This document shows positions 1 to 64,000 of a DNA stretch of 64,000 bases, one piece after another (the first letter of the stretch is position 1; each line of letters starts with the position of its first letter). This DNA comes from Undaria pinnatifida (taxonomy: Eukaryota > Sar > Phaeophyceae > Laminariales > Alariaceae), in contig JABAKD010000027.1 in NCBI GenBank assembly GCA_012845835.1, positions 1,535,189 through 1,599,188 of the forward strand, in the 5' to 3' direction. The translations under genes and the position numbers were made by a program. The notes below the pieces were generated by a model that saw only the letters and a list, made by a program, of their open reading frames with translations, ran no database searches and was not told the DNA's origin.

Positions 1-1091
1 CTAAGGGGGATCCCTTGTCCAATATAATTAGGGTTCGCAAAAAGCAGGCATGAAAGCCATGTACATTTTGTATGTAATATGCCCCAGCACCAATGGCGCA
101 TTGCTTACCCTTATAGTCGCCGGATATGGCCCTTGGCCAATTGCATCCCCAATGCCAGGACTATAGGCTATATCACAAGCACCCATCACAGATGATAGCC
201 AATAATATCTGGATGCTGTTGAGTCGGCGGTGTGTTTGCTGATCGCGTGACCCCCCACAAATCTGCAGTCACGGGCTAAACCGAGATTAGATACTGCTTG
301 GTTCGTTCACGGGGCTCATTGCTTAGACCCCATGCTGCTTCCACGTATGAAAGTACGAGGTGTGCTTCCTAAAGGGCGCATGTGCAGGTTAAGAGGCGCC
401 CCATTGAAGTCTACACCTATAACAAAACTATCTATGATAAAGTTGACAGTCGTAACGCGATGAACACGCTATCGAATAGCCTCGGTATGCAAATAATCAA
501 ATTTAATCTAATGGTAAGAGTCTCGCTACCATTATTACATGTAAATGTAGCACCTTTTGGGGCCAACCTGTTTTCTGAATTGACGGGGCCCTTAACCTAT
601 AAATAAGATCGTCGGAAGGCCGGATCGGTTTTTATTGTTTTGCATGTGGTATTAGGTTGATTCGTCGGGTTGTGTAGTGGTACTCCGAGTTGGCCTTTAA
701 GTGTTATTCAAAGCCAGTTGAAGGTGGAAGGTATATAGAGCTCCTCGTGTGTTGAGTAGATGTGCACCGTGTGCCGCCACGGTAGGAAGGGTCGGTAGTA
801 CAACCGTACGAACATATTGATTGAGTGGTTTCGCAGGTGAGAATCCCCGTCAGTCCGAGAAAGCTTGGCCCAAAGTGATACCGCTATCGTAAGGCGCGTC
901 TCGATTACGACAGATAGTCTATATCCAATAGCCTACAGCCTATAGCCTATAGCAGCCCGGTGTTCTTGTATCGGTGGTGTGTGCTCATCACCTGAAACCG
1001 TCGGTTTGGAGTACCTAGTGTCTACATTGTTTTTGCTCCCCTCTCTCTTTCAACTCTTGTTTTCACCTTTTTGTTTGTTTTTGGTTTTCTA
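1..1091. other. Intergenic stretch without recognised gene
   Basis: Only short open frames occur here and none shows a motif or domain I recognise. Around positions 918-955 there is a small local repetition of the word CCTATAGCCTA. The stretch ends at the target-site side of the TIR element that follows. I see no promoter, tRNA or splice pattern that I could defend. Confidence 0.5.
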
Positions 1092-1883
1092 GACCATTTC
1101 TTACGCAGCCGGATTCCGCCAGGGTCGAAGACGGCCCTTTGCGACCGGACTTTTTTTCGACTGGATTCTTCTGGTCCCTCTTCTTATCGTCAGTCGAGTC
1201 GATTTTATAGTTTTTGTGCTCTTCCTCGAGGCGGTTGGTGTGAGGGAGTACTTCTGTACTGCTGTATGGCAGTCAAAAATCGGTTGGCAGCTCTGTCAGC
1301 TGTGCTTCGCGCGTTCTTCGCGAGCAACGCGCACTTTGCGCCCGACGAACCTTCGTCCAAGCGGGTTGGTGGCATTGGGTTAGCCGAAAGCCGCCAAAGC
1401 TATGTCCGTGGCATTGCACTCAGCCGAGCGCCGCCAAAGCTACAGCGGGCGTAGCCGTTGTTAGCAAAATGGCATCGACAATCACGCTGCTGGCGAGCGG
1501 AGCTAGGAGGGCGTCACGCTGACTTGCGGCGAGAAGCAACGGCAGTGATAGCAAAGGCAGCGTCGGCGCTGTTGTATGTTACTGCTGTGTGGTACCTGGT
1601 ATGGGTGTGTGGGCGTGTGGGTGTGTGCTTTGTGGTGGGACGAGCGATGCGATGGGTTCAAAAATACGGGGTAAAGTAAAACTTTTTCGACGACTGAGTT
1701 TTTCGACTGGAGGATCCAGTCGAAAAGGTCGAGTTTTTCGACTGGATCCGCCAGTCGGAGTTATCAGTCGAAAAAAATCGGGTCGAGAAAAGCCTTTTTT
1801 CGACTGTGTAAGAAAGCCTAATTTGGGCGTCAGTCGAAAACGGCCGTTTCCGACTGACAAATCCGACTGTATAAGAAATAGCC
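1092..1883 (+). mobile_element. Non-autonomous TIR DNA transposon, copy 1
   Basis: The ends are inverted repeats of the form GRCCATTTCTTAYRCAGYCG, and a second full-length copy lies at 38,332-39,088 with the same internal order. The flanks are CTA on the left and TTA on the right, which fits a 3-bp TWA target duplication with one mutation. Such 3-bp TWA duplications are typical of PIF/Harbinger elements, so I infer that superfamily. The interior has no transposase. It carries many copies of the word CAGTCGAAAA in both orientations near the two ends, the usual layout of subterminal transposase-binding repeats. Short open frames inside are not conserved between the copies and are not called as genes. 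Confidence 0.75.
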
Positions 1884-1970
1884 TTACCAGGTATTAACTT
1901 TTTTTTTCATTTTTACTGAAGACACAGCGTGCCAGAGGTATATATATATATATGCAGACGATGATGATTC

Positions 1971-2455
1971 TGTACCTGGGCGGTCTTATCGACGCAAGCA
2001 CCGATATTTTCCAGAAATTCAAAGACGGATCCAGATCGCATTAACATGCTACAACCGGTTCAAGCGGCAGCTGCACGATATGGAGGATGCCCCTTGCATT
2101 ATACAGGTGTCTGCATAAGCCCGAGGTGATGGAAACCCTGCTGTTCGGGTGTGTGACTTAGACTCTCCGCCTGGAACACTTGACTGAGCTCTTGGCGGCA
2201 CAGCACAACCTCCTCTTAAGGACCATTGGCTTCAAGCAAGCGCTGACAACGCGCCGACCATCTCATTTCGTACGCCAAGGCTCTCTAGAAGGCAAAATAT
2301 GAGCACGTTGAGATGACCCTTCGCAAACGACGCCTCCTCTTTGCGGGAGCCGTACAACGGACGACCGCTGAGCGGCTGAATAATCGCGTGGTGTTTGGGA
2401 CGCTGGTTGGTTGGGATAATCCAGGACCAGGCCGACGACCGCGGCTACAATCACG
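1971..2455 (+). pseudogene. LINE reverse transcriptase C-terminal fragment
   Basis: Conceptual translation in shifting frames gives, in order, a YLGGLID block, a PEIQRRIQIA block, an ETLLFGCVT block, and a block reading RKRRLLFAGAVQRTTAERL followed by NPGPGR. This order matches the region after the catalytic core of many non-LTR retrotransposon reverse transcriptases (the F-YLG, EI-RI-A, LLYG-TW and RRL-F-G-V-R segments). At least two frameshifts and several stops separate the blocks, so it is a dead fragment. The catalytic YxDD part is absent. It begins just after the TIR element, so the upstream part may have been removed before or by that insertion. The identification rests on family recognition by eye. 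Confidence 0.65.
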
Positions 2456-2488
2456 GGGTCATTTGTGGCACCTCTTTTGCAGTCGCTC

Positions 2489-2513
2489 GGGGTCACTTGC
2501 GCGAGTGAACCCC
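2489..2513. repeat. Palindrome shared with the 4.8 kb MITE
   Basis: A near-perfect inverted word centred on CACTTGCGCGAGTG, flanked by GGGGT and ACCCC, closely matches the palindrome at 4879-4902 inside the MITE at 4826-5094. The following bases (about 2514-2525) are also similar, so this may be the remains of another MITE copy. Confidence 0.4.
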
Positions 2514-2718
2514 ATAGTCCTTTGCAGTCTCAACCTTCCATTTGCCTCACACCACATAATAATTGTATCTGTCTAGAATGAAGAATCAGCACGGACGCTG
2601 TGTGGGTGCACTGATGTCGTTGGATAGAAACAATGGTTTTATAACAAACACATTGTGCAAATGGACTGGTCTAGTGTGCTTGCTTGAATATTTTTCAAGG
2701 GTGTGTTCGGTACGGTAC

Positions 2719-3260
2719 GTACCGAGGCGCACCGGCGGTATATACCGCCGGTTTTACCGGTGCCGGACACTTCGGTTAGTTCGGTACGGCGTCAATACCG
2801 GTACCAAAAGCTTCGGTAAGTTCCGTACGACATCAATATCCGTACCGGAAACATCGGTAAGTTCGGTACGACTACCATACCGGTACCGACGGTGCCGGTA
2901 CAGACTTTCGTACCGGTACCGGACACTTCGGCAAGTTCAGTACGACGTCGATACCGGTACCGGAAATTTTCGGTAAGACCGGGACGCTATCTATACCGGT
3001 AGCGGAAACTTCGGTAAGTTCGGTACGATATCAATACCGGTACTCGAAACTTCGGTAAGTTCGGTACCACATCAATACCGATACCGGACAATTCGGTAAG
3101 TTCCGCACTACATCGACAATGGTACCGGCGGTACCGGTATGCGCGTACGTACCGGAGCCGGTACCGTTATCGGTACAACATCGATGCGGGTACCGGACAC
3201 TTCGATACGATCGGCACAATATCAACCCCGTACCGAACACTTCGGTACGTTTGGAACAAT
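2719..3260 (+). repeat. 41-bp satellite array, left
   Basis: Imperfect tandem units of about 41 bp contain CTTCGGTAAGTTCGGTACGA followed by a CATCAATACCGGTACCGGAAA-like second half. Units are less uniform here than in the right-hand array. The orientation is the same as the right array, so the arrays are not part of the inverted termini. Confidence 0.7.
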
Positions 3261-3904
3261 ACCAACCCGATTCCACCACATTGCGACGTCATCCTTCGGA
3301 GCTCTTGCTCCAGGCAGCATTCTAAGCCACATACACCCCGGTCCCCAAACATCATTCAGTACGCTCGGCATACCGAGACTCAGAGCACGCATGAGCACCG
3401 ACGAAACTTGCCAGAATGAGGTGGCCTCCAGCAGTGATGCCACCGATTCTGGTGGCGGGTCATCTTTGCCAGCTCCCACACACACCAGCGCCGGCATCAG
3501 AAGTTATCGACGTGGACGCCGAAAAGAAAGCCGTGCCGGTGATTTTGCATGCTCCTGTCTACAAATCGCTCACGGGAGACGTGTACAAGTTGCCGGCGGA
3601 GACATTTAAAGCCGTCGATGGTTTTCCGGTGCCGGCCGGTTATCGGGGGGAAGGGACGCGTGAAGCCTCGTTTATTTACTCGATTGGCGTGTAGGTCGAA
3701 ACGATCGACGAGAAGACAGCGCTCTACTGATAATCCAAAGGGTATACCTTACCTTACCTTACCTTACCTTTCGAACAACATATCCACACAAAGATAAAGA
3801 AAAAACATGCTGAAAATATAAGAGCCAATTATAACTCACTTCAATTACGTACCTCAGCGGGTACCCCCGGCCAATACCGGAGTTGCTCTGTTCATGTACC
3901 ATGT

Positions 3905-4374
3905 ACCGCTAGTTTATGTCCAATCTACCGGTATGTACCTACGGGCAAGCGTGCGTCGGTACATTGCCGGTGGTATATACCGCCGGTACTGCCGGTATAT
4001 TTATTCAAGTGTGTGCCGGTGCCGGTACTGGTACCGGTACAGACTTTCGTACCGGTACCGGACGCTTCGGTAAGTTCGGTACGACTTCAATACCGGCACC
4101 GGAAACTTCGGTAAGTTCGGTACGACATCAATACCAGTACCGGAAACTTCGGTAAGTTCGGTACGACATCAATACCCGTACCGGAAACTTCGGTACGTTC
4201 GGTATGACATCATTACCGGTACCGGCGGTACCGGTACATACTTTCGTACCGGTGCCGGACACTTCGGTAAGTTCGGTACACCTCCCATATCGGTACCGGA
4301 CACTTCGATAAGTTCGGTACGACGTCAATACCGGTACTGGAAACTTCGGCAAGTTCATTACGACATCCATACCG
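3905..4374 (+). repeat. 41-bp satellite array, right
   Basis: The same 41-bp unit as in 2719-3260. The word CTTCGGTAAG starts at 4106 and 4147 and recurs at 4188, giving exact 41-bp spacing. A GGTATATACCGCC palindrome precedes the array here and also opens the left array, which suggests that the two arrays arose by duplication of one block. Confidence 0.7.
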
Positions 4375-4738
4375 GTACCGTACCGAACACACCCTTGATA
4401 ATCTCGTTTTTTTCAAGGCGTGCTCATTCATTGCGGTTGGCATTGCATGGCCAAATCACTTTGCGGTGCTTGAATGATGTATCCTGTGTCGTAGCTCGTC
4501 TCTTTATATATATGAGGCATCAGCACGGACACTCTAACCACCCTAACCCTAACCCTTACAATTTATAATCAAATTAACGCGTCTACTTTGTTGCTAGGTG
4601 CTGGCTGGCTGCTTTTTGTTCACTGTTCACTTTTTTTGTACCCTCTTTTTTCTTTTATTTTCCATTTTTTTCCACTTCTTTTTCTTCGATATTTATTTTA
4701 TCTTTTTTCAATATTATTGTTAAAAACAGTCTGATACG

Positions 4739-4792
4739 TTGACTTGCATCTTTTCTTTCCGCGGCTTGACTTGCATCTTTTCTTTCCGCGGC
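4739..4792 (+). repeat. Perfect 27-bp direct duplication
   Basis: Two identical 27-bp units lie head to tail (4739-4765 and 4766-4792), each beginning TTGACTTGCATC and ending TTTCCGCGGC. No function is apparent. Confidence 0.9.
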
Positions 4793-4825
4793 GAGGTCGC
4801 AGTTCATCAACTGAAACCAACTGAA

Positions 4826-5094
4826 GACCCAGGCTACGGTAGGGGGGTCCCCTTTTGGGCCTTTTATTTCAGTGGCTAGGGGTCACTCGCGCGAGTAACC
4901 CCTTTGTTCCTATGCGATCTTACGTTTTCTTCATGTTTTACATTGACGAAATTAATCCGCAATGCAAAGGTGATTTAAGCTGGTGTAAAGCAAGTGATTA
5001 AACCATCTTCATCCGTGGGGTACAGAGCCACTCGTGCGAGTGGCTCAAACACATCGGTGAAAATGGGGGTACCCCCCCTACCGTAGCCTTGGTC
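4826..5094. mobile_element. 269-bp MITE with TGAA target duplication
   Basis: Inverted ends read GACCNAGGCTACGGTAGGGG, continuing for several more bases on both sides, and are flanked by the direct 4-mer TGAA at 4822-4825 and 5095-5098. The interior holds two palindromes: an imperfect one at 4879-4902 around CACTCGCGCGAGT and a perfect one at 5025-5046 (GAGCCACTCG, TG, CGAGTGGCTC). There is no coding capacity. The superfamily is not assigned. Confidence 0.7.
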
Positions 5095-5303
5095 TGAAAT
5101 GCTAGCGTACCGGGTACGATAATTGAAAAAAAGGCCAGACCATAAAAAACAGAGAAAAAAGGAAAAAGGAAAATCATAAAAAGAAGAGAAAATAAAACAA
5201 AGTAAAACAAACGCCAGGTGTTCGGAATAATGCGATGCAAGAACATCGGAAGGGAAAGGCTGCAAGAAGAAAACCATACGTGCTGAATATCAACAGAAAC
5301 TTG

Positions 5304-5631
5304 TGCTTGATGAAGATTGGCCCAACCAACAAAAGTGGAAACATACCGTGGCTACGTCGGGTTATCCGACAGGATACTGCGGGATATTGTAGTATGGGAA
5401 TGATAAATGGAATATCTTTTTGGTTTCTTGTGGACTGCTGAGAACAGTCCTAGGAATATTCTTGTATTCGTGTTATTATGGAATTTCGGGACTTCGGAAG
5501 AGTACCCCGTGATAAATGAAGCCGAGCACGTAAGCTTCGCATACCGGCGCCTACTCGCCCGCTCCATCTCTTCCCCTCTGATCAGCATCCGGGGCAAGTC
5601 AATACAGTAATCTATAGTCTAGACTACACCA
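5304..5631 (+). repeat. Probable left LTR of the copia element
   Basis: The start is fixed by its similarity to the short right LTR fragment at 10,571-10,595. The end at a CA dinucleotide near 5631 is only a guess, because the right LTR is truncated and there is no clear primer-binding site beginning TGG directly downstream. Confidence 0.45.
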
Positions 5632-5757
5632 CTATCTTCGCACTGTGTGTTGCAGTGAGGCTCGCGACTTGAGAATGGGGTACAGGAAGCACATTGTTTT
5701 TCACATTACCGATTTATTTCAACACGTTAACGTTTGTACACGGTTTGAATCGGCACA

Positions 5758-6930
5758 ATGTCTGGAAGCGAGGTCGACAGAGAGCACGTCAACCAACCAG
5801 AAGAGATTATGGAAATGCTGACATCACTGGTGCTCAGGCAAGGCCAACTGGAGGAGCGGATGGCCAACAACCGTGCTCGAGGAGAGAGCCGGTCCAGCCC
5901 AAGCAACGAACAGCAAGATGGAGTCCGAACCGGTGGGAATTTGCCAGCCCCTGGTGCTGTACGCGTAGGCAAGGCTAGTAGGGAGGAAGAGTTCGTAGAC
6001 GGCAGCCTGAATGTTGAGAATTTAGTACCTGGTAGTATTAAGCAGACAGTCCCCAAATTCTGCGGTAAGCCATAAAATTTCGCAGTATGGAGTGAGCGTT
6101 TGAGGCGTTTGTATCAATGAGTGGGTGCTTGGGTTATCTACTGACTGATATTGACGTAGCTGTAGGTGACACAACAAACGACACCCAGTATTTTGTCTCT
6201 CAAGGTTTGACGCATGCTTACATCAGGAGCGCACGGGTCGCGTGGGTATGTTTGACAGAAAGCATGACTGACACTGACCTTCTCGACAGAATGTTTTCAA
6301 AGCAGTCTCCAAGCGGTGCTTGGAAAATGATTCGCGATTGGTTTCTGCCGAGATCAATTGCTACGAAGGTCAAATGGTCGGCTGCCTTTGACGCTGTAAG
6401 TATGTAAAGGGAAGAATAGCCCACGAAATTATTTAGCCGTGTTGGCAAGATTGCTAGTACTCTTGCTTGCCTTCGTGTGACGAAATCGGAGGGCGACGTA
6501 AACAGAAAAATGGTAAGGGTGTTGACTGATGACTACGAAATTAAGCAACGCACGTTTCTATATCGCGATGAGATAACGCGAGCGGAGATCGGTAATATTG
6601 TCCTACAGAGGTACCTGGGACTTCCCTTATATCAAAGGAGAAGAACGTAGGACAATCACTGTTTTCGAGTGGAGTCGCCCTAGGTTGTTGCGGGGGTGGT
6701 CGTGGAGGTAGCCATGGTGGTGGTGGCGGGTTCAACGGCAACAATGGTTGGTCGCGGAACAAGGGATCGGCGAATGCAGGAACTACCCGAAAGTTGCGAA
6801 GGGCAGCAACAACCCCCCCGCCCACAAACAATCAATCCCGCAAACAGAGCACGATAAGGTAAAGGGTATGTGTGTATCCGTCGCTTTGTACTCGGGCACA
6901 TGTGGTATCAGTGCAAGGATCGAGTAACCC
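5758..6930 (+). pseudogene. Copia Gag remnant
   Basis: The frame opens with an ATG at 5758 and a charged, glutamine-rich N-terminus. It continues past a stop near 6075 into a region with FAVWSERLRRLYQ and SPSGAWKMIRDWF, which fits the capsid part of copia Gag. A glycine-rich stretch follows. A degraded zinc knuckle near 6873-6917 keeps the GHMWYQC half but has lost the second cysteine (CIRRFVLGHMWYQC). At least three stops or frameshifts break it. It is followed directly by the protease remnant, as expected for a single copia polyprotein. Confidence 0.7.
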
Positions 6931-6989
6931 CGGCTTCGGAGAGGACGTCCGACGGACGTGCACAACAACAGAACAACAGCGATGTGACT

Positions 6990-7350
6990 GTATGTTGTCT
7001 TGCGAATGCCATGCTTAGTGGTAGTGATGACTCGTGTGCTGTGGAGCGTAGATATACCTTGACGGAGAGTTTTGCAGAGAAATGGATAGCAGGTAGTGAT
7101 GCCTCATTCCAAATTACTCATTCAGTTGACCAGTTAAGTGACGTACGACTGTGCCACGACAAGGTTAGGATCGGTGACAACGACCTGATCGACGTTGTGG
7201 GTTATGGCACGCTCACGTTGGTCTCCCCCGGAGATATGACTGTTAAGCTGTTGGATGTGGGTGACGTGCCGGATTGGGCGTTCAATTTGTTTTCGCTGAT
7301 GATCGTCCATAAAAATGTATTAGGTTTCGTGACCGAGGAATAGGGTTTGT
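6990..7350 (+). pseudogene. Copia aspartic protease remnant
   Basis: The reading frame that contains the zinc-knuckle relic continues into ESFAEKWIAGSDASFQITH near 7060-7120. Copia proteases have W-I-x-D-S-G-A-S/T at this point. Here the catalytic aspartate position carries glycine (WIAGSDAS), so the enzyme would be inactive even without the stops around it. Later residues such as VKLLDVGDVPDWAFNLFSL match the family's conserved C-terminal block before the integrase. The frame ends at a stop near 7341. Confidence 0.7.
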
Positions 7351-7374
7351 GCATTTCACTTTTTCGATGGGAGG

Positions 7375-8600
7375 TTGAGGTTCGGGGGTGATAGATCTAG
7401 TTGCTTTGACTTCGCTTACATAATAGAGCCAGACAACGGTTACGTGCCGTTTTCTCTCTTGATCCTCGATTCCACTAAGAACCGCGCGGAGATTGATCTT
7501 GGTTCACCTCAGGCGCTTCCCGTACTTGCCCCCGGTAGTGCCGCGTTTGCTGAGACTGTTGCAGACATCAACGTACTTCTTTGCGTCCATGGTCACTCTA
7601 TCAACATGCTGTTGCGACTGCAAAATCACTCGGTGTAGAACTGTTAGGGTGTTTGACCCTGCACTGGCTGTTCTATGGCAAAATGTTACCTCAAGCCAAT
7701 CCCCAGCAGTATAGAGGAACGCGCGTCAGAGAAATTGGGAAGGACCTTCGTTGACCATAGTGGTTCTAAGCGAACCCCTTTTCTGTTGGGTAAGAGGTAT
7801 GTTATGCTAGTGAAAGTTTTCTCGCGCTACCCGTGGGTAAATTTTCTGAAGCACAAAAAGGAAGCAACAACCGCGCCTAGGAATGTTTTGGCTGATGTAC
7901 GCGCAGACGGTGTCCCCTCGAAGGATGAGATTGTAAGGTCTGGCAACGGGGGAGAATTCTATGGTGGGGAATTTAGAGAGGTGTGCAAACAGTATTGCAT
8001 CAAGCAAGAACGTACGAACGCTAACATCCTATAACAGATGATGTTGTAGAGAGAGCGCTGGTCATCATTCAGAACGCAGCACTTGCTGCGGGCGTCCAGC
8101 CTCCCATCATCTTCCCGCTCCTTCAACTACCGCCAACCGTGTCCCTGTGGGTGGAAGCGGTGCATTGGTCTTGTGAAGCCCTGAACCATGCTATATCCAC
8201 TGTCAACCCCCGGTGACAAGTCTCCACATGAGATGTTGCACGTTACTTCCGCGCCTGCCTCACCACACCCGTTTCTCCACCAATCGTACTGCCGTTGGAA
8301 CCGCCCGTGCAAGTCATCACCCCGGGCCGAGAGCTGTTTTTACCTCGGGCCGGGCATCGACCACCCAAGTGACTCTTTACGGGTGATTACGCGGGCGAAA
8401 CAATTGGTGGAGACTCGAGACGTGACGTGGGAGGCGACGCTTGATGTGGGGAAGTGCCGTCACCCAAGTTGCCGGATATTCCGGAGAAGGAAGGGACGCA
8501 GGGATTAGAGCACGCGTTAGAGCTGGGAGGGACGGAGGATTTTGCCTCCGACCTGACCACTTTGCTGCCGAGATTGGACGCGCGTTACCATTGAGAGTGC
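7375..8600 (+). pseudogene. Copia integrase remnant
   Basis: The frame at 7675-8034 shows the integrase core with RYVMLVKVFSRYPWVNFLKHK and a GNGGEFYGGEF block. Copia integrases carry D-N-G-G-E-F here; at 7942-7944 a GGC glycine replaces the catalytic aspartate. A later frame (8188-8508) reads CFYLGPGIDHPSDSLRV and VETRDVTWEATLDV, typical of the C-terminal part of copia integrase. Stops and frameshifts near 8034, 8180 and 8508 split it. Confidence 0.75.
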
Positions 8601-9199
8601 ACCACATTTGTTTTTGAAGTTCCTCACTTTAGGAGAGAGGATATATATAGACTATATATACCTGCTGACCGGATGAAAACTCCCATGGGCTAGGTATTGG
8701 ATGAAAACTCGCATGGACTAGGTATTGAAGGAGAACAATGCATAACAGAAATAACCGATTGCCGACGATTTTGGGTTTATGAGCTCCATCATTCGGAAAC
8801 TAATTCAAGCAATAACAAACCGCTACCTTCATCGTAGCACGCGTTGATGGGGAGGGGAATTTCCCAACAAATTCCGTGTGGTGTCTCCCATGACGCAAGC
8901 CAGTGACGATCTCCTGCTGAAGATATGGAGTCGAACGATATACATCAACAGCCAGGAGCGAATCGTCCGACAGCCACTCTTCTTCTCGGGCTGGGAGTGA
9001 AGTGTCAACCTCGAACAGTATAACCCTGAGCAACACGTCAACCTCTGACGGTGAAGCTCTGAACGACGCGTCATCCTGCATGACAGTGGAGCACAGACTC
9101 CGACGGCGGTCCGGACTGCTGCACATTAACGTGGAGCGCACATGTCAGGACCGGTCGGTGTTGAAGAGATTGGGGAAGAACGTACGAGGGCGAAGACCA

Positions 9200-9990
9200 G
9201 GGCGCTCAACTAAGAAGCGGCGGCGGGATTGATCAGAGCAATCGGACCCTTTGAAGGAGGCCGCGTTTTCCAAGCGCTACTGGTTGCGACTGGGACCGGG
9301 CGCGGGAAGACGATGTTACCGGATTGCCTGGTCAAAGAGGCGGAACCGAGAGACGTCTTATACCGCCGCGCGTTCGTTAAAATATTCGGACGTTTGGATG
9401 GACGCGATGAGATCGGAGTTTGATGGTATCGAACCCTCGTCAACCTTGGCAGTGTGTGGGTTTGAAGGGTGCCTGGTATACCCGTGCGTGTTTCGACTGA
9501 TGTCGAATGACGCGGTTGTAGCGATGCCGGTGGTCCGCGTAGACGACTCTTTGGCTGCAACAAGATCGCAGCAACCAAAGAGATAACCGATGCGGTAGTA
9601 GCTGACCTCAACAAGAGGTTTCCGACCATCATCTAGGCGAGTTTACGTGGTACATGGTAGCGCGTGCAGGAGGGATCGTGAGAAGAGAACACTGGAGATC
9701 TCGCAATCAGTTCATCCGAAGCGTTGTCGAAAGTTTCGGAATCACAAGACCGGCCCAATCCCCGCTTCATCACCGTTGAACCTCAGACACGTGAGTGATG
9801 AGGATCCGGCAATGGACGCTAGTTTCCGCGAAATTGAGAGGGATCTGATGTGGATTGCGAAGCAGACAAGACCAGACGTCTATAACGCAATACGAGCGAT
9901 TGCGCGGTTCTCGCACGATCCTAAGGAAGTACACATGAAGGCTGCGAGGAAGGTTATCGAGCAAGTGCTACGGTTCACTTGGGCTTGACT
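9200..9990 (+). pseudogene. Copia reverse transcriptase remnant, core deleted
   Basis: One frame reads WMDAMRSEFDGIE followed at once by CGFEGCLVYPCVFRLMSNDA and VVRVDDSLAAT. In intact copia enzymes roughly a hundred or more residues, including the first catalytic block, lie between these two parts, so an internal deletion has removed most of the polymerase core. The VDD of the YVDD motif is still present near 9539-9547. Past several stops, the frame at 9647-9988 gives DLMWIAKQTRPDVYNAIRAI and FSHDPKEVHMKAARKV, the standard connection to RNase H. Confidence 0.75.
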
Positions 9991-10515
9991 TTCAGAAGAG
10001 AAAGGAAGATAGAGCATGTACAATTGGAGTATGATGTAAAGACATGCGTAGATGCAGACTACGCTCACATAGCCGAGGATAGGCGTTCGGTCTCTGATGT
10101 GCCTGTTTGCTGCGGAGGAACGGTTGAATTCTGCTTTTCTAGAACGCAGAAATGCGTTACACTCTCCACCACCGAGGCACTGTACGTGCCGATGGCTGAC
10201 GGGGTGAAGGAGGCCTTGTACGTGCGAGGAGTGTTCGTTTTCTTGATGCATAGTCTTGGGTCGCCGAGTATTGCACTTTATTAAGACAGCAAGGGTGCGG
10301 TTGACTTGACCTAAAGCCCGTTATGTTTGTTCAACAGCAAGCACATCGATGTAAGGTATCACTTCCTGCGCGAGTTGGAGAGGAAGGGAGACTTGTCCGT
10401 GAGTTTTCCTGGAAAGGAGGACCAACATGCGGATATTTTCACAAAGGCGGTCGCTCGGGAGCGTTTTGAGAAACGCCGCGTTTTTTCTTGTTGGGATGTA
10501 AGAGTTTCCAGGTGA
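9979..10515 (+). pseudogene. Copia RNase H remnant
   Basis: The frame shows CVDADYAHIAEDRRSVSDV, FSRTQKCVTLSTTEALYVP and, after two stops, SKHIDVRYHFLREL with DQHADIFTKAV. These are the conserved RNase H and C-terminal blocks of copia Pol. The catalytic STTEAEY motif is altered to STTEALY. Stops lie near 10,282 and 10,310. Confidence 0.8.
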
Positions 10516-10562
10516 AATGTTTCTGGGAGTTATTTCCGAGGAATATTTGTTGTTCCAGCGCC

Positions 10563-10595
10563 AGGGAGGGTGTTCGATGAAGCTTGGCCCAACCA
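10563..10595 (+). repeat. Polypurine tract and truncated right LTR of the copia element
   Basis: AGGGAGGG at 10,563-10,570 is followed by 25 bases resembling the start of the left LTR. The similarity then stops and the G-rich repeat with GCTTGCTATACGCGTG begins, so the rest of the LTR is missing. Confidence 0.65.
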
Positions 10596-10795
10596 GCTTG
10601 CTATACGCGTGATGCTAGGTCTTGGCGATGGTGCAGGTGGTGGGGAAGGAGGGGGGGTGAATTGGAGCTATGGCATGGATGGCTAGAAAGATAATGAGGG
10701 AATACCAACTGCGTGGAAGTGTTGAATACTCTGGCCGATTTTGATTTTAGGTGAACCGTTTGAACAAGAAGGGGCGGGGGAAAATAGGGGGCAGT
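10591..10795 (+). repeat. Right part of the G-rich dispersed repeat (family R)
   Basis: It shares GCTATACGCGTG, GTGCTAGGT-like and GGCGATGGTGC words, then GGAGCTATGGCATGGATGGC, AAGATAATGAGG and ACTCTGGC, with copies at 36,830-37,345 (minus), 46,310-46,440 and 47,500-47,732 plus 61,093-61,165. No coding capacity. This copy preserves the sequence as it looks without the element B insertion. Confidence 0.7.
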
Positions 10796-11212
10796 ACACT
10801 TAGGCTTTTGACCCCGATCTGCGACGCTGATTGGCTAACTCAGCCTCATACCGGGTTTTACTCCAACTCCTTGCGGTACAATGTACCGCGGCTTCTCAGC
10901 TCGCCCGTCACCGTTTCCTGACGCGACCCATAACGCTTTCTGTCGCAAAATACACCATGCGGACCGACTTCGCCCCAGGCTCTTTACGGCCCATAGCCTT
11001 TCATTTTCCGATCGAATCTCAGCCTTGCGCACAACGTCATGTAGCATCATTAGAACGGCGCGCTTTAATGATCCTTCATATTTCCCTGCATATTTTGGAT
11101 CCCTCTCAGAGCAATCATCGCAAAACCCCTCTCGCACACAGCACGAACCGCTGCTTAACCACACATAGCTCGCACCATACGTAGCTCGCACACCCCGCGT
11201 ACACGTATTAAT
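10796..11212 (+). repeat. Foldback-type repeat, copy 1 (plus)
   Basis: The sequence from GCAGTACACTTAGGCTTTTG through CCTTGCGGTACAATGTACCG to ACACGTATTAAT recurs at 13,031-13,560 (minus), 13,615-14,350 (plus) and about 15,000-15,535 (minus). No gene is recognised. A hAT-like element is inserted at its right end. Short open frames on both strands are not shared between copies and are treated as noise. Confidence 0.7.
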
Positions 11213-12464
11213 CAGGGTGCTGTTCGGTAACGATACTTTAAGCGGTCTCAGACGGGGCGGAACTGCCACTTGCCGGTAACTACCTTGACGGAAACGGTAA
11301 AACCAAAATGTGCCGGTAATTATGTCAGTGGTAACAGGACACGACGATAATTTTTCGACGGTAGACGGTATTTTTCGATATCTGACGATAACTGCCTTGA
11401 CGAAAACAGTAAACTAAAATGTGCCGGTAATATTTCGGCGGTAATGCAACACGACGGTAAATTCTTGACGGTAGACGGTACTTCGTTTTCCAGCGGTAAC
11501 GCCCTTGTTAGTAAACGGTAACACGAGAAATGCTGGTATTTGGCAAATGTTGTTGGATATATGCGTGTCTCACAGGCGGGCAAGCTACTTCTCTTTTCAT
11601 CACATCGGGATTGAGCAGTCTCATGCAAACAACAACCACCGGGGAAACGAAAAAAAACAAATCCGTACACAAGTGGGCAATAAGCTGCTTCTCTTTTCAT
11701 CACATCGGGATTGATACAACAACCACCGGAAAAAGGAAGAAGGCGCCTACACAACAAGCGGGCAAGCTTCTTCTCTTTTCTTAAGCTCTGGCGAAGCAGA
11801 AGACGGGACTGACGAAGCAGCAGGCCCAGCCTCTTCACTTGTAGTGGCAGCAGACCCATCACCAAGACTACTATCCGCACCGCTCATACTTCTGCTGACC
11901 ACGCTGGGCGTGATGTGGTGTGCGTGTGGTGGCAGGTGCGCGACGCTCCCTGTCCACCCGTCCACACACGCATACAAGGTTCTCCCGAAAGGGAACCGGT
12001 GGAACCTTCTGACCACAAGATATAAAATACAAAAGAACATCCGCGACATGTCGCGCGGCATCCAGTACAACAAACTACTGACGGTGCGTTTTGAGCGGTA
12101 TCCAGTGTTGGCGGCACTCTTCCGGCGGTATCCTGTGTTGGCGGTACTCTTCTGGCGGTATCCAGTGTTGGCGGTACTCTTCTGGCGGTATTTATTTAGT
12201 GTTGGCGGTACTCTCTTGGCGGTATCTACAGTTGCCGGTATTTATTTGCCGGTAAACGGTCAAACATAAATCTGACGGTAATCCCGTCTGACGGTAATAA
12301 ATGTGACGGTAGTTTTTTTGACGGTAGACGGTATTTCATTTTTCGGCGGTAACGCCCTTGGCGGTAGACGGTAACACGAGAATATGCGAGTAAATGTCGG
12401 AATACCGGGACCGTCAGACGGGGTAGTAAAAACAAAGACGGGTAGATTACCGAACACCACCCTG
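11213..12464. mobile_element. hAT-like non-autonomous element with 8-bp target duplication
   Basis: Inverted ends read CAGGGTGCTGTTCGGTAACG on the left and, inverted, CAGGGTGGTGTTCGGTAATC on the right. The flanking 8-mers are GTATTAAT (11,205-11,212) and GTATTATT (12,465-12,472), a 7 of 8 match, which is the hAT signature. The interior has no transposase but is dense in GACGGTA and GCGGTAACG words, related to the GTTCGGTAACG of the ends. Inside are three direct repeats around CTTCTCTTTTCATCACATCG (11,580-11,785) and four 30-bp units around 12,093-12,215. Confidence 0.8.
12093..12215 (+). repeat. 30-bp tandem repeat inside the hAT-like element
   Basis: Four imperfect units contain GCGGTATCCAGTGTTGGCGG followed by TACTCTTCTG. 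They sit inside the element at 11,213-12,464 and extend the GCGGTA word that fills its interior. Confidence 0.8.
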
Positions 12465-12470
12465 GTATTA

Positions 12471-12472
12471 TT

Positions 12473-12516
<44 letters not shown>

Positions 12517-12775
12517 GGTTGTTGTTGTTGTTGTTGTTGTTTTTGTTGCTTTTGTTGTTGTTTTTGTTGCTTTTGTTGGTGATTGTTGTTGTTGTTGTCG
12601 TTGCTGTTGTCGTTTTTGTTGTTATTGTTGTTGATTGTTGTTGTTGTTGTTGCTGTTGCTGTTGTTGTTGTCCTCACATTAACTCGCATAATCAGGTCCG
12701 TGGTCGCAGAACATGCTCAAGTTTGTGGTCACAGGACAGGCTCATGTCCGGGGTCACAGGACAGGCTCCAGATTC
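12471..12775 (-). repeat. TTG microsatellite and retroposon tail
   Basis: Positions 12,471-12,676 are an interrupted (TTG)n run, that is (AAC)n on the minus strand. Immediately upstream of the (AAC)n run on that strand is a block with CTGTGACC, GGACCTGATTATGCGAGTTA and ATGTGAG, which recurs twice at 42,749-43,185 in front of (AAC)n. This is the layout of a retroposon 3' end carrying a short-repeat tail. The long glutamine/asparagine or leucine open frames across the microsatellite are artefacts. Confidence 0.65.
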
Positions 12776-13030
12776 GGGTTAAACATGGGTGGATGGCGGG
12801 GAAAAGGCTGGGGCAAATGGACAACGAGGGAGTGACAGTCTCGCTACACGCGCATGACCCTGTTGGCCCACACATACACCCGACGGCGTCCGCCGTCTGC
12901 CATGCGAGTTCGTACACCGCATTATGTTTAAATCCACGCAAGAAGAAGACGCTATCACTTAAACCTGGTAGTCAAGAACTTGGGCACACTACAGATGCCC
13001 GGAAAAAAGCCTAAAATACACTGCCCGTGC
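12776..13030 (+). repeat. Short related spacer repeat
   Basis: Words such as GGCAAATGGACAA, GTGACAGTC, GCTACACGCG and GGCCCACACAT recur near 14,265-14,345 (plus) and 14,930-15,085 (minus). The block is part of the same inverted repeat complex and has no recognised gene. Confidence 0.55.
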
Positions 13031-13560
13031 CCTAAATAAACCCTATTGAACGAAAAAGAGGTTCTTGAGTGGTGGAGCCATCTAGGTCGGAGAGGTTTAT
13101 TTTAGCCGAGGCATAAGAGGTTTCTGAATGTGGATGCATGCTCCGGCTCAGAAGCGTTTTGGCGAGGCGAGGAAGACGGGTTGTTGAGTGTACAAAGAGT
13201 GAAATTCGTTGGGGGTAGGTATATCCATATCTCTGAAGGAATATGAAAGCGCGTCGTTCGATGGATGCTACATGACGTTGTGCCCATGGTTGAGATTCGG
13301 CGGGAAATTGAAAGGCTATGGGCCGGGGCAAAGTCGGTCGGCATAGTGTATTTTGCGACAGAAAGCGTTATGGATCGCGTCAGGAAGCGGTGACGGGCGA
13401 GCTGCGAAGCCGCGGTACGATGTACCGCAAGGTGTTGGTGTCAAAAACCGGTGTGAGGCTGAGTTGGCCAATTAGCGTCGCGGATCGGGGTCAAAAATCT
13501 AGGCGTTTTCTGCTCTACCTCACGGTGGCGCGGAGTGGTGGCGGTAAACCGCATTCTGTC
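13031..13560 (-). repeat. Foldback-type repeat, copy 2 (minus)
   Basis: This is the reverse-complement counterpart of 10,796-11,212, with matching blocks such as TTTTGCGACAGAAAGCG and GCCGCGGTACGATGTACCGC. Its right end (about 13,520-13,550) faces copy 3 with an inverted word CTACCTCACGGTGGCGCGGA, forming a local hairpin with 13,622-13,655. Confidence 0.7.
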
Positions 13561-13614
13561 GTATGTTCATTTATTTTCGTGAAGAAAATTTTGCGCAGGA
13601 ACATTTTAAAATAA

Positions 13615-14350
13615 CGCAACCATTCCGCGCCACCGTGAGGTACAGCAGAGTACACCTAGATTTTTTACCCTGATACGCGTAAGGTACAGCAGAATACACT
13701 TAGATTTTGGACCGCGATCCGCGACGGTTACTAGTCAACTCAGCCTCCTAAGTACTGATTTTTGACGGTAGAGCTTACCACGTTTTCGACAACGTGGTTG
13801 ACGCACACTGTGTACGAGACGAAGGAGGTTTGACCGCACATTGGTTGGTTGTTGCGCTTCATTGAGTTAGGGTTATGGTTAGGATATAACTGGTATATGG
13901 TTTGACGAGTATGTCAACCATGTTGTCGAAAATGCCGTAAGGTACCGTTGACACCAACCCCTTGCGGTACGCCATACCGCGGCTTTTCAGCTCGGATATC
14001 ACCATTTTTTGACGTGTCCATACCGCTTTCTATCAGAAACTATACCTTGTGGACCGACTTTGCCCGACGCTCTTTACGCCCTGCACCCTCTTTTATTTTC
14101 CGGCCGAATCTCAACCATGGGCGCCACATCATGTAACATGCATAGAACAGCGCGCTTACTAATTCGGTTGCAGAGCAATCATTGCAACACCTCATCTGCG
14201 CACAGCACGAACCGCTGCTCAACCATACATAGCTCGCACAACCCACGTACACGTATGTGTTCATGGCAGGAAAAGGGGTGGGACAAATGGACAAAGAAAA
14301 GGGGGAAGTGACAGTCCCGCTAAACGCGGGCGACCCTCCTGGCTCACACA
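13615..14350 (+). repeat. Foldback-type repeat, copy 3 (plus)
   Basis: It starts with CGCAACCATTCCGCGCCACC and GTGAGGTACAGCAGAGTACA, then a second partial copy of this end near 13,680. An unrelated stretch of about 190 bp (13,765-13,955) follows before the common core resumes at CCCCTTGCGGTACGCC. Together with copy 4 it forms an inverted pair of roughly 1.9 kb. Confidence 0.65.
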
Positions 14351-14825
14351 CTCGATGTCCACACACTTTTGACACTCAACAGCCTATCTTCCTCACCTCG
14401 GCTTGTTTGTAACCCGGACCATGCATCCATACCTCTTGCGCCTTCGGCCAAAACAAACCTACCCCGCCATGTCTGTGTCGATAGACACCCGACCACGTCT
14501 GTGACGGTAGACTGCATGGCTACAAGACTACATTCAGAAAGCCATGTACAAGAGTACATGTAATATACTCTCGATTGTTTCAAGGATCCCATTCCAACAG
14601 TCGAAAGCTGTTGTTTCGTACATAACCAGCATTGTACGACGACAGGTGGCGCCACCACTCAAGGCGCCACCACTCAAGGCTTTATTGGTTTCCCGAGGCT
14701 CGGTTATGTTTCTCCTTACTTTCCTGTGGGGCATGTTTTTTACAGGTTTTAGGGTATGGGTGTTGTATTGTAGGTTATGTTCCGGGCATCTCATATTAGC
14801 CCATGTTCTCAGCTACCAAGTTCAG
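14351..14825. other. Loop between inverted repeats
   Basis: This is the central part of the inverted pair. It contains a perfect 13-bp direct repeat GGCGCCACCACTC / AAGGCGCCACCACTC near 14,648-14,675. No gene recognised. Confidence 0.5.
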
Positions 14826-15535
14826 GTGGTGGCGCCCTCTCCCTGCGTGGATGTCAACAAAATGCGGTGTATGAATATGTGCAAGTCGGACGAATGAGTG
14901 GTGTGTGCATCGTCATGGTCGATGGTGGCGCCATCGGTAGCAGGGGTTTCAACAGAATGCAGTATACGAACGCGCAAGGCGGACGTCATCGGGTGAATGT
15001 GTGGGCCCGGAGGGTCGCCCGCGTTTAGCGGGACTGTCACCCCCCCCTTCGTCCCTTTGTCCCACCCCTTTCCTTGCCATCCATACATGCGTGTACGTGG
15101 GTTGTGCGAGCTATATATGGTTGAGCAACGGTTCGTGCTGTGTGCCGAAGGGATGTCGTAATGATTGCTCAGGAGAGATCCGAAATACGAAAGGGCGCAG
15201 TTCTATGCATGACGTGGCGCCCATGGTTGAGATTCGGTCGGACATTAAAAGGGTGCGGGGTGTGAGAGCGAAGGGCAAGGTCGATCTGCATCGAATATTT
15301 TCCGACAGAAATCGGCATGGGTCACGTCAGAAAACGGTGACGGCCGAGCTGAAAAGTGGCGGTATGATGTACCGCCAGGATTTTGTGCCAAAAACCGGTA
15401 GAAGGCTGAGTTGAACACAGTCAGCGTCGCGGATCGAGCCAAAAAGCAGCGTCGCGGATCGGGCAAAAAAGCTACGTGTATTCTGCTGTACCGCACGGTG
15501 GTGCGGAATGGTTGCGGTATACAGTTTTCTGTCGT
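14826..15535 (-). repeat. Foldback-type repeat, copy 4 (minus)
   Basis: This is the reverse-complement partner of 13,615-14,350. The shared blocks include GCGCCCATGGTTGAGATTCGG, trimmed here, and the terminal words TTCTGCTGTACCGCACGGTG and GGAATGGTTGCGGTATACAG. The word GCGTCGCGGATCG is duplicated near 15,425-15,460. No coding capacity. Confidence 0.65.
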
Positions 15536-16850
15536 CTGTCCTTCAAAGTATTGTGGAGGTGATTGAATTATTTAGTCATTCATTGTTGGACCACGTAAAC
15601 TATGTCAAGCAACAGGAATCCCGCGAAATTCATTTTGTTTGTTCCTTTTCTATACATTAAATTCTGTTTCGCCATCCATTATCCCGGTATTATTTTCGTG
15701 TGGGGCTGGGAAGCTCTCTTTTTTCATTTTTAAAGGCTTTGTTTAATTCGATCACGCACGATGAGTGTTCCAGAAGCAGCCGACCTCATGGCGCGTACAT
15801 ACTTGTACGCGTTCGAAAAACTACTGTCGAGGGGTGTAGCATGGAACAGATTATTTGTTTTTTATCATATGTTTTTTGTATTTTATGTTTCATTGTTTTT
15901 CCTACACATTATACAAGGGCTCCGCACCGATATGGAGTAAAAACCGTTACCACAGAACACAGTCTACGCTCTTCTTGTAAAATGTAAAGTAATAATGTCA
16001 AGAGATCGATATAGACTAAAAGGCCGGGTCGACATACACACGCATCCGTATACAACGGCAGCTTGCGCTGCCGGGGTTGTAACGGAGACCACTGATAGGG
16101 ACAGCCTACGCTATACCTACAATGGGAGCCGAAGGGGCACAAGCTAGCGTTGGGCTGCGAAAGCAACTGAGTTAAATCGACACACGACGCGTATGAAAAT
16201 ACGTGGAAGTGTGGTGAGCTAAAGCTTTATTTTTCCCCATCCGCCGGAGGATAAAAAAAAAACAAAACTAAAAGTGGACTACTTACTTCTTCTGCCGTTT
16301 CTTGCGTGAATCCGATTCCGAGCTTCATCATATTTCGATCGGATAAATCTGAGCCCACACGCAGACCGACCCTCTAGTCTGGCGTCGAAGAGACGTTTCA
16401 AGTGTGTCTTGATGTTTTGACTCAAGCAGGCATCAAGGGCCAGCAAGGGAGTGGCCATGCATGCTGCTCGTCCTCAACGTAGCCACCAAGAGGCGCGCAC
16501 TGAGCCACACAGCTTTTTCTGCTACACCATGCATGATAGTATGTAGATCCGAGCCCACAGACCGACTGTCTTTGTGTGTACCGTCTGATCGTGGAGAGGT
16601 TTGCTGGAGGTATTCCAGGCGTGAAGCACGGTGTCGCTGCCTTCGTCATTCAATTCCTCGAATGAAATTGTAATGCTGCTACTTGTTGCTGTAGATTGTC
16701 ACTTATCTGGTAGATAGAGTACTAGTAGTACGCGATAGCACACTAAACTAAGAATTTATCAGTCAAGAATTTTAGGCTCGAGTTTTAGACGAAAAAATAA
16801 ACATATTTCGTATACCTGATATGGCCTTTATGCCTGATCGCTGGTCGCTT
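15536..16850. other. Intergenic stretch without recognised gene
   Basis: Base composition is mixed and there are only short open frames with no recognisable motif. I see no TIR, LTR, tRNA or satellite pattern. Confidence 0.5.
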
Positions 16851-17460
16851 ATTGGCCGGGGATCGTACATGCAATTTCCATCATCATCTGGGGACGATAG
16901 GGTCCCATCACAGAATCTAATCCATCCACACATATACAACTCCGACTACCCACGAACGAACACGGATATCACCAGGATTGATATTTGCCCGCACAGTGTG
17001 AAGATCCTTCAACCCCACTGACCGTCCGATCTCTGATTGGTTGAGGGTCGTATATTATAGAGACAGATCTAACCGGGGACGATAGGGTCCCATCCCCGGT
17101 CCAGAGGTCATTCGACATCTCCTAGAATCTGATAAATCGGGGAATACGACCGAGTTCTCTCGGATCAGCACCGCCCCCCACGGTATGGAAACCCCAATTA
17201 TGTTGGCTAAAATCGCTTATTGGTTCAAGCTCCACACACAGCGCCCCGCCTTAATAGGATGATAGAGGCTTACCAACCAATAGGTGGCAGTTCCTTCGCA
17301 CACGGGGGAGATAGGGCCCCCATGCCCGGTTCAGAAATCCTCCGAATCCCCACGGCTCCCAACAACGTGGGAACTATTAACGATGGTCTCCCGGGTCGAT
17401 ACCTCCCCGCACGGCGTGTCAACCCCGACCCCATTGGCTTATTATTCGTGACTGGCTGGT
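16850..17460 (+). repeat. Three degenerate units of about 200 bp
   Basis: A core reading GGGGACGATAGGGTCCCATC occurs near 16,890 and 17,075, and as GGGGGAGATAGGGCCCCCAT near 17,304. Related flanks follow each core (CGCACRGYGTG near the end, TTATTGG near the start). Units are spaced about 185 and 230 bp. No protein is recognised in any frame. Confidence 0.55.
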
Positions 17461-18640
17461 AGGCTATGACCCAATATAATAAGCTGACGTTATTTCGATC
17501 GACTCGGTTTTTCTCGCAAAATTCTCGCATGCGGCAAACATTGGCATTGCGAGCGCAATTCGAACAGATAGATAGATACCATTTGCATGACATGTCGCAC
17601 AAAATAGCGATGATGATATTATATCGTGTTGGCGTGCGGAGCAATCAACTGCAAAAAGAATGAGGACGAGAAACACTTGTCAACAACTGCACCAAACGCA
17701 ATATAAATGGACGAATTTGTATCCAGGATTTAGCCCCCCCCGGTTATAAGCACAATTTCAAAAAAAAATAGGGTGTTCAAAGTAAAACGACGTAATAATA
17801 AATGGAACTCAAGACTCTGGCATAACTAGAGCATTAGACTAGACTATAACCGTCGATGGAAAACTGAAATGAGGTCAAAAGAGTGCATATTCGACTCGCA
17901 TAATGGTCGAATAATCACGGCAAATACTTGCCCGCACATAATTATCTCTCCGTCGCTTACGCGACGACACCAAAAGCATTTTGCTCAAAATCTCGATTTC
18001 ATTAGTTTATGATAAAAACCTAACTAAGCTCGCTAACATTTTCGCGGGTTTCTTGCATACTACTCGCGTAGGGCAAAGATTTGCCGTGCGACCGCAATTC
18101 GTACAAAACGCTCGGCCTCAGGATGAATTTAATAAGTCAGTACCCAGAGCGTCAAAGATGAAGTCATTCGGGACATGAGAGTGGTCAAATCGCCATGTCC
18201 CGGCACACAAACAGCCATATATTGCCCACGACAAATAGGCGCAATGAGCGCCTGCTTCGTTCGGCTTGTCACAGGGTGAACTCCAATCGGATACCCCCAC
18301 TGTACCTGCTGTAATTAATTGGTTGTTGGTGTAGGTTGTCTGAAAGCTGTTCTCATTTTGTACCAGTTTTTTCCATCGCATTCATTATCGTTTCACTATT
18401 TTCGCCCTCCCTCCCATCATATTCGGGGTAACATAGCTGGCCCTCCCGCCCCCTCCCCACTACGGTACATGCCTACACTTTTATCGCGAGAATCCAGTAT
18501 TTTCTTCCCTCGTCGACTCGCGTCGAATTATACTTACCCACGCTGCTAGGCGTTCTCAGTAGTTATTGCAGTAGTTGATCCTTTTTCTGCATTTATTTCT
18601 GCAAGTAGAAAAAATCAAATTTATCACAACGGCGGCGATC
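17461..18640. other. AT-rich stretch, one degenerate duplication
   Basis: Two blocks (about 17,518-17,570 and 18,048-18,110) both contain a TCTTGC/TCTCGCAT-like start, a GGCAAA word and GCGANCGCAATTCG. They may be an old duplication. Nothing else is recognisable. Confidence 0.4.
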
Positions 18641-18716
18641 GAACTCAAGGACCAACACTGCTGGGAGTTTTCAAGGGTAACCAGGGTAACCACTAGACCA
18701 CCGGGGCGACCGGCTC
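18640..18716 (-). repeat. tRNA-derived SINE head or tRNA relic
   Basis: On the minus strand, GGTGGTCTAGTGGTTACC is a good internal promoter A box, and GAGTTCGATCGCC about 50 bases downstream fits a B box. It is preceded by GCCGGTCGCCCC, the same word that begins the SINE copies at 35,320 (minus) and 40,825 (plus). The acceptor ends do not pair as in a functional tRNA, so I call it SINE-like. Confidence 0.5.
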
Positions 18717-19716
18717 AATATAACTCGCTAGGGATGACAATTAGCTATCACCAGCACGGCAAGGAGCGTGTCAAGTAGGAAGCAACGCAACATTCTTTTA
18801 CCAAATTATTCTAACGACGTCAGCTGCTGTGAGTTCGACGAATTTTTGGGTCGACGTTAATATTTTACAAGCTGCGTACTATAATATCGATCGCCCGTCT
18901 TTATTTGTCAGTTACGTACCAACAAAAAAGCTTCAGCAACGGAGACAGGCCTCAAAGGAAGAACAACAAAGCACCCCGTACGTATATTCGTCTCCAAAGA
19001 GTCTTCTCCGGGAAAAGAACCACCCGTCGATGCGATACCAGGACGAACGCATGCCACTGGTTTCTCCTGTGGTTACCGTCTACCACTACGTGCGACCTTC
19101 GCGGGACGCAGCATAATAACAGGAGCGATTTCTCCTCTTGTTTTTGATGTCCAAAATGTTTTCCCTGTTTTTACACACCCTCTCCATACCATAAATCAGA
19201 CAAAAACCGTGTGTAATATAGCGTCATCAGTGTGTGTGCTCTTACTCGTACCCATATCACTTGCACGAGAACAAACTATGTCCCTGTGCCCGAACTCGTA
19301 TAATACCACCCTCCTCGAGGCCGGGGACGCATCCACTCGTAATGCTCATGTGTTGCTTCCTCTGGCGCGGTAATCGTAATCACTACCTCCTCGGTATAGT
19401 CATGCGTGCGCTTGCCTCATATATCCATGTATGTATGTATGTATGTACGTGTCACCAAAATTCAATGAAACCATGCAGTACTACTATAATACCTACCGCG
19501 GTACCGTGTTTTTGTTTTTTTCATGACGGGTACAATTATCACTGACTGGACAAATTAGGGGACGCATTTCGATATATAGGTGTCAGGGTTCCGCAGGTGG
19601 GTGAGCTGATGTTCCGATATATTTTAAAAACTGAAACCGGAACGTCATTTACATTTCAATCTTTCAAGCTATCCACCCAACAGATACATGTAGGAATGGA
19701 GATGCCCAAACGATTC
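18717..19716. other. Intergenic stretch without recognised gene
   Basis: It contains a short (ATGT)n run near 19,425-19,448. Open frames around 18,829-19,147 overlap in two frames and show no known motif. The stretch ends at the CTTT target site of LTR element A. Confidence 0.5.
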
Positions 19717-19720
19717 CTTT

Positions 19721-19989
19721 TGTTAAGATACGGCATCGAACGACCTGTGATTACTTGAATGAATAAACTTGGCCGGTTTTCGTATGATAGGTTTGGCGTT
19801 TCATATTCGGGATAGTCAGGAAACAGAATGGAGGCGCGTGCCTCCGTTCTCATAAGTCATCCGGAGCTCTGGTGGAATCTACTAAAGCTACGTCTCTCCT
19901 GAAGCTACGAGAGTGAGTACTCTCCGAGGATTTGCCCAATTGGCAGACCTGCAGGGGACACTGTGTCCCCGCCCAATACGTTTACAACA
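19721..19989 (+). repeat. Left LTR of element A
   Basis: 269 bp, starting TGTTAAGATACGG and ending TTTACAACA. It contains a hairpin at 19,825-19,850 with GGAGGC and GCCTCC arms. The sequence TGGCGTTG directly downstream is a plausible primer-binding site; the tRNA is not identified. Confidence 0.85.
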
Positions 19990-22770
19990 TGGCGTTGTTT
20001 TTGACCTGACTTGCTATTTTGGCAGCGTTCCTCCAATCTCTCCGATAGTCGTTTTCGTAGCGATTTTGCTCTTATTTTCCATCGAGCCCCCAACCCCCGT
20101 TTCTTCACGGGTGGAGGGATCGCCTTTGCTCCTCCAACGGCGACCACTACAGAAGCAAAGATGGCAGGGGCCCATCCTGTTGGTCGCCGGGCACGTACCA
20201 CAAGGATGACACCTTCCGACTACGTGCGGACGACACTGCTCTTCGGAGCACACTCCTCGTCTCGGGTTTTGGTCGCATCAGTTACCTGCCTGTTGGTCCA
20301 CGACACATGGACCACTCGGCAGCGGAACTGCCCAAGCCCCACCCACCAGACTTGTTCGCTCCGCGCTCAGCCAGCATGTTGCACCCTGCCAGGATCGCCC
20401 GGCGCAATTTCCTGCACATATCCGCGAGCAGCCAGCACAAGCCTCAAGATTGCCCGTCGACGTGTACTTTTTTTGCGCTTCGGGGCTTAGGCATATGCAC
20501 GACGCGTCACGGACAAGCATACTGGAATAAGTTCTTCGAGTGACCAGCAACGGGATCTTCGCTTGCTGAGAGAGCTCATCGGCTTGCATACACATTTGCT
20601 GACAGAGCCAGACAGGCCTTCGCGAGGCCTCCTTGGTCTACGGGCACCGCGTTCTAAGAGCTCATGTCGAGGCTCCTTCCTTGTGGTCCTCCTTGGGGGG
20701 GAAGCAGGCAGTGCTCGCGGAATGTTTGGACTTTCTCGAGTGGCGATTTTTTTAGTGCACGCGTTATCGTATGGGGCTCAGTACATACGAGTATCCGTCT
20801 TGCGCGTCGGACACACTCTGCTCCCTTTCTGCTGAAAATAGTACAGCTACCAATTTGACGCACCCCGGACCCCACCCCGATCTTTAGCGATCAACAGCGA
20901 TCCACCGCATAACGTAGCTTCAACCACCATCATGTTCGCAGCGCTACCAACAACAGCAGTGCAGCATAATGGGCTTGCTGCCAGTACATGCTAAATAACG
21001 TCGGATTTTCTGCTGTAGAAGTCACTGTACAGCAGCGGAGCCGCCTACCTTGCTCCCGCCCATTCAGCACATAGCTCGACCCTCCTCTGCCCCAGCGTCC
21101 ACGTTACAGCACTGCAGCTCTGACACCCTCGGCTGCTTGTCGCGTACCTCCTTGCGAGTTCGATTCGAGACATTTTTCGTTTTGGCCTTCCCGTGACAAG
21201 AGCTTGAATTTATTGAACGCTAAATTCCTGTGTCGGCTTTTTCTGGCGCAAGGCTGTCAGCGTGGGCGATGCCCTGTATTTCACCATTTGTGGGTACGCG
21301 GGGGTTAATACCACGTGCTGTATGGGCACAGCTGCGATGGTGAGGCACACTGCACTGCTGTCGACGTAACTGTCCCTTTACTGTGCGGTCGGCGCGGGTA
21401 CGAATTGTTTCAGTTGTTCAGGCGTTATGCTGTCCCTCCAATGACTCTTAGTACATGTGCTGCTCTTGACGATGCTACTAGGGTCTACGCTGGCATTTCA
21501 TTTTTCTGCGCATGTTAAGACAGCTATTGACCGTTACAGAGCGTTTACTACAGTTCGCGGAGGTACTGCGCTTTGCAGCTAAGTGAAAGTGGGGATCGGT
21601 CCGTTTGATGCGGTACTAAGGGGCAAACAGCCTTCCTATTCGGCTTCGGGCGTAACACCTCTTCTACAGCTGGTCTTGGTATTTTACTCCCCTTTTTAAG
21701 GCGGTTGGTGTTGTCATCACCCGTGGACGCAGGAGCAATCTTGCAGCAATCAGCACAACTGTAGGCTCGACCGTCCCTGTGTAGTGCTGTCGGTGGGGGA
21801 ACTGCCTTGGTCGGACGCTATACCAACCATCTTAGTGCGGGTGGAATTGCCGACATCTGTTCATGCAGCCGCGATACTACAGCAATTGGCACTACGGTAT
21901 GCGAGACCGTCCCCCTATAGTGCGGACGGTGGGGAAACTGCCTTGCTTGGGCGTTATACTGCCTATCTTCGTGCGGTTGGTATTGTCGGTACCTATGGGC
22001 ACAGCAGCGGTAATGCAGCAAGCAGCACTACTGTTGGCTCGACCGTCCCCCTATAGTGCGGTCGGTGTGAGAACTACTTTGTTCGGGCGTTGTACTGACC
22101 TTGTCCTCTGGTTGGTATATGTGCAACCCTCTACTGCGTATGTGCAACCCTCTACTGCGCTACCCCCCCCTACACTACGGTTAGGGCAGATGCTTCCCGG
22201 TTTTATATGGTTGGTTGTCCGATTCTCTACTGTGCTACTCCCCCCTGCACTTTTGTTCGGGCAGATCCTGCCCGTTTCTACACGGCTAGCTGTGCGATCC
22301 TCTACTGTGCTACCCTCGCCTACACTATTGCTTGCGCAGATGTTGCCCGTTTCTATACTGTTAGCTGTACGACCCGCTACTGTGCTACGCCCCCCTACAC
22401 TACTGTTAGGGCAAATGCTGCCCGTCTATGTGCGATGGGCACGGACTTTCGTGCGACCCACTGTGCAACCCCCTCTACACTCCACCTAGGTCAAATACTG
22501 CCTATTTTGATGCGATGAACGTCGACGTGATAAGCGACCCTTTAATGTACAGGTCCCCTACACTGTGCATGGCATAAATGCTGCCTGTTTTGATGCGATG
22601 GCCGTGGGCTTTTAGTGCAACCCTTTACTGTGCTACCCCCCCTTACACTGCATTTAGGTCAAATGCTGCATGTTTTAGTGCGATGGGCGTGGGCTTTTGA
22701 GCGACGCTTTCCTGTGCTTCCCCCCCGCGCCTAGGTGAAATGCTGCCTGTTTTAGTGCGGTAAGTGCAGA
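19990..22770 (+). other. Non-coding leader of element A
   Basis: Long 5' leader aligned with 48,002-51,350 of element B. It has one copy of a 102-bp block (about 20,185-20,280) that is doubled in B. It also has a roughly 135-bp repeat (GTCCCTGTGTAGTGC near 21,777, with GTCCCCCTATAGTGCGG near 21,909 and 22,047) that occurs once in B. A 75- to 85-bp array follows. No conserved protein is evident. Confidence 0.6.
22125..22760 (+). repeat. 75- to 85-bp leader array of element A
   Basis: The CTACACTA-like anchor occurs at 22,170, 22,245, 22,320, 22,395, 22,475, 22,558, 22,642 and near 22,727. The spacing is exactly 75 bp for the first units and 80-85 bp for the later ones. The units match the 84-bp array of element B but are more diverged. 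Confidence 0.75.
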
Positions 22771-23099
22771 CGTATCTTCAACGTGTTGCACCCCTTCACT
22801 GCGGTTAGGGCCAGTACTGCCCGTTTCTGGCCGCTTTTATTGCGGTTCGTGCGGGCGTTACCCGAATACCCTACGGTCAGACTGGGCGCTGCTGTTGTTA
22901 TTGCGGTTTCGGTGGATGGAGCCCTCCTTACCGCTGTCCTCCATTTATACTGCAAGTTGGCGTGTGTGCTGCCATCACTGACGCTGGACGCAGTCGAGAC
23001 CCATACCTTGCCGTTTGCTGGCACACAGATACTACCGCGACTTGCAGCAGGGACACCATACCAATATACTGCCTCCATAGCTTCTGTATGAGTCGTTCC

Positions 23100-25900
23100 C
23101 ATCCCGCCACCTTCTCCTACACCCCCTCCACCCGCTGCACTCCCTACAGACAACAAGCAGCAATATGTCTTTATACCCATGAGGAATCGGGCTACTCGAG
23201 AAAGGCTGAGGTCGTCCACACGCCCCAACCTGGAGGCCCACGAGACAGGGAGAGCTCGCTCGAGATCCCGCACTCGAGACGGGGGGAGACACCGGAGGTG
23301 GGTTCCGGTGACGAGACAAAAGACGGACCACCACACCACCACACGGATCCACTAATCAAGAGGGTCGACTGGTTGGTTCGCGCAGAGAAGGAGCCGAACC
23401 AATCTCCACCGGACTCGGGGGCGTCTCGACGCCAGCTCTAGCCAGCCCCGGAGGAGCGCCACCAACTGGCCCCCGCGCGCTCGACAGGGCACCACCGCCG
23501 CTACCTGGGTAGGCAGAGCGCCACCCCCAGAGCTCCCGGGACCGGGGCACCCATGCCGGCCCCATGCACTTGGCATATGCGGCGGTGCGGGCCCAGCGGG
23601 CGCTCGACGACGCCAAACATATGATTCTCCGGCGTGAAGCACGCCGACGTCAGTTTGACGGAGACATCGAGCAGGCAAAGACCGCTGGGCGGGAGGCGTC
23701 CTACGTAGTGAAGAGGGCGCTACAAGCCCTGGCCCAATCAGTTGCGTCGGCTTTGGCGGGAGCTACAGCGGCTCCCTCGCCTTCGACACGCCCGCAGGGT
23801 GTCGCATCCCAGCCACCACGACCAGGGGACTACGCCTTTTTCAAGGGCGGCGTCGCGCGCATGAGGTCTGCAACGGGGGTAGACCCACACCTCAGCGTTG
23901 GCGACCGCGGTGGTGGAAGCGGCCTCCGCTCTCCTCACGTTAGAGAGGCCGGCATCGCGGCACGAGAACGCCTTTTTAGTGGAAGCGGCCTGGGCTCACA
24001 TGGATTGTATCGCCTATGCAGGACAGACGAGAGCCGCCTCGACCCCTGCCCTCGTCAAGACCCTCCAAATAGCCCATGACGAGCCCCCCGACCCCGTCTT
24101 CTGGCCGACCTCCAGAGAAAGAGTGGGCGAAACGCAACCGAGAAATCCAGCGAAGTAGCGACAGTCGCGACCGCGGGAGCCGCACCCGTGGGTGTGGTGG
24201 TAAAAGGGGTAGCGGCAAAAATGGTGGGGGTGGCGACCACCACCACCGACGCGGGGATGACAGCGGTAGTGGAGGCGAGCAAGGGTATCGGGTGCTGGTA
24301 TGGCTCAGGGCGCCGCCGAGGGGGCAACGTGGGTCGCAACAACCGGGGCGGTGGCCGCAGCTCTGGCAGGGGCAAAAGGAGGGCGGAGGAACGGTGCGAG
24401 AGAACGTCCAGCGTGGGACGGCTCGTCAACCTCCTCCCGCTCGCCGTCGGTCTCGAGCACGGACCACGGCGAGGTGACCGTGGTAGCACGCAACAGGTGT
24501 CGCGAGCCATGGTAGGATAGGCATCTGGGCCGGAGGCCTCCACCCTCCTGTTGCGTATGCTAATGACGCACTTCGACCGGGTCGACACAGGGGGGGGCTA
24601 CACTAAGTTGCATACTTTTGAAATGTGTAACGGCACTTGTTTTTCTGATTTTACGCGGGAGTTTCGCGTACTAGTGTCGACCGCTACGGGAAGTGAGCGT
24701 GTTTTGTCCCCGGGGACGGATGTGCTGTTGGAGATGTTTCGGATGGCGGTGAATGAGCAATTTCCCACTCCCATGCCCGCGTTATAGCCTGGTTCGAAGG
24801 CAACGGACCCGCGGCAATACATACGCCTGTTGGATGCTATGCGGCGGGTGCTTAGTGATTTTGGTCATACTAAGACACCTGCCGTCAACGGCGAACCTAC
24901 TGTTATCTGCCTGTTTCTTCGATGGAAGCGCGGTCATCCGCCCCGTCGGTGCCGGGTCCCGGCCCGGCGATCATGGGCGTGGCCAGGGCCGAGTGTCATC
25001 CCTGTCGCTTTCGTGGCAGACGAGATGGAGCCATCATCCAACTGTCATGCCCACCGGCGATTCATCTGACCCTTGGCTTGACCACACATCGAACTTCTGG
25101 CCACTAAAAGATCATCATTGTGCAGAAGGTTTCGACGTTAGTGTTTTTTTAAGATGGACTACCCTCCTCTTTGGAGAGGCCTCCTTTCACCCTCTACTCA
25201 CACTGATGCCTTCCAAGAAACCCGGGGGCTTTGACTCAACTGCCACCAAGACAACCACTCCTTCAAGCATTGTAGGCATCCTTTCATTAATGCGAGCGAC
25301 TGTTTGAACCCTGAACTTGGCTAACTTGGCGACGATGACGCATACCGATGTTGACAAGCACGCATGGTCTGCTACCGCCGAGACGACAAATCTTGTCGCC
25401 CGAACAACCACAAGAAAAATTGTCGCCATCATCCGGGTGAATCGCGAGGGTACAACCAGGATCAAGGCCAGGAAAACTGGCACAACGATAGCACAAACAC
25501 GTAGGATCACCATGGTGATATCCCGGTCTCGTCCGCTTCCTCTGCCCCCGGCCCTTCTCCTAAAATGCGCTCTGGAGCCGCCTACAACCGGAGCGGAAAT
25601 CCTAACGAGCGCCAGCTTGGAACATTCCGTACCGGCAATTGACACCTCGACAGCAGTACGGCACCGTCGGGGACACCTCTTTCGGTTTCAGAAGATACTC
25701 GTGTACGTGTTGCCAGCCTGCCCAAACACGCAGCACAACTTGCCTCGGTCAAGAGCCCACGGGCTCCTACGCAATCTGCTTACGATTCCCACGGCGTTGT
25801 ATCGGCGGTGGGAACTAGCGCTTCGAGCATGGTTTCCCCCAACCAGGTGTTTTTTCCGACGGTTAGAACGCGGGCGTCCGGCGACGTTCCCTTCGGTCAT
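23100..25900 (+). pseudogene. Gag remnant of element A
   Basis: Recognisable against the better copy in element B: a GVASQPPRPG block near 23,797, a glycine/histidine-rich stretch (GGGDHHHRRG) near 24,230, TKLHTFEMCNGTCFSDFTRE near 24,600-24,660, and a CCHC zinc-knuckle region near 25,232-25,275. The knuckle's first cysteine codon (TGC in B) is TGA here (25,232-25,234), so the frame stops inside the knuckle. The blocks lie in at least three frames. The role is inferred as the structural Gag of the element: the CCHC knuckle binds RNA in this protein class. Confidence 0.65.
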
Positions 25901-26654
25901 GGTCTGAGTTAAGCGACGGGAACCCGCGCCTCCAGTGCTGTTTCCCTCAGCCGCGGCATAACCTCGGCAAAAGAGGGACGCGCTGAAAACCCCGCCCCCA
26001 TCAACCATGGCACGGGAGCCCGCACTTTGCGCGTTTCCCCCCCATGAACTCGTCGCCCAACAATAAACCTCGGTGACGGCGCGTCGCCTTTTCACGCGAA
26101 CGTGTTCATCCCTCCCTCTTCCTGACTAGGCGGTGGTGGTCGGTTTAAAGTGTGGAACGGCCGACCCTCAATCACTTTTTCCGAACATGATGTGGCGGTC
26201 GGTTTGCGGTGTGGGAAGGCCAACACTATACCGCCGAGATCTTCAGGAGGCTCGATCCGGTATTTGCTCACGATCGCAGCGGGCGGTTTTTTTTTCATCA
26301 CGGAGGAGTCGACATAATTCGCTACCTCGTCCCACTTCTCCGAGAGGCGTAACGGAATAGAGCCTCCTCGGGTGAAAACGTTATTGTCACCTGCCCGAGC
26401 CCAGCTCCAGAAGACATCCAACGGTCTATTGGCCCCTGGTTGGTCTTTCGGAACGCTAGCACACGTGCTTCAGGCTACGTCTGCCCCAATTGCACAGGGA
26501 TAAGATCTAACACTGCGTGATGGGCCAGTGGTGACCGCACGGCCTCCAGCCTGATCACCTGCGCAATTCCTGTACATTTACGGAAGAATCACGACTCTCG
26601 TCCAGCAGAGACAGCTCAGAGCCCTAGCAGTTTTTTTTACATCATACCCCAAAG

Positions 26655-27190
26655 AGCAAAGAGACCACGACGCGAGAAACCGTGTGTTCGGACTCGCGTC
26701 GTGCTGCCGAGGCCTAGTGTTCCTGAGGGGGACACTAAAGGCCCAAAGTGTCGTTAAATAGTGTCCCCAGAGGGACATTACAGACCCAAATTCCGAACGA
26801 GGCTACCGACGGGTTGCCACCGTCATTGTTGGACTCGTTTACTGGTGCGGTGAGGGCGGATTCTTCGAGTTTCCGCCAGCGAGTGAAGAGGACCGGAGCC
26901 AAGAAACCGCGGGTTCGGACTCGCATCCTGCTCCCGAGGCCTGAAGTTGGGACACTGCAGGCCCCAAGATCCGAGGACTATGTTTCCAGAAGGGGAAATT
27001 GCAGACCCAAATGTCCAACGAGGCTACCGACGGGTTGGCATCGTCGGTTTTTGCCATTTTTGGAGCGCAGTGAGAGAGGATTTTCGCGTTTTTCCCGCCA
27101 ACGAGCCGACAAGACCAGAGGCGAGAAACCGTGCGTTCGGATTCGCGTCGTACTCCTAAGGCCTAGTGTTCTCGGACGAGGACATTGCAG
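26655..27190 (+). repeat. Three 220- to 230-bp repeats before NADAR, element A
   Basis: The word GAAACCGYG followed by TTCGGA, TCGCGTC-like, CCGAGGCCT and GTGTTC recurs near 26,661, 26,891 and 27,113. Each of the first two units ends with CCNAACGAGGCTACCGACGG. The last unit runs straight into the NADAR frame. Element B has the same three units at 54,896-55,440. Confidence 0.75.
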
Positions 27191-27720
27191 GTTCAAATTC
27201 CAACACAGCCTTTTTGTTTTACCGTTCCCTGGAATACTCCACAGAGAAAGTGGTGTCGTTCTGGCGGCCCCCATCCTTTTTTTCACCGTGGTCCCCTTCG
27301 TCGTTTGTCGTGGACGACGTGCCATATTCTTGCTCCGAGCAGTATATAATGGCTGACGAGACAAGGCTTTTTCAAGACCATCGGGCAGTGGAGCTTATCC
27401 TGTCGTCGCCTACTCTAAGCACATGCAAGCGCATCGGTCGAGGCGTGCGCAACTTTGATCCCGGTGTTGAGTACTGGGAGAAACGAAACGCCGTGCTATC
27501 TGGCATCTACGCCAAATGCACGCAGAATCCAGTCATAAAACAAGCCCATTTTGAGCTCTGACAACAGGCTTCTGGTTGAATCCAACCTTTTGGACCCAGT
27601 GTGGGGCATTGGTCTCCGGGCGGATGATCCCAAGGTCAACAACCCATACCAGTGGAGATAAAAAAATAGCTCGGCGAGGCACTTTTTGCCGTTCGCGAAG
27701 CTGTTCACGACAGTGAAACC
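27166..27720 (+). pseudogene. NADAR (YbiA-like) domain, element A
   Basis: The open frame 27,166-27,561 (131 codons) shows FW at residues 32-33, SPWSPSSF at 40-47, VDDVPYSCSEQY around 49-60, RLFQDH at 67-72, KRIGRGVRNFD at 88-98, W104 and the YAKCTQNP block at 115-122. After a frameshift near 27,550 it continues with SDNRLLVES, DPVWGIGLRAD and LGEALFAVREA to about 27,706. This is the complete conserved order of the NADAR superfamily. Family members act on ADP-ribose- or riboflavin-related N-glycosidic bonds; YbiA is the classic example. Only one frameshift breaks the domain, fewer than in Gag or integrase. The function inside a retrotransposon is unknown. Confidence 0.85.
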
Positions 27721-27844
27721 GGGTCGGCGCACCCGGCCTCCCCTACTCAGTTCCGCACATGCACTGCGACTGCAAAGACCATGAAATATCGTCCGCGCCG
27801 CGGCCAGGCCGTTAACAGCGGCCAGCAGTCGCAAAGGTTCTTCT

Positions 27845-28600
27845 TCAGAGTTTCCGACCTATTTCTCGGGCGCGTTGGTTAACTAAAAGCCATGAAGGTT
27901 TGGAGATACCTTCTGGTGGCGGTCCTGACCTGACGATGTCAGAATACGACCCCTGTTTTGTCGAGGATACTGTGGCGCTGGACGACGTTTCGTCCACAAT
28001 TAAAATAGCATACATCAATCGAGCAACTCTCAACTCGAAGAGGCACTGGGTTCCTCTGGAGTTCGGGACCGGCAGCATTGTTTAGGCTCCCAAACGCCTC
28101 CGAGGGTGCTTTAAGGAACCAAGTCCCGCATATTCACCGGCAACAAGGCATAGGAAAGCATTGGCAAAGTAGGAATCCTCAATACACGAGTCCAGCTGGT
28201 GCTTCAATTCGTCGCCGCGTTCGATTGCACACTCGAATATCGCAAAGGCAGCGTCAACGGCATTGCCGATTTTTCTGGCCCGCTTGCCAGAGCCTGCTGT
28301 GGAGTACGACCGCAGTGGCTTGACAAGCTTCAACCGCGTGGGGTTTCCAATCCCCAACTCCGTTGGAGATAGCGGTGTCCACCTCGTACGGACCGATGGG
28401 CAGCGCTCTCCCTCCTCGCCGATTCCAGGGGTCGGTTTGGGTGCACTCGTGCCCCGCACCGGAAGCACTGATTGGGGTGGACTCGTGCCCCGCACCGAAA
28501 GCACCGCCTTGGGTGGACTCGTGCCCCTCGCCGAAGGTACGGTCTTGGGTGGGCTCACGCCCCGCGCTGAACACGATGTCTTGGGTGGGTTTCCTTTCAC
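27845..28600 (-). other. Antisense open frames downstream of NADAR, element A
   Basis: On the minus strand, frames 28,082-28,600 and 27,845-28,078 are separated by a single stop. They encode KRARKIGNAVDAAFAIFECA, RGDELKHQLDSCIED and FANAFLCLVAGEYAG, then LMYAILIVDETSSS and NQRAREIG. Similar frames occur at the same place in element B. The plus strand is also partly open here, so I cannot say which strand was coding. I recognise no domain. Confidence 0.35.
28430..28590 (+). repeat. 36-bp tandem repeat (12-residue units), element A
   Basis: Four units spaced exactly 36 bp (anchors near 28,445, 28,481, 28,517 and 28,553). On the plus strand they read GGLVPRTESTAL-like 12-residue repeats. Element B has four units at 56,649-56,800. 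The unit length is a multiple of three, as expected for a repeat inside a coding linker. Confidence 0.7.
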
Positions 28601-28639
28601 CTCTACCGCATTTCACAATTTTCGCACACACAAGCCACA

Positions 28640-29590
28640 TATGGGATTGACGGTTTTTCTGCTCCCCCGGGAAGAGTCGTCGCTCGTGTTTCTGCCCCAA
28701 TCGCCACTGCCGAAGGCTGTACCGGCCGCAGGTCGATCACGCCTTCGGCTGGCACCGTTTCAGCTTTGGCTTGTGCTATACCCATCATGGAGGCACGGGC
28801 TCCACAGACGCCCTGGCTGCAGCGACGCCCATCACACAGCCCACTCCTCTGTGAAGGAGTTCTACACAGGAGATGGACTCCGCCGCGACCATCGGTTCGA
28901 CTGTGTCCATCTCTGCCTTGCTTAGAACTCCAGTCCCTCCGTCGTCGACGACGCGCCGACGAACAGCGACAGCAACCGGTAATGCACCCCGCTGTAGATT
29001 ATGGATCCGAGCCCGGCGGGGCCCCTCGACTATCTTCCTGGAATGTCAACACCCCGCTGCAAGTTACCACGGCCTCGGCCGACCCCGTCGACCGCCGCGA
29101 CCCCTGCTCCTGCCGCTCTTCTGGTCCCCGCGGTACTGATCCCGTCCGGCCTCGACCATGCAGAGCCTATGGAAACTCCTATCTTACGATTCACGCCTTC
29201 TCCTGGTGAATCGCCAACTGCACCTCCAAGGTCGGATGCCCTCGGCGAGGCTGCTGAATAGCAGTTCGCTGCTTCTGGCACCCGTTATTCGCATGGCGAT
29301 TGGTAGCGAGACCAGCACGCTGAGCCGACGTACCACGCTGCGATGCGTTACATCTCTATCAGCCGGCCGTCGGTCCTGCACCCTACTATTTTACCGTTTT
29401 CAAGGTCCCGTCCCTTTCAGACATCCAGGCAGTGGTGGATAAGGGTCCACTCCATGGAACAGACGGCGACGTCGCCCTACTCGTCCGTAACCTGACACTG
29501 CCGCCGACAAGGTTTGAAAAACCCCACTCTATAGGGCGAGCTGCTTGTTCACTATATGACGAGCCGATTCGCAATTAAGTCCGTCTGCTC
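28640..29590 (+). pseudogene. Proline/threonine-rich linker before integrase, element A
   Basis: A low-complexity Pro/Ala/Thr-rich segment corresponds to 56,860-57,480 of element B. It ends in fragments of the pre-integrase region (for example VRNLTLP and GRAACSLYDEP in shifting frames). It shows no recognisable RNase H signature, although RNase H would normally sit here in a Ty3-type Pol. Confidence 0.45.
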
Positions 29591-30600
29591 AAGCGCCCTT
29601 GGATTATGCAAGCTTGTATTCCGACGGCCTCTTGCCACCTTGGCACCACGCGAACGTTGCGCATGCTGGGGCGGTTTCATTGGTTAATTGGCATGAATGT
29701 GTGCACCCGGTGGTGGCATCGCCACTGCTTAAAATGCCAAGCGCGGAAAACACCACGGCTAACTGGCAGCTGGCCAATCATCTCAATCCCTCTACCGGTA
29801 GGTCCAGGTGTCGCCGTCAGTGCTGACTACTTTGGCCCCCTTCCGGTCACCCCACGGGGCAGCACCTTCATCTCCCTGTTCACCGATCGCTGCAGTCGTC
29901 GGGCCGATATGTACCCCGTCACTGCCGCTGAGTTCACCGCGGAAGATACAGCTGATATCCTGGTGAACACCAATACATCCCCTTGTGGAGGTGTCCGCGC
30001 ACAGACCGCTTCAAGCTTTCACAAGCTGTATATCAGCTTTTGGGTGTGCGCAAGCTTGCTACAAGCTCCTACTGTATCGTAACGGGGGCGTTGGGTGGGT
30101 AAACCACACTATGGCCCAAATGCTGGCTATGGTCATCAGCTAGCGACAGGACAATTGGGACATGCATCTGCCTCACGTCGAATTCGCTTACAACAATTCC
30201 GCCAGAGTGGGGATGGGTCTGGCGGCCAACGAGGTCCACATGGGCAGACCCCCACGTCTCCCCATGACCGTTTTTGACCGCACTGGCGTCGTGGGACACC
30301 AGAGTCTATCCCCTGACCACCTAGTCCATCGCGACTTGGCCACCGACCGGCAAAAGCGCGCGAACGACATTGCTCCCGCACACCACGCCCTCACCGTCTC
30401 TGGTGTCAACCGCAGACACTACACCCTCGTCGACGCGCTGCACCCAGAACCTAACTTCGTTAAGGGTGGTTGGACAAGGGTGTACAACTCTAACCCCACG
30501 ATCCGCCGGACTGTGAAGTCGAAAACAGACGCAAAAGTACTCAATGCCAAACTAGCGCTTAACTGGACAGGCCCGTACAAGATCTAGGCAGTCGGTTCCT
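29590..30600 (+). pseudogene. Ty3/gypsy-type integrase remnant, element A
   Basis: The zinc-binding part keeps CHLGTTRTLRML with RHCLKCQARKT near 29,635-29,760. The first catalytic aspartate is in SADYFGPLPVTPRG near 29,820-29,860. The second catalytic aspartate is deleted: about 25 bases present in B around 58,228-58,255 (LSDNGLQF) are missing near 30,005. The catalytic glutamate of B (GGVERVNHTM) is glycine here (GGVGWVNHTM, near 30,085). Downstream, PHVEFAYNNS, LAANEVHMGRPPRLP and the GPY motif LALNWTGPYKI (ends near 30,585) are intact. The enzyme is dead twice over. Confidence 0.85.
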
Positions 30601-30659
30601 GCACCGCCGCCGAGACCCCGGACGTTTCGCCGCTCGGGATCAACCTCCTTGATTTAGAT

Positions 30660-31430
30660 CTCCCTTCCGACCTGCCCGGTTCGAACGCTCGTCGGGGTGT
30701 GGAAAGCGAACGCTGCAAACCCTATGCTAACATCCATAACAGCGGGGACATGCCCACATATCGACCGGCGGGGCTTACACAGTACGTGCTTGAACGTTTT
30801 TCTACAAAGTCTCCGCCGTACCACGTCACTCGAGACGACGTTTCGAACTCCCTCCAACGGCTGAAAGTGGAGCAGATCACCAGCAATCAGTCGGTACGGG
30901 GACGAGGTGGCGTCATCGTTGTGCTATACAAGACGCGCCGGGCGGGACTCTCCGAACCTTCCTTGGAGCGGGAGATAGACCTTCACCTCTCCCGCTACCA
31001 CACATTGCGTTATTGGGCCGGAACCCCGGACCAGCACAGCCAAACCAACCGCCTCTACCGCCAAATACGGATCGGGGCGGCACACCGCGAGCTCTCCCGC
31101 CTCAACAAAGAACGTTTCCTAGCGTCGGGCTACGCTTGGTGTTCCTCGCGCCCATTGGCTCCGTGGCTGCCACGACATGGTGCTTTCTAAGGGAGTCAAC
31201 GTTTGGTACAATGAAAACGATGGGTTGTGGTGGCTTGGAAAAAACAGCGCGAGCACTACCGAGGTCAAGGCATACCTGATCCGCTTTCTGGCCGACCTCG
31301 GACCGACCGATTAAACTTCCTCTTCTGCCGGCGCGCTACGGGACTTCGACGGGAGCCGTACGAGGCTCTTGGTGCCTACAAGTTCACATCGCCAGCAGTT
31401 CGTTTCCTCGAGGAATCCAACGTAACGTAG
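30660..31430 (+). pseudogene. Chromodomain and Tudor-like tail, element A
   Basis: The frame 30,699-31,190 contains VEQITSNQSVRGRGGVIVVL, YKTRRAGLSEPSLEREIDLH and LRYWAG, which fits a chromodomain (about 30,867-31,016), the histone-tail reader that targets integration in chromoviruses. After frameshifts, DGLWWLGKNSAST and AYLIRFLADLGP follow (31,196-31,310), then STGAVRGSWCLQVHIA. The WWLGK...YLxRFLxD pattern resembles a small Tudor-type barrel; this is inference. Element B has the same two segments in better condition. Confidence 0.7.
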
Positions 31431-32303
31431 ATTAATCTCGAGGCGCGACCGTGGCCAGTTGACCTTCAAGCCGCCACCGCTTCTCGATAGCTGTCCACGT
31501 TTGGAGGGGTTTATGAGGTTTAAGTCTTTGTTTCTGGGTTGTTCGTGACGTTCTGAGAGTATTGGTCTGTTTTTGGGGCGGTTCTTTTGAAACCGAGAAT
31601 GTTTTCTTTTGCCCTGCCGAACCCCATGCGTAGTGGTTTGGGTAAAACGTTACTGCCTGAGGCGCAGGGTTCGTCGCTTTTTCGTCGTTGTTCAATTTCG
31701 CCCCGCCGACGCCCTCCTCAGCCCAGAGGCGGGGGGCGCCCACGGTACCCTGGTTTGCGCGTAACGTGGTACAGGGTAATGTACAGGCCTCTTTGCCATT
31801 TCTATTTTTGTGTGTGTTGTATTTGTTCTACCTTTTTTTCCGGCCCGACACACACCGGCTGTAGGTGATGCCACCCTTCATCCCGGTTATTTGTCGTTTC
31901 CTCGCCTAACCCCCTGCCATGCCGATGGTCCGCGGGAGGTTCTTGGTATGACTTCTCCCTTGTGCACCTTTTTTGTGGTTGGTTTGTGACAGTAGAGCCT
32001 TTTCTGCCCCCCTCCGCCACACCGGCGGTGTGCAGCAGGTTCTGGAGCTTTTTCGGCGTTTCCCCCACCACACCGGCGGTACGCGGCAGGTTTCGGTGGG
32101 TGGTTTATGCCTTGTTGTAGGGTCTGTTTTTGCTCCACTGCTTTGGTTTGCGTGTTCCTGGCTCCATAGCCAGGCCGTAAGAGGGGTGGGAGTAGATTTT
32201 GAGGAGCCACATCTTCGACTCATCATGGTCTAGTTTGTTGAACCGGAGTTTCCACGAATCTTCCATATTTCTGCATATTATGCGGCTCCTCAGGGTGGGC
32301 CAG
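31431..32303 (+). other. 3' untranslated part and purine tract of element A
   Basis: T-rich non-coding tail. Two copies of a GC-rich word, CCGCCACACCGGCGG and an ACCACACCGGCGG variant, lie near 32,014 and 32,069; each can fold into a short hairpin. CAGGGTGGG at 32,291-32,299 just before the right LTR is the likely polypurine tract. Confidence 0.6.
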
Positions 32304-32582
32304 TGGTAAGATACGGCCTCGAAAGGCCTGTGTTTATTTGAATTTAGATAAATTGGCTGGTGTTCGTGTGAAAAAATTGGCGTTTCATATTCGGGATAGT
32401 CAGGAAATAGAACGGAGGCACGTCCCTCCGTTCTCACAAGTCATCCGGAGCTCTGGTGGAATCTAATCAAAAGCTACGTCTCTCCTAAGCTGTAAGGCCA
32501 AGAAAGTGCGTACTCTCCGAGGACCTGCAAAGTTGGCAGAGCTGCAGGGGGCACTCTTACGTCCCTGCCCAATATTATTACA
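32304..32582 (+). repeat. Right LTR of element A
   Basis: 279 bp, from TGGTAAGATACGG to ATTATTACA, followed by the CTTT duplication. The hairpin at 32,409-32,434 has arms AGAACGGAGG and CCTCCGTTCT. It differs from the left LTR by many substitutions and about 10 bp in length, so the insertion is old. Confidence 0.8.
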
Positions 32583-33530
32583 CTTTCCTACATACGCAGG
32601 TCAGCTGACTATTAAGAACTAAATTAAAAAACATTTTGCGAATTGTTCGGGGTTTTGTGGAGAATGAAAGCTGATTTGGCTACGACTATTATCCTGAAAA
32701 CTGGAACTTTACGTAATTTTAGAGTGTGGCAAAAAAACACTAATTGTTCGCGCAGCTCTGGTGATCACGACTGCGGTCAGGTTGTCTTGCATTTCGTCGT
32801 ATTCCGAAAGTTATTGGCTGAAACGCGATTGGACAAACTGTCCTGCACTGAACATACCGAGAAACAGTGTCAACTACTACCATTATTATTGCTGATATGC
32901 ACAATCGAAATAGGAAACTACCCCGAATTTCATAAAAAACCGCAGATAAAGCTGAGTAAACAACGTCGTTCATGTCGCTTACAAACCATGCAACGCGCAG
33001 TTGATATTTAGATCAGTTCTCACCAATCTCACAAAGCAAGGTTAACGAGATAATATGTACTCAGTCTATTACAGACAGGCACCAGCAGCAAGTCGTAAAG
33101 AGGCGGCAGCTATGATGATCGTATTAATTATTATTAATAGCTGTTTTGGTGTGTGACCCGCACTGCAGTGTTGTTGCGGGGGGGGGAGGCGGGGTTAGTT
33201 AAAACAATCCTGAGTCATGATTAAAGGGAAATCCTGTAGATGAAGCCGTACCCGCAAGGGCGTTTTACGATGTGTGTGTGTGTTTCTTTTTTTTTTTCAA
33301 GTTCCTCCTGGGGATCCGGGTAAAAAAAGCTTAAGCTCCATACACTTTCGTTTGTGTACCAGTTTTCGTCCATCTGCAGAACGCAGACTTTGTGTCAACC
33401 TCGCCCCTTCGGTTTAGTCAACACTATAAACTTGCCGGCCTTCTTTGGCTGATCCCAATACGGTTCAACCAAGAAGGTGAGATAGCCACCCAGGAATCGA
33501 CAGCTCTTTTTGCTCTGATGTGGTTTTTCC
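32583..33530. other. Intergenic stretch without recognised gene
   Basis: Starts with the CTTT duplication of element A. A 122-codon open frame at 32,643-33,011 has no recognisable motif. A G run at 33,178-33,187 and a short TG run near 33,271 are present. Confidence 0.45.
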
Positions 33531-33870
33531 TATCGCGGTTCGGTGCGGATCGGTGCGTTTCGTAGAATTTTTACCCTCTTCAAAACCGCACCGCACCACG
33601 CCGTAGGTTTTACAAGTACTGTAAACCGAACCACACCGTGACATTTCCGAATTCTGAAAACCGCACCGAACCGCACCGCAGGATATATCAACCGTATTGT
33701 TTACAACAACATCAGAAACCTGCACCGGACCGCACCGTAAGATTCCCGGTTTCATCAATCCGCATGGAACCACACACCGTAGGAATGCAATTGAATCCGC
33801 ACCGCGCAGTGTGTACCAAGCCAAAAACCGTTAGATCATGTTTTAACGGGGCGGTTTACTTGAAAACGTA
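33530..33870 (+). repeat. CCGCACCG-rich degenerate tandem repeat, copy 1
   Basis: The block AAAACCGCACCGAACCGCACCG, partly degenerate, recurs every 50-75 bp, separated by AT-rich spacers such as AGGATATATC. The same family fills 37,780-38,165. Both are followed or preceded by ACGGTTT/AAACCGT words. The class of element is unknown. Confidence 0.6.
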
Positions 33871-34206
33871 GGCAAACCGTGGTTCCATCGACCGTGGAGC
33901 CGTGCTATTGGGTCATGGTTTTGTACGGTTCATCACAATTTGTCCACGTTTGGCGTCCAACGTGTACGTCCAAAATAAGTGTTCCGGCTACGAGTATTAC
34001 CTGGTTGCCTAACTACACAATACAAGTAGGCACGGCGGTTTATCATATACTCCGGAGTACCAGCCACCAGGTTACGTCTGTCACACACACACACTCACAC
34101 TGAATTATTACCCGGTGGTAAATGTCATACGGGTACGACCCGACCGTATGTCTGATGATACCATGGATGGTACGACACAGACCCACTGCAGCTGCTGTTG
34201 TAGGTA

Positions 34207-34915
34207 TTTCATCAAAACTCATGTTCGCACGCTGTGTGTAATACTCCGATCGCGCGTATTACGGGTTGTGTCGGATATAGGTCGGCGACTCCCCTTGGAA
34301 CTACAATAATATAAGTGTAGATTGTACCAGGGTCAACAGCGTGGTGTTAACCAATCGGTTCGCGGAAACCATAAAACCCGTTTCTGAGGGGGACCAAATC
34401 CGACAGCTAGCAGCTGTGGAAGGAAAGATAAGTTTATATCAAATATATCATGCAAGTCGTACAACCGGTGAGGAGAGGGCGGATATTTTTCAAGGCGTGG
34501 GGGCCGGGGGCGGGGGGAGGGGCGGGGTAGTGGAGGAGGGGGGGGACTCAACCTGTGCAGCAGCTATAAACCGTTGAAGGGGGCAAGTCTGACGGTTATT
34601 AGAGGGATGCATCAGTTTATTATATATGTCCTGTACATCGTACAACCGGTGAGCACCAGTTTATCATGTATTTCCTGTACATCGTACAACCGGTCAAGAG
34701 GGGGGGGGGGTGTTCGAAAGGGGAGGGGGGGGGGGGGGGGGAGGGGGGAGGGCGATTTTTAACCGTTCTAGATCAAATAACTGTAAGCCCGGTGGGAACT
34801 TACCATACGCATGGTGCTAGGTTTAGGCGATGGTGTGGATGTTGAGGAAGGAGGGGGCGTGGAGGGGCTGGGGGGGGGGGTGGCAATGGTGGCGGGGAAC
34901 GCAGGTGGATGATAG
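34207..34915 (+). repeat. G-rich dispersed repeat R, copy with 5' block
   Basis: The block ATACTCCGATCGCGCGTATT, then GGTCGGCGACTCCCCTTGGA, AGGGTCAACAG, and CATAAAACCCGTTTCTGAGG is shared with 45,840, 47,229 and, on the minus strand, 37,345 and 35,870. After that come three units containing CGTACAACCGGT, then long G runs and the GCATGGTGCTAGG block. It has no open frame of note. A TATAAAA-like word inside hints at a promoter-bearing repeat such as a small LTR, but no LTR pair is visible. Confidence 0.65.
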
Positions 34916-34992
34916 CAAACACTTTACCTGCGTGTTACATGCAGATGCTCAATATTTCAAAGATAATATATGAAGTGGAAGGAAGGAAAGTT

Positions 34993-35320
34993 GTTACTCG
35001 CATAATTTCATTTTTTGTTCTTGGACACTTCTACTTTCCAGCTTCTGGACAAGCGGTGATCACAGGTGTTCTCTTTCTCCCTCCCGGTTCTTGCCTTCAT
35101 TTTTTCATCGCACATATCGTTCAGCAATCCCACTGCTCGTCGATTTTTCATCGAGTGCTGTGCTAACTCACGCTCTCGCGCTTTCCGCAAGTCAATTTGT
35201 GCACAAAAAACAGTCCCTACGATTTTTTTACGAGCATGCACTCGGGGGGGGTCGAGCTCATGAAGAAACTGACCTACACCAGGCTCGAGGATAACCTAAT
35301 ACGCCACCGGGGCGACCGGC
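34993..35320 (-). mobile_element. tRNA-derived SINE, copy 1
   Basis: Read on the minus strand it starts GCCGGTCGCCCCGGTGGCG, has an A-box-like GGCGTATTAGGTTATC and a degenerate B box (GAGCTCGACC) about 50 bases further. It then matches the copy at 40,825-41,450 over roughly 280 bases (shared words GCGGAAAGCGC, GAGAGCGTGAGTTAGCA, GTGGGATTGCTGAAC, CTTGTCCAGAAGCTGGAAAG). It ends in an A-rich stretch. No protein is expected. Confidence 0.75.
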
Positions 35321-36432
35321 TATCACGTGACGTTAGCTTTACTTTGATGCTATATATACGGAACAAGTAGTGTTTTCTGGTTATTATCGCGTGAGATAAT
35401 ACGAGTACTACTACGGCGGAGATTTATTCGAACTTGCTGAGGTATACAATGTTTTTTTAGTTCCATTCTCATGACTCGGCAGCACTACGAAACAACCCGA
35501 GCATCAGGCCTGGGCTGGACCTCCGCTGGCCTGCCACATTTATTTACAGGGAAAACACAAAAACTTTCGTACTAACCCGGTAGACCCAAGTAGCCCACTC
35601 CAAAGGTAACACAAAACACTAGTCTAATACAACACTTACTGTTTATGCGTATTGAATTGCACAGATAGATGTCTGGTATAGTCCCGCTCAATGCGGGTTA
35701 TACAGTTTTCGTGCGGAGGACAAGGTTGACGTCTTAGTACTGTTGACCCTGCCTGGCATTAGCAGGGGAGTCACCGACCTGATGTATCCTTCACAAGGAT
35801 ATAAACACACCCGTAACACGCGCGATCGAAGTATTACACGCAGCTTGCAAAGCTGAGTCTTGGTCAAAAAAACGTTTTGGTCCATCTCACATGTATTTTT
35901 CTTTTTTTCAAATATAGTATAAACTTCATCTGATATCGATGTCACAACTCAAGTCTATTTTATCTTTCGAAGCATGATTAGCTTGCAAATATGAGTATTG
36001 ACCTGAAATTCGTCAAACTCACGGCTGACGTCCTTGAAAATTAGTTATAATATAATACTAGAGAATGTGCAACGTTTGTTACAACCACGAGAAATAAAAA
36101 ATTAAATACCCTCGGGTAGAAAATAAAAATAGAAGTATACTCGTAACACTGCTGCTGTTCTAGTGCACTGACTCGGAACTCAAGAAGTCCGTGGTTGTGC
36201 TCCCAATGAGCGAACAAGTTAATATTTCTAGTACATAAAACAGCAGCAAGTAGTTAGTAGGGTTCGAGAAATGCCTAATCATGTAATAAGTATTGTCGGA
36301 CATAGAAAGTACCAGAAGAAGCATACCCGTGTGTGGGTGCAATATGTAGCTAGAAATATGGGAACGGCAATTGGGGAAGAGGTGCCGGTCTCCGCGAAGC
36401 CAAGAGAAATTGAGTAGTTCGCAAGATGTTAT

Positions 36433-36469
<37 letters not shown>

Positions 36470-36829
36470 TTGTACTGCCGAACTACACTCCTGCTGTAGT
36501 ATCAAGCAAAACGTTGTTGTCGTGTAGGATGCAAAAAAGATGCTAATGTACCATGTAACTAACATGACAATGTGCAGCATTTACTTAGCGTCACATCACT
36601 ACCACTAAGTCTGGAAAAAAGTACGACGCACCGACCGGACAACCAGGTAGTATACCGTAGTCGCTAAAAAGTAACACAAACGCACATTATTTCATCATCA
36701 CGGGACGCATCGTGCACCTTGCGGAATTTTGAAGTTTGAATCTTTTTTTGCGGACGGTACATATATCAGGTCCTCCCCACCCCCCCGTTCACTCTTGTGC
36801 AAACGTCCCAACTAAAATTAAATTCTGCC
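35321..36829. other. Intergenic stretch with a partial repeat R copy
   Basis: A minus-strand fragment of repeat R lies at about 35,697-35,870 (ACACGCGATCGAAGTATTAC-like core). An (AGT)n microsatellite covers about 36,431-36,469. Otherwise AT-rich sequence with no recognised gene. Confidence 0.55.
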
Positions 36830-37345
36830 CGAGTAAGAACGCTACCAGGCAGTTGATATTGTCTTTCTAGCCATACATGCCGTAGCTACAATTTATCGCC
36901 CCCCCCCCCGCGCCCCCTCCTTCCCCACCCACCCGCACCATCGCCTAGACATAGCACCACGCGTATAGCAAAGCCCCTACACCTGTGCGACCTAAAGCTG
37001 TTGGAAATCCCCCTCCCCCCCCGCCCTCCCCGCCAAAAAAAAACGCCACTCCTTCGAACACTCTGCACTCTCCTCACTGGTTTTAAGACTTACAGCATAC
37101 ACTTGATAAACTGATGCATTTTTTTCCAACGCTGTTAGTTTTTTTCCCTCTCAAAAACAGGTTTATAGTTTTTGCGCACAGACTGACTAAAGTCGCCCTG
37201 TTGACCCTGGTACAAGCTAAACAGTGGTCCCAAGGGGACTCGCGGACCAAAAATCCTTTATGAGGACACACACCCAGTAAAACACGCGATCGGAGTATCG
37301 CACACAGCTTGCAAATATATATGAGTTTCGACAAAATCTTCAATC
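36830..37345 (-). repeat. G-rich dispersed repeat R, minus-strand copy
   Basis: The reverse complement carries GCGATCGGAGTATCGC, CAGGGTCAACAGGG, GCTATACGCGTGGTGCTATG and GGCGATGGTGCGGGTGGGTG, then a long G run and GTAGCTACGG-like words. The order of blocks is the same as in the plus-strand copies, with a shorter middle. Confidence 0.7.
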
Positions 37346-37479
37346 TCACACATTCGGAGTGTTTTTTTTTTTTCAATAAATAAATACCATGGTGTAACTG
37401 TTGTTGTAAGCAACTGTAATTAACTGTTGCTGCTGCCAATGATGACTGTCTATAATAGATGAGTAATAAACGACATAAA

Positions 37480-38190
37480 ACCGTGTACGCAGCCACGGTT
37501 TGTATAGTACGGCTTTTAAAAACGGTGAACGGTAGAGAAACAGTGTAGAAACAGCGTTTTCGTTCGTGTCCCGGGAAAAAGGGCGAGAACCGTACAAAAC
37601 GCGGTTTGTACGGTTTATTAATACGGCGCGTCGTGGAGAAACAGCGGTTTCGTTAATGCATCAAGAGAAGCTTGAAAACAGTACCAAACCGCGGTTGTGT
37701 ACGGTCCATTCATATGGTGCACAGTGAATGGGAGAAACACGGATGGGATATTGTACGGTTTTTCCTACGGGAATTGGCCCCACACCGTAGCAAAAACCGT
37801 TCAGCGGGGAACCGCACCAAACTGCACCTTGTAGGATATATTATGTCTAAAAACCGCCAAACCGCACCACCATAGACTTCTTGATTAATTTATTTATGAA
37901 AACCGTATCGAACCGCACCATAGGATACATGAAAAAAAGCCGAACCGCATCATACCATCATTGTCGATTTTCAAAACCGCGCCGAACCGCACCGTAGCAC
38001 ATATCACAGCCCTGAATCGCACCGTAAGATTTACAATAATATCCGAAATCCGACCCAAACCGCACCGACCGCCTTCTAAAAACCGCATCGAACCGGGAAG
38101 TAGGATTTTCGATTTGAAATAATGCACCGTGCACGGACAGAAAACCGTAAAGAACCCCGGTAACTACCACCACTCTAGACCTCATAATGA
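37480..38190 (+). repeat. CCGCACCG-rich degenerate tandem repeat, copy 2
   Basis: The left part has ACGGTTTGTACGGTTTATTA and GTGGAGAAACAGCG words. The right part repeats AAAACCGCACCGAACCGCACCG with AT-rich spacers every 45-60 bp. It is the same family as 33,530-33,870. No coding capacity. Confidence 0.6.
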
Positions 38191-38331
38191 TGGATCAAAA
38201 TGAGGTCCTGCCGAATGTCTTCAGAATCAAGAGTGTTGCGTGATTGGATGTGTCAACCATTTTTCAGTTCCCTTTGATTTTACATAAACAACGCTGAGAG
38301 TGACATGAATATATAAAAAAGATCAGCCTAA

Positions 38332-39088
38332 GGCCATTTCTTATACAGTCGGATCCCGCTAGTCGAAAACGGCCCTTTTCGTCTGGATATTTTTTTTACT
38401 TGGGGATTATTTTGGTCATTCTTCTTATCGTCAGTCGATTCGATTTTGTAGTTTTTGTTCTCTTCCTAGAGGCGGTTGATGTGAGGGAGTAGTGCTGTAC
38501 GGCAGTCAAATCAGTTATAAGCTTTGTGCTTCGCCCTTTCTCCGCGAGCAACGGCTCGACGAATCCTCGTCCCAGCGAGTTGGTGGCTTTGGGCTTAGCC
38601 GAAAGACGCCTAAGCTACGTTCGTGGAGTTGCACTCAGCCGAAAGCCGCCAAAGCTACAGCAGGCGCAACCGTTGTTGGCAGCATGGGATCGGTACCGCG
38701 CGCCGCTGCCGTCGTGTGCTACACGCTGCTGGCGAGCGGAACTAGGAATGCGCCACGCTGATTTACTGCGAGAAGAAACACCAGTAAAAGCCAAGCCAGC
38801 GTCAGCGCCTTGTACGATACTGCAGTGTGGTACCTGGTATGGGTGTGTGGCCGCGTCACCGTGTGGTTGTGTGTTTGTTGGTGGGATGAGCGATGCGATC
38901 GGTTCAAAAAGCAAGTGTAAAACTTTTTCGACTGAGTTTTTGGACTGGATCTCCGCCAGTCGAAATTCTCAGTCGAAAAAAGTTGAGTCGAAAAAGCTCT
39001 TTTTTTGACTCTGTAAGAAAGCTAGATTTGGGCTTCAGTCGAAAAAAAACGTTTTCGACTGACAAATCCGACTGTATAAGAAATGACC
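38332..39088 (+). mobile_element. Non-autonomous TIR DNA transposon, copy 2
   Basis: 757 bp with ends GGCCATTTCTTATACAGTCG and, inverted, GGTCATTTCTTATACAGTCG, flanked by a perfect TAA duplication (38,329-38,331 and 39,089-39,091). The interior matches copy 1 at 1092-1883 in order, including CTTCTTATCGTCAGTCGA near the left end, GAAAGCCGCCAAAGCTACAG in the middle and CAGTCGAAAA words near both ends. No transposase. The TAA duplication supports the PIF/Harbinger assignment made for copy 1. Confidence 0.85.
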
Positions 39089-39091
39089 TAA

Positions 39092-40824
39092 CTTCGTGGG
39101 GAGGTCGCGTAACGCCTGCGTATCGCCAACCTGGTATCGTTTTGCACAACTCCTTACATTGCAGCTCCCCCCCCCCCCCCCCCCCACTATGCCAGCAGCA
39201 ACCGGGCTTCTTGGCGTGGCAGATGATGTAATTGGCGTTTATTGCCCGCTGTTTTTGCTCTCTACATTAGACTCCAAGGTACTGAAGGGAGGGAAACTAC
39301 TCATAAAAAGGATGCTTACAGCATCGACCAAGACAAGTAGCCCCGGGTGTATGGGATGAGCAGTCCGGGTAGGGCGCGCTCGATTTACAACGTCAGAAGC
39401 TGTGCGACGCGATTGCATCATAGCATTGCTCGAGGTGGTGTGCGCTATTTCGAGACGCTTGATGTTGTTTCAGTCGCCGATTGTTTAGTGCCTATACACG
39501 GATCTCAAAGGCCAAGATACTGCCAGTGGATATTGCAGTGGATTGGATGGTACTCCTCAACTAACGCACAATGTCATATACACTAGTATGCACTATTCGG
39601 AGTTTTGTTTTTGGCGATTTGTGGCGCCTCCCGGGACAGATACATGGGTGCCCTTTATCGCGGCGTGCCTCGGTCGCTATCAGAGGCCAGGCAACGAACC
39701 CTGACTCAGTCTAGAACCGGGTGCTTGTTCATAATTAAACAGCGCGTCTCGGTCGCTATCAGAAACCAGGCAACAATCCCTGCCTCAGTCTAGAACCGGG
39801 TGCTTGGTCATAATCAAACAGCGCGTCACAAGGCGACAAGGTCACTCCGCGGCAAAACTCGCTTCTCACCTCGGTGGCCAGCAGGTATTTCTGTGTCAAC
39901 AAGACTACAGCAGTTTTCGATCTCGTCCGTCCCTTAGTCGTTGGATATATCGCTTTCCGTCCTTTGCTCGTACCGTTGCCTTGTCGCAATTTACTCCTTT
40001 CCTTGCCGGGTTTGGGTCCCGGCCGGGAAGGAGGGGGAAAGACGCTGGCGAGGCCACGCGGCCACTTAGCCTGACGGGTGAGTAGCCACAGCAGATAATG
40101 ATCTATGAGGAGGGCTGTTGTTGCTATTGATGTATTATGTGGTAGATCGTGGCCTGTGGCTTACCGTGTTTCGGCTTGCAGCTAAGAGTAAGGTCAGGTC
40201 TAGATCAGGGGAGGACGAAAAAATCATACTCACAATTATTTCAAGAGGCCAGACAAAGCGTGGGGGTTACTATTAATAAAACCAACTAAACAAAAGTTAA
40301 CAAAAAAAACACAAATTTCTCGATTCCCGCATAGATCACAGCGCTCCGATATTCGTTTCATTTTTTTCACCTTTATTTTTAGGAGTGAGTGTGGCTCCGT
40401 TTTCTCTTTCTTGCGTGCTCCCCAATCTACATGAAGATTTCTCGTAGACGGGGAACTTCGAAGGTGAATTGTAGAATTTAAGAGGTCACATGTCGCCCCA
40501 TAGTCGTACTCGGGTGTTTTTCACAATTTTACCCATAACCCTAACCTATTCTGTACCTGGTACGAAATCGAATTCACCGATGAGTGCCCCATAATACTGA
40601 CGTTTCATGTATTGTATGTGTGAAATTATTGGAAAAAACACAACAATGATATGTACCAGGTAGGTATCTATGTCGTACTCGTCGTATTCACATGGCCGAA
40701 CAGACCCTATTCAAGGCGAGCCTTATTATATTGATCAGCTGTGATCAGGGCACTATTAATACGTACCCAGCTCATGGTACGTACACAGCTGTAGTACACA
40801 GTACTACTCGTACTAATGTAGTAG
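39092..40824. other. Intergenic stretch with small repeats
   Basis: A poly-C run of about 20 lies near 39,167-39,186. About 39,665-39,830 holds two units of roughly 82 bp sharing CGGTCGCTATCAGA, CAGTCTAGAACCGGGTGCTT and AAACAGCGCGTC. The rest has only short open frames without recognised motifs. A 93-codon frame at 39,804-40,085 shows no known domain. Confidence 0.5.
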
Positions 40825-41450
40825 TCCGGTCGCCCCGGTAGCGTATCAGGTTATGTGTGTGTGTGTTCTTCACATTAAACCGTTCTTCTACTCGTCGACA
40901 TCCAGCACACCCAGTGTCCGTACTGATTCTTCACCCTAGAAAGATCAGCTCTGTGGTCACAAGCCACGACACAGAGATAATGCATCGTAATGCATTCGAC
41001 AACGCAATGTCATGCCCTAGTACTGGGTACGACAGGCACAACATACATACGTCAGCAACAGAAATACATTGGAAGAGAGAAATACGAAATAAACAAAAAC
41101 AAAAAAAAACAAAAAACAAAAAACAAAAACAAAATAAGAAAACAAATAAAAACAAAGATAAAAATAAAACAAAAATGGTTATCGTCGAGCCTGATATAGG
41201 TCAGTTTCGTGAGTTCGAGCCCCGCCGAGTGCATACTCGTATAAATTCGTTGGGGCTTTTTCTTGTGGACAAATTGTTTTGCGGAAAGCGCGCGAGAGCG
41301 TGAGTTAGCAACACTCGACGAACAATCGACGTTCAGTGGGATTGCTGAACCCTGTGCGCGATAAAAATTGAAGGCAAGAACCGGGGAGGAGAAAGGATGA
41401 CACCTGTGACCACGGCTTGTCCAGAAGCTGGAAAGTGGAAGTGTGTGAAA
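40825..41450 (+). mobile_element. tRNA-derived SINE, copy 2, split by an insertion
   Basis: The head (TCCGGTCGCCCCGGTAGCG to GGTTAT, ending 40,854) and the body (from CGTCGAGCCTGATATAGG at 41,183) are contiguous in the copy at 34,993-35,320. Here they are separated by 328 bases. The B box reads GAGTTCGAGCCCC. The body ends in A-rich sequence near 41,450. Confidence 0.8.
40855..41176 (+). mobile_element. A-tailed retroposon inserted in the SINE
   Basis: The inserted piece is flanked by the direct 6-mer GGTTAT (40,849-40,854 and 41,177-41,182) and ends in about 95 bases of almost pure A and C-broken A runs. An A-rich 3' end plus a short target duplication indicates target-primed reverse transcription by a LINE machinery. 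The body (about 225 bp) matches nothing I recognise. Confidence 0.75.
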
Positions 41451-42388
41451 AAATAAATAAATATTAAATAGTAGCATTGAAATAGTAGATGATTTCGGAA
41501 GCCGAGTTGACATTTGCCTCTCTGTGACAGCACCTGAGTTTGTGGTGGAGCAACGTGCCCAGGTCGTGGGTGTTTTGTCACAAGCTTTGATCTCCTCCAG
41601 CAGGAGCTACAGCGTTTCATCAAGGCCATCAGCGGTTGAGCGAAGGTATGGAGAGCTGTGAGTAGTCTATAGACTTTACCGTGAAATCCGCGGATGTTTT
41701 GCATTTGGTAGCACCATAGCAACACTTCTATTCATAACTATCAGCATACCAGTCTCCTTTTGTTGGCATCGTGCAGCACCATTACAGTACAATATCATTT
41801 GCGCGTCGTAAATGACAGATGAGCCGTGGGTTATTATGCTGTAAGGCATCGTGCGATAACGGGCCACTTTCAGCGTCAGGTTGTTTTCAGTATACTTCGT
41901 ATCGGATCAGAGTCACTGACGCGGTTGCCGAGTGGCTGTGACATCCTACACATCATTTTTTGATCAAAAATTAGGTACGTACATGTGGGAGGAGTGCGTA
42001 CGGAAACCGCTATTTATTGAAAAAAACAAAGAGAAACGGCCTACAGGGTGGCAAGGCACAGGCCAACTAGTAAGAGTATAGGTAGGAGCTGTATACGGGC
42101 CCTCCAGTTACGGTGACTACTTTGTGTCTTCTCGTTGGGTTGTTGCCAGCAGTCAATACAGGGAAAGGGAGGAAGGGGGGATGGGCGGAAGGGGGAGCGT
42201 CATGCCCGAGAGACTGAAGTCTGGGTTTGGCCATCATCGTATTGAAAGTTGTGGGCTTTCTAATGGCCGTCACAAGATAGCATAAGACCGCCCTGACTTC
42301 TTCGCCGTGTTGCGTTCTCTCCCAGATGCCATTGATGATGGACGTGATACCCAATGCCATCCTTAGCCAGTTCCTAGGGTCTGCTAGT
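41451..42388. other. Intergenic stretch without recognised gene
   Basis: Only short open frames are present, with no recognised domain. A GGTTGCCGAGTGGCTGTG word near 41,932 recalls a tRNA A box but has no partner B box. Confidence 0.5.
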
Positions 42389-42598
42389 ATGACGTTTTTC
42401 TTTCTTTTCCTTTTCTATTTCTTTTTTTCTTTTTTTCTCTTCTTCTTTCCTTGCTTTCTTGTCTTGTCTTTTCTTGCTTTTTCTTGTCTTTTTCTTCTCT
42501 TTGCTTGCCTTTTTCGTCTTGTTTCGTTTTTTTTTCTTCTCTTTTCTTTCCTTTCCTTTATCTTCTTTTCTTTGTTTGTTTCTTTTTCTCCAATTGAC
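42389..42598. repeat. Polypyrimidine tract
   Basis: About 200 bases of almost uninterrupted T and C with scattered G on the plus strand. The phenylalanine/leucine-rich or, on the other strand, lysine-rich open frames across it are composition artefacts. Homopurine-homopyrimidine tracts of this length can adopt triplex structure. Confidence 0.85.
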
Positions 42599-42748
42599 TT
42601 ATGCCTGTCGTGCGTATGCGTAGTGATAGATACTACGTCTAATAAATACGTGGTAGTCTTCCTTGGGTGGCAATCGGAATATTTGGTGTCTCCAGGCGTG
42701 ATTAGTGAGACGTATGCACCGGCCTGGACCTGGCACATCGTAGACTGA

Positions 42749-43131
42749 CTCCCGATTTCATTTTTATATTTTTCCGGTGAAGGCATGAATTGCGTGAGCT
42801 GTGATTTATGCGTGTACCACCTTGGGTTGTGTGTGTTTTTCCCTGGGGTATTCCTCAGCTCCAGAGTGACTGGAGCCTGTCCTGTGACCACGGACTTGAT
42901 TATGCGAGTTAATGTGAGAACAACAACAACAACAACAGCTCCCCGATTTCACTTTTTATGTTTCTGGTGGACGCAAGAATTGCGCCAGCTATGACGTATG
43001 CGTGTACCACCTTTGATTCGTTTGTGTTTTTTTCCCTGGGGTATTCCTCAGCTCCAGGGTGACTAAAGCCTGTCCTGTGACCACCGACTTGATTATGCGA
43101 GTTAATGTGAGAACAACAGCAACAACAACCG

Positions 43132-43175
<44 letters not shown>

Positions 43176-43185
43176 ACAACGATAG
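42749..43185 (+). repeat. Two tandem retroposon-type units with AAC tails
   Basis: Two units of about 190 bp each begin CCCGATTTCA, share GCGTGTACCACCTT, CCCTGGGGTATTCCTCAGCT, CCTGTCCTGTGACCAC and GACTTGATTATGCGAGTTAA, and end in AACAAC runs (short in the first, about 45 bp or more in the second). A minus-strand relative lies at 12,471-12,775. A head-to-tail dimer of an AAC-tailed unit is the simplest description. Confidence 0.75.
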
Positions 43186-44237
43186 AACCACCGTCGGTAT
43201 CCGAGTTCTTGCTGATTTGGCTTTCCCCTTCTCCCTGTCAACGTCTTTTGTTCTCTTCTTCGCCTCCCTTCTTGTTTCTTTTTACTTTTTGCCTTTGCCT
43301 TTTCTTTTTCCCTTTGGGTACCCTTGAAGTCTATTGAGGCGATGGTGTTGATGTGGAGACCGCCGCGTCGAAGATACATTTAGCAAGTGGAGGGCAGACA
43401 AGGCAGCGAAATGCTTTTTTATCTTTTATCCCTCTAGCATTCATAGGTGCATACGGGAACAAACCCGTTTGGATGCTGCGTCGACCCCGGCTAGATGGTG
43501 AAATCTGCGTTGTGTTGCTGCGTTCTTCTTGCTCAGTTATTAGGCTTTTCGATTTTGTATACGGTATCATACACAGGTTGGTGACAATGACGTAATATAA
43601 TAGTCATTGAATACGACAGGAGGGTCGTCAGAAACCCTTTATGGTTGTTGCCCTAATGTTGGTTGAATAGCGTTATCTGCTGCTACTGATGAACTGATTA
43701 TGATGCTGATTTGATATGATGCATTAATAGTGTTTCTGTTTCAGCTGTCTGGGCTATTTGGCGGGTCTGTTGTGCTTCGTTTTTCTTTTTCGTGCCGTGC
43801 TGTCCCTCATTCTTTTAAATTTACTTTTTTCCTTTCCGTTGCTATACTTTTTAATTATCTTTGTTGTTTGAAATTTAACCTCACATCAAATAAGCTGGTG
43901 CGCTGGTTATAAAAATAAATATACACTCCAATGCAGCTATGAGATTGACGATTTTGTCGAAATTCATCTCAGCAAGCTATGTGTGATAAAAAACGCGGGA
44001 TCAGTTCTTGATTGAGGAGAAACGAAAATTCTAGGCAAAATTACGAAAACGATAAGATTCCCAGTGACAAAACCTCAGAATGCCTACGGCTTATCATCAC
44101 AATAGTAGGTTGTCACATAATTTGTACCTGGTACCAGGTATATATAACATTAGTATTCGGTAACCTCATACTCGTACCTGGTCTATTTGTACTGCTGTGA
44201 CAACTTGCTGTATGTATGTAACCTGACCAAGACATTG
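43186..44237. other. Intergenic stretch without recognised gene
   Basis: Includes a T/C-rich part (43,205-43,320) and a fragment near 43,945-43,990 resembling the far left edge of repeat R (ATTTTGTCGAAATTCATC and AAGCTATGTGTGATA). No recognised gene. Confidence 0.5.
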
Positions 44238-44245
44238 AAAAAATT

Positions 44246-45093
44246 CAGGGTAGTCCTCGGGAAAATTCCCGAGGTAATTTTCCCGTGCTGTACGTCGGTC
44301 CCGGTACTCGGCGGAATACCGTCATATTTGGGCAAACCGTGTACCGCCGAAGGCGGTACCGTCAAAAATCGAAAAACCGTCAACCGTTTAAAAAGTACCT
44401 TCATTTTGCAGCACCGCCATAAAAGTACCGTCAAATAAGCGAAGTACCCTTTCCCGTTTCGAAAAACCGTCATATTCAGAACCGTCAAAGATTGTAGGGT
44501 GATGGTTTTCATTGAATGTTTTCATGTTTTAGGTTTTATTGTTTCATTGTTTACAGTAGTAGTATTGTTTTATTGTCTTATATTGGTGCTAAATGTCTAA
44601 ATGTTGTTTCGCGTGAGGCTGGTGAGTTTGTCAGCTTGACGGTTCGACGATTAGTCTAGCCTCTATTCGTCCGTTCTATATTATAGGTATGCAGGAACAT
44701 CAGCGGGGTGGTGCCGGCATGCTTGATCGCCGCCCGGCAGGTACTGTCAAGTATTTCGTCATTCGTAATTCTGTATTTCTCAGTGGCGGAACCGTCATAT
44801 TTCAGTACCCTCAAAAAAGTACCGTCAAATTTGGCAGTACCGGGACCGGTACCGTCGTTTTGCAGTACCGCCAAAAAAGTACCGTCAAAAATCGAAAAAC
44901 CGTCTACCGTCTAGAAAATACCGTCACTTTTCGATACCGCCGAAAAAGTACCGTCAAATTCGGCGATACCGTGTACCGCCAAAAGTGGTACCGTGAGAAA
45001 TCGAAATACCGTCAACCGTTTGAAAAGTACCGTCATTTCGCAATACCGTCCGATCTGGTACCGTAAAAAAAAACGGTACCAAGGACTACCCTG
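44246..45093. mobile_element. hAT-like non-autonomous element, perfect 8-bp target duplication
   Basis: Ends are CAGGGTAGTCCTCGG on the left and, inverted, CAGGGTAGTCCTTGGTACC on the right. Both sides are flanked by the 8-mer AAAAAATT (44,238-44,245 and 45,094-45,101), the hAT hallmark. The interior has two zones packed with GTACCGTCAAA words (44,320-44,495 and 44,785-45,075) around a 300-bp unrelated middle. There is no transposase. Confidence 0.85.
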
Positions 45094-45104
45094 AAAAAAT
45101 TGAA

Positions 45105-45795
45105 ACAGACACAACAAGCTCAGTGGTACCCACAAAACGAGTGCGACTGCTGCTGTGACCTGGATTCGTCACGTAAATCATGCAAAATAACAGAGAGAAC
45201 ATTCGGTGGTGAAAAACAAAACAAGAAGAGGAAATGCGACTGCTGCTAAAATATGATAAAACTTGAATAAAGCAAACCAACGATGGGAAAACCCAGTTGG
45301 AAAACCGCAGAAACAAACTAATGGGACTGCTCCTGTATCCTACTATTATTGCCTAAATCATGAAAACCCAGAGGGAAAACCCAGCGGGAAAACCACAAAA
45401 ATTAATGCGACTGCTGCTATGATATGCTGATTTAAAACCCGTAAAATAGTGCAAACCATCCGAGGGAAAATCCAGTGGGAAAACCTCAAACACAAAACAC
45501 GATTGCTACTTCTGCTGTAACCTATGATTGCTGTAAAGCATAACAAAATAACAGAGGGAATGCCCAGCGGGAAAAGCTTCAACGAACCAAGAACAAAAGC
45601 GACTCTGCTGAAACATAAAGTATGCAAACCAGAGTAGAGGGGAAACCCGGTCGGAAAACGTGAAAAAAAACAAAATTCGACTGCTGCTACTGGCACCTAC
45701 GATTGCTTCAAGGCATAAAAAAGACAGAGGGAAAGCCCAGCGGGAAAAGAAACAAACATGAATGCGACCGCTCCTATACTCTGCTAATAAAACAT
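45105..45795 (+). repeat. 88-bp degenerate satellite
   Basis: The block GAGGGAAAACCCAGCGGGAAAA recurs, in shortened and mutated form, near 45,286, 45,369, 45,462, 45,552, 45,637 and 45,727 (spacing 83-93 bp). Between the blocks is ATGCGACTGCTGCT. A further unit lies at 46,497-46,560, beyond a repeat R copy. No coding function is apparent. Confidence 0.75.
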
Positions 45796-45839
45796 GAAAC
45801 ATATATAGATTCTGTTATAAAAATTAAAATACACTCCAG

Positions 45840-46440
45840 CTGTGAGATCGAATATTTTGTCAAAACTCATCTTTGCAAGCTGTGTGTGATACTTCGATCG
45901 CGCGTATTATTACGGGTTGTGTGTCGTCATTGAGGATAGGTCGGCGACTCCCCTTGCAACTACAGTATAGCTATCAGGGTCAACAGGGTGATGTTAGGCC
46001 GTCTGTGCGCGGAAACTATAAAACCCGTTTCTGAGGGGGACAAAAACTGACAGCTGTGGAAGGAAATGCATCAGTGTATCAAGTGAATCCTGTAAGTCGA
46101 ATATCCGGTGAGGGGAGGGCGGAGTTTTTACGGACGTGGGGGGCTGATTTTGATCAAAAGGGGGGCGGGAGGGGGGGAGGGGGGGGGAGGGGACCGGTGG
46201 GGCAGGTCAATTTGTGCGTGGAAACCATAGATCCTTTTTGTGGGGGAGGGGGGGGGGATGTGGCGCGGGGGGCGGGGAGCGGGGGGGGAGGGCTTTAGGT
46301 CGCATCGATGAAGGGGTTTGCTATACGCGTGGTGCTAGGTCTAGGCGATGGTGCGGGTGGTGGGAAAGGGGGGGGCGTTGGGGGTGGGGGTGGGTGGGAA
46401 ATGCAGCAGCGGCATGGACGGCTCAAAAGAGATAAATATA
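45840..46440 (+). repeat. G-rich dispersed repeat R, fullest copy
   Basis: It has, in order, ACTTCGATCGCGCGTATTAT, GGTCGGCGACTCCCCTTGCA, CAGGGTCAACAGGGTGATGT, CTATAAAACCCGTTTCTGAG, a G-rich middle (many runs of 4-9 G between 46,135 and 46,300), and GCTATACGCGTGGTGCTAGG followed by GGCGATGGTGCGGGTGGTGG. No coding capacity is evident. Confidence 0.7.
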
Positions 46441-46570
46441 TATATATATATATATTTTATAGTAACATACACTTCGTATATACGAAGTATAAATAATGCA
46501 AACCAACAGAGGGAAACTCAGTTGGAAAACCTCAAAAACAAATGAATCCGGCTGCCATATTGTAACCCAT

Positions 46571-46947
46571 AACTTGGAAGTTCTGCATCAGCAGAACTTG
46601 CAGCACCGGCTAGGTTTTCACCCGGTGTTCCCGCCGGCGGATCCACCTCTGGAGCAGAGTCGTCGTCATCGTCTGACGACGACGAACTGCCTGACTTGGA
46701 GGACGGGCCTTCGCTGCTGCTGCTGATGATGATGGTGGTGCTGCTGCTGCTGTTGCTGGCCTGCGTCGGAACGCGCGCTTTTTGTGCTGCGACGCGTCCG
46801 AACTTGCGGAAACGCCGGCGGAGCTTTGGGAGGGCTCGCCTTCGCCCTCCGATAGCTCAGACCCTTAACTGCTTTGGCTGCTGCTGCTGCTGGACTCCTG
46901 TCGGTGCATGCTCATTGCGCTGCCGGCCCTGCACTGCGTACCTCTAA
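46571..46947 (+). CDS. Weak candidate exon, acidic serine-rich frame
   Basis: A GC-rich open frame starts after a stop near 46,568 and has no ATG at its beginning. It reads through GSSASAELAAPARFSPG, a run of serines followed by DDDELPDLEDGPS, then a hydrophobic run of Leu, Met and Val (about 17 residues, a possible membrane segment), and a basic stretch RKRRRSFGRARLR. It ends at a stop near 46,945. Base composition differs sharply from the surrounding AT-rich and G-run repeats. It could be an exon, or only CTG/GTC low-complexity DNA. I do not recognise the product. Confidence 0.2.
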
Positions 46948-47228
46948 GCTGGTGTGAGGCGTGAGGCATTGTGAGACAGCATTTTCATTTTGAAATGGGT
47001 TTCGTGGAGAATATATACGAAATACTACCCAGGGGACGTAATTTAGGGGATGATAAGGGGTCATCCCCGGAGTTTCCAAACTAAACCAACGGGTACACGG
47101 GTACCAGGGTACCCGGGGCCCAAATACTCGGCGAGTATAAAGTGTTACTCGTACCAGTCGCGGGTATTAGCAAGCCGGGTAGTACTCGCGAGTACCCGGG
47201 TAATTGGCAAAAGGGCAACACCTCTAGT
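46948..47228. other. Short spacer with GGGTACCC words
   Basis: Words like GGGTACACGGGTACCAGGGT repeat locally near 47,090-47,210. No gene recognised. Confidence 0.45.
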
Positions 47229-47732
47229 GTGATACTCCGATCGCGCGTTTTCCTGGGTGTGTGTCCTCATTAAGGATATGGACCGGCGACTCCCATTGGA
47301 ACTACAGTTTAGCTTGTGCCACGGTCAACAGGGTGATGTTAGTCAGTCTGTGCGCGGGAACTAGAAAACCCGTTTTTGAGGGTGCCAAAATCTGAGACAG
47401 AGCTGTGGAAGGATATGCATCAGTTTATCAAGTGTATGCTGTAAGTCGTGCAACCAGTGAGGAGAGGGCGGAGTTTTGTGGTGGGGCGGGTGTGAGCGAC
47501 GGGGGGGGGAGGGGAATAAATTGGAGCTACACGGCATGGATGGCTAGATATTTAATTGGGTGATATCAACTTCCTGGTAGTGTTCATTACTCTGGCGTAT
47601 TTTTATTTTGGGTGAAGTGTTCAAAACAAGAAGGAGCAGGGGGGGGAAAAAATAAATAAATAAAAAACAGGGGAGGGGTGGGGGGGGGGGGGGGGGGGGG
47701 GGACTAGTTGGAGCTACGGCATGGATATCTTG
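47229..47732 (+). repeat. G-rich dispersed repeat R, copy interrupted by element B
   Basis: Begins with ATACTCCGATCGCGCG and follows the usual block order. It has a second, partial right half ending GGAGCTACGGCATGGATATCTTG at 47,732, trimmed. Element B starts at 47,733, and the repeat resumes at 61,089 with CTTGAAAGATAATGAGGTGA. The uninterrupted version is seen at 10,660-10,710. Confidence 0.75.
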
Positions 47733-48001
47733 GGTTAAGATACGGCCTCCAAAGGCCTGTAGGTATCCGAATTTGAGATCATTCGGTTGGGTTTCGTATG
47801 ATAAGGTTGGAGGTTTATATTCGGGGAAGTTAGGAATTAGATCGGAGGCACGCGCCTCCGATATCAGAAGCTATCCCGGGCTCTGGTGGAAACGAATAAA
47901 GCTACATCTCTACGAAGGAACGAAAGTGAGTACTCTCCGAGGACCTGCTCAATTGGCAGACCTGCAGGGGGCACTCTGTGTCTCCCACCTTTAATTTAAC
48001 A
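47733..48001 (+). repeat. Left LTR of element B
   Basis: 269 bp ending TTTAATTTAACA, followed two bases later by TGGCGTCGACGAGC as a possible primer-binding site. It has the GATCGGAGGC/GCCTCCGATA hairpin at 47,840-47,863. Confidence 0.88.
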
Positions 48002-51000
48002 TGTGGCGTCGACGAGCTTGATATGCTATTGTGGCAGCGTTCCTCAAATCTCTCCGATTTTTTTTTCGTAGCGATTTTGCTTTTGCTTTCCATCGAGCCC
48101 ACAACCGCTGTTCCTTTTCGGGTGGCTCCTCAATGGAGGGAGCGCCCTTCCTCCTACAACGGCGACCACAACAGCAGTGAGATGGCAGGGGGCCCTCCTG
48201 TTGGTCGACGGGCACGTACCACACGGACGACACCTTCCAAGTACGTGCGGACGACACTGCTCTGCGGAGCACACTCGTCGTCTCGAATTTTGGTCCCTCC
48301 TGTTGGTTGCTGGGCACGCACCACACAGAGGACACCTTCCGAGTACGTGCAGACGACACTGCTCTTCGGAGCACACACCTCGTCCCGACCTTTGGTCGCA
48401 TCAGTTCACCGCCAGCTGGTCATAGACCACTCCGCAGTGGAACTGCCCGAGCCCCACCCATCAAACTTGTTTGCTCCGCGCTCTGCCAGCATGTTGCACA
48501 GCACATCTCCGCGAGTTGCCAGCACAAGCCCCAAGATCGGCCATCGACTCGTAGTTTTTTTTTGCGCTTTGGGGCTCGGAGGCATATGCACGACACGCCA
48601 CCGAACAAGCATACTGGAATCAATCCTTCGAATGACCTTCGCTGGCTGAGAGAGCCCATCGACCAGCATACACCTTTGCTGTCGGAGCCAGACCGCCCTT
48701 CGCGGGACCCCCTTGGACTACGGGCACCGTGCTCTAGGAGCTCATGTCGGGGCTCCTTCCTTGTGATCTACCTGGGAAGGAACAGGCGGTGCTCGTGGAA
48801 TGTTTGGGCTTTTTCGTTTGGCGAAGTTTCCAGTACACGCGTTATCGTATGGGTTTCAGTACATACGTCGATCCGTCTTGTGCGTCGAACAAACAGCTGC
48901 TCCCTTTCTGCCGAAATTAGGACAAGCTACAAATTTGACGCACCTCGGACCCCTCTCCGATCTTTCTCGATCAACAGCGTTCCACTACTGCTGTGCGTCG
49001 CGTAGCTTCAACCACCATCATTTTTGCAGAGGTACCAACTACAGTGCAGCACAATGGGCTCGCTGTCAATGCCTGCCATATACCGCCGGATTCTCTGCTG
49101 TAGAAGTCACTGTACAGCAGCCAAGCCGCCTACTTTGCTCCTGCTCATCCAGCACATAGCTCGACCCTTCACTGCCCCAGCGTCCACAGTTACAGCACCG
49201 CAGCTCTGACACCCCCCACTGCTGTGCGAGTGCTCCTAGCAAGCTCGATTCGAAAGTTTTTTTTTCGTCCTGGCCCCCCCGTGACTGGAACTTGAACCTA
49301 GTGAACGCTGAAACTCTGTGCTGGCTTTTTTGGGCAAGGCTGTTGGTGTGTACGATGCCCTATATTCTCCCATTCATGGGTACGCGGGGACTATAATACC
49401 ATTTTCTGTGTATGCACAGCTGTGACCGTGCGGCACTCCGCACTGCTGTCAACGTAACTGTCCCTTTATCGGTGGGAGTAGGTACGGATTTTTTTTTTCA
49501 GCTGTCCGGGCGTTAGGCCCTCTTCCTGCCGGTACATGTGCTGCCCTTAACGATATTGCTAGAGTCTACGCTGGATTTTTTTTGCTTCTTCTTCTCTGCA
49601 CATGTTCGGACAGCTACTGCCCGTTACAGAGCGCTTACTGCACAGTTCGCGGAGATACTGCGCTTCACAGCTTTTACTAGTGCAGTGGAGATCAGCCCGT
49701 TTGATGCGGTACCTTTGGGGGCAAACAGCCTTTATATTCGACTGTGGGCGTGCACATTTTTCTACAGCTGGTGTTGGTACTACACTACCCATCTTAGTGC
49801 GGTTGAAATTGCCGTTACCTGTTAACAAAGCAGTGATACTGCAGCAATCAGCACTACTGCAGGCGCGACCGTCCCCCTTTAGTGCGGTCGGGGGAAACTA
49901 CCTTGTTTTGGGGGGTTATTCTGCCCGTTTTTTATATGGTTGGCGCGCGAACGTATACTGTCCTACCCCCCCCTACACTACTGTGGGGGCAGATGCTGCC
50001 CGTTTTTTTACGGCGGTGGGCTGCGCGATCCTTCATTGTGCTACCCCCACCCCCTACACTACACCTAGGGTAAATGCTGCCTGTTTTGGTGCGATGAGTG
50101 TCGGTGCGTTGGGCGACCCTTCACTGTGCTTCCACCCCTACACTACACCTAGGTTAAATGCTGCCTGTTTTTGTGCGATGAGTGGCAGCGTGTTGGGCGA
50201 CCCTTCACTGTGCTACCCCCCTACACTACACCTAGGGTAAATGCTGCCATTTTTAGTGCGATGAGTGTCAGCGTGTTGGGCGACCCTTGACTGTGCTTCC
50301 ACCCCTACACTACACCTAGGTTAAATGCTGCCGTTTCTGGTGCGATGAGTGTCAGCATGTTGGGCGACTCTTACACTGTGCTTTTACCCCTGCACTACAC
50401 GTAGGGTAAGTGCTGCCTGTTTTTGTGCGATGAGTATCAGCGTGTTGGGTGACCTTTCACTGTGCTAACCCCCTACACTACACCTGGGTTAAATGCTTCC
50501 TGTTTTGGTGCGATGAGTGTCGGCGTGTTGGGCGACCCTTCACTGTGCTTCCATCCCTACACTACACCTAGGGTAAATGCTGCCTGTTTTTGTGCGATGA
50601 GTGTCAGCGTGTTGGGCGATCCTTCACTGTGATTCCACCCCTACACTACACCTAGGTTAAATGCTGCCTGTTTTTGTGCGATGAGTGGCAGCGTGTTGGG
50701 CGACCCTTCACTGTGCTACCCCCCTACACTACACCTAGGGTAAATGCTGCCTGTTTTGGTGCGATGAGTGTCGGCGTGTTGGGCGACCCTTCACTGTGCT
50801 TCCACCCCTACACTACATCTAGGTTAAATGCTTCCTATTTTGGTGCGATGAGTGTCAGCGTGTTAGGCGACTCTTCACTGTGCTTCCACCCCTACACTAC
50901 ACCTAGGTTAAATGCTGCCTGTTTTTGTGCGATGAGTGTCAGCGTGTTGGGCGACTCTTACACTGTGCTTCCACCCCTACACTTCACCTAGGGTAAATGC

Positions 51001-51350
51001 TGCCTGTTTTGGTGCGATGAGTGTCGGCGTGTTGGGCGACCCCTCAGTGTGCTTCCACCCCTACACTACATCTAGGTTAAATGCTGCCTATTTTGGTGCG
51101 ATGAGTGTCAGCGTGTTGGGCGACTCTTCACTGTTCTTCCACCCCGTTACTACATCTAGGTTAAATAATGCCTGTTTTTGTGCGATGAGTGTCAGCGTGT
51201 TAGGCGACTCTTCACTGTGCTTCCACCTCTCCACTACACCTAGGTTTAATGCTGCCTGTTTTGGTACGATGAGCGTCGGCGTTTTGGGCAACGCTTTCTT
51301 GTGCTACCCCCCTGCCCAGGTTGAATGATGCCTGTTTAAGTCCGATGGCT
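48002..51350 (+). other. Non-coding leader of element B
   Basis: Aligned with 19,990-22,770 of element A. A 102-bp block is duplicated in tandem here (starts 48,200 and 48,302) and single in A. The second half is the 84-bp array. Many stops lie in every frame before the array. The length (about 3.3 kb) is unusual for a retrotransposon leader. Confidence 0.6.
49945..51340 (+). repeat. 84-bp tandem array in the leader of element B
   Basis: Seventeen CTACACTACACC-like anchors from 49,973 to about 51,312, spaced 81-85 bp and mostly 84, give about 16 units. Each contains GTGCGATGAGTGTC, GTGTTGGGCGAC and TAAATGCTGCCTG. Because 84 is a multiple of three, open frames of 105-130 codons run through several units with a 28-residue period. 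A few 83- and 85-bp units break them, so I do not call a protein. Confidence 0.9.
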
Positions 51351-51699
51351 GCGGACGAACGTTTACTGTGTTGCACCCCCTGCACCGCGGTTAGGGCCGG
51401 TGCTGCCCAGTTTTGACTGCTTTTACTGCGGCTCGTGCGGGCGTTACCCGTATACCCTACAGTCAGACTGGGCGCTGCTCCTATGTTGTGGTTTTGGTGG
51501 ATGGTACCCTTTTTACTGCTGTACTCCTTTAATACGGGTAGTTGGCGTGGCTGCTACCATCACTGATGCTAGACGGAGTCGAGGCCCATGTCTTGCTGTT
51601 TGCTCAAACACAGATATATCGCTACTTACAGCAGGGACACCACAACAATATATCTGTCTCTATAGCTTCTTCACGCGTCGTTCCCATCCCGCCACCTTC

Positions 51700-53990
51700 T
51701 CCCACATCCCTTCCTTCCGCTGCCCTCCATACAGACAACAAGCAACAAGTCTACCTGTGAGGAAGCGGGCTACTCGGGGCAGGCTAAGGTCTTCCACGAA
51801 CCCCAACCTGGATGCCCACGAGACAGGAAGAGCTCGCTCGAGATCCCGCGACTCGAGACGGGGGGAACCACCGGACGCGGGTTCCGGTGACGAGACAGAA
51901 GACGGAGCACCATGCCTCCACCCGTTTCCACCAACCAAGCGGGTCGATTCGCCGGTTCGCGACCAACCCCTACCGGACTCGGGGGCGTCTCGACGCCAGC
52001 TCTCGCCAGCCCCGGGGGAGCGCCACCAGCTACCCCCCCACGCTGGACAGGGTACCACCGACGGTGTCGCATCCCAGCGACCACGACCCGGGAACGACGC
52101 CTTCTTCAAGGGCATCGTCGCGTGCATGGCGTCTGCACCGAGGGTAGAATTCTCCTCAGCGTTGGCGACCGCGGTGGTGGAATCGGCCTGCGCCCTCCTC
52201 CTGTCAGAGAGGCCGGCGTCGCGGCAAGCGGACGTCCTCAGTGAAAGCGGCCTGGGCTCGCGTGGATTGTACGCCCTATGCTAGACAGACGAGAGCCGCC
52301 CCGACCCTTGCCCTCGTCAAGGCCCTGCTGATAGCCCACGACGAGGACCCCGACCTTGTCTTTTGGCCGAACCCCGGAGGAAGAGTTGGCAGAACGAAAC
52401 CGGGGGAATTGTCGCGACAGTCGCGACCGCGGGGACCGCAACCGTGGGGGTGGCGGCAAAAATGGTGGGGGTGGCGACCACCACCACCGCCGCGGGGGTG
52501 ACAGCGCATCGCGTGCTGGTATGGCTGAGGGCGCCGCCGAGGGGGCAACCTCGGTCCAACAACCGGGACAGTTGGCCGCAGCTCTGGCGGAGGCAACGGA
52601 GGGCGGAGGAATGGCGCGAGAGGACGTTCAGCGTGGGACGGCTCGTCAACCTCCTCCGGCTCGTCTTCGTCCTCGAGCGCGGACCACAGCGAGGTGGTCG
52701 TGGTAGCAGGCAAAAGCGTCAAGAGCCATGGCAGGAGGAGCATCTGGGCCTGAGTCTTTCACCCTTCTGTTGCGTCTGCTGATCACGCACTTCGACGGGG
52801 TTGACACGAAGGAGAGCTACACTAAGTTGCATACTTTTGGAATGTGTAACGGCATGCCTTTTTCTGATTTCAGTCGGGAGTTTCGCGTACTTATGCCGAC
52901 CGCTACGGGGAGTGAGAGTGTTTTGACTCCGGGGGCGGATGTGGTGTTGGAGGTGGTTCGGGTGGCAGCGAATGAGCAAGTTCCGGCTCTCCTGCCTGCG
53001 TTGTACCCTGGTTCGAAGGCAACGACCCGCGGCCATACGCCTCGTTGGATGCTATGTGGCGGGCTTTTAGTGACAAACAAGACACCTGCCGTCAACGGCG
53101 AAACCTTTTTTTTTTTCCCTATCTGTTTCTTGGGCGGGAGTGCGGTTATCCGCCCCGTCGAGGCCCCGGCCCGCCAAACATGAGCGCGGCCAGGGCCGAG
53201 TGCCGCCCCAGTCGCTGTCGTGGCAGACGGGATCGAGCCATCATTCAATTGTCACGCCCATCGATGATTCATCTGACCCTTGGCTTGACCACACATCGAA
53301 CTGCTGGCCACTAGAAGAGCATCATTATGCAGAAGTTTTCGCCGTTGAGGCCTCGTTTAAGACAGACGACCCTCCCCTTTGGCGCGGCCTCCTTTCACCT
53401 CGCGCTGATGCCCTCCGAGAAAACCGGGGGCTTTGCCTCAACTGCCACGAAGACAACCATTCCTTCAAGCATTGTAGGCATCCTTTCATTACTACGAGTG
53501 GCTGCTTGAACCCTGAACTAGGCCAACTTGGCGACGATGACGCACACCGACGTTCACAAACACGCATGGTCAGCTACCGCCGAGACGACAAATCTCTCGC
53601 CCGAACAACCACAAGAAAAATCGTCGCCATCTTTCAGGATCAGGGCCAGGTAAACTGTCACAACGCTACCACTTACACATCGGATCACCATGGTGGTATC
53701 CTGCGCTCGCCCGCCTCTTCTGCCCCCGCTCCAGCTCTTCGAATGCGCTTTGGAGCCGCCTACAACCCGGGCGAAAATAAATTTGGGCACCAACCTGGCA
53801 CATTCTGTAACGGCAATCGACAGCTCGACGGCGGTATGGCACCGTCGACAACACTGTCGGGGGGTACCTGTTTTGGTTTCAGAAGATGCTCGTGTTCTGT
53901 TGCTAGCCTGTCCATAACGCAGCACAGATTGCCTCTGTCAAGAGCCCACGGGCTCCTACGCCGTCTGCGGACGATTCGCACGGCGTAGTA
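51700..53990 (+). pseudogene. Gag remnant of element B with CCHC zinc knuckle
   Basis: Blocks in order: GVASQRPRPGNDAFFKG near 52,062; ALATAVVESACALLLSERPA near 52,160-52,220; after a frameshift, YARQTRAAPTLALVKALLIA and DPDLVFWPNP; a glycine/histidine-rich stretch; TKLHTFGMCNGMPFSDFSRE near 52,816-52,880; then, in another frame, a perfect CCHC zinc knuckle CLNCHEDNHSFKHC at 53,434-53,475. The frame continues to a stop near 53,986. At least three frameshifts and an in-frame TAG near 52,705 break it. It is inferred to be the nucleic-acid-binding structural protein of the element. Confidence 0.75.
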
Positions 53991-54895
53991 CCGGCGGCGG
54001 GAACTAGCGCTTCAAGCGTGGTTTCCTCCAGCCAGGTAATATTTTTTCGTTTCTTTCGTTTTTGACGGCGAGAACGCGCGCTTTCAGCGACGTTCCCCTA
54101 GGTCATGGTCTGAGTTCGGCAACGGGAACCGCGCTTCCGGCGCCGTACCCCTCAGCCGCGGCGTAAACTCAGCAATGGAGGTACGCGCTCCAAACGCCGC
54201 CCCCATCAACCATGGCACGGGGGCCTGCGTTTTGCGCGATCCCCCCCCGGGCACGCGCCGCGCAACAATATAGCTGCGGCGACGGCGCGGCGCCTTTTTA
54301 CGCGTATGTGTTTATCCCCCCCTCTCCCTGACCAGGCGGTGGCGGTCGATTTGAGGTGTGGGACGGTCAACCCTCGAAGCACTTTTTCTGACCACGAGGT
54401 GGCGGTCGATTTGAGGTGTGGGAAGGCCAACACTAAAACACCGAGATCTTTTGCGAGGCTGGATCCGGTGTTTGCTCGCGATAACAGCGGGCGCTCTGTC
54501 TTTTTTTCCATCAAGGAGGAGTCGACAACATTAGCTACCTCGTCCTCCTTCTCCACGAGACATAACGGAAGAGAGCCTCCTCGGGTAAAAATATTATTGC
54601 CTTGCCCGAGCCCCGCTTCAGAAGACGCCCACAGGGTTTACGGACCCTGCTTCGTCTTTTAACACACTAACCCACGCGTTTCAGGCTACGTCTGCCCCAG
54701 TGGCACAGGAAGAAGATCCGACACTGCGCGACGGGCCAGTGGTGACTCCACGGCCTCCAGCCTGATCAGCTGGACGCTATTCCAGTAAATTAACGGAAGA
54801 ATCGCGCCTGTCGTCAAGCAGAAACAGCTCAGAGCCCCTGCCCCTTCGGGCGCAGTTAGAGCAGTTTTCTTGCGATTATACGCTAAAAAGCAAAG

Positions 54896-55440
54896 AGGCC
54901 ACGACGCAAGAAACCGTGGGTTCGGACTCGCGTCGTGCTCCCGAGGCCTGGTGTTCCTGAGGGGACACTACAGGCCCAAAGAGCCGAGGACTGGTGTTCC
55001 CAAAGGGGGACATTGCAGACCCAAATGTCCAACGAGGCTACCGACGGGTTGGCACCCTCGGTGATGGACTCTTTTTCGGGTGCAGCGAGGGCGGCTTCCT
55101 ACGAGGTTCCGCCAGCGAGTGAGGAGGACCCGAGGCGAGAAACCCCGGGTTCGGACTGGCATGTTGCTCCCGAGGCCTGGTGCTCCCGCAAGGGGATACT
55201 ACAGGCCCAAATAGCCGAGGACTGGTGTTCCCGGAAGGGGACATTGCAGACCCACAAATGTCCAACGAGGCTACCGACGGGTTGCACCATCGGTGTTTGC
55301 TATTTTTCGGGCGCAGTTAGAGCGTATTCTCGCGCTTTTCTGTCAACAAGCGAAGAAAGACCCGAGGCGAGATACCCCGGGTTCGGATTCGCGTCGTGCT
55401 CCCGAGGCCTGGTGTTCCTGGACGGGGATATTGCAGGCCC
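54896..55440 (+). repeat. Three 230-bp repeats before NADAR, element B
   Basis: The unit starts with GAAACC and GGGTTCGGA near 54,914, 55,139 and 55,371. It contains CTCCCGAGGCCTGGTG and GGGGACATTGCAGACCCA (absent or altered in the last), and the first two end with TGTCCAACGAGGCTACCGAC. In one frame the units read EARxPGFGxASCSRGLVF-like segments that continue into the NADAR domain, so they may have been part of one protein. Confidence 0.75.
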
Positions 55441-55498
55441 AAATTTCAACACGGATTTTGACCCTTCTCTCAAATACTCCACAGCCAAATTGGTGTTA

Positions 55499-55930
55499 TT
55501 CTGGCAGCCCCCATCCTATTTCCTACCGTGGTCCCCTTCGTCGTTTGCCGTGGACGACGTATCATATGCTTGCGCGGAGCAGGACATGATGGCCGAAAAG
55601 ACAAGGAGTGGGGCTCATTATTTCGTCGCCTCGTCCAAGCACACGCAAACGCATCGGTCGAGGCGTGCATAACTTTGACTCCGTTTTTGGGGACAGGGAG
55701 AAGCAAAACGCCGTATCACCTGGCACCTACGTCAAATTCAAGCAGAATTCAGCCATAAAAAAAAATCACTTTTTGAGCTCTGACAACAAGCTTCTGGCTG
55801 AATCCAGCCCTCTGAACCCAGTGTGGGGCATTGGTCTCCGGGCGGATGGTCCCAGGGCCAACAACCCATGCCAGGGGAGAGGAAAAACTTGCTCGGTGAG
55901 GCACTTTCTGCCGTTCGCGCAGCTATTTGC
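55499..55930 (+). pseudogene. NADAR (YbiA-like) domain, element B
   Basis: The first half (frame of 54,935) reads FWQPPSYFLPWSPSSFAVDD, YACAEQDMMAEKTR. Then a deletion of 20 bases relative to element A (27,367-27,386) shifts the frame at 55,606. The second half (frame of 55,608) has KRIGRGVHNFDSVFGDREKQ, YVKFKQN, SSDNKLLAESSPLNPVWGIG and LRAD, and, after one more shift, LLGEALSAVR. All conserved NADAR blocks are present, with CAEQ and WGIG intact. The two copies together show the domain was full length in their common ancestor. YbiA-type enzymes hydrolyse N-glycosidic bonds; more recent work links NADAR proteins to removal of ADP-ribose from guanine. Confidence 0.85.
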
Positions 55931-55964
55931 GTCAATGAGACCGGGTCGGCGCACCCGGCCTCCC

Positions 55965-56554
55965 CTAGTCGGTTCCGCACCTGCACTTCGAGTGCAAGAA
56001 CCAAGAAATCTCGTCCGCGCCGCAACCACACCGTTCACAGCGGCCAGCGCTCGCAAAGCTTCCCCTTCGGCGTTTCCGACCCATTTCTCGGGCGCGTTGG
56101 TTAATGAAAAGCCGTGAAGTTGTGGAGATAGCTTCTACCGTCGGCCCTGACCATGCGATGTCAGAACACTGCCCCTGTTTCGTCGAGGGTACTGTGACGC
56201 TGGACGACGTTTTGTTCACTATGAAAATCGCGTATATCAGTTGAGCAACGCTCGACTCGGAGAGGCATAGGACTCCAATGGATTTGGGGACCGGCAGCAT
56301 TGCTTGGGTTCCCAAACGCCTCCGAGGATACTGAGGGGAACAAAGTTCCACATATCCTCCGGCCACCATACATAGGAGAGCATTGGCAAAGTGGGGACCC
56401 TCAATGCACGAATCCAGCGGTAGTTTGAGTTCGTCACCACGTCGATTGCACACTCGAGTACCGCAAACCCAGCGCCAAGGGCATCGCCGATTTTTCGGGC
56501 CCGTTTTCCAGAGCCCGCTACGGAGTACGACCGCAGTGGCTTGACAAAATTCAA
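55965..56554 (-). other. Antisense open frames downstream of NADAR, element B
   Basis: Minus-strand frames 56,237-56,554 and 55,965-56,453 together read KPLRSYSVAGSGKRARKIGD, RGDELKLPLDSCIEG, FANALLCMVAGGYVELCS, LIYAIFIVNKTSSSVTVPST and INQRAREMG. They match element A at 27,845-28,600, with one frameshift between them. No domain is recognised. The plus strand has partial openness too, so the coding strand is undecided. Confidence 0.35.
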
Positions 56555-56648
56555 CCTCGTGGGGTTACCCCGTTGGTGATAGCGGTGTCTACCTCCTACG
56601 GACCCGCGGGCTGCGCGCTCCCTCCTCGCCGATCCCAGGAGTCGGTTC

Positions 56649-56800
56649 GGGTATACTCGCGCCCCTCACCAAAAGCACTGTCTTGGGTAGGCTCGTGCCC
56701 CACACCCGAAGCACTGCTTTGGGTGGACTCGAACCCCTCGCCGAAAGCACTGTCTTGGGTGGGCTCGTGCCCCGCACTGAAAATGCTGCCTCGGGTGGGC
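56649..56800 (+). repeat. 36-bp tandem repeat (12-residue units), element B
   Basis: Four 12-residue units, including GRLVPHTRSTAL, GGLEPLAESTVL and GGLVPRTENAAS, sit at the position of the 36-bp repeats of element A. They lie at the start of a Pro/Thr/Ala-rich linker frame (56,683-57,210). Confidence 0.7.
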
Positions 56801-56809
56801 TCCCTCTCA

Positions 56810-57490
56810 CCTCTACCGCGTTTCACGATTTTCGCACACACGAGCCACGTATAAGGATTGACGGCCTTTCTGCTTCCCCGGGGAGATTTGTTGCTCGTTT
56901 TTCTGCCTCCGTCGCCAATACCGAAGGCTGTACCGGCCGCGGGTCGATTTCACCTGCCGCCGACACTGTTTTCGCTTCGGTTTTTGCCATACCCATCGAG
57001 GGCGGCACGGGCCCCGCAGAATCCCTGGCTGCAGCGACGCCCATCGCACAGCCGACTTATCTATCCCGGAGTTCTTTACAAGAGACGGCCCCCGCCGCGA
57101 CCACCGGTTCGACTGTGTCCGTCTCCGCCATGCTTGGCACTCCAGCCCCTCCGTCGTCGACGACGCGCCGACTAACAGCGACAACAACAGGTAATGCACC
57201 CCCGCTGTAGATTATGGATTCGGGCTCGGCGGGGCCCCTCGGCCATCTTCCAGACGAGGTACAACCCCGCCACGAGTCCCACGGCCGCGGCCGACTCTGT
57301 CGACCGCCGCGACCCCTGCTCTTGCCGACTCGCCGGTCCGCACGGGGCCACTACCGTCCGACCGCGACCACGCAGAGCCTATACGGGAACTCCTCTCTTA
57401 CGGCTCACGCCTTCTGCTGGTGACACGCCGACTGCATGTACAAGGTCGGACGCCCTCGGCGACGCTGCTGAGTTGCGGTTCGCGGACTCC
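56810..57490 (+). pseudogene. Proline/threonine/alanine-rich linker, element B
   Basis: Low-complexity coding-like segment with SPAADTVFASVFAIPIEG, STVSVSAMLGTPAPPSSTTR and related runs, ending at a stop near 57,208. In another frame the integrase-leading segment begins. In ordinary Ty3-type elements RNase H would be expected in this interval; I see none. Confidence 0.45.
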
Positions 57491-58860
57491 GTTGCGCGTT
57501 ATTCACATGCCGATTGGAAGCGCGAACAACACGCAGAGCCGACGTGCCACGCCACGATACGATGCATCTCTATCGGCCGGCCGTCGGCCCTGCAACCCGA
57601 CTTTTTGGCATGCTACCCCTCGGCCAAGCGTTCCTCCCTCTCAGACATCCAGGAGCTGGCGAGTAAGGGTACACTACATACAACCGACGACGACATCGTC
57701 CTACTCGTCCGTAACACGACACTCCCGCCAACAAGCTCTGACAAACCGAACTTCGTGGGGCGAGCTGCTTGCTTGCTAAACGACGAGCCAGTTCGCATCT
57801 ACGTTCCCCTGCTCATGCGCCCTTGGATCATGCAAGCTTGTCACTCGACGGCCTCCTGCCACCTTGGCACCACGCGCACGTTGCGCATGCTGGAGCGTTT
57901 TTATTTGTGAATTGGCATGAGTGTGTGCACCCGGTGGTGGCTCCGCCACTGCTTGAAGTGCCAAGCACGGAAAACCCCACGGCTGACTGTCCGCTGGCCC
58001 ATCATCACAATGCCTCTGCCGGAAGGTCCAGTTATCGCCGTCAGTGTTGACTACTCCGGCCCCCTTCCGGTCACACCACGAGGCAACACCTACATCCTGC
58101 TGTTCACCGATCGCTTCAGTCGTCGGGCCGACATGTTCCCCGTCACTGCCGCTGAGTTCACCGCGGAGGGTACAGCCAATATCCTGGCGAACCAATACAT
58201 CCCTATGTGGGGGTACCCGCGCACCATACTCTCGGACAACGGACTGCAGTTCTGCTCCAAGCTTTCACAAGCTGTATACTAGCTGGTGGGTGTACACAAG
58301 CTTCCTACAAGCTCCTATCATCCCAACTGTAACGGGGGCGTTGAGCGGGTAAATCACACTATGGCACAAATGCTGGCTATGGTCATCAACGAGCGACAAG
58401 ACGATTGGGACTTGCATCTGCCGCACGTAGAATTTCGCTTACAACAACTGTGTCAGCGCGGCGACGGGTTTGGTGCCCAACGAGGTCCACATGGGCAGAC
58501 TCCCACGGCTCCCCCTGACGATTTTCGACCGAACAGGTGTCGCGGGACACCAGAGTCTGGCCCGTGACCACCTGGCCTATTGCGATTTGGCCACCGACCG
58601 GCAAAAGCGCGCGAACGACATTGTCCGCGCACACCACGCTCTCACCGTTTCCCGTGTTAACCGCAGAAACTCCGCTCTCGCCGACGCGCTGCGTCCAGCA
58701 CCTAACTTCACTGTGGGTGGTTGGGCATGGGTATACGATTCTGCCTCTACCATCCGCCAGGGTGTGAAGGCGAATACCGACGCCAAGGTACTCAAGGCCA
58801 TACTCGCGCTTAACTGGACGGGTCCATACAAGGTCCTGGCCGTCGGTCCCTGATCCGCCG
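57194..58860 (+). pseudogene. Ty3/gypsy-type integrase, element B
   Basis: The frame from 57,194 contains the pre-integrase segment (SDIQELASKGTLHTTDDDIV) and zinc-binding part (CHSTASCHLGTTRTLRM, then RHCLKCQARKT after a shift near 57,910). The catalytic core keeps all three acidic residues: aspartate at 58,049-58,051 (SVDYSGPLPVTP), aspartate at 58,235-58,237 (ILSDNGLQF) and glutamate at 58,343-58,345 (NGGVERVNHTM). The spacing from second to third is 35 residues, the D,D(35)E signature. A TAG (in place of a probable CAG glutamine) lies just after QAVY near 58,280, and an extra T near 58,435 shifts the frame. The C-terminal GPY motif LALNWTGPYKVLAV ends near 58,845. The role was insertion of the cDNA. 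Confidence 0.88.
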
Positions 58861-58904
58861 TCGAGACCCCGGACGGCTCGCCGCTCGGGAGCAACCTCCT
58901 TTAT

Positions 58905-59962
58905 TTGGATCTCCCTTCCGACCTGCCTGGTTCGGACGCTCGTCGGCGTGTGGCCATCAAGCGCTGCAAACCCTGTGCCAACCCCCACGACAGCGGGGAC
59001 ATGCCCAATTACCTACCGGCGGGGCTGACACAGTATGTGCTCAACAATTTTTCCAAGAAGTCCCCGCCGTACAAAGTCACTCAAGACGACGTTTCGACTC
59101 CCCTCCAACGGCTGGAGGTGGAACAGATCACTGGTCATCAGTCGGTACGGGGGCGAAGTGGCGTCATCGCGGTGCTGTACAAGACGCATAGGGCGGGACT
59201 CTCCGAACCGTCCTGGGAGCGGGAAATGGACCTTCACCTCTCCCGCTCCCACATCTTGCGTTATTGGACCGGAACCCCGGACCAGCACCGCCAAACCAAC
59301 CGCCTTTACCGCCGAATGCGGATCGGAGCAAAGTCACTCAAGACGACGTTTCGACTCCCCTCCAACGGCTGGAGGTGGAACAGATCACTGGTCATCAGTC
59401 GGTACGGGGGCGAGGTGGCGTCATCGCGGTGCTGTACAAGACGCATAGGGCGGGACTCTCCGAACCGTCCTGGGAGCGGGAAATGGACCTTCACCTCTCC
59501 CGCTCCCACATCTTGCGTTATTGGACCGGAACCCCGGACCAGCACCGCCAAACCAACCGCCTTTACCGCCGAATGCGGATCGGAGCGGCACAGCCTGACC
59601 TCTCCCGCAACAACGGGGAACGTTTCCTAGCGCCGGGCTACGCCTGTGTTCTCCGCACCGATTGGCTCAGTCGCTACCACGACACAGTACTCCCTAAGGG
59701 AGCCCACTTTTGGTACAAGGGAGACGATGTTTTATGGTGGCTAGGAAAAATCAGCGCGAGCACTACCGACGACAAGGTATACCTGGTCCGCTTTCTGGAC
59801 GACCCGGGACCGATTAAACTCCCTCTTCCCCCGGCGCGCTACACGACTTCAACGGGAGCCGTACGAGGCTCTTGGTGCTTGCAAGTTCACATCGCCAGTG
59901 CGTTTCCTCGGGGAATCCAACGTAACGTAGACGAATCTCGAGGCGCGGCTGTGGCCAGTTGA
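58905..59962 (+). pseudogene. Chromodomain (duplicated) and Tudor-like tail, element B
   Basis: Frame 58,905-59,630 gives RCKPCANPHDSGDMPNYLPA and a chromodomain VEQITGHQSVRGRSGVIAVL with LSEPSWEREMDLHLSRSHIL. A 257-bp tandem duplication (59,073-59,329 and 59,330-59,586) repeats it; because 257 is not a multiple of three, the second copy continues in the frame of 59,264-59,962. That frame carries the segment FWYKGDDVLWWLGKISASTT, then VYLVRFLDDPGPIKLPLPPA and GSWCLQVHIA, and stops at 59,962. The tail resembles a Tudor-type barrel by pattern only. Chromodomains of such elements bind methylated histone tails to target insertion. Confidence 0.75.
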
Positions 59963-60819
59963 CTTCCAAGCCACCACCGCTCCTCGATAGTTCTTCATTT
60001 TTTGAGTTATGAGTTTTGCGTCTTCGTCTTTGGGTCGTTCGTAGTGTCCTGAGGGTCTTCATCGAGTTTTGGGGCGGTTCTTTCCATTTTTTTTCTGTCC
60101 TGCCGAACCCCCTGCTCAGTGCCGGGTCAGGGTTCGGGCAAAACGCCGCTATCTGAGGCGCAGGGCTGTCGCCTTTTGTCATTGTTCAATTTCGCCCTGC
60201 CGACGCCCTCCTCAGCCCAGAGCCGGGGGGCGACCAGTGTACGGGTCTGTGTGTCTTCTTTCTTGTTTTGTGTGTTGTATTTGTTCTGCTTTATTTTTTT
60301 TTTTTCGTCTAAACACTTCCTCCCCTAGCGGGGCTGTAGGTGTTGACACCTTCCATCCTCGGGTATTCGTCGTTTCCTCGTCTAACCCCCCGCCTTGCCG
60401 ATGGCCCGCGGGAGGTTTTCCGCATGACTTCTCCCTTGTGTTAGCGCCTGTGTTCCCCTCCATATCGACGAGGGCTCACCTTGCCATAGTACTTTTTCTG
60501 TGGTTGGTTTACCGTGGAGCCTTTCCTGCCCCCCCCGCCACACCGGCGGCATGCGGCAGGTTCTACAGCCTTTTCTGCCCCCCCGCCACACCGGCGGCAT
60601 GCGGCAGGTTTTTTTTATGGGTGACTATTGCCTTGCTGTAGGGTCTGCTTTTCTTTCTACTGCTTTTCTTCGCGTGTTCCTGGCTCCATAGCCAGACGGT
60701 TAGAGGTGTGGGAGTGGGGTTTGAGGAGCCGCATCTTCGACTCATGGTCTAGTTCGTAGAACCGGAGTTTCTCCGAATCTCCCATATTTCTGAATATGCG
60801 ACTCATCAGGGTGGGATAG
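59963..60819 (+). other. 3' untranslated part and purine tract of element B
   Basis: T-rich non-coding tail. The GC-rich word CCGCCACACCGGCGGCATGC occurs twice, at 60,535 and 60,583 (48-bp spacing), each able to form a CCGCC/GGCGG hairpin. AGGGTGGGA at about 60,808-60,816 precedes the right LTR and is the likely polypurine tract. Confidence 0.6.
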
Positions 60820-61088
60820 TGGTAAGATACGGCCTCGAAAGGCCTGTAGGTATCCGAATTTGAGATCATTTGTATGGGTTTCGTATGATAAGGTTGGCGG
60901 TTTATATTCGGGGAAGTTGGGAATTAGATCGGAGGCACGCGCCTCCGATCTCAGAGGCTATCCCGGGCTCTGGTGGAAACGAATAAAGCTACATCTCTAC
61001 GAAGGAACGAACGTGAGTACTCTCCGAGGACCTGCTCAATTGGCAGACCTGCAGGGGGCACTCTGTGCCCCCCACCTTTTATTTAACA
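60820..61088 (+). repeat. Right LTR of element B
   Basis: 269 bp, from TGGTAAGATACGG to TTTTATTTAACA, followed by the CTTG duplication. It carries a perfect hairpin GATCGGAGGC/GCCTCCGATC at 60,927-60,950. Confidence 0.9.
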
Positions 61089-61165
61089 CTTGAAAGATAA
61101 TGAGGTGATGTCAACTCCCTGATAGTGTCTCTTACTCTGGCAGAATTTGATTTCAGGTGAGGCGT
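61089..61165 (+). repeat. Repeat R remainder after element B
   Basis: Sequence from CTTGAAAGATAATGAGGTGA to ACTCTGGCAGAATTTGATTT continues the repeat R copy that ends at 47,732. Confidence 0.8.
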
Positions 61166-61245
61166 GTTATAAGGCTTAGTTTGGTTAAGCTACTGGTTAA
61201 CCTTTTGCAAGTGGTCAAACGGACTAATGCCCCACTAATACCTTA

Positions 61246-61318
61246 ACAAATGGCGTAGTCGACAGACCATGGGTTTTTTGGGTCGTGGGTTCCAACCCCA
61301 TATCCATCATAATAAACG
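61246..61318 (+). repeat. tRNA-like relic or SINE head
   Basis: TGGCGTAGTCGA fits an internal A box and GGTTCCAACCC about 50 bases later fits a B box; GTGGG-TTCCAAC-CCCAT can form a T arm. The outer bases do not pair as an acceptor stem, so it is not a working tRNA gene. Confidence 0.45.
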
Positions 61319-61556
61319 TTTTTCAGACTTTCCCCATGTCGAATTTATAACTACTCTCCTCGGTTCGGCGCCCTGGAATCTGCCAACATTGGCAGGAAGG
61401 AACAGCCTGCCAACACAATAAACGCCTGCATAGCTCTACAGAACCAGATTTCAATTTGAAAAAGACCACGAAGTACACCTGCCCGCACACTTTCCCCACA
61501 GAGCTAACACACGTAGCAGAACGTAGCAGCACGTAGCGGCGGACCCGCAGTGGTTA

Positions 61557-61962
61557 ACCCCAAGGTATCTACGGGGCTGAGAACCGCCAGCAGCATGGAG
61601 GCTGCTGCAAGTGCTGCTGCCAGTCTTGCGAGCTCGGCTTTTCCTTGCCGCCGTGCGACACGGACGAAAGTGGTGCACCGGTGACCTTCTCGCTAGGCAC
61701 GGCGTGGAGAGTCTCGGATGAAAGACATGCACCCACGACCTCGCTAGGCTTGCCGTGGAGTAACGAGGAGCCTATGGTAGTAGATGACGAGGCAGCTCCT
61801 TACAACGACAACTCAGCAGCAAGACGGTTGCAGATTCCCCGGCGCCCCTTATTATCAGAGGGCCGGCGGCACGATACAGGACGTAAAAATGGCAAGCTGG
61901 TTCTTGAAAGACAAGAAATCCGGGAGCTCAAGGCAGTGCAGATGACACCCTCTCCCAAATAA
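61557..61962 (+). CDS. Weak candidate exon, unknown product
   Basis: An open frame starts after a stop near 61,554, has no ATG at the start, and ends at TAA at 61,960-61,962. It includes a cysteine cluster (GGCCKCCCQSCELGF), an acidic patch (NEEPMVVDDEAAPYND) and a charged C-terminus (KNGKLVLERQEIRELKAV). The nearest in-frame ATG is around 61,774. I recognise no domain. It could be a terminal exon of a host gene, since no repeat pattern is visible here, but codon-level support is lacking. Confidence 0.25.
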
Positions 61963-63000
61963 GAAACCCGCAGCCCCAGCCAGGATTCCTGCTTCTCGCT
62001 ATCAAATAAATACCTGATACTTGTACAATTAGGTGTAGTGCAGATAAATTATTCTAGGCACAATGCTGTTCATGCAGCAATAGTAGCAGAGATGAGATAT
62101 TGATAAGAAAAAAAGGAAGAAACCGGAATAATTCCGGCCAAGGCTGAATTTCTTATTTGAGACAGGGTGAGTTCTACACACTATCTTCAGCACAGCACCT
62201 CTCAATTGTCTTTCTTTCCCGGTAAGGTGCAAGTATAAACCTTGCTTTCCTATTTATATCCCTGTTTGTTTTTTACATTTATGTCGTGCACTATCGTGCA
62301 CTACCACAAGTAGCAGTGCTGACTACTACAACAAGTAGTAGTGCTGTATCCCGGAAATATGTTCAACGGCAAGCATCACCAACCAGCCTCAACACAGTGA
62401 TTTTTTCATGCGTTTGTGATACAAATGCTGTCGTTGCTATACAACGCGTTTCTTTATGCAGTGAACTCCTTGTGGTGTGTATCGAATGGATGAAGTAGGG
62501 CTTTCGGTGCCAATATTCGACTGGGAAGCGATGCGGGTGGTTCCGCCAAAATAGACGACGACACGAACACCACAAATAATAGGGCCCACGTAACTCTGTT
62601 CAACCAAATGATTGGCGATGCTTCTGAAAAAACCCATTTCATGCAATACAGACACTTTGTGTGGTGTATGTCTTGGCACTGAATCGTTCTTGCCGCCCGG
62701 CGACATCCAGCACCCCCATCATGCCAGGCGAAGGAAGATAAATATCAGGAGGGTGGGGAATAGCTACGAGTAGGGACCAGGTAACCCCCCGCCCCTTCTT
62801 CTTTCCCTCTCCCCAGGGATGGAAACAAAGGAAAACATTAGAAAGGGAAAACAAAACGAAAAGGGACCACAATTTTGTCGACAACGGTGGTAGTGTCGCT
62901 GTTGACCTCCCCCCCCCCGAGATGAAACAGACAATCAAACCCAGGGCCACACAAAACGAAACGGCCGGCTCGCAAGAGAAGCAACAACATAAACTCGTGC
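61963..63000. other. Intergenic or untranslated stretch
   Basis: Contains a local ACTACNACAAGTAG repeat near 62,300-62,340. A minus-strand open frame at 62,437-62,706 contains MGFFRSIANHLVEQS without a recognised domain. An AATAAA word on the minus strand near 63,005-63,010 may be the polyadenylation signal of the candidate gene that follows. Confidence 0.4.
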
Positions 63001-63331
63001 GGTCTTTATTTTTTGTTAATTAACAAAAGGCAAACTTGACCCCACACTGCAGACGCTAGCCTACCACACCAAGATGGGCCGGAGTGCACTTTTCGCATTC
63101 ACACCATGACCACCACCGCTTTTCGTCTGATCTAGTTTTTCCCAGTTCTGCAGGCCTCGGGCCGGTGCTTTTCTGGCGGCACATTGCATTGGGGCCGCCC
63201 CTCCCTCCCACGCGGGGCAGGGTGAGCCTCCTGGTACGCGCCTTCTTGCCGACTGTGGCCGTGGTAAAAGAAAATCTGAGGGCCCCGGAGTGGGCCCTTG
63301 GGCTTCTTGGGCGTCTGTTGGCGGCGCCAAA

Positions 63332-64000
63332 CTACCCAGCCTCATCCCCGCCGCCGGCAAAATCCAACATTTCTGCAGCTGACGCCGACACGCCTGCACC
63401 TGCCGCTGCGCCCCCCCCTTCACTGCCGCCACGAACGCCAACAATACCTGCCTCATACCACCTCTGCGAAACGGCAGGGGAAACAGCGCTACCGACAACA
63501 CCCGCAATCATCGCGCCCCCGTCATTTTCCTGCAACCTAGCACGAAATGCAGCATGCCGTTGACTAATAGAGATGATCGTATTCTTAACGTTGGCGTGCC
63601 CTTTGATTTCATCATAGTGATTCTGAACTTGTTGGGAAGTCGACAAGATCAACCGGCCCCTCACCCCGAGCATCAGGTCCCCACAATCTCTGAGAAAGGT
63701 CGCTTCTTTCAACAGTGTCTGCCACGTCAAGAGCAGAGACCCACCCAGGAAACATCGGGATATCCGGTGACCAGCTGGCCGTGTCGCTCTTGATAACCTC
63801 AAACTCAAACGGTTCGTAGCACGCTCCAATCTACTTTGGCAGTCCGCGGTTCTTCGCAGCCATTCCAATACTCCAGCGATAGTTGAACTCCAGCAGAATC
63901 GAGTTGTCCAGCGCAGGAGAAGCGCAATAGTAGCCTGCGGAGGTAACGATGAAAACCCTTTGAAAAAGGACAAACAGTTACACCAGGCGGAAAACATATT
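63332..64000 (-). CDS. Candidate host gene, 5' part beyond window
   Basis: A minus-strand frame of more than 220 codons runs off the window edge and stops at 63,332-63,334. Its last two thirds look protein-like: LLTWQTLLKEATFLRDCGDL, STSQQVQNHYDEIKG, ISISQRHAAFRARLQEN, then a glycine/alanine-rich tail. A second minus-strand frame is also coherent at about 63,610-63,930 (SPALDNSILLEFNYRWSIGM, then, past one TAG, YEPFEFEVIKSDTASWSPDI and FPGWVSALDVADTVERSDL), so the true exon structure is unclear. The AATAAA on the minus strand near 63,005 would suit its 3' end. I recognise no domain. This is the best host-gene candidate in the window. Confidence 0.35.
   Translation of the reverse strand, partial: NMFSAWCNCLSFFKGFSSLPPQATIALLLRWTTRFCWSSTIAGVLEWLRRTADCQSRLERATNRLSLRLSRATRPAGHRISRCFLGGSLLLTWQTLLKEATFLRDCGDLMLGVRGRLILSTSQQVQNHYDEIKGHANVKNTIISISQRHAAFRARLQENDGGAMIAGVVGSAVSPAVSQRWYEAGIVGVRGGSEGGGAAAGAGVSASAAEMLDFAGGGDEAG

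What the first reader, a model, noticed from the sequence alone, without database searches (positions are those of the whole stretch)
27166..27720. NADAR (YbiA-like) domain inside an LTR retrotransposon, copy A
Seen: an almost complete NADAR domain (FW...SPWSPSSF, SCSEQY, KRIGRGVRNFD, WGIGLRAD, LGEAL-AVR) sits on the sense strand between Gag and integrase. Known: NADAR proteins act on NAD/ADP-ribose or riboflavin derivatives and occur in immunity and toxin-antitoxin settings. Inference: the element captured a host or bacterial NADAR gene, perhaps to remove ADP-ribose marks from its RNA, DNA or proteins placed by a host defence. I know of no described NADAR cargo in this class of element, but I could not search.
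Basis: partly seen in the sequence, partly recalled or inferred. Interest (0 to 1): 0.88.

Follow-up and report, generated by a model that had tools for sequence, protein, structure and literature searches.

The report
Broken NADAR gene in Gypsy retrotransposon
Two damaged copies of a large retrotransposon carry a broken gene for a NADAR enzyme, a combination already described in a brown alga in 2025, so this looks like a decayed relative of a known kind rather than a new discovery.

Summary
Window 27259-27667 encodes a NADAR domain (PF08719, E 9.4e-16, 58.9 bits in one frame; the rest, weakly, in the next), on the strand of a Ty3-like integrase, between two LTRs. Copy B, 28 kb away, has it at the same internal place. 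Each copy has its own 4-bp target duplication. A third copy lies on a contig, probably chimeric, of a bacterial MAG.

The NADAR frame is broken in all three copies, one break is shared, and substitutions show no codon-position sign of protein selection. No reverse transcriptase profile matched in the frames scanned.

I read the window element as a degenerate, probably non-autonomous member of that kind. Membership is inferred; I could not align to the published sequences. The anti-defence role is untested. The host, probably a brown alga, is also inferred. Low interest.

The parts
19721..32582 (+). Element A, LTR retrotransposon, 12.9 kb, target duplication CTTT
   Evidence: LTR pair by blastn, 81.1% over 280 columns; ends and duplication
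19721..19986 (+). 5' LTR of A (TG...CA)
32304..32582 (+). 3' LTR of A
26626..27179 (+). Three degenerate tandem units of about 225 bases directly before NADAR in A
   Evidence: the repeat finder family D5
27259..27543 (+). NADAR domain, N-terminal and middle part, A (profile 2-109 of 163)
   Evidence: PF08719 E 9.4e-16, 58.9 bits
27542..27667 (+). NADAR, following part in the next frame, A (profile 109-149)
   Evidence: PF08719 E 0.0029, 18.3 bits, below cut-off
27670..27720 (+). NADAR C-terminal stretch (LGEAL..VR) in a shifted frame, A; same frame break in B and L096
   Evidence: by eye
28000..28300 (+). Possible RNase H remnant in A
   Evidence: resemblance by eye only; no Pfam or PDB match
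29630..29752 (+). Integrase zinc-binding (H2C2) region, A
   Evidence: PF17921 E 2e-5, 25.0 bits, just under cut-off
47733..61088 (+). Element B, 13.4 kb, target duplication CTTG
   Evidence: LTR pair 95.5% over 266 bases; ends and duplication
54845..55444 (+). Tandem units of about 231 bases before NADAR in B
   Evidence: TRF
55499..55927 (+). NADAR domain in two frames, B; 20-base deletion inside relative to A and L096
   Evidence: PF08719 8.4e-12 and 4.6e-4; alignments
57806..58324 (+). Integrase H2C2 and core (rve), B
   Evidence: PF17921 1.1e-8; PF00665 6.5e-6 (under its cut-off); Ty3-G best PDB match 2.1e-9

Best explanation
Copies A and B are decayed insertions of a large Ty3/Gypsy LTR retrotransposon of the NADAR-bearing kind described in the brown alga Ectocarpus, where a YbiA-type NADAR forms the N-terminal part of Pol. 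An ancestor of the family acquired NADAR; the domain then spread by retrotransposition with the rest of the element. The sampled branch seems to have lost reverse transcriptase and was probably copied in trans by intact relatives, with NADAR as a dead passenger. In intact relatives NADAR most likely works as an N-glycosidic hydrolase that removes ADP-ribose from guanosine of the element's RNA or cDNA, or clears ADP-ribose products. Shown here: the domain, its shared place in separate insertions, broken frames, shared frame break, no codon-position constraint. Inferred: brown algal host, membership of the published lineage, loss of RT, mobilisation in trans, the enzymatic role.
For: NADAR profile matches in A, B and, weakly, L096. 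Separate 4-bp target duplications; no blastn match of 150 bases or more runs past the LTR ends. L096 matches B at 85.6% over 971 columns and A at 81.4% over 970. Integrase nearest to Ty3. Published YbiA-family NADAR at the Pol N-terminus of all families of one Ectocarpus Gypsy lineage. YbiA-type Glu at the position of P. nicotianae E125 in A, B and L096 (by eye). Broken frames and a shared break. Third-position changes in NADAR 16/63, 14/60 and 11/43 for the three pairs, below one third each. No RT profile match in plus-strand frames across A and B nor in minus-strand frames of A 23401-30903. NADARs reverse guanosine ADP-ribosylation of DNA and RNA in vitro (passages).
Against: No alignment to the published Ectocarpus elements was possible. 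Host unknown. The RT could be too fragmented for Pfam; RNase H, Gag and chromodomain had no profile match. Integrase shows some third-position excess (75/172, p 0.003; C-terminal region 26/57, p 0.04; Fisher against NADAR p 0.008), so the element was not wholly unconstrained, which fits poorly with a long-dead family. L096 may be an old copy, which lowers the power of the NADAR test.
Confidence: 0.8

Rival explanations
1. A and B are ordinary old copies of a fully autonomous NADAR-Gypsy family; RT and NADAR were intact when they inserted and decayed afterwards.
For: A's LTRs differ by about 19% and integrase keeps a third-position excess. Frame breaks in B's integrase are about what 4.5% LTR divergence could give (rough estimate, not computed in a call).
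Against: B's LTRs are 95.5% alike, yet neither B nor A gives an RT match while both give NADAR and integrase matches; one NADAR frame break is common to A, B and L096.
Confidence: 0.15
2. One reading: NADAR is a working anti-defence cargo that strips ADP-ribose marks placed by the host on element nucleic acid or protein.
For: Viral NADARs are proposed to counter ADP-ribose-based defence (passages of PMC9503650); NADARs remove ADP-ribose from guanosine in DNA and RNA.
Against: No intact NADAR in the 3 copies seen; no codon-position constraint; no host ADP-ribosylation defence was looked for. The 2025 paper suggests RNA processing instead.
Confidence: 0.12
3. A and B share NADAR because one genomic segment carrying a NADAR gene and LTRs was duplicated, not because the element carried it.
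For: Both copies lie on the same strand 28 kb apart.
Against: Separate target duplications and no flank homology of 150 bases or more; a third copy on an unrelated contig; published intact relatives.
Confidence: 0.02

Closest known systems
NADAR-bearing Gypsy lineage of Ectocarpus (example Gypsy-12_Ec32), PMC12477816, Genome Biology 2025
   Same: Ty3/Gypsy LTR element with a YbiA-family NADAR upstream of integrase; total length 12.9-13.4 kb is within the 3.9-14.5 kb reported for Ectocarpus LTR elements.
   Different: Window copies have broken frames and no RT match; the sequences themselves were not compared; C-terminal chromodomain not confirmed here.
Tx1 LINEs of Crassostrea gigas with NADAR in ORF1 (same paper)
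   Same: A retrotransposon with a YbiA-family NADAR.
   Different: Non-LTR element, ORF1 rather than Pol; not examined here.
Viral NADARs (phages, NCLDVs including phycodnaviruses, positive-strand RNA viruses), PMC9503650
   Same: NADAR carried by a selfish element; phage relatives align at about 40-46% over about half of the A piece.
   Different: Not in an LTR element; phage gp30.3-type NADARs are said to have His where this one has Glu.
Esi0017_0056, stress-induced Ectocarpus protein with DUF1768, PMC7922944
   Same: YbiA-like domain in a brown alga, proposed to come from bacteria.
   Different: Described as a host gene with two predicted introns, not as a retrotransposon.

Membership tests
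NADAR superfamily (PF08719) | Profile match above the curated cut-off | tested here: met
   A 58.9 bits, B 46.1 bits, cut-off 35.1; L096 single piece 23.3 bits, below
NADAR, YbiA subfamily | Glu at the position of P. nicotianae E125 (Asp in BC4488, His in phage type) | tested here: met
   Glu in A, B and L096 by alignment and eye (residue rule from passages)
NADAR, catalytically competent | Glu and Lys aligned with P. nicotianae E43 and K50, and an open reading frame | tested here: not met
   First Glu kept in A, B, L096; Lys kept in B and L096 but Glu in A; frame broken in all 3
Ty3/Gypsy LTR retrotransposon | LTRs with target duplication, and Ty3-type integrase | tested here: met
Ty3/Gypsy LTR retrotransposon, autonomous | Reverse transcriptase before RNase H and integrase | tested here: not met
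   No RT profile match in plus-strand frames of A and B or minus-strand frames of A 23401-30903
Ectocarpus NADAR-Gypsy lineage | NADAR at the N-terminus of Pol | tested here: inconclusive
   NADAR lies upstream of integrase, but Pol is broken and RT not found
Ectocarpus NADAR-Gypsy lineage | RT phylogeny within that lineage | not testable with these tools
   No RT found; published sequences not held
Ectocarpus NADAR-Gypsy lineage | C-terminal chromodomain on integrase | tested here: inconclusive
   Chromodomain-like stretch by eye; no Pfam match (Agenet E 0.15 only); structure model unusable, pLDDT 30.9

The most novel reading that the evidence does not exclude
A NADAR-bearing, RT-less Gypsy family spread in trans while keeping NADAR and integrase, and NADAR was kept for long because it lifts an ADP-ribose-based block on the element's RNA or cDNA; a shared frame break at an A-run near its C-terminus would then be a programmed slip rather than a lesion.
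Probability: 0.04. Interest if true: 0.7.

Novelty: new member of a known kind. Interest (0 to 1): 0.22.

Why it matters
It adds degenerate copies, and one copy outside the window, to the recently described NADAR-Gypsy elements, and suggests that RT-less, NADAR-carrying derivatives exist. If intact relatives use NADAR in transposition, they would be a tractable case of ADP-ribose chemistry in retrotransposon-host conflict. The window copies themselves cannot show that.

Tried and rejected
Phylogeny: 168 rows, the in-frame A piece with 167 loci (L096 left out of the tree); 147 columns; A on a long branch (1.21), no well-supported set holds it; nearest forks SH-aLRT 90 (with L158) and 84 (with L158, L012, L001), not trusted. 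Origin unresolved; no eukaryotic rows other than the element were available.

Single-sequence scans of viral contigs and genome contigs with the A piece found no relative; with alignment A2 they gave 255 and 527 relatives, of which the best 80 each were kept. A 27-base exact pattern from the NADAR and an integrase piece found nothing in viral contigs; the integrase piece found nothing in plasmids. RNase H, Gag and chromodomain by profile: no match. Structure of the integrase C-terminal region: pLDDT 30.9, unusable. No Rfam family at gathering score and no tRNA in the window. Segmental duplication rejected.

Results against the reading: integrase third-position excess; the 'RNase H remnant' rests on eye alone; codon-position tests were run on five groups with frames chosen from homology and B's ORFs, uncorrected.

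Full report
What is there. The open piece at 27166-27558 matches the NADAR profile PF08719 at E 9.4e-16, 58.9 bits, profile positions 2-109 of 163. The next part of the domain is in the following frame at E 0.0029, 18.3 bits, below the cut-off, and the C-terminal LGEAL..VR stretch is back in the first frame (by eye). Copy B carries the same domain in two frames, 8.4e-12 and 4.6e-4. tblastn of the A piece matches 177 of 50,697 phage records and 30 of 72,556 plasmid records at E <= 0.01, none over 80% or more of the query.

The element. blastn of the window on itself shows two LTR pairs: A at 81.1% over 280 columns and B at 95.5% over 266; the internal parts of A and B align over about 7.3 kb at 80.4%. 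A is flanked by CTTT on both sides and B by CTTG, and no listed match (150 bases or more) runs past the LTR ends, so these are two insertions. Integrase matches: H2C2 in A just under its cut-off, H2C2 above and rve below cut-off in B; the best PDB match of a B integrase piece is Ty3-G Gag-Pol, 2.1e-9. No reverse transcriptase, Gag, protease or RNase H profile matched in any plus-strand frame scanned across both copies, nor in minus-strand frames of A 23401-30903; the minus strand of B was not scanned. A stretch at about 28.0-28.3 kb resembles RNase H by eye only. Tandem units of about 225-231 bases precede NADAR in both copies.

A third copy. Among 80 kept genome-contig loci, L096 (CALFWN010000031.1, MAG titled uncultured Litoreibacter sp.) stands out: 65% identity to the A piece against 34-49% for the other 79; the 80 viral loci kept reach 33-46%. 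Its first 982 bases match B at 85.6% and A at 81.4%, including the tandem units; beyond that come FeS_assembly_P and AsnC-type genes. I take the contig for a chimera of bacterial and algal DNA; a true insertion was not excluded. That Litoreibacter is marine is recalled.

State of NADAR. The frame is broken in A, B and L096. Copy-specific breaks include a 20-base deletion in B. One break, before LGEAL, is common to the three, with no gap between the copies there. It may be a lesion of their shared ancestor; a programmed slip at the A-run there was not tested. Third-position changes are 16 of 63 (A-B), 14 of 60 (A-L096) and 11 of 43 (B-L096), at or below a third, so there is no sign of protein selection since the copies parted. 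If half of the B-L096 changes had been under strong constraint, 11 or fewer of 43 would have P about 0.0015 (that mixture is my assumption). Integrase does show an excess: 75 of 172 (p 0.003) and 26 of 57 in its C-terminal region (p 0.04); Fisher against NADAR 15 of 61, p 0.008. Gag-like (15 of 41) and RNase-H-like (14 of 34) pieces show none that is significant. These tests are small and uncorrected.

Residues. Passages of PMC11543638 name E43, K50 and E125 of the Phytophthora nicotianae NADAR; the PDB alignment places them. By alignment and eye, A, B and L096 keep the first and third Glu; the Lys is kept in B and L096 and is Glu in A. The Glu at the third site is the YbiA type, not the phage (His) or DarT-linked (Asp) type (passages).

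What is known. Paper searches that were answered. PMC12477816 (Dinatale et al., Genome Biology 2025; [quoted passage not shown] it suggests a role in processing the RNA intermediate. [quoted passage not shown] PMC11833690 (passages) shows that NADARs remove ADP-ribose from guanosine in RNA.

Verdict. I file it as a new, degenerate member of a known kind, with membership of the Ectocarpus lineage inferred from architecture. The host is not established: NADAR-Gypsy elements are reported from a brown alga, and the window outside the elements has 44-52% G+C in 4-kb bins, compatible with, for instance, 47% for Macrocystis (abstract in the listing).

Noticed in passing
L096 (CALFWN010000031.1), bases 1 to about 982: Retrotransposon DNA 85.6% identical to element B on a contig deposited as a bacterial MAG: probably a chimeric contig.
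   Followed up: partly
6858-10281 (+): Fragments of another retroelement: Pol_BBD (E 1.3e-8) and rve (E 3.9e-4, under cut-off); looks Copia-like by eye.
   Followed up: partly
59072-59586 (+): 257-base tandem duplication, 99% matches, in the integrase C-terminal region of B: recent.
   Followed up: no
50051-51296: Array of about 15 copies of an 84-base unit in the 5' non-coding part of B; A has only diverged units at 22141-22726.
   Followed up: no
27655-27672 (A) and the same place in B and L096: Frame break shared by three copies at an A-run, without gaps between copies: common lesion or possible slip site.
   Followed up: partly
59690-59890 (+): Chromatin-reader-like stretch after integrase in B by eye; Agenet only at E 0.15.
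   Followed up: partly
12474-12671 and 43112-43180: Trinucleotide runs (TTG and AAC) facing each other as inverted repeats.
   Followed up: no
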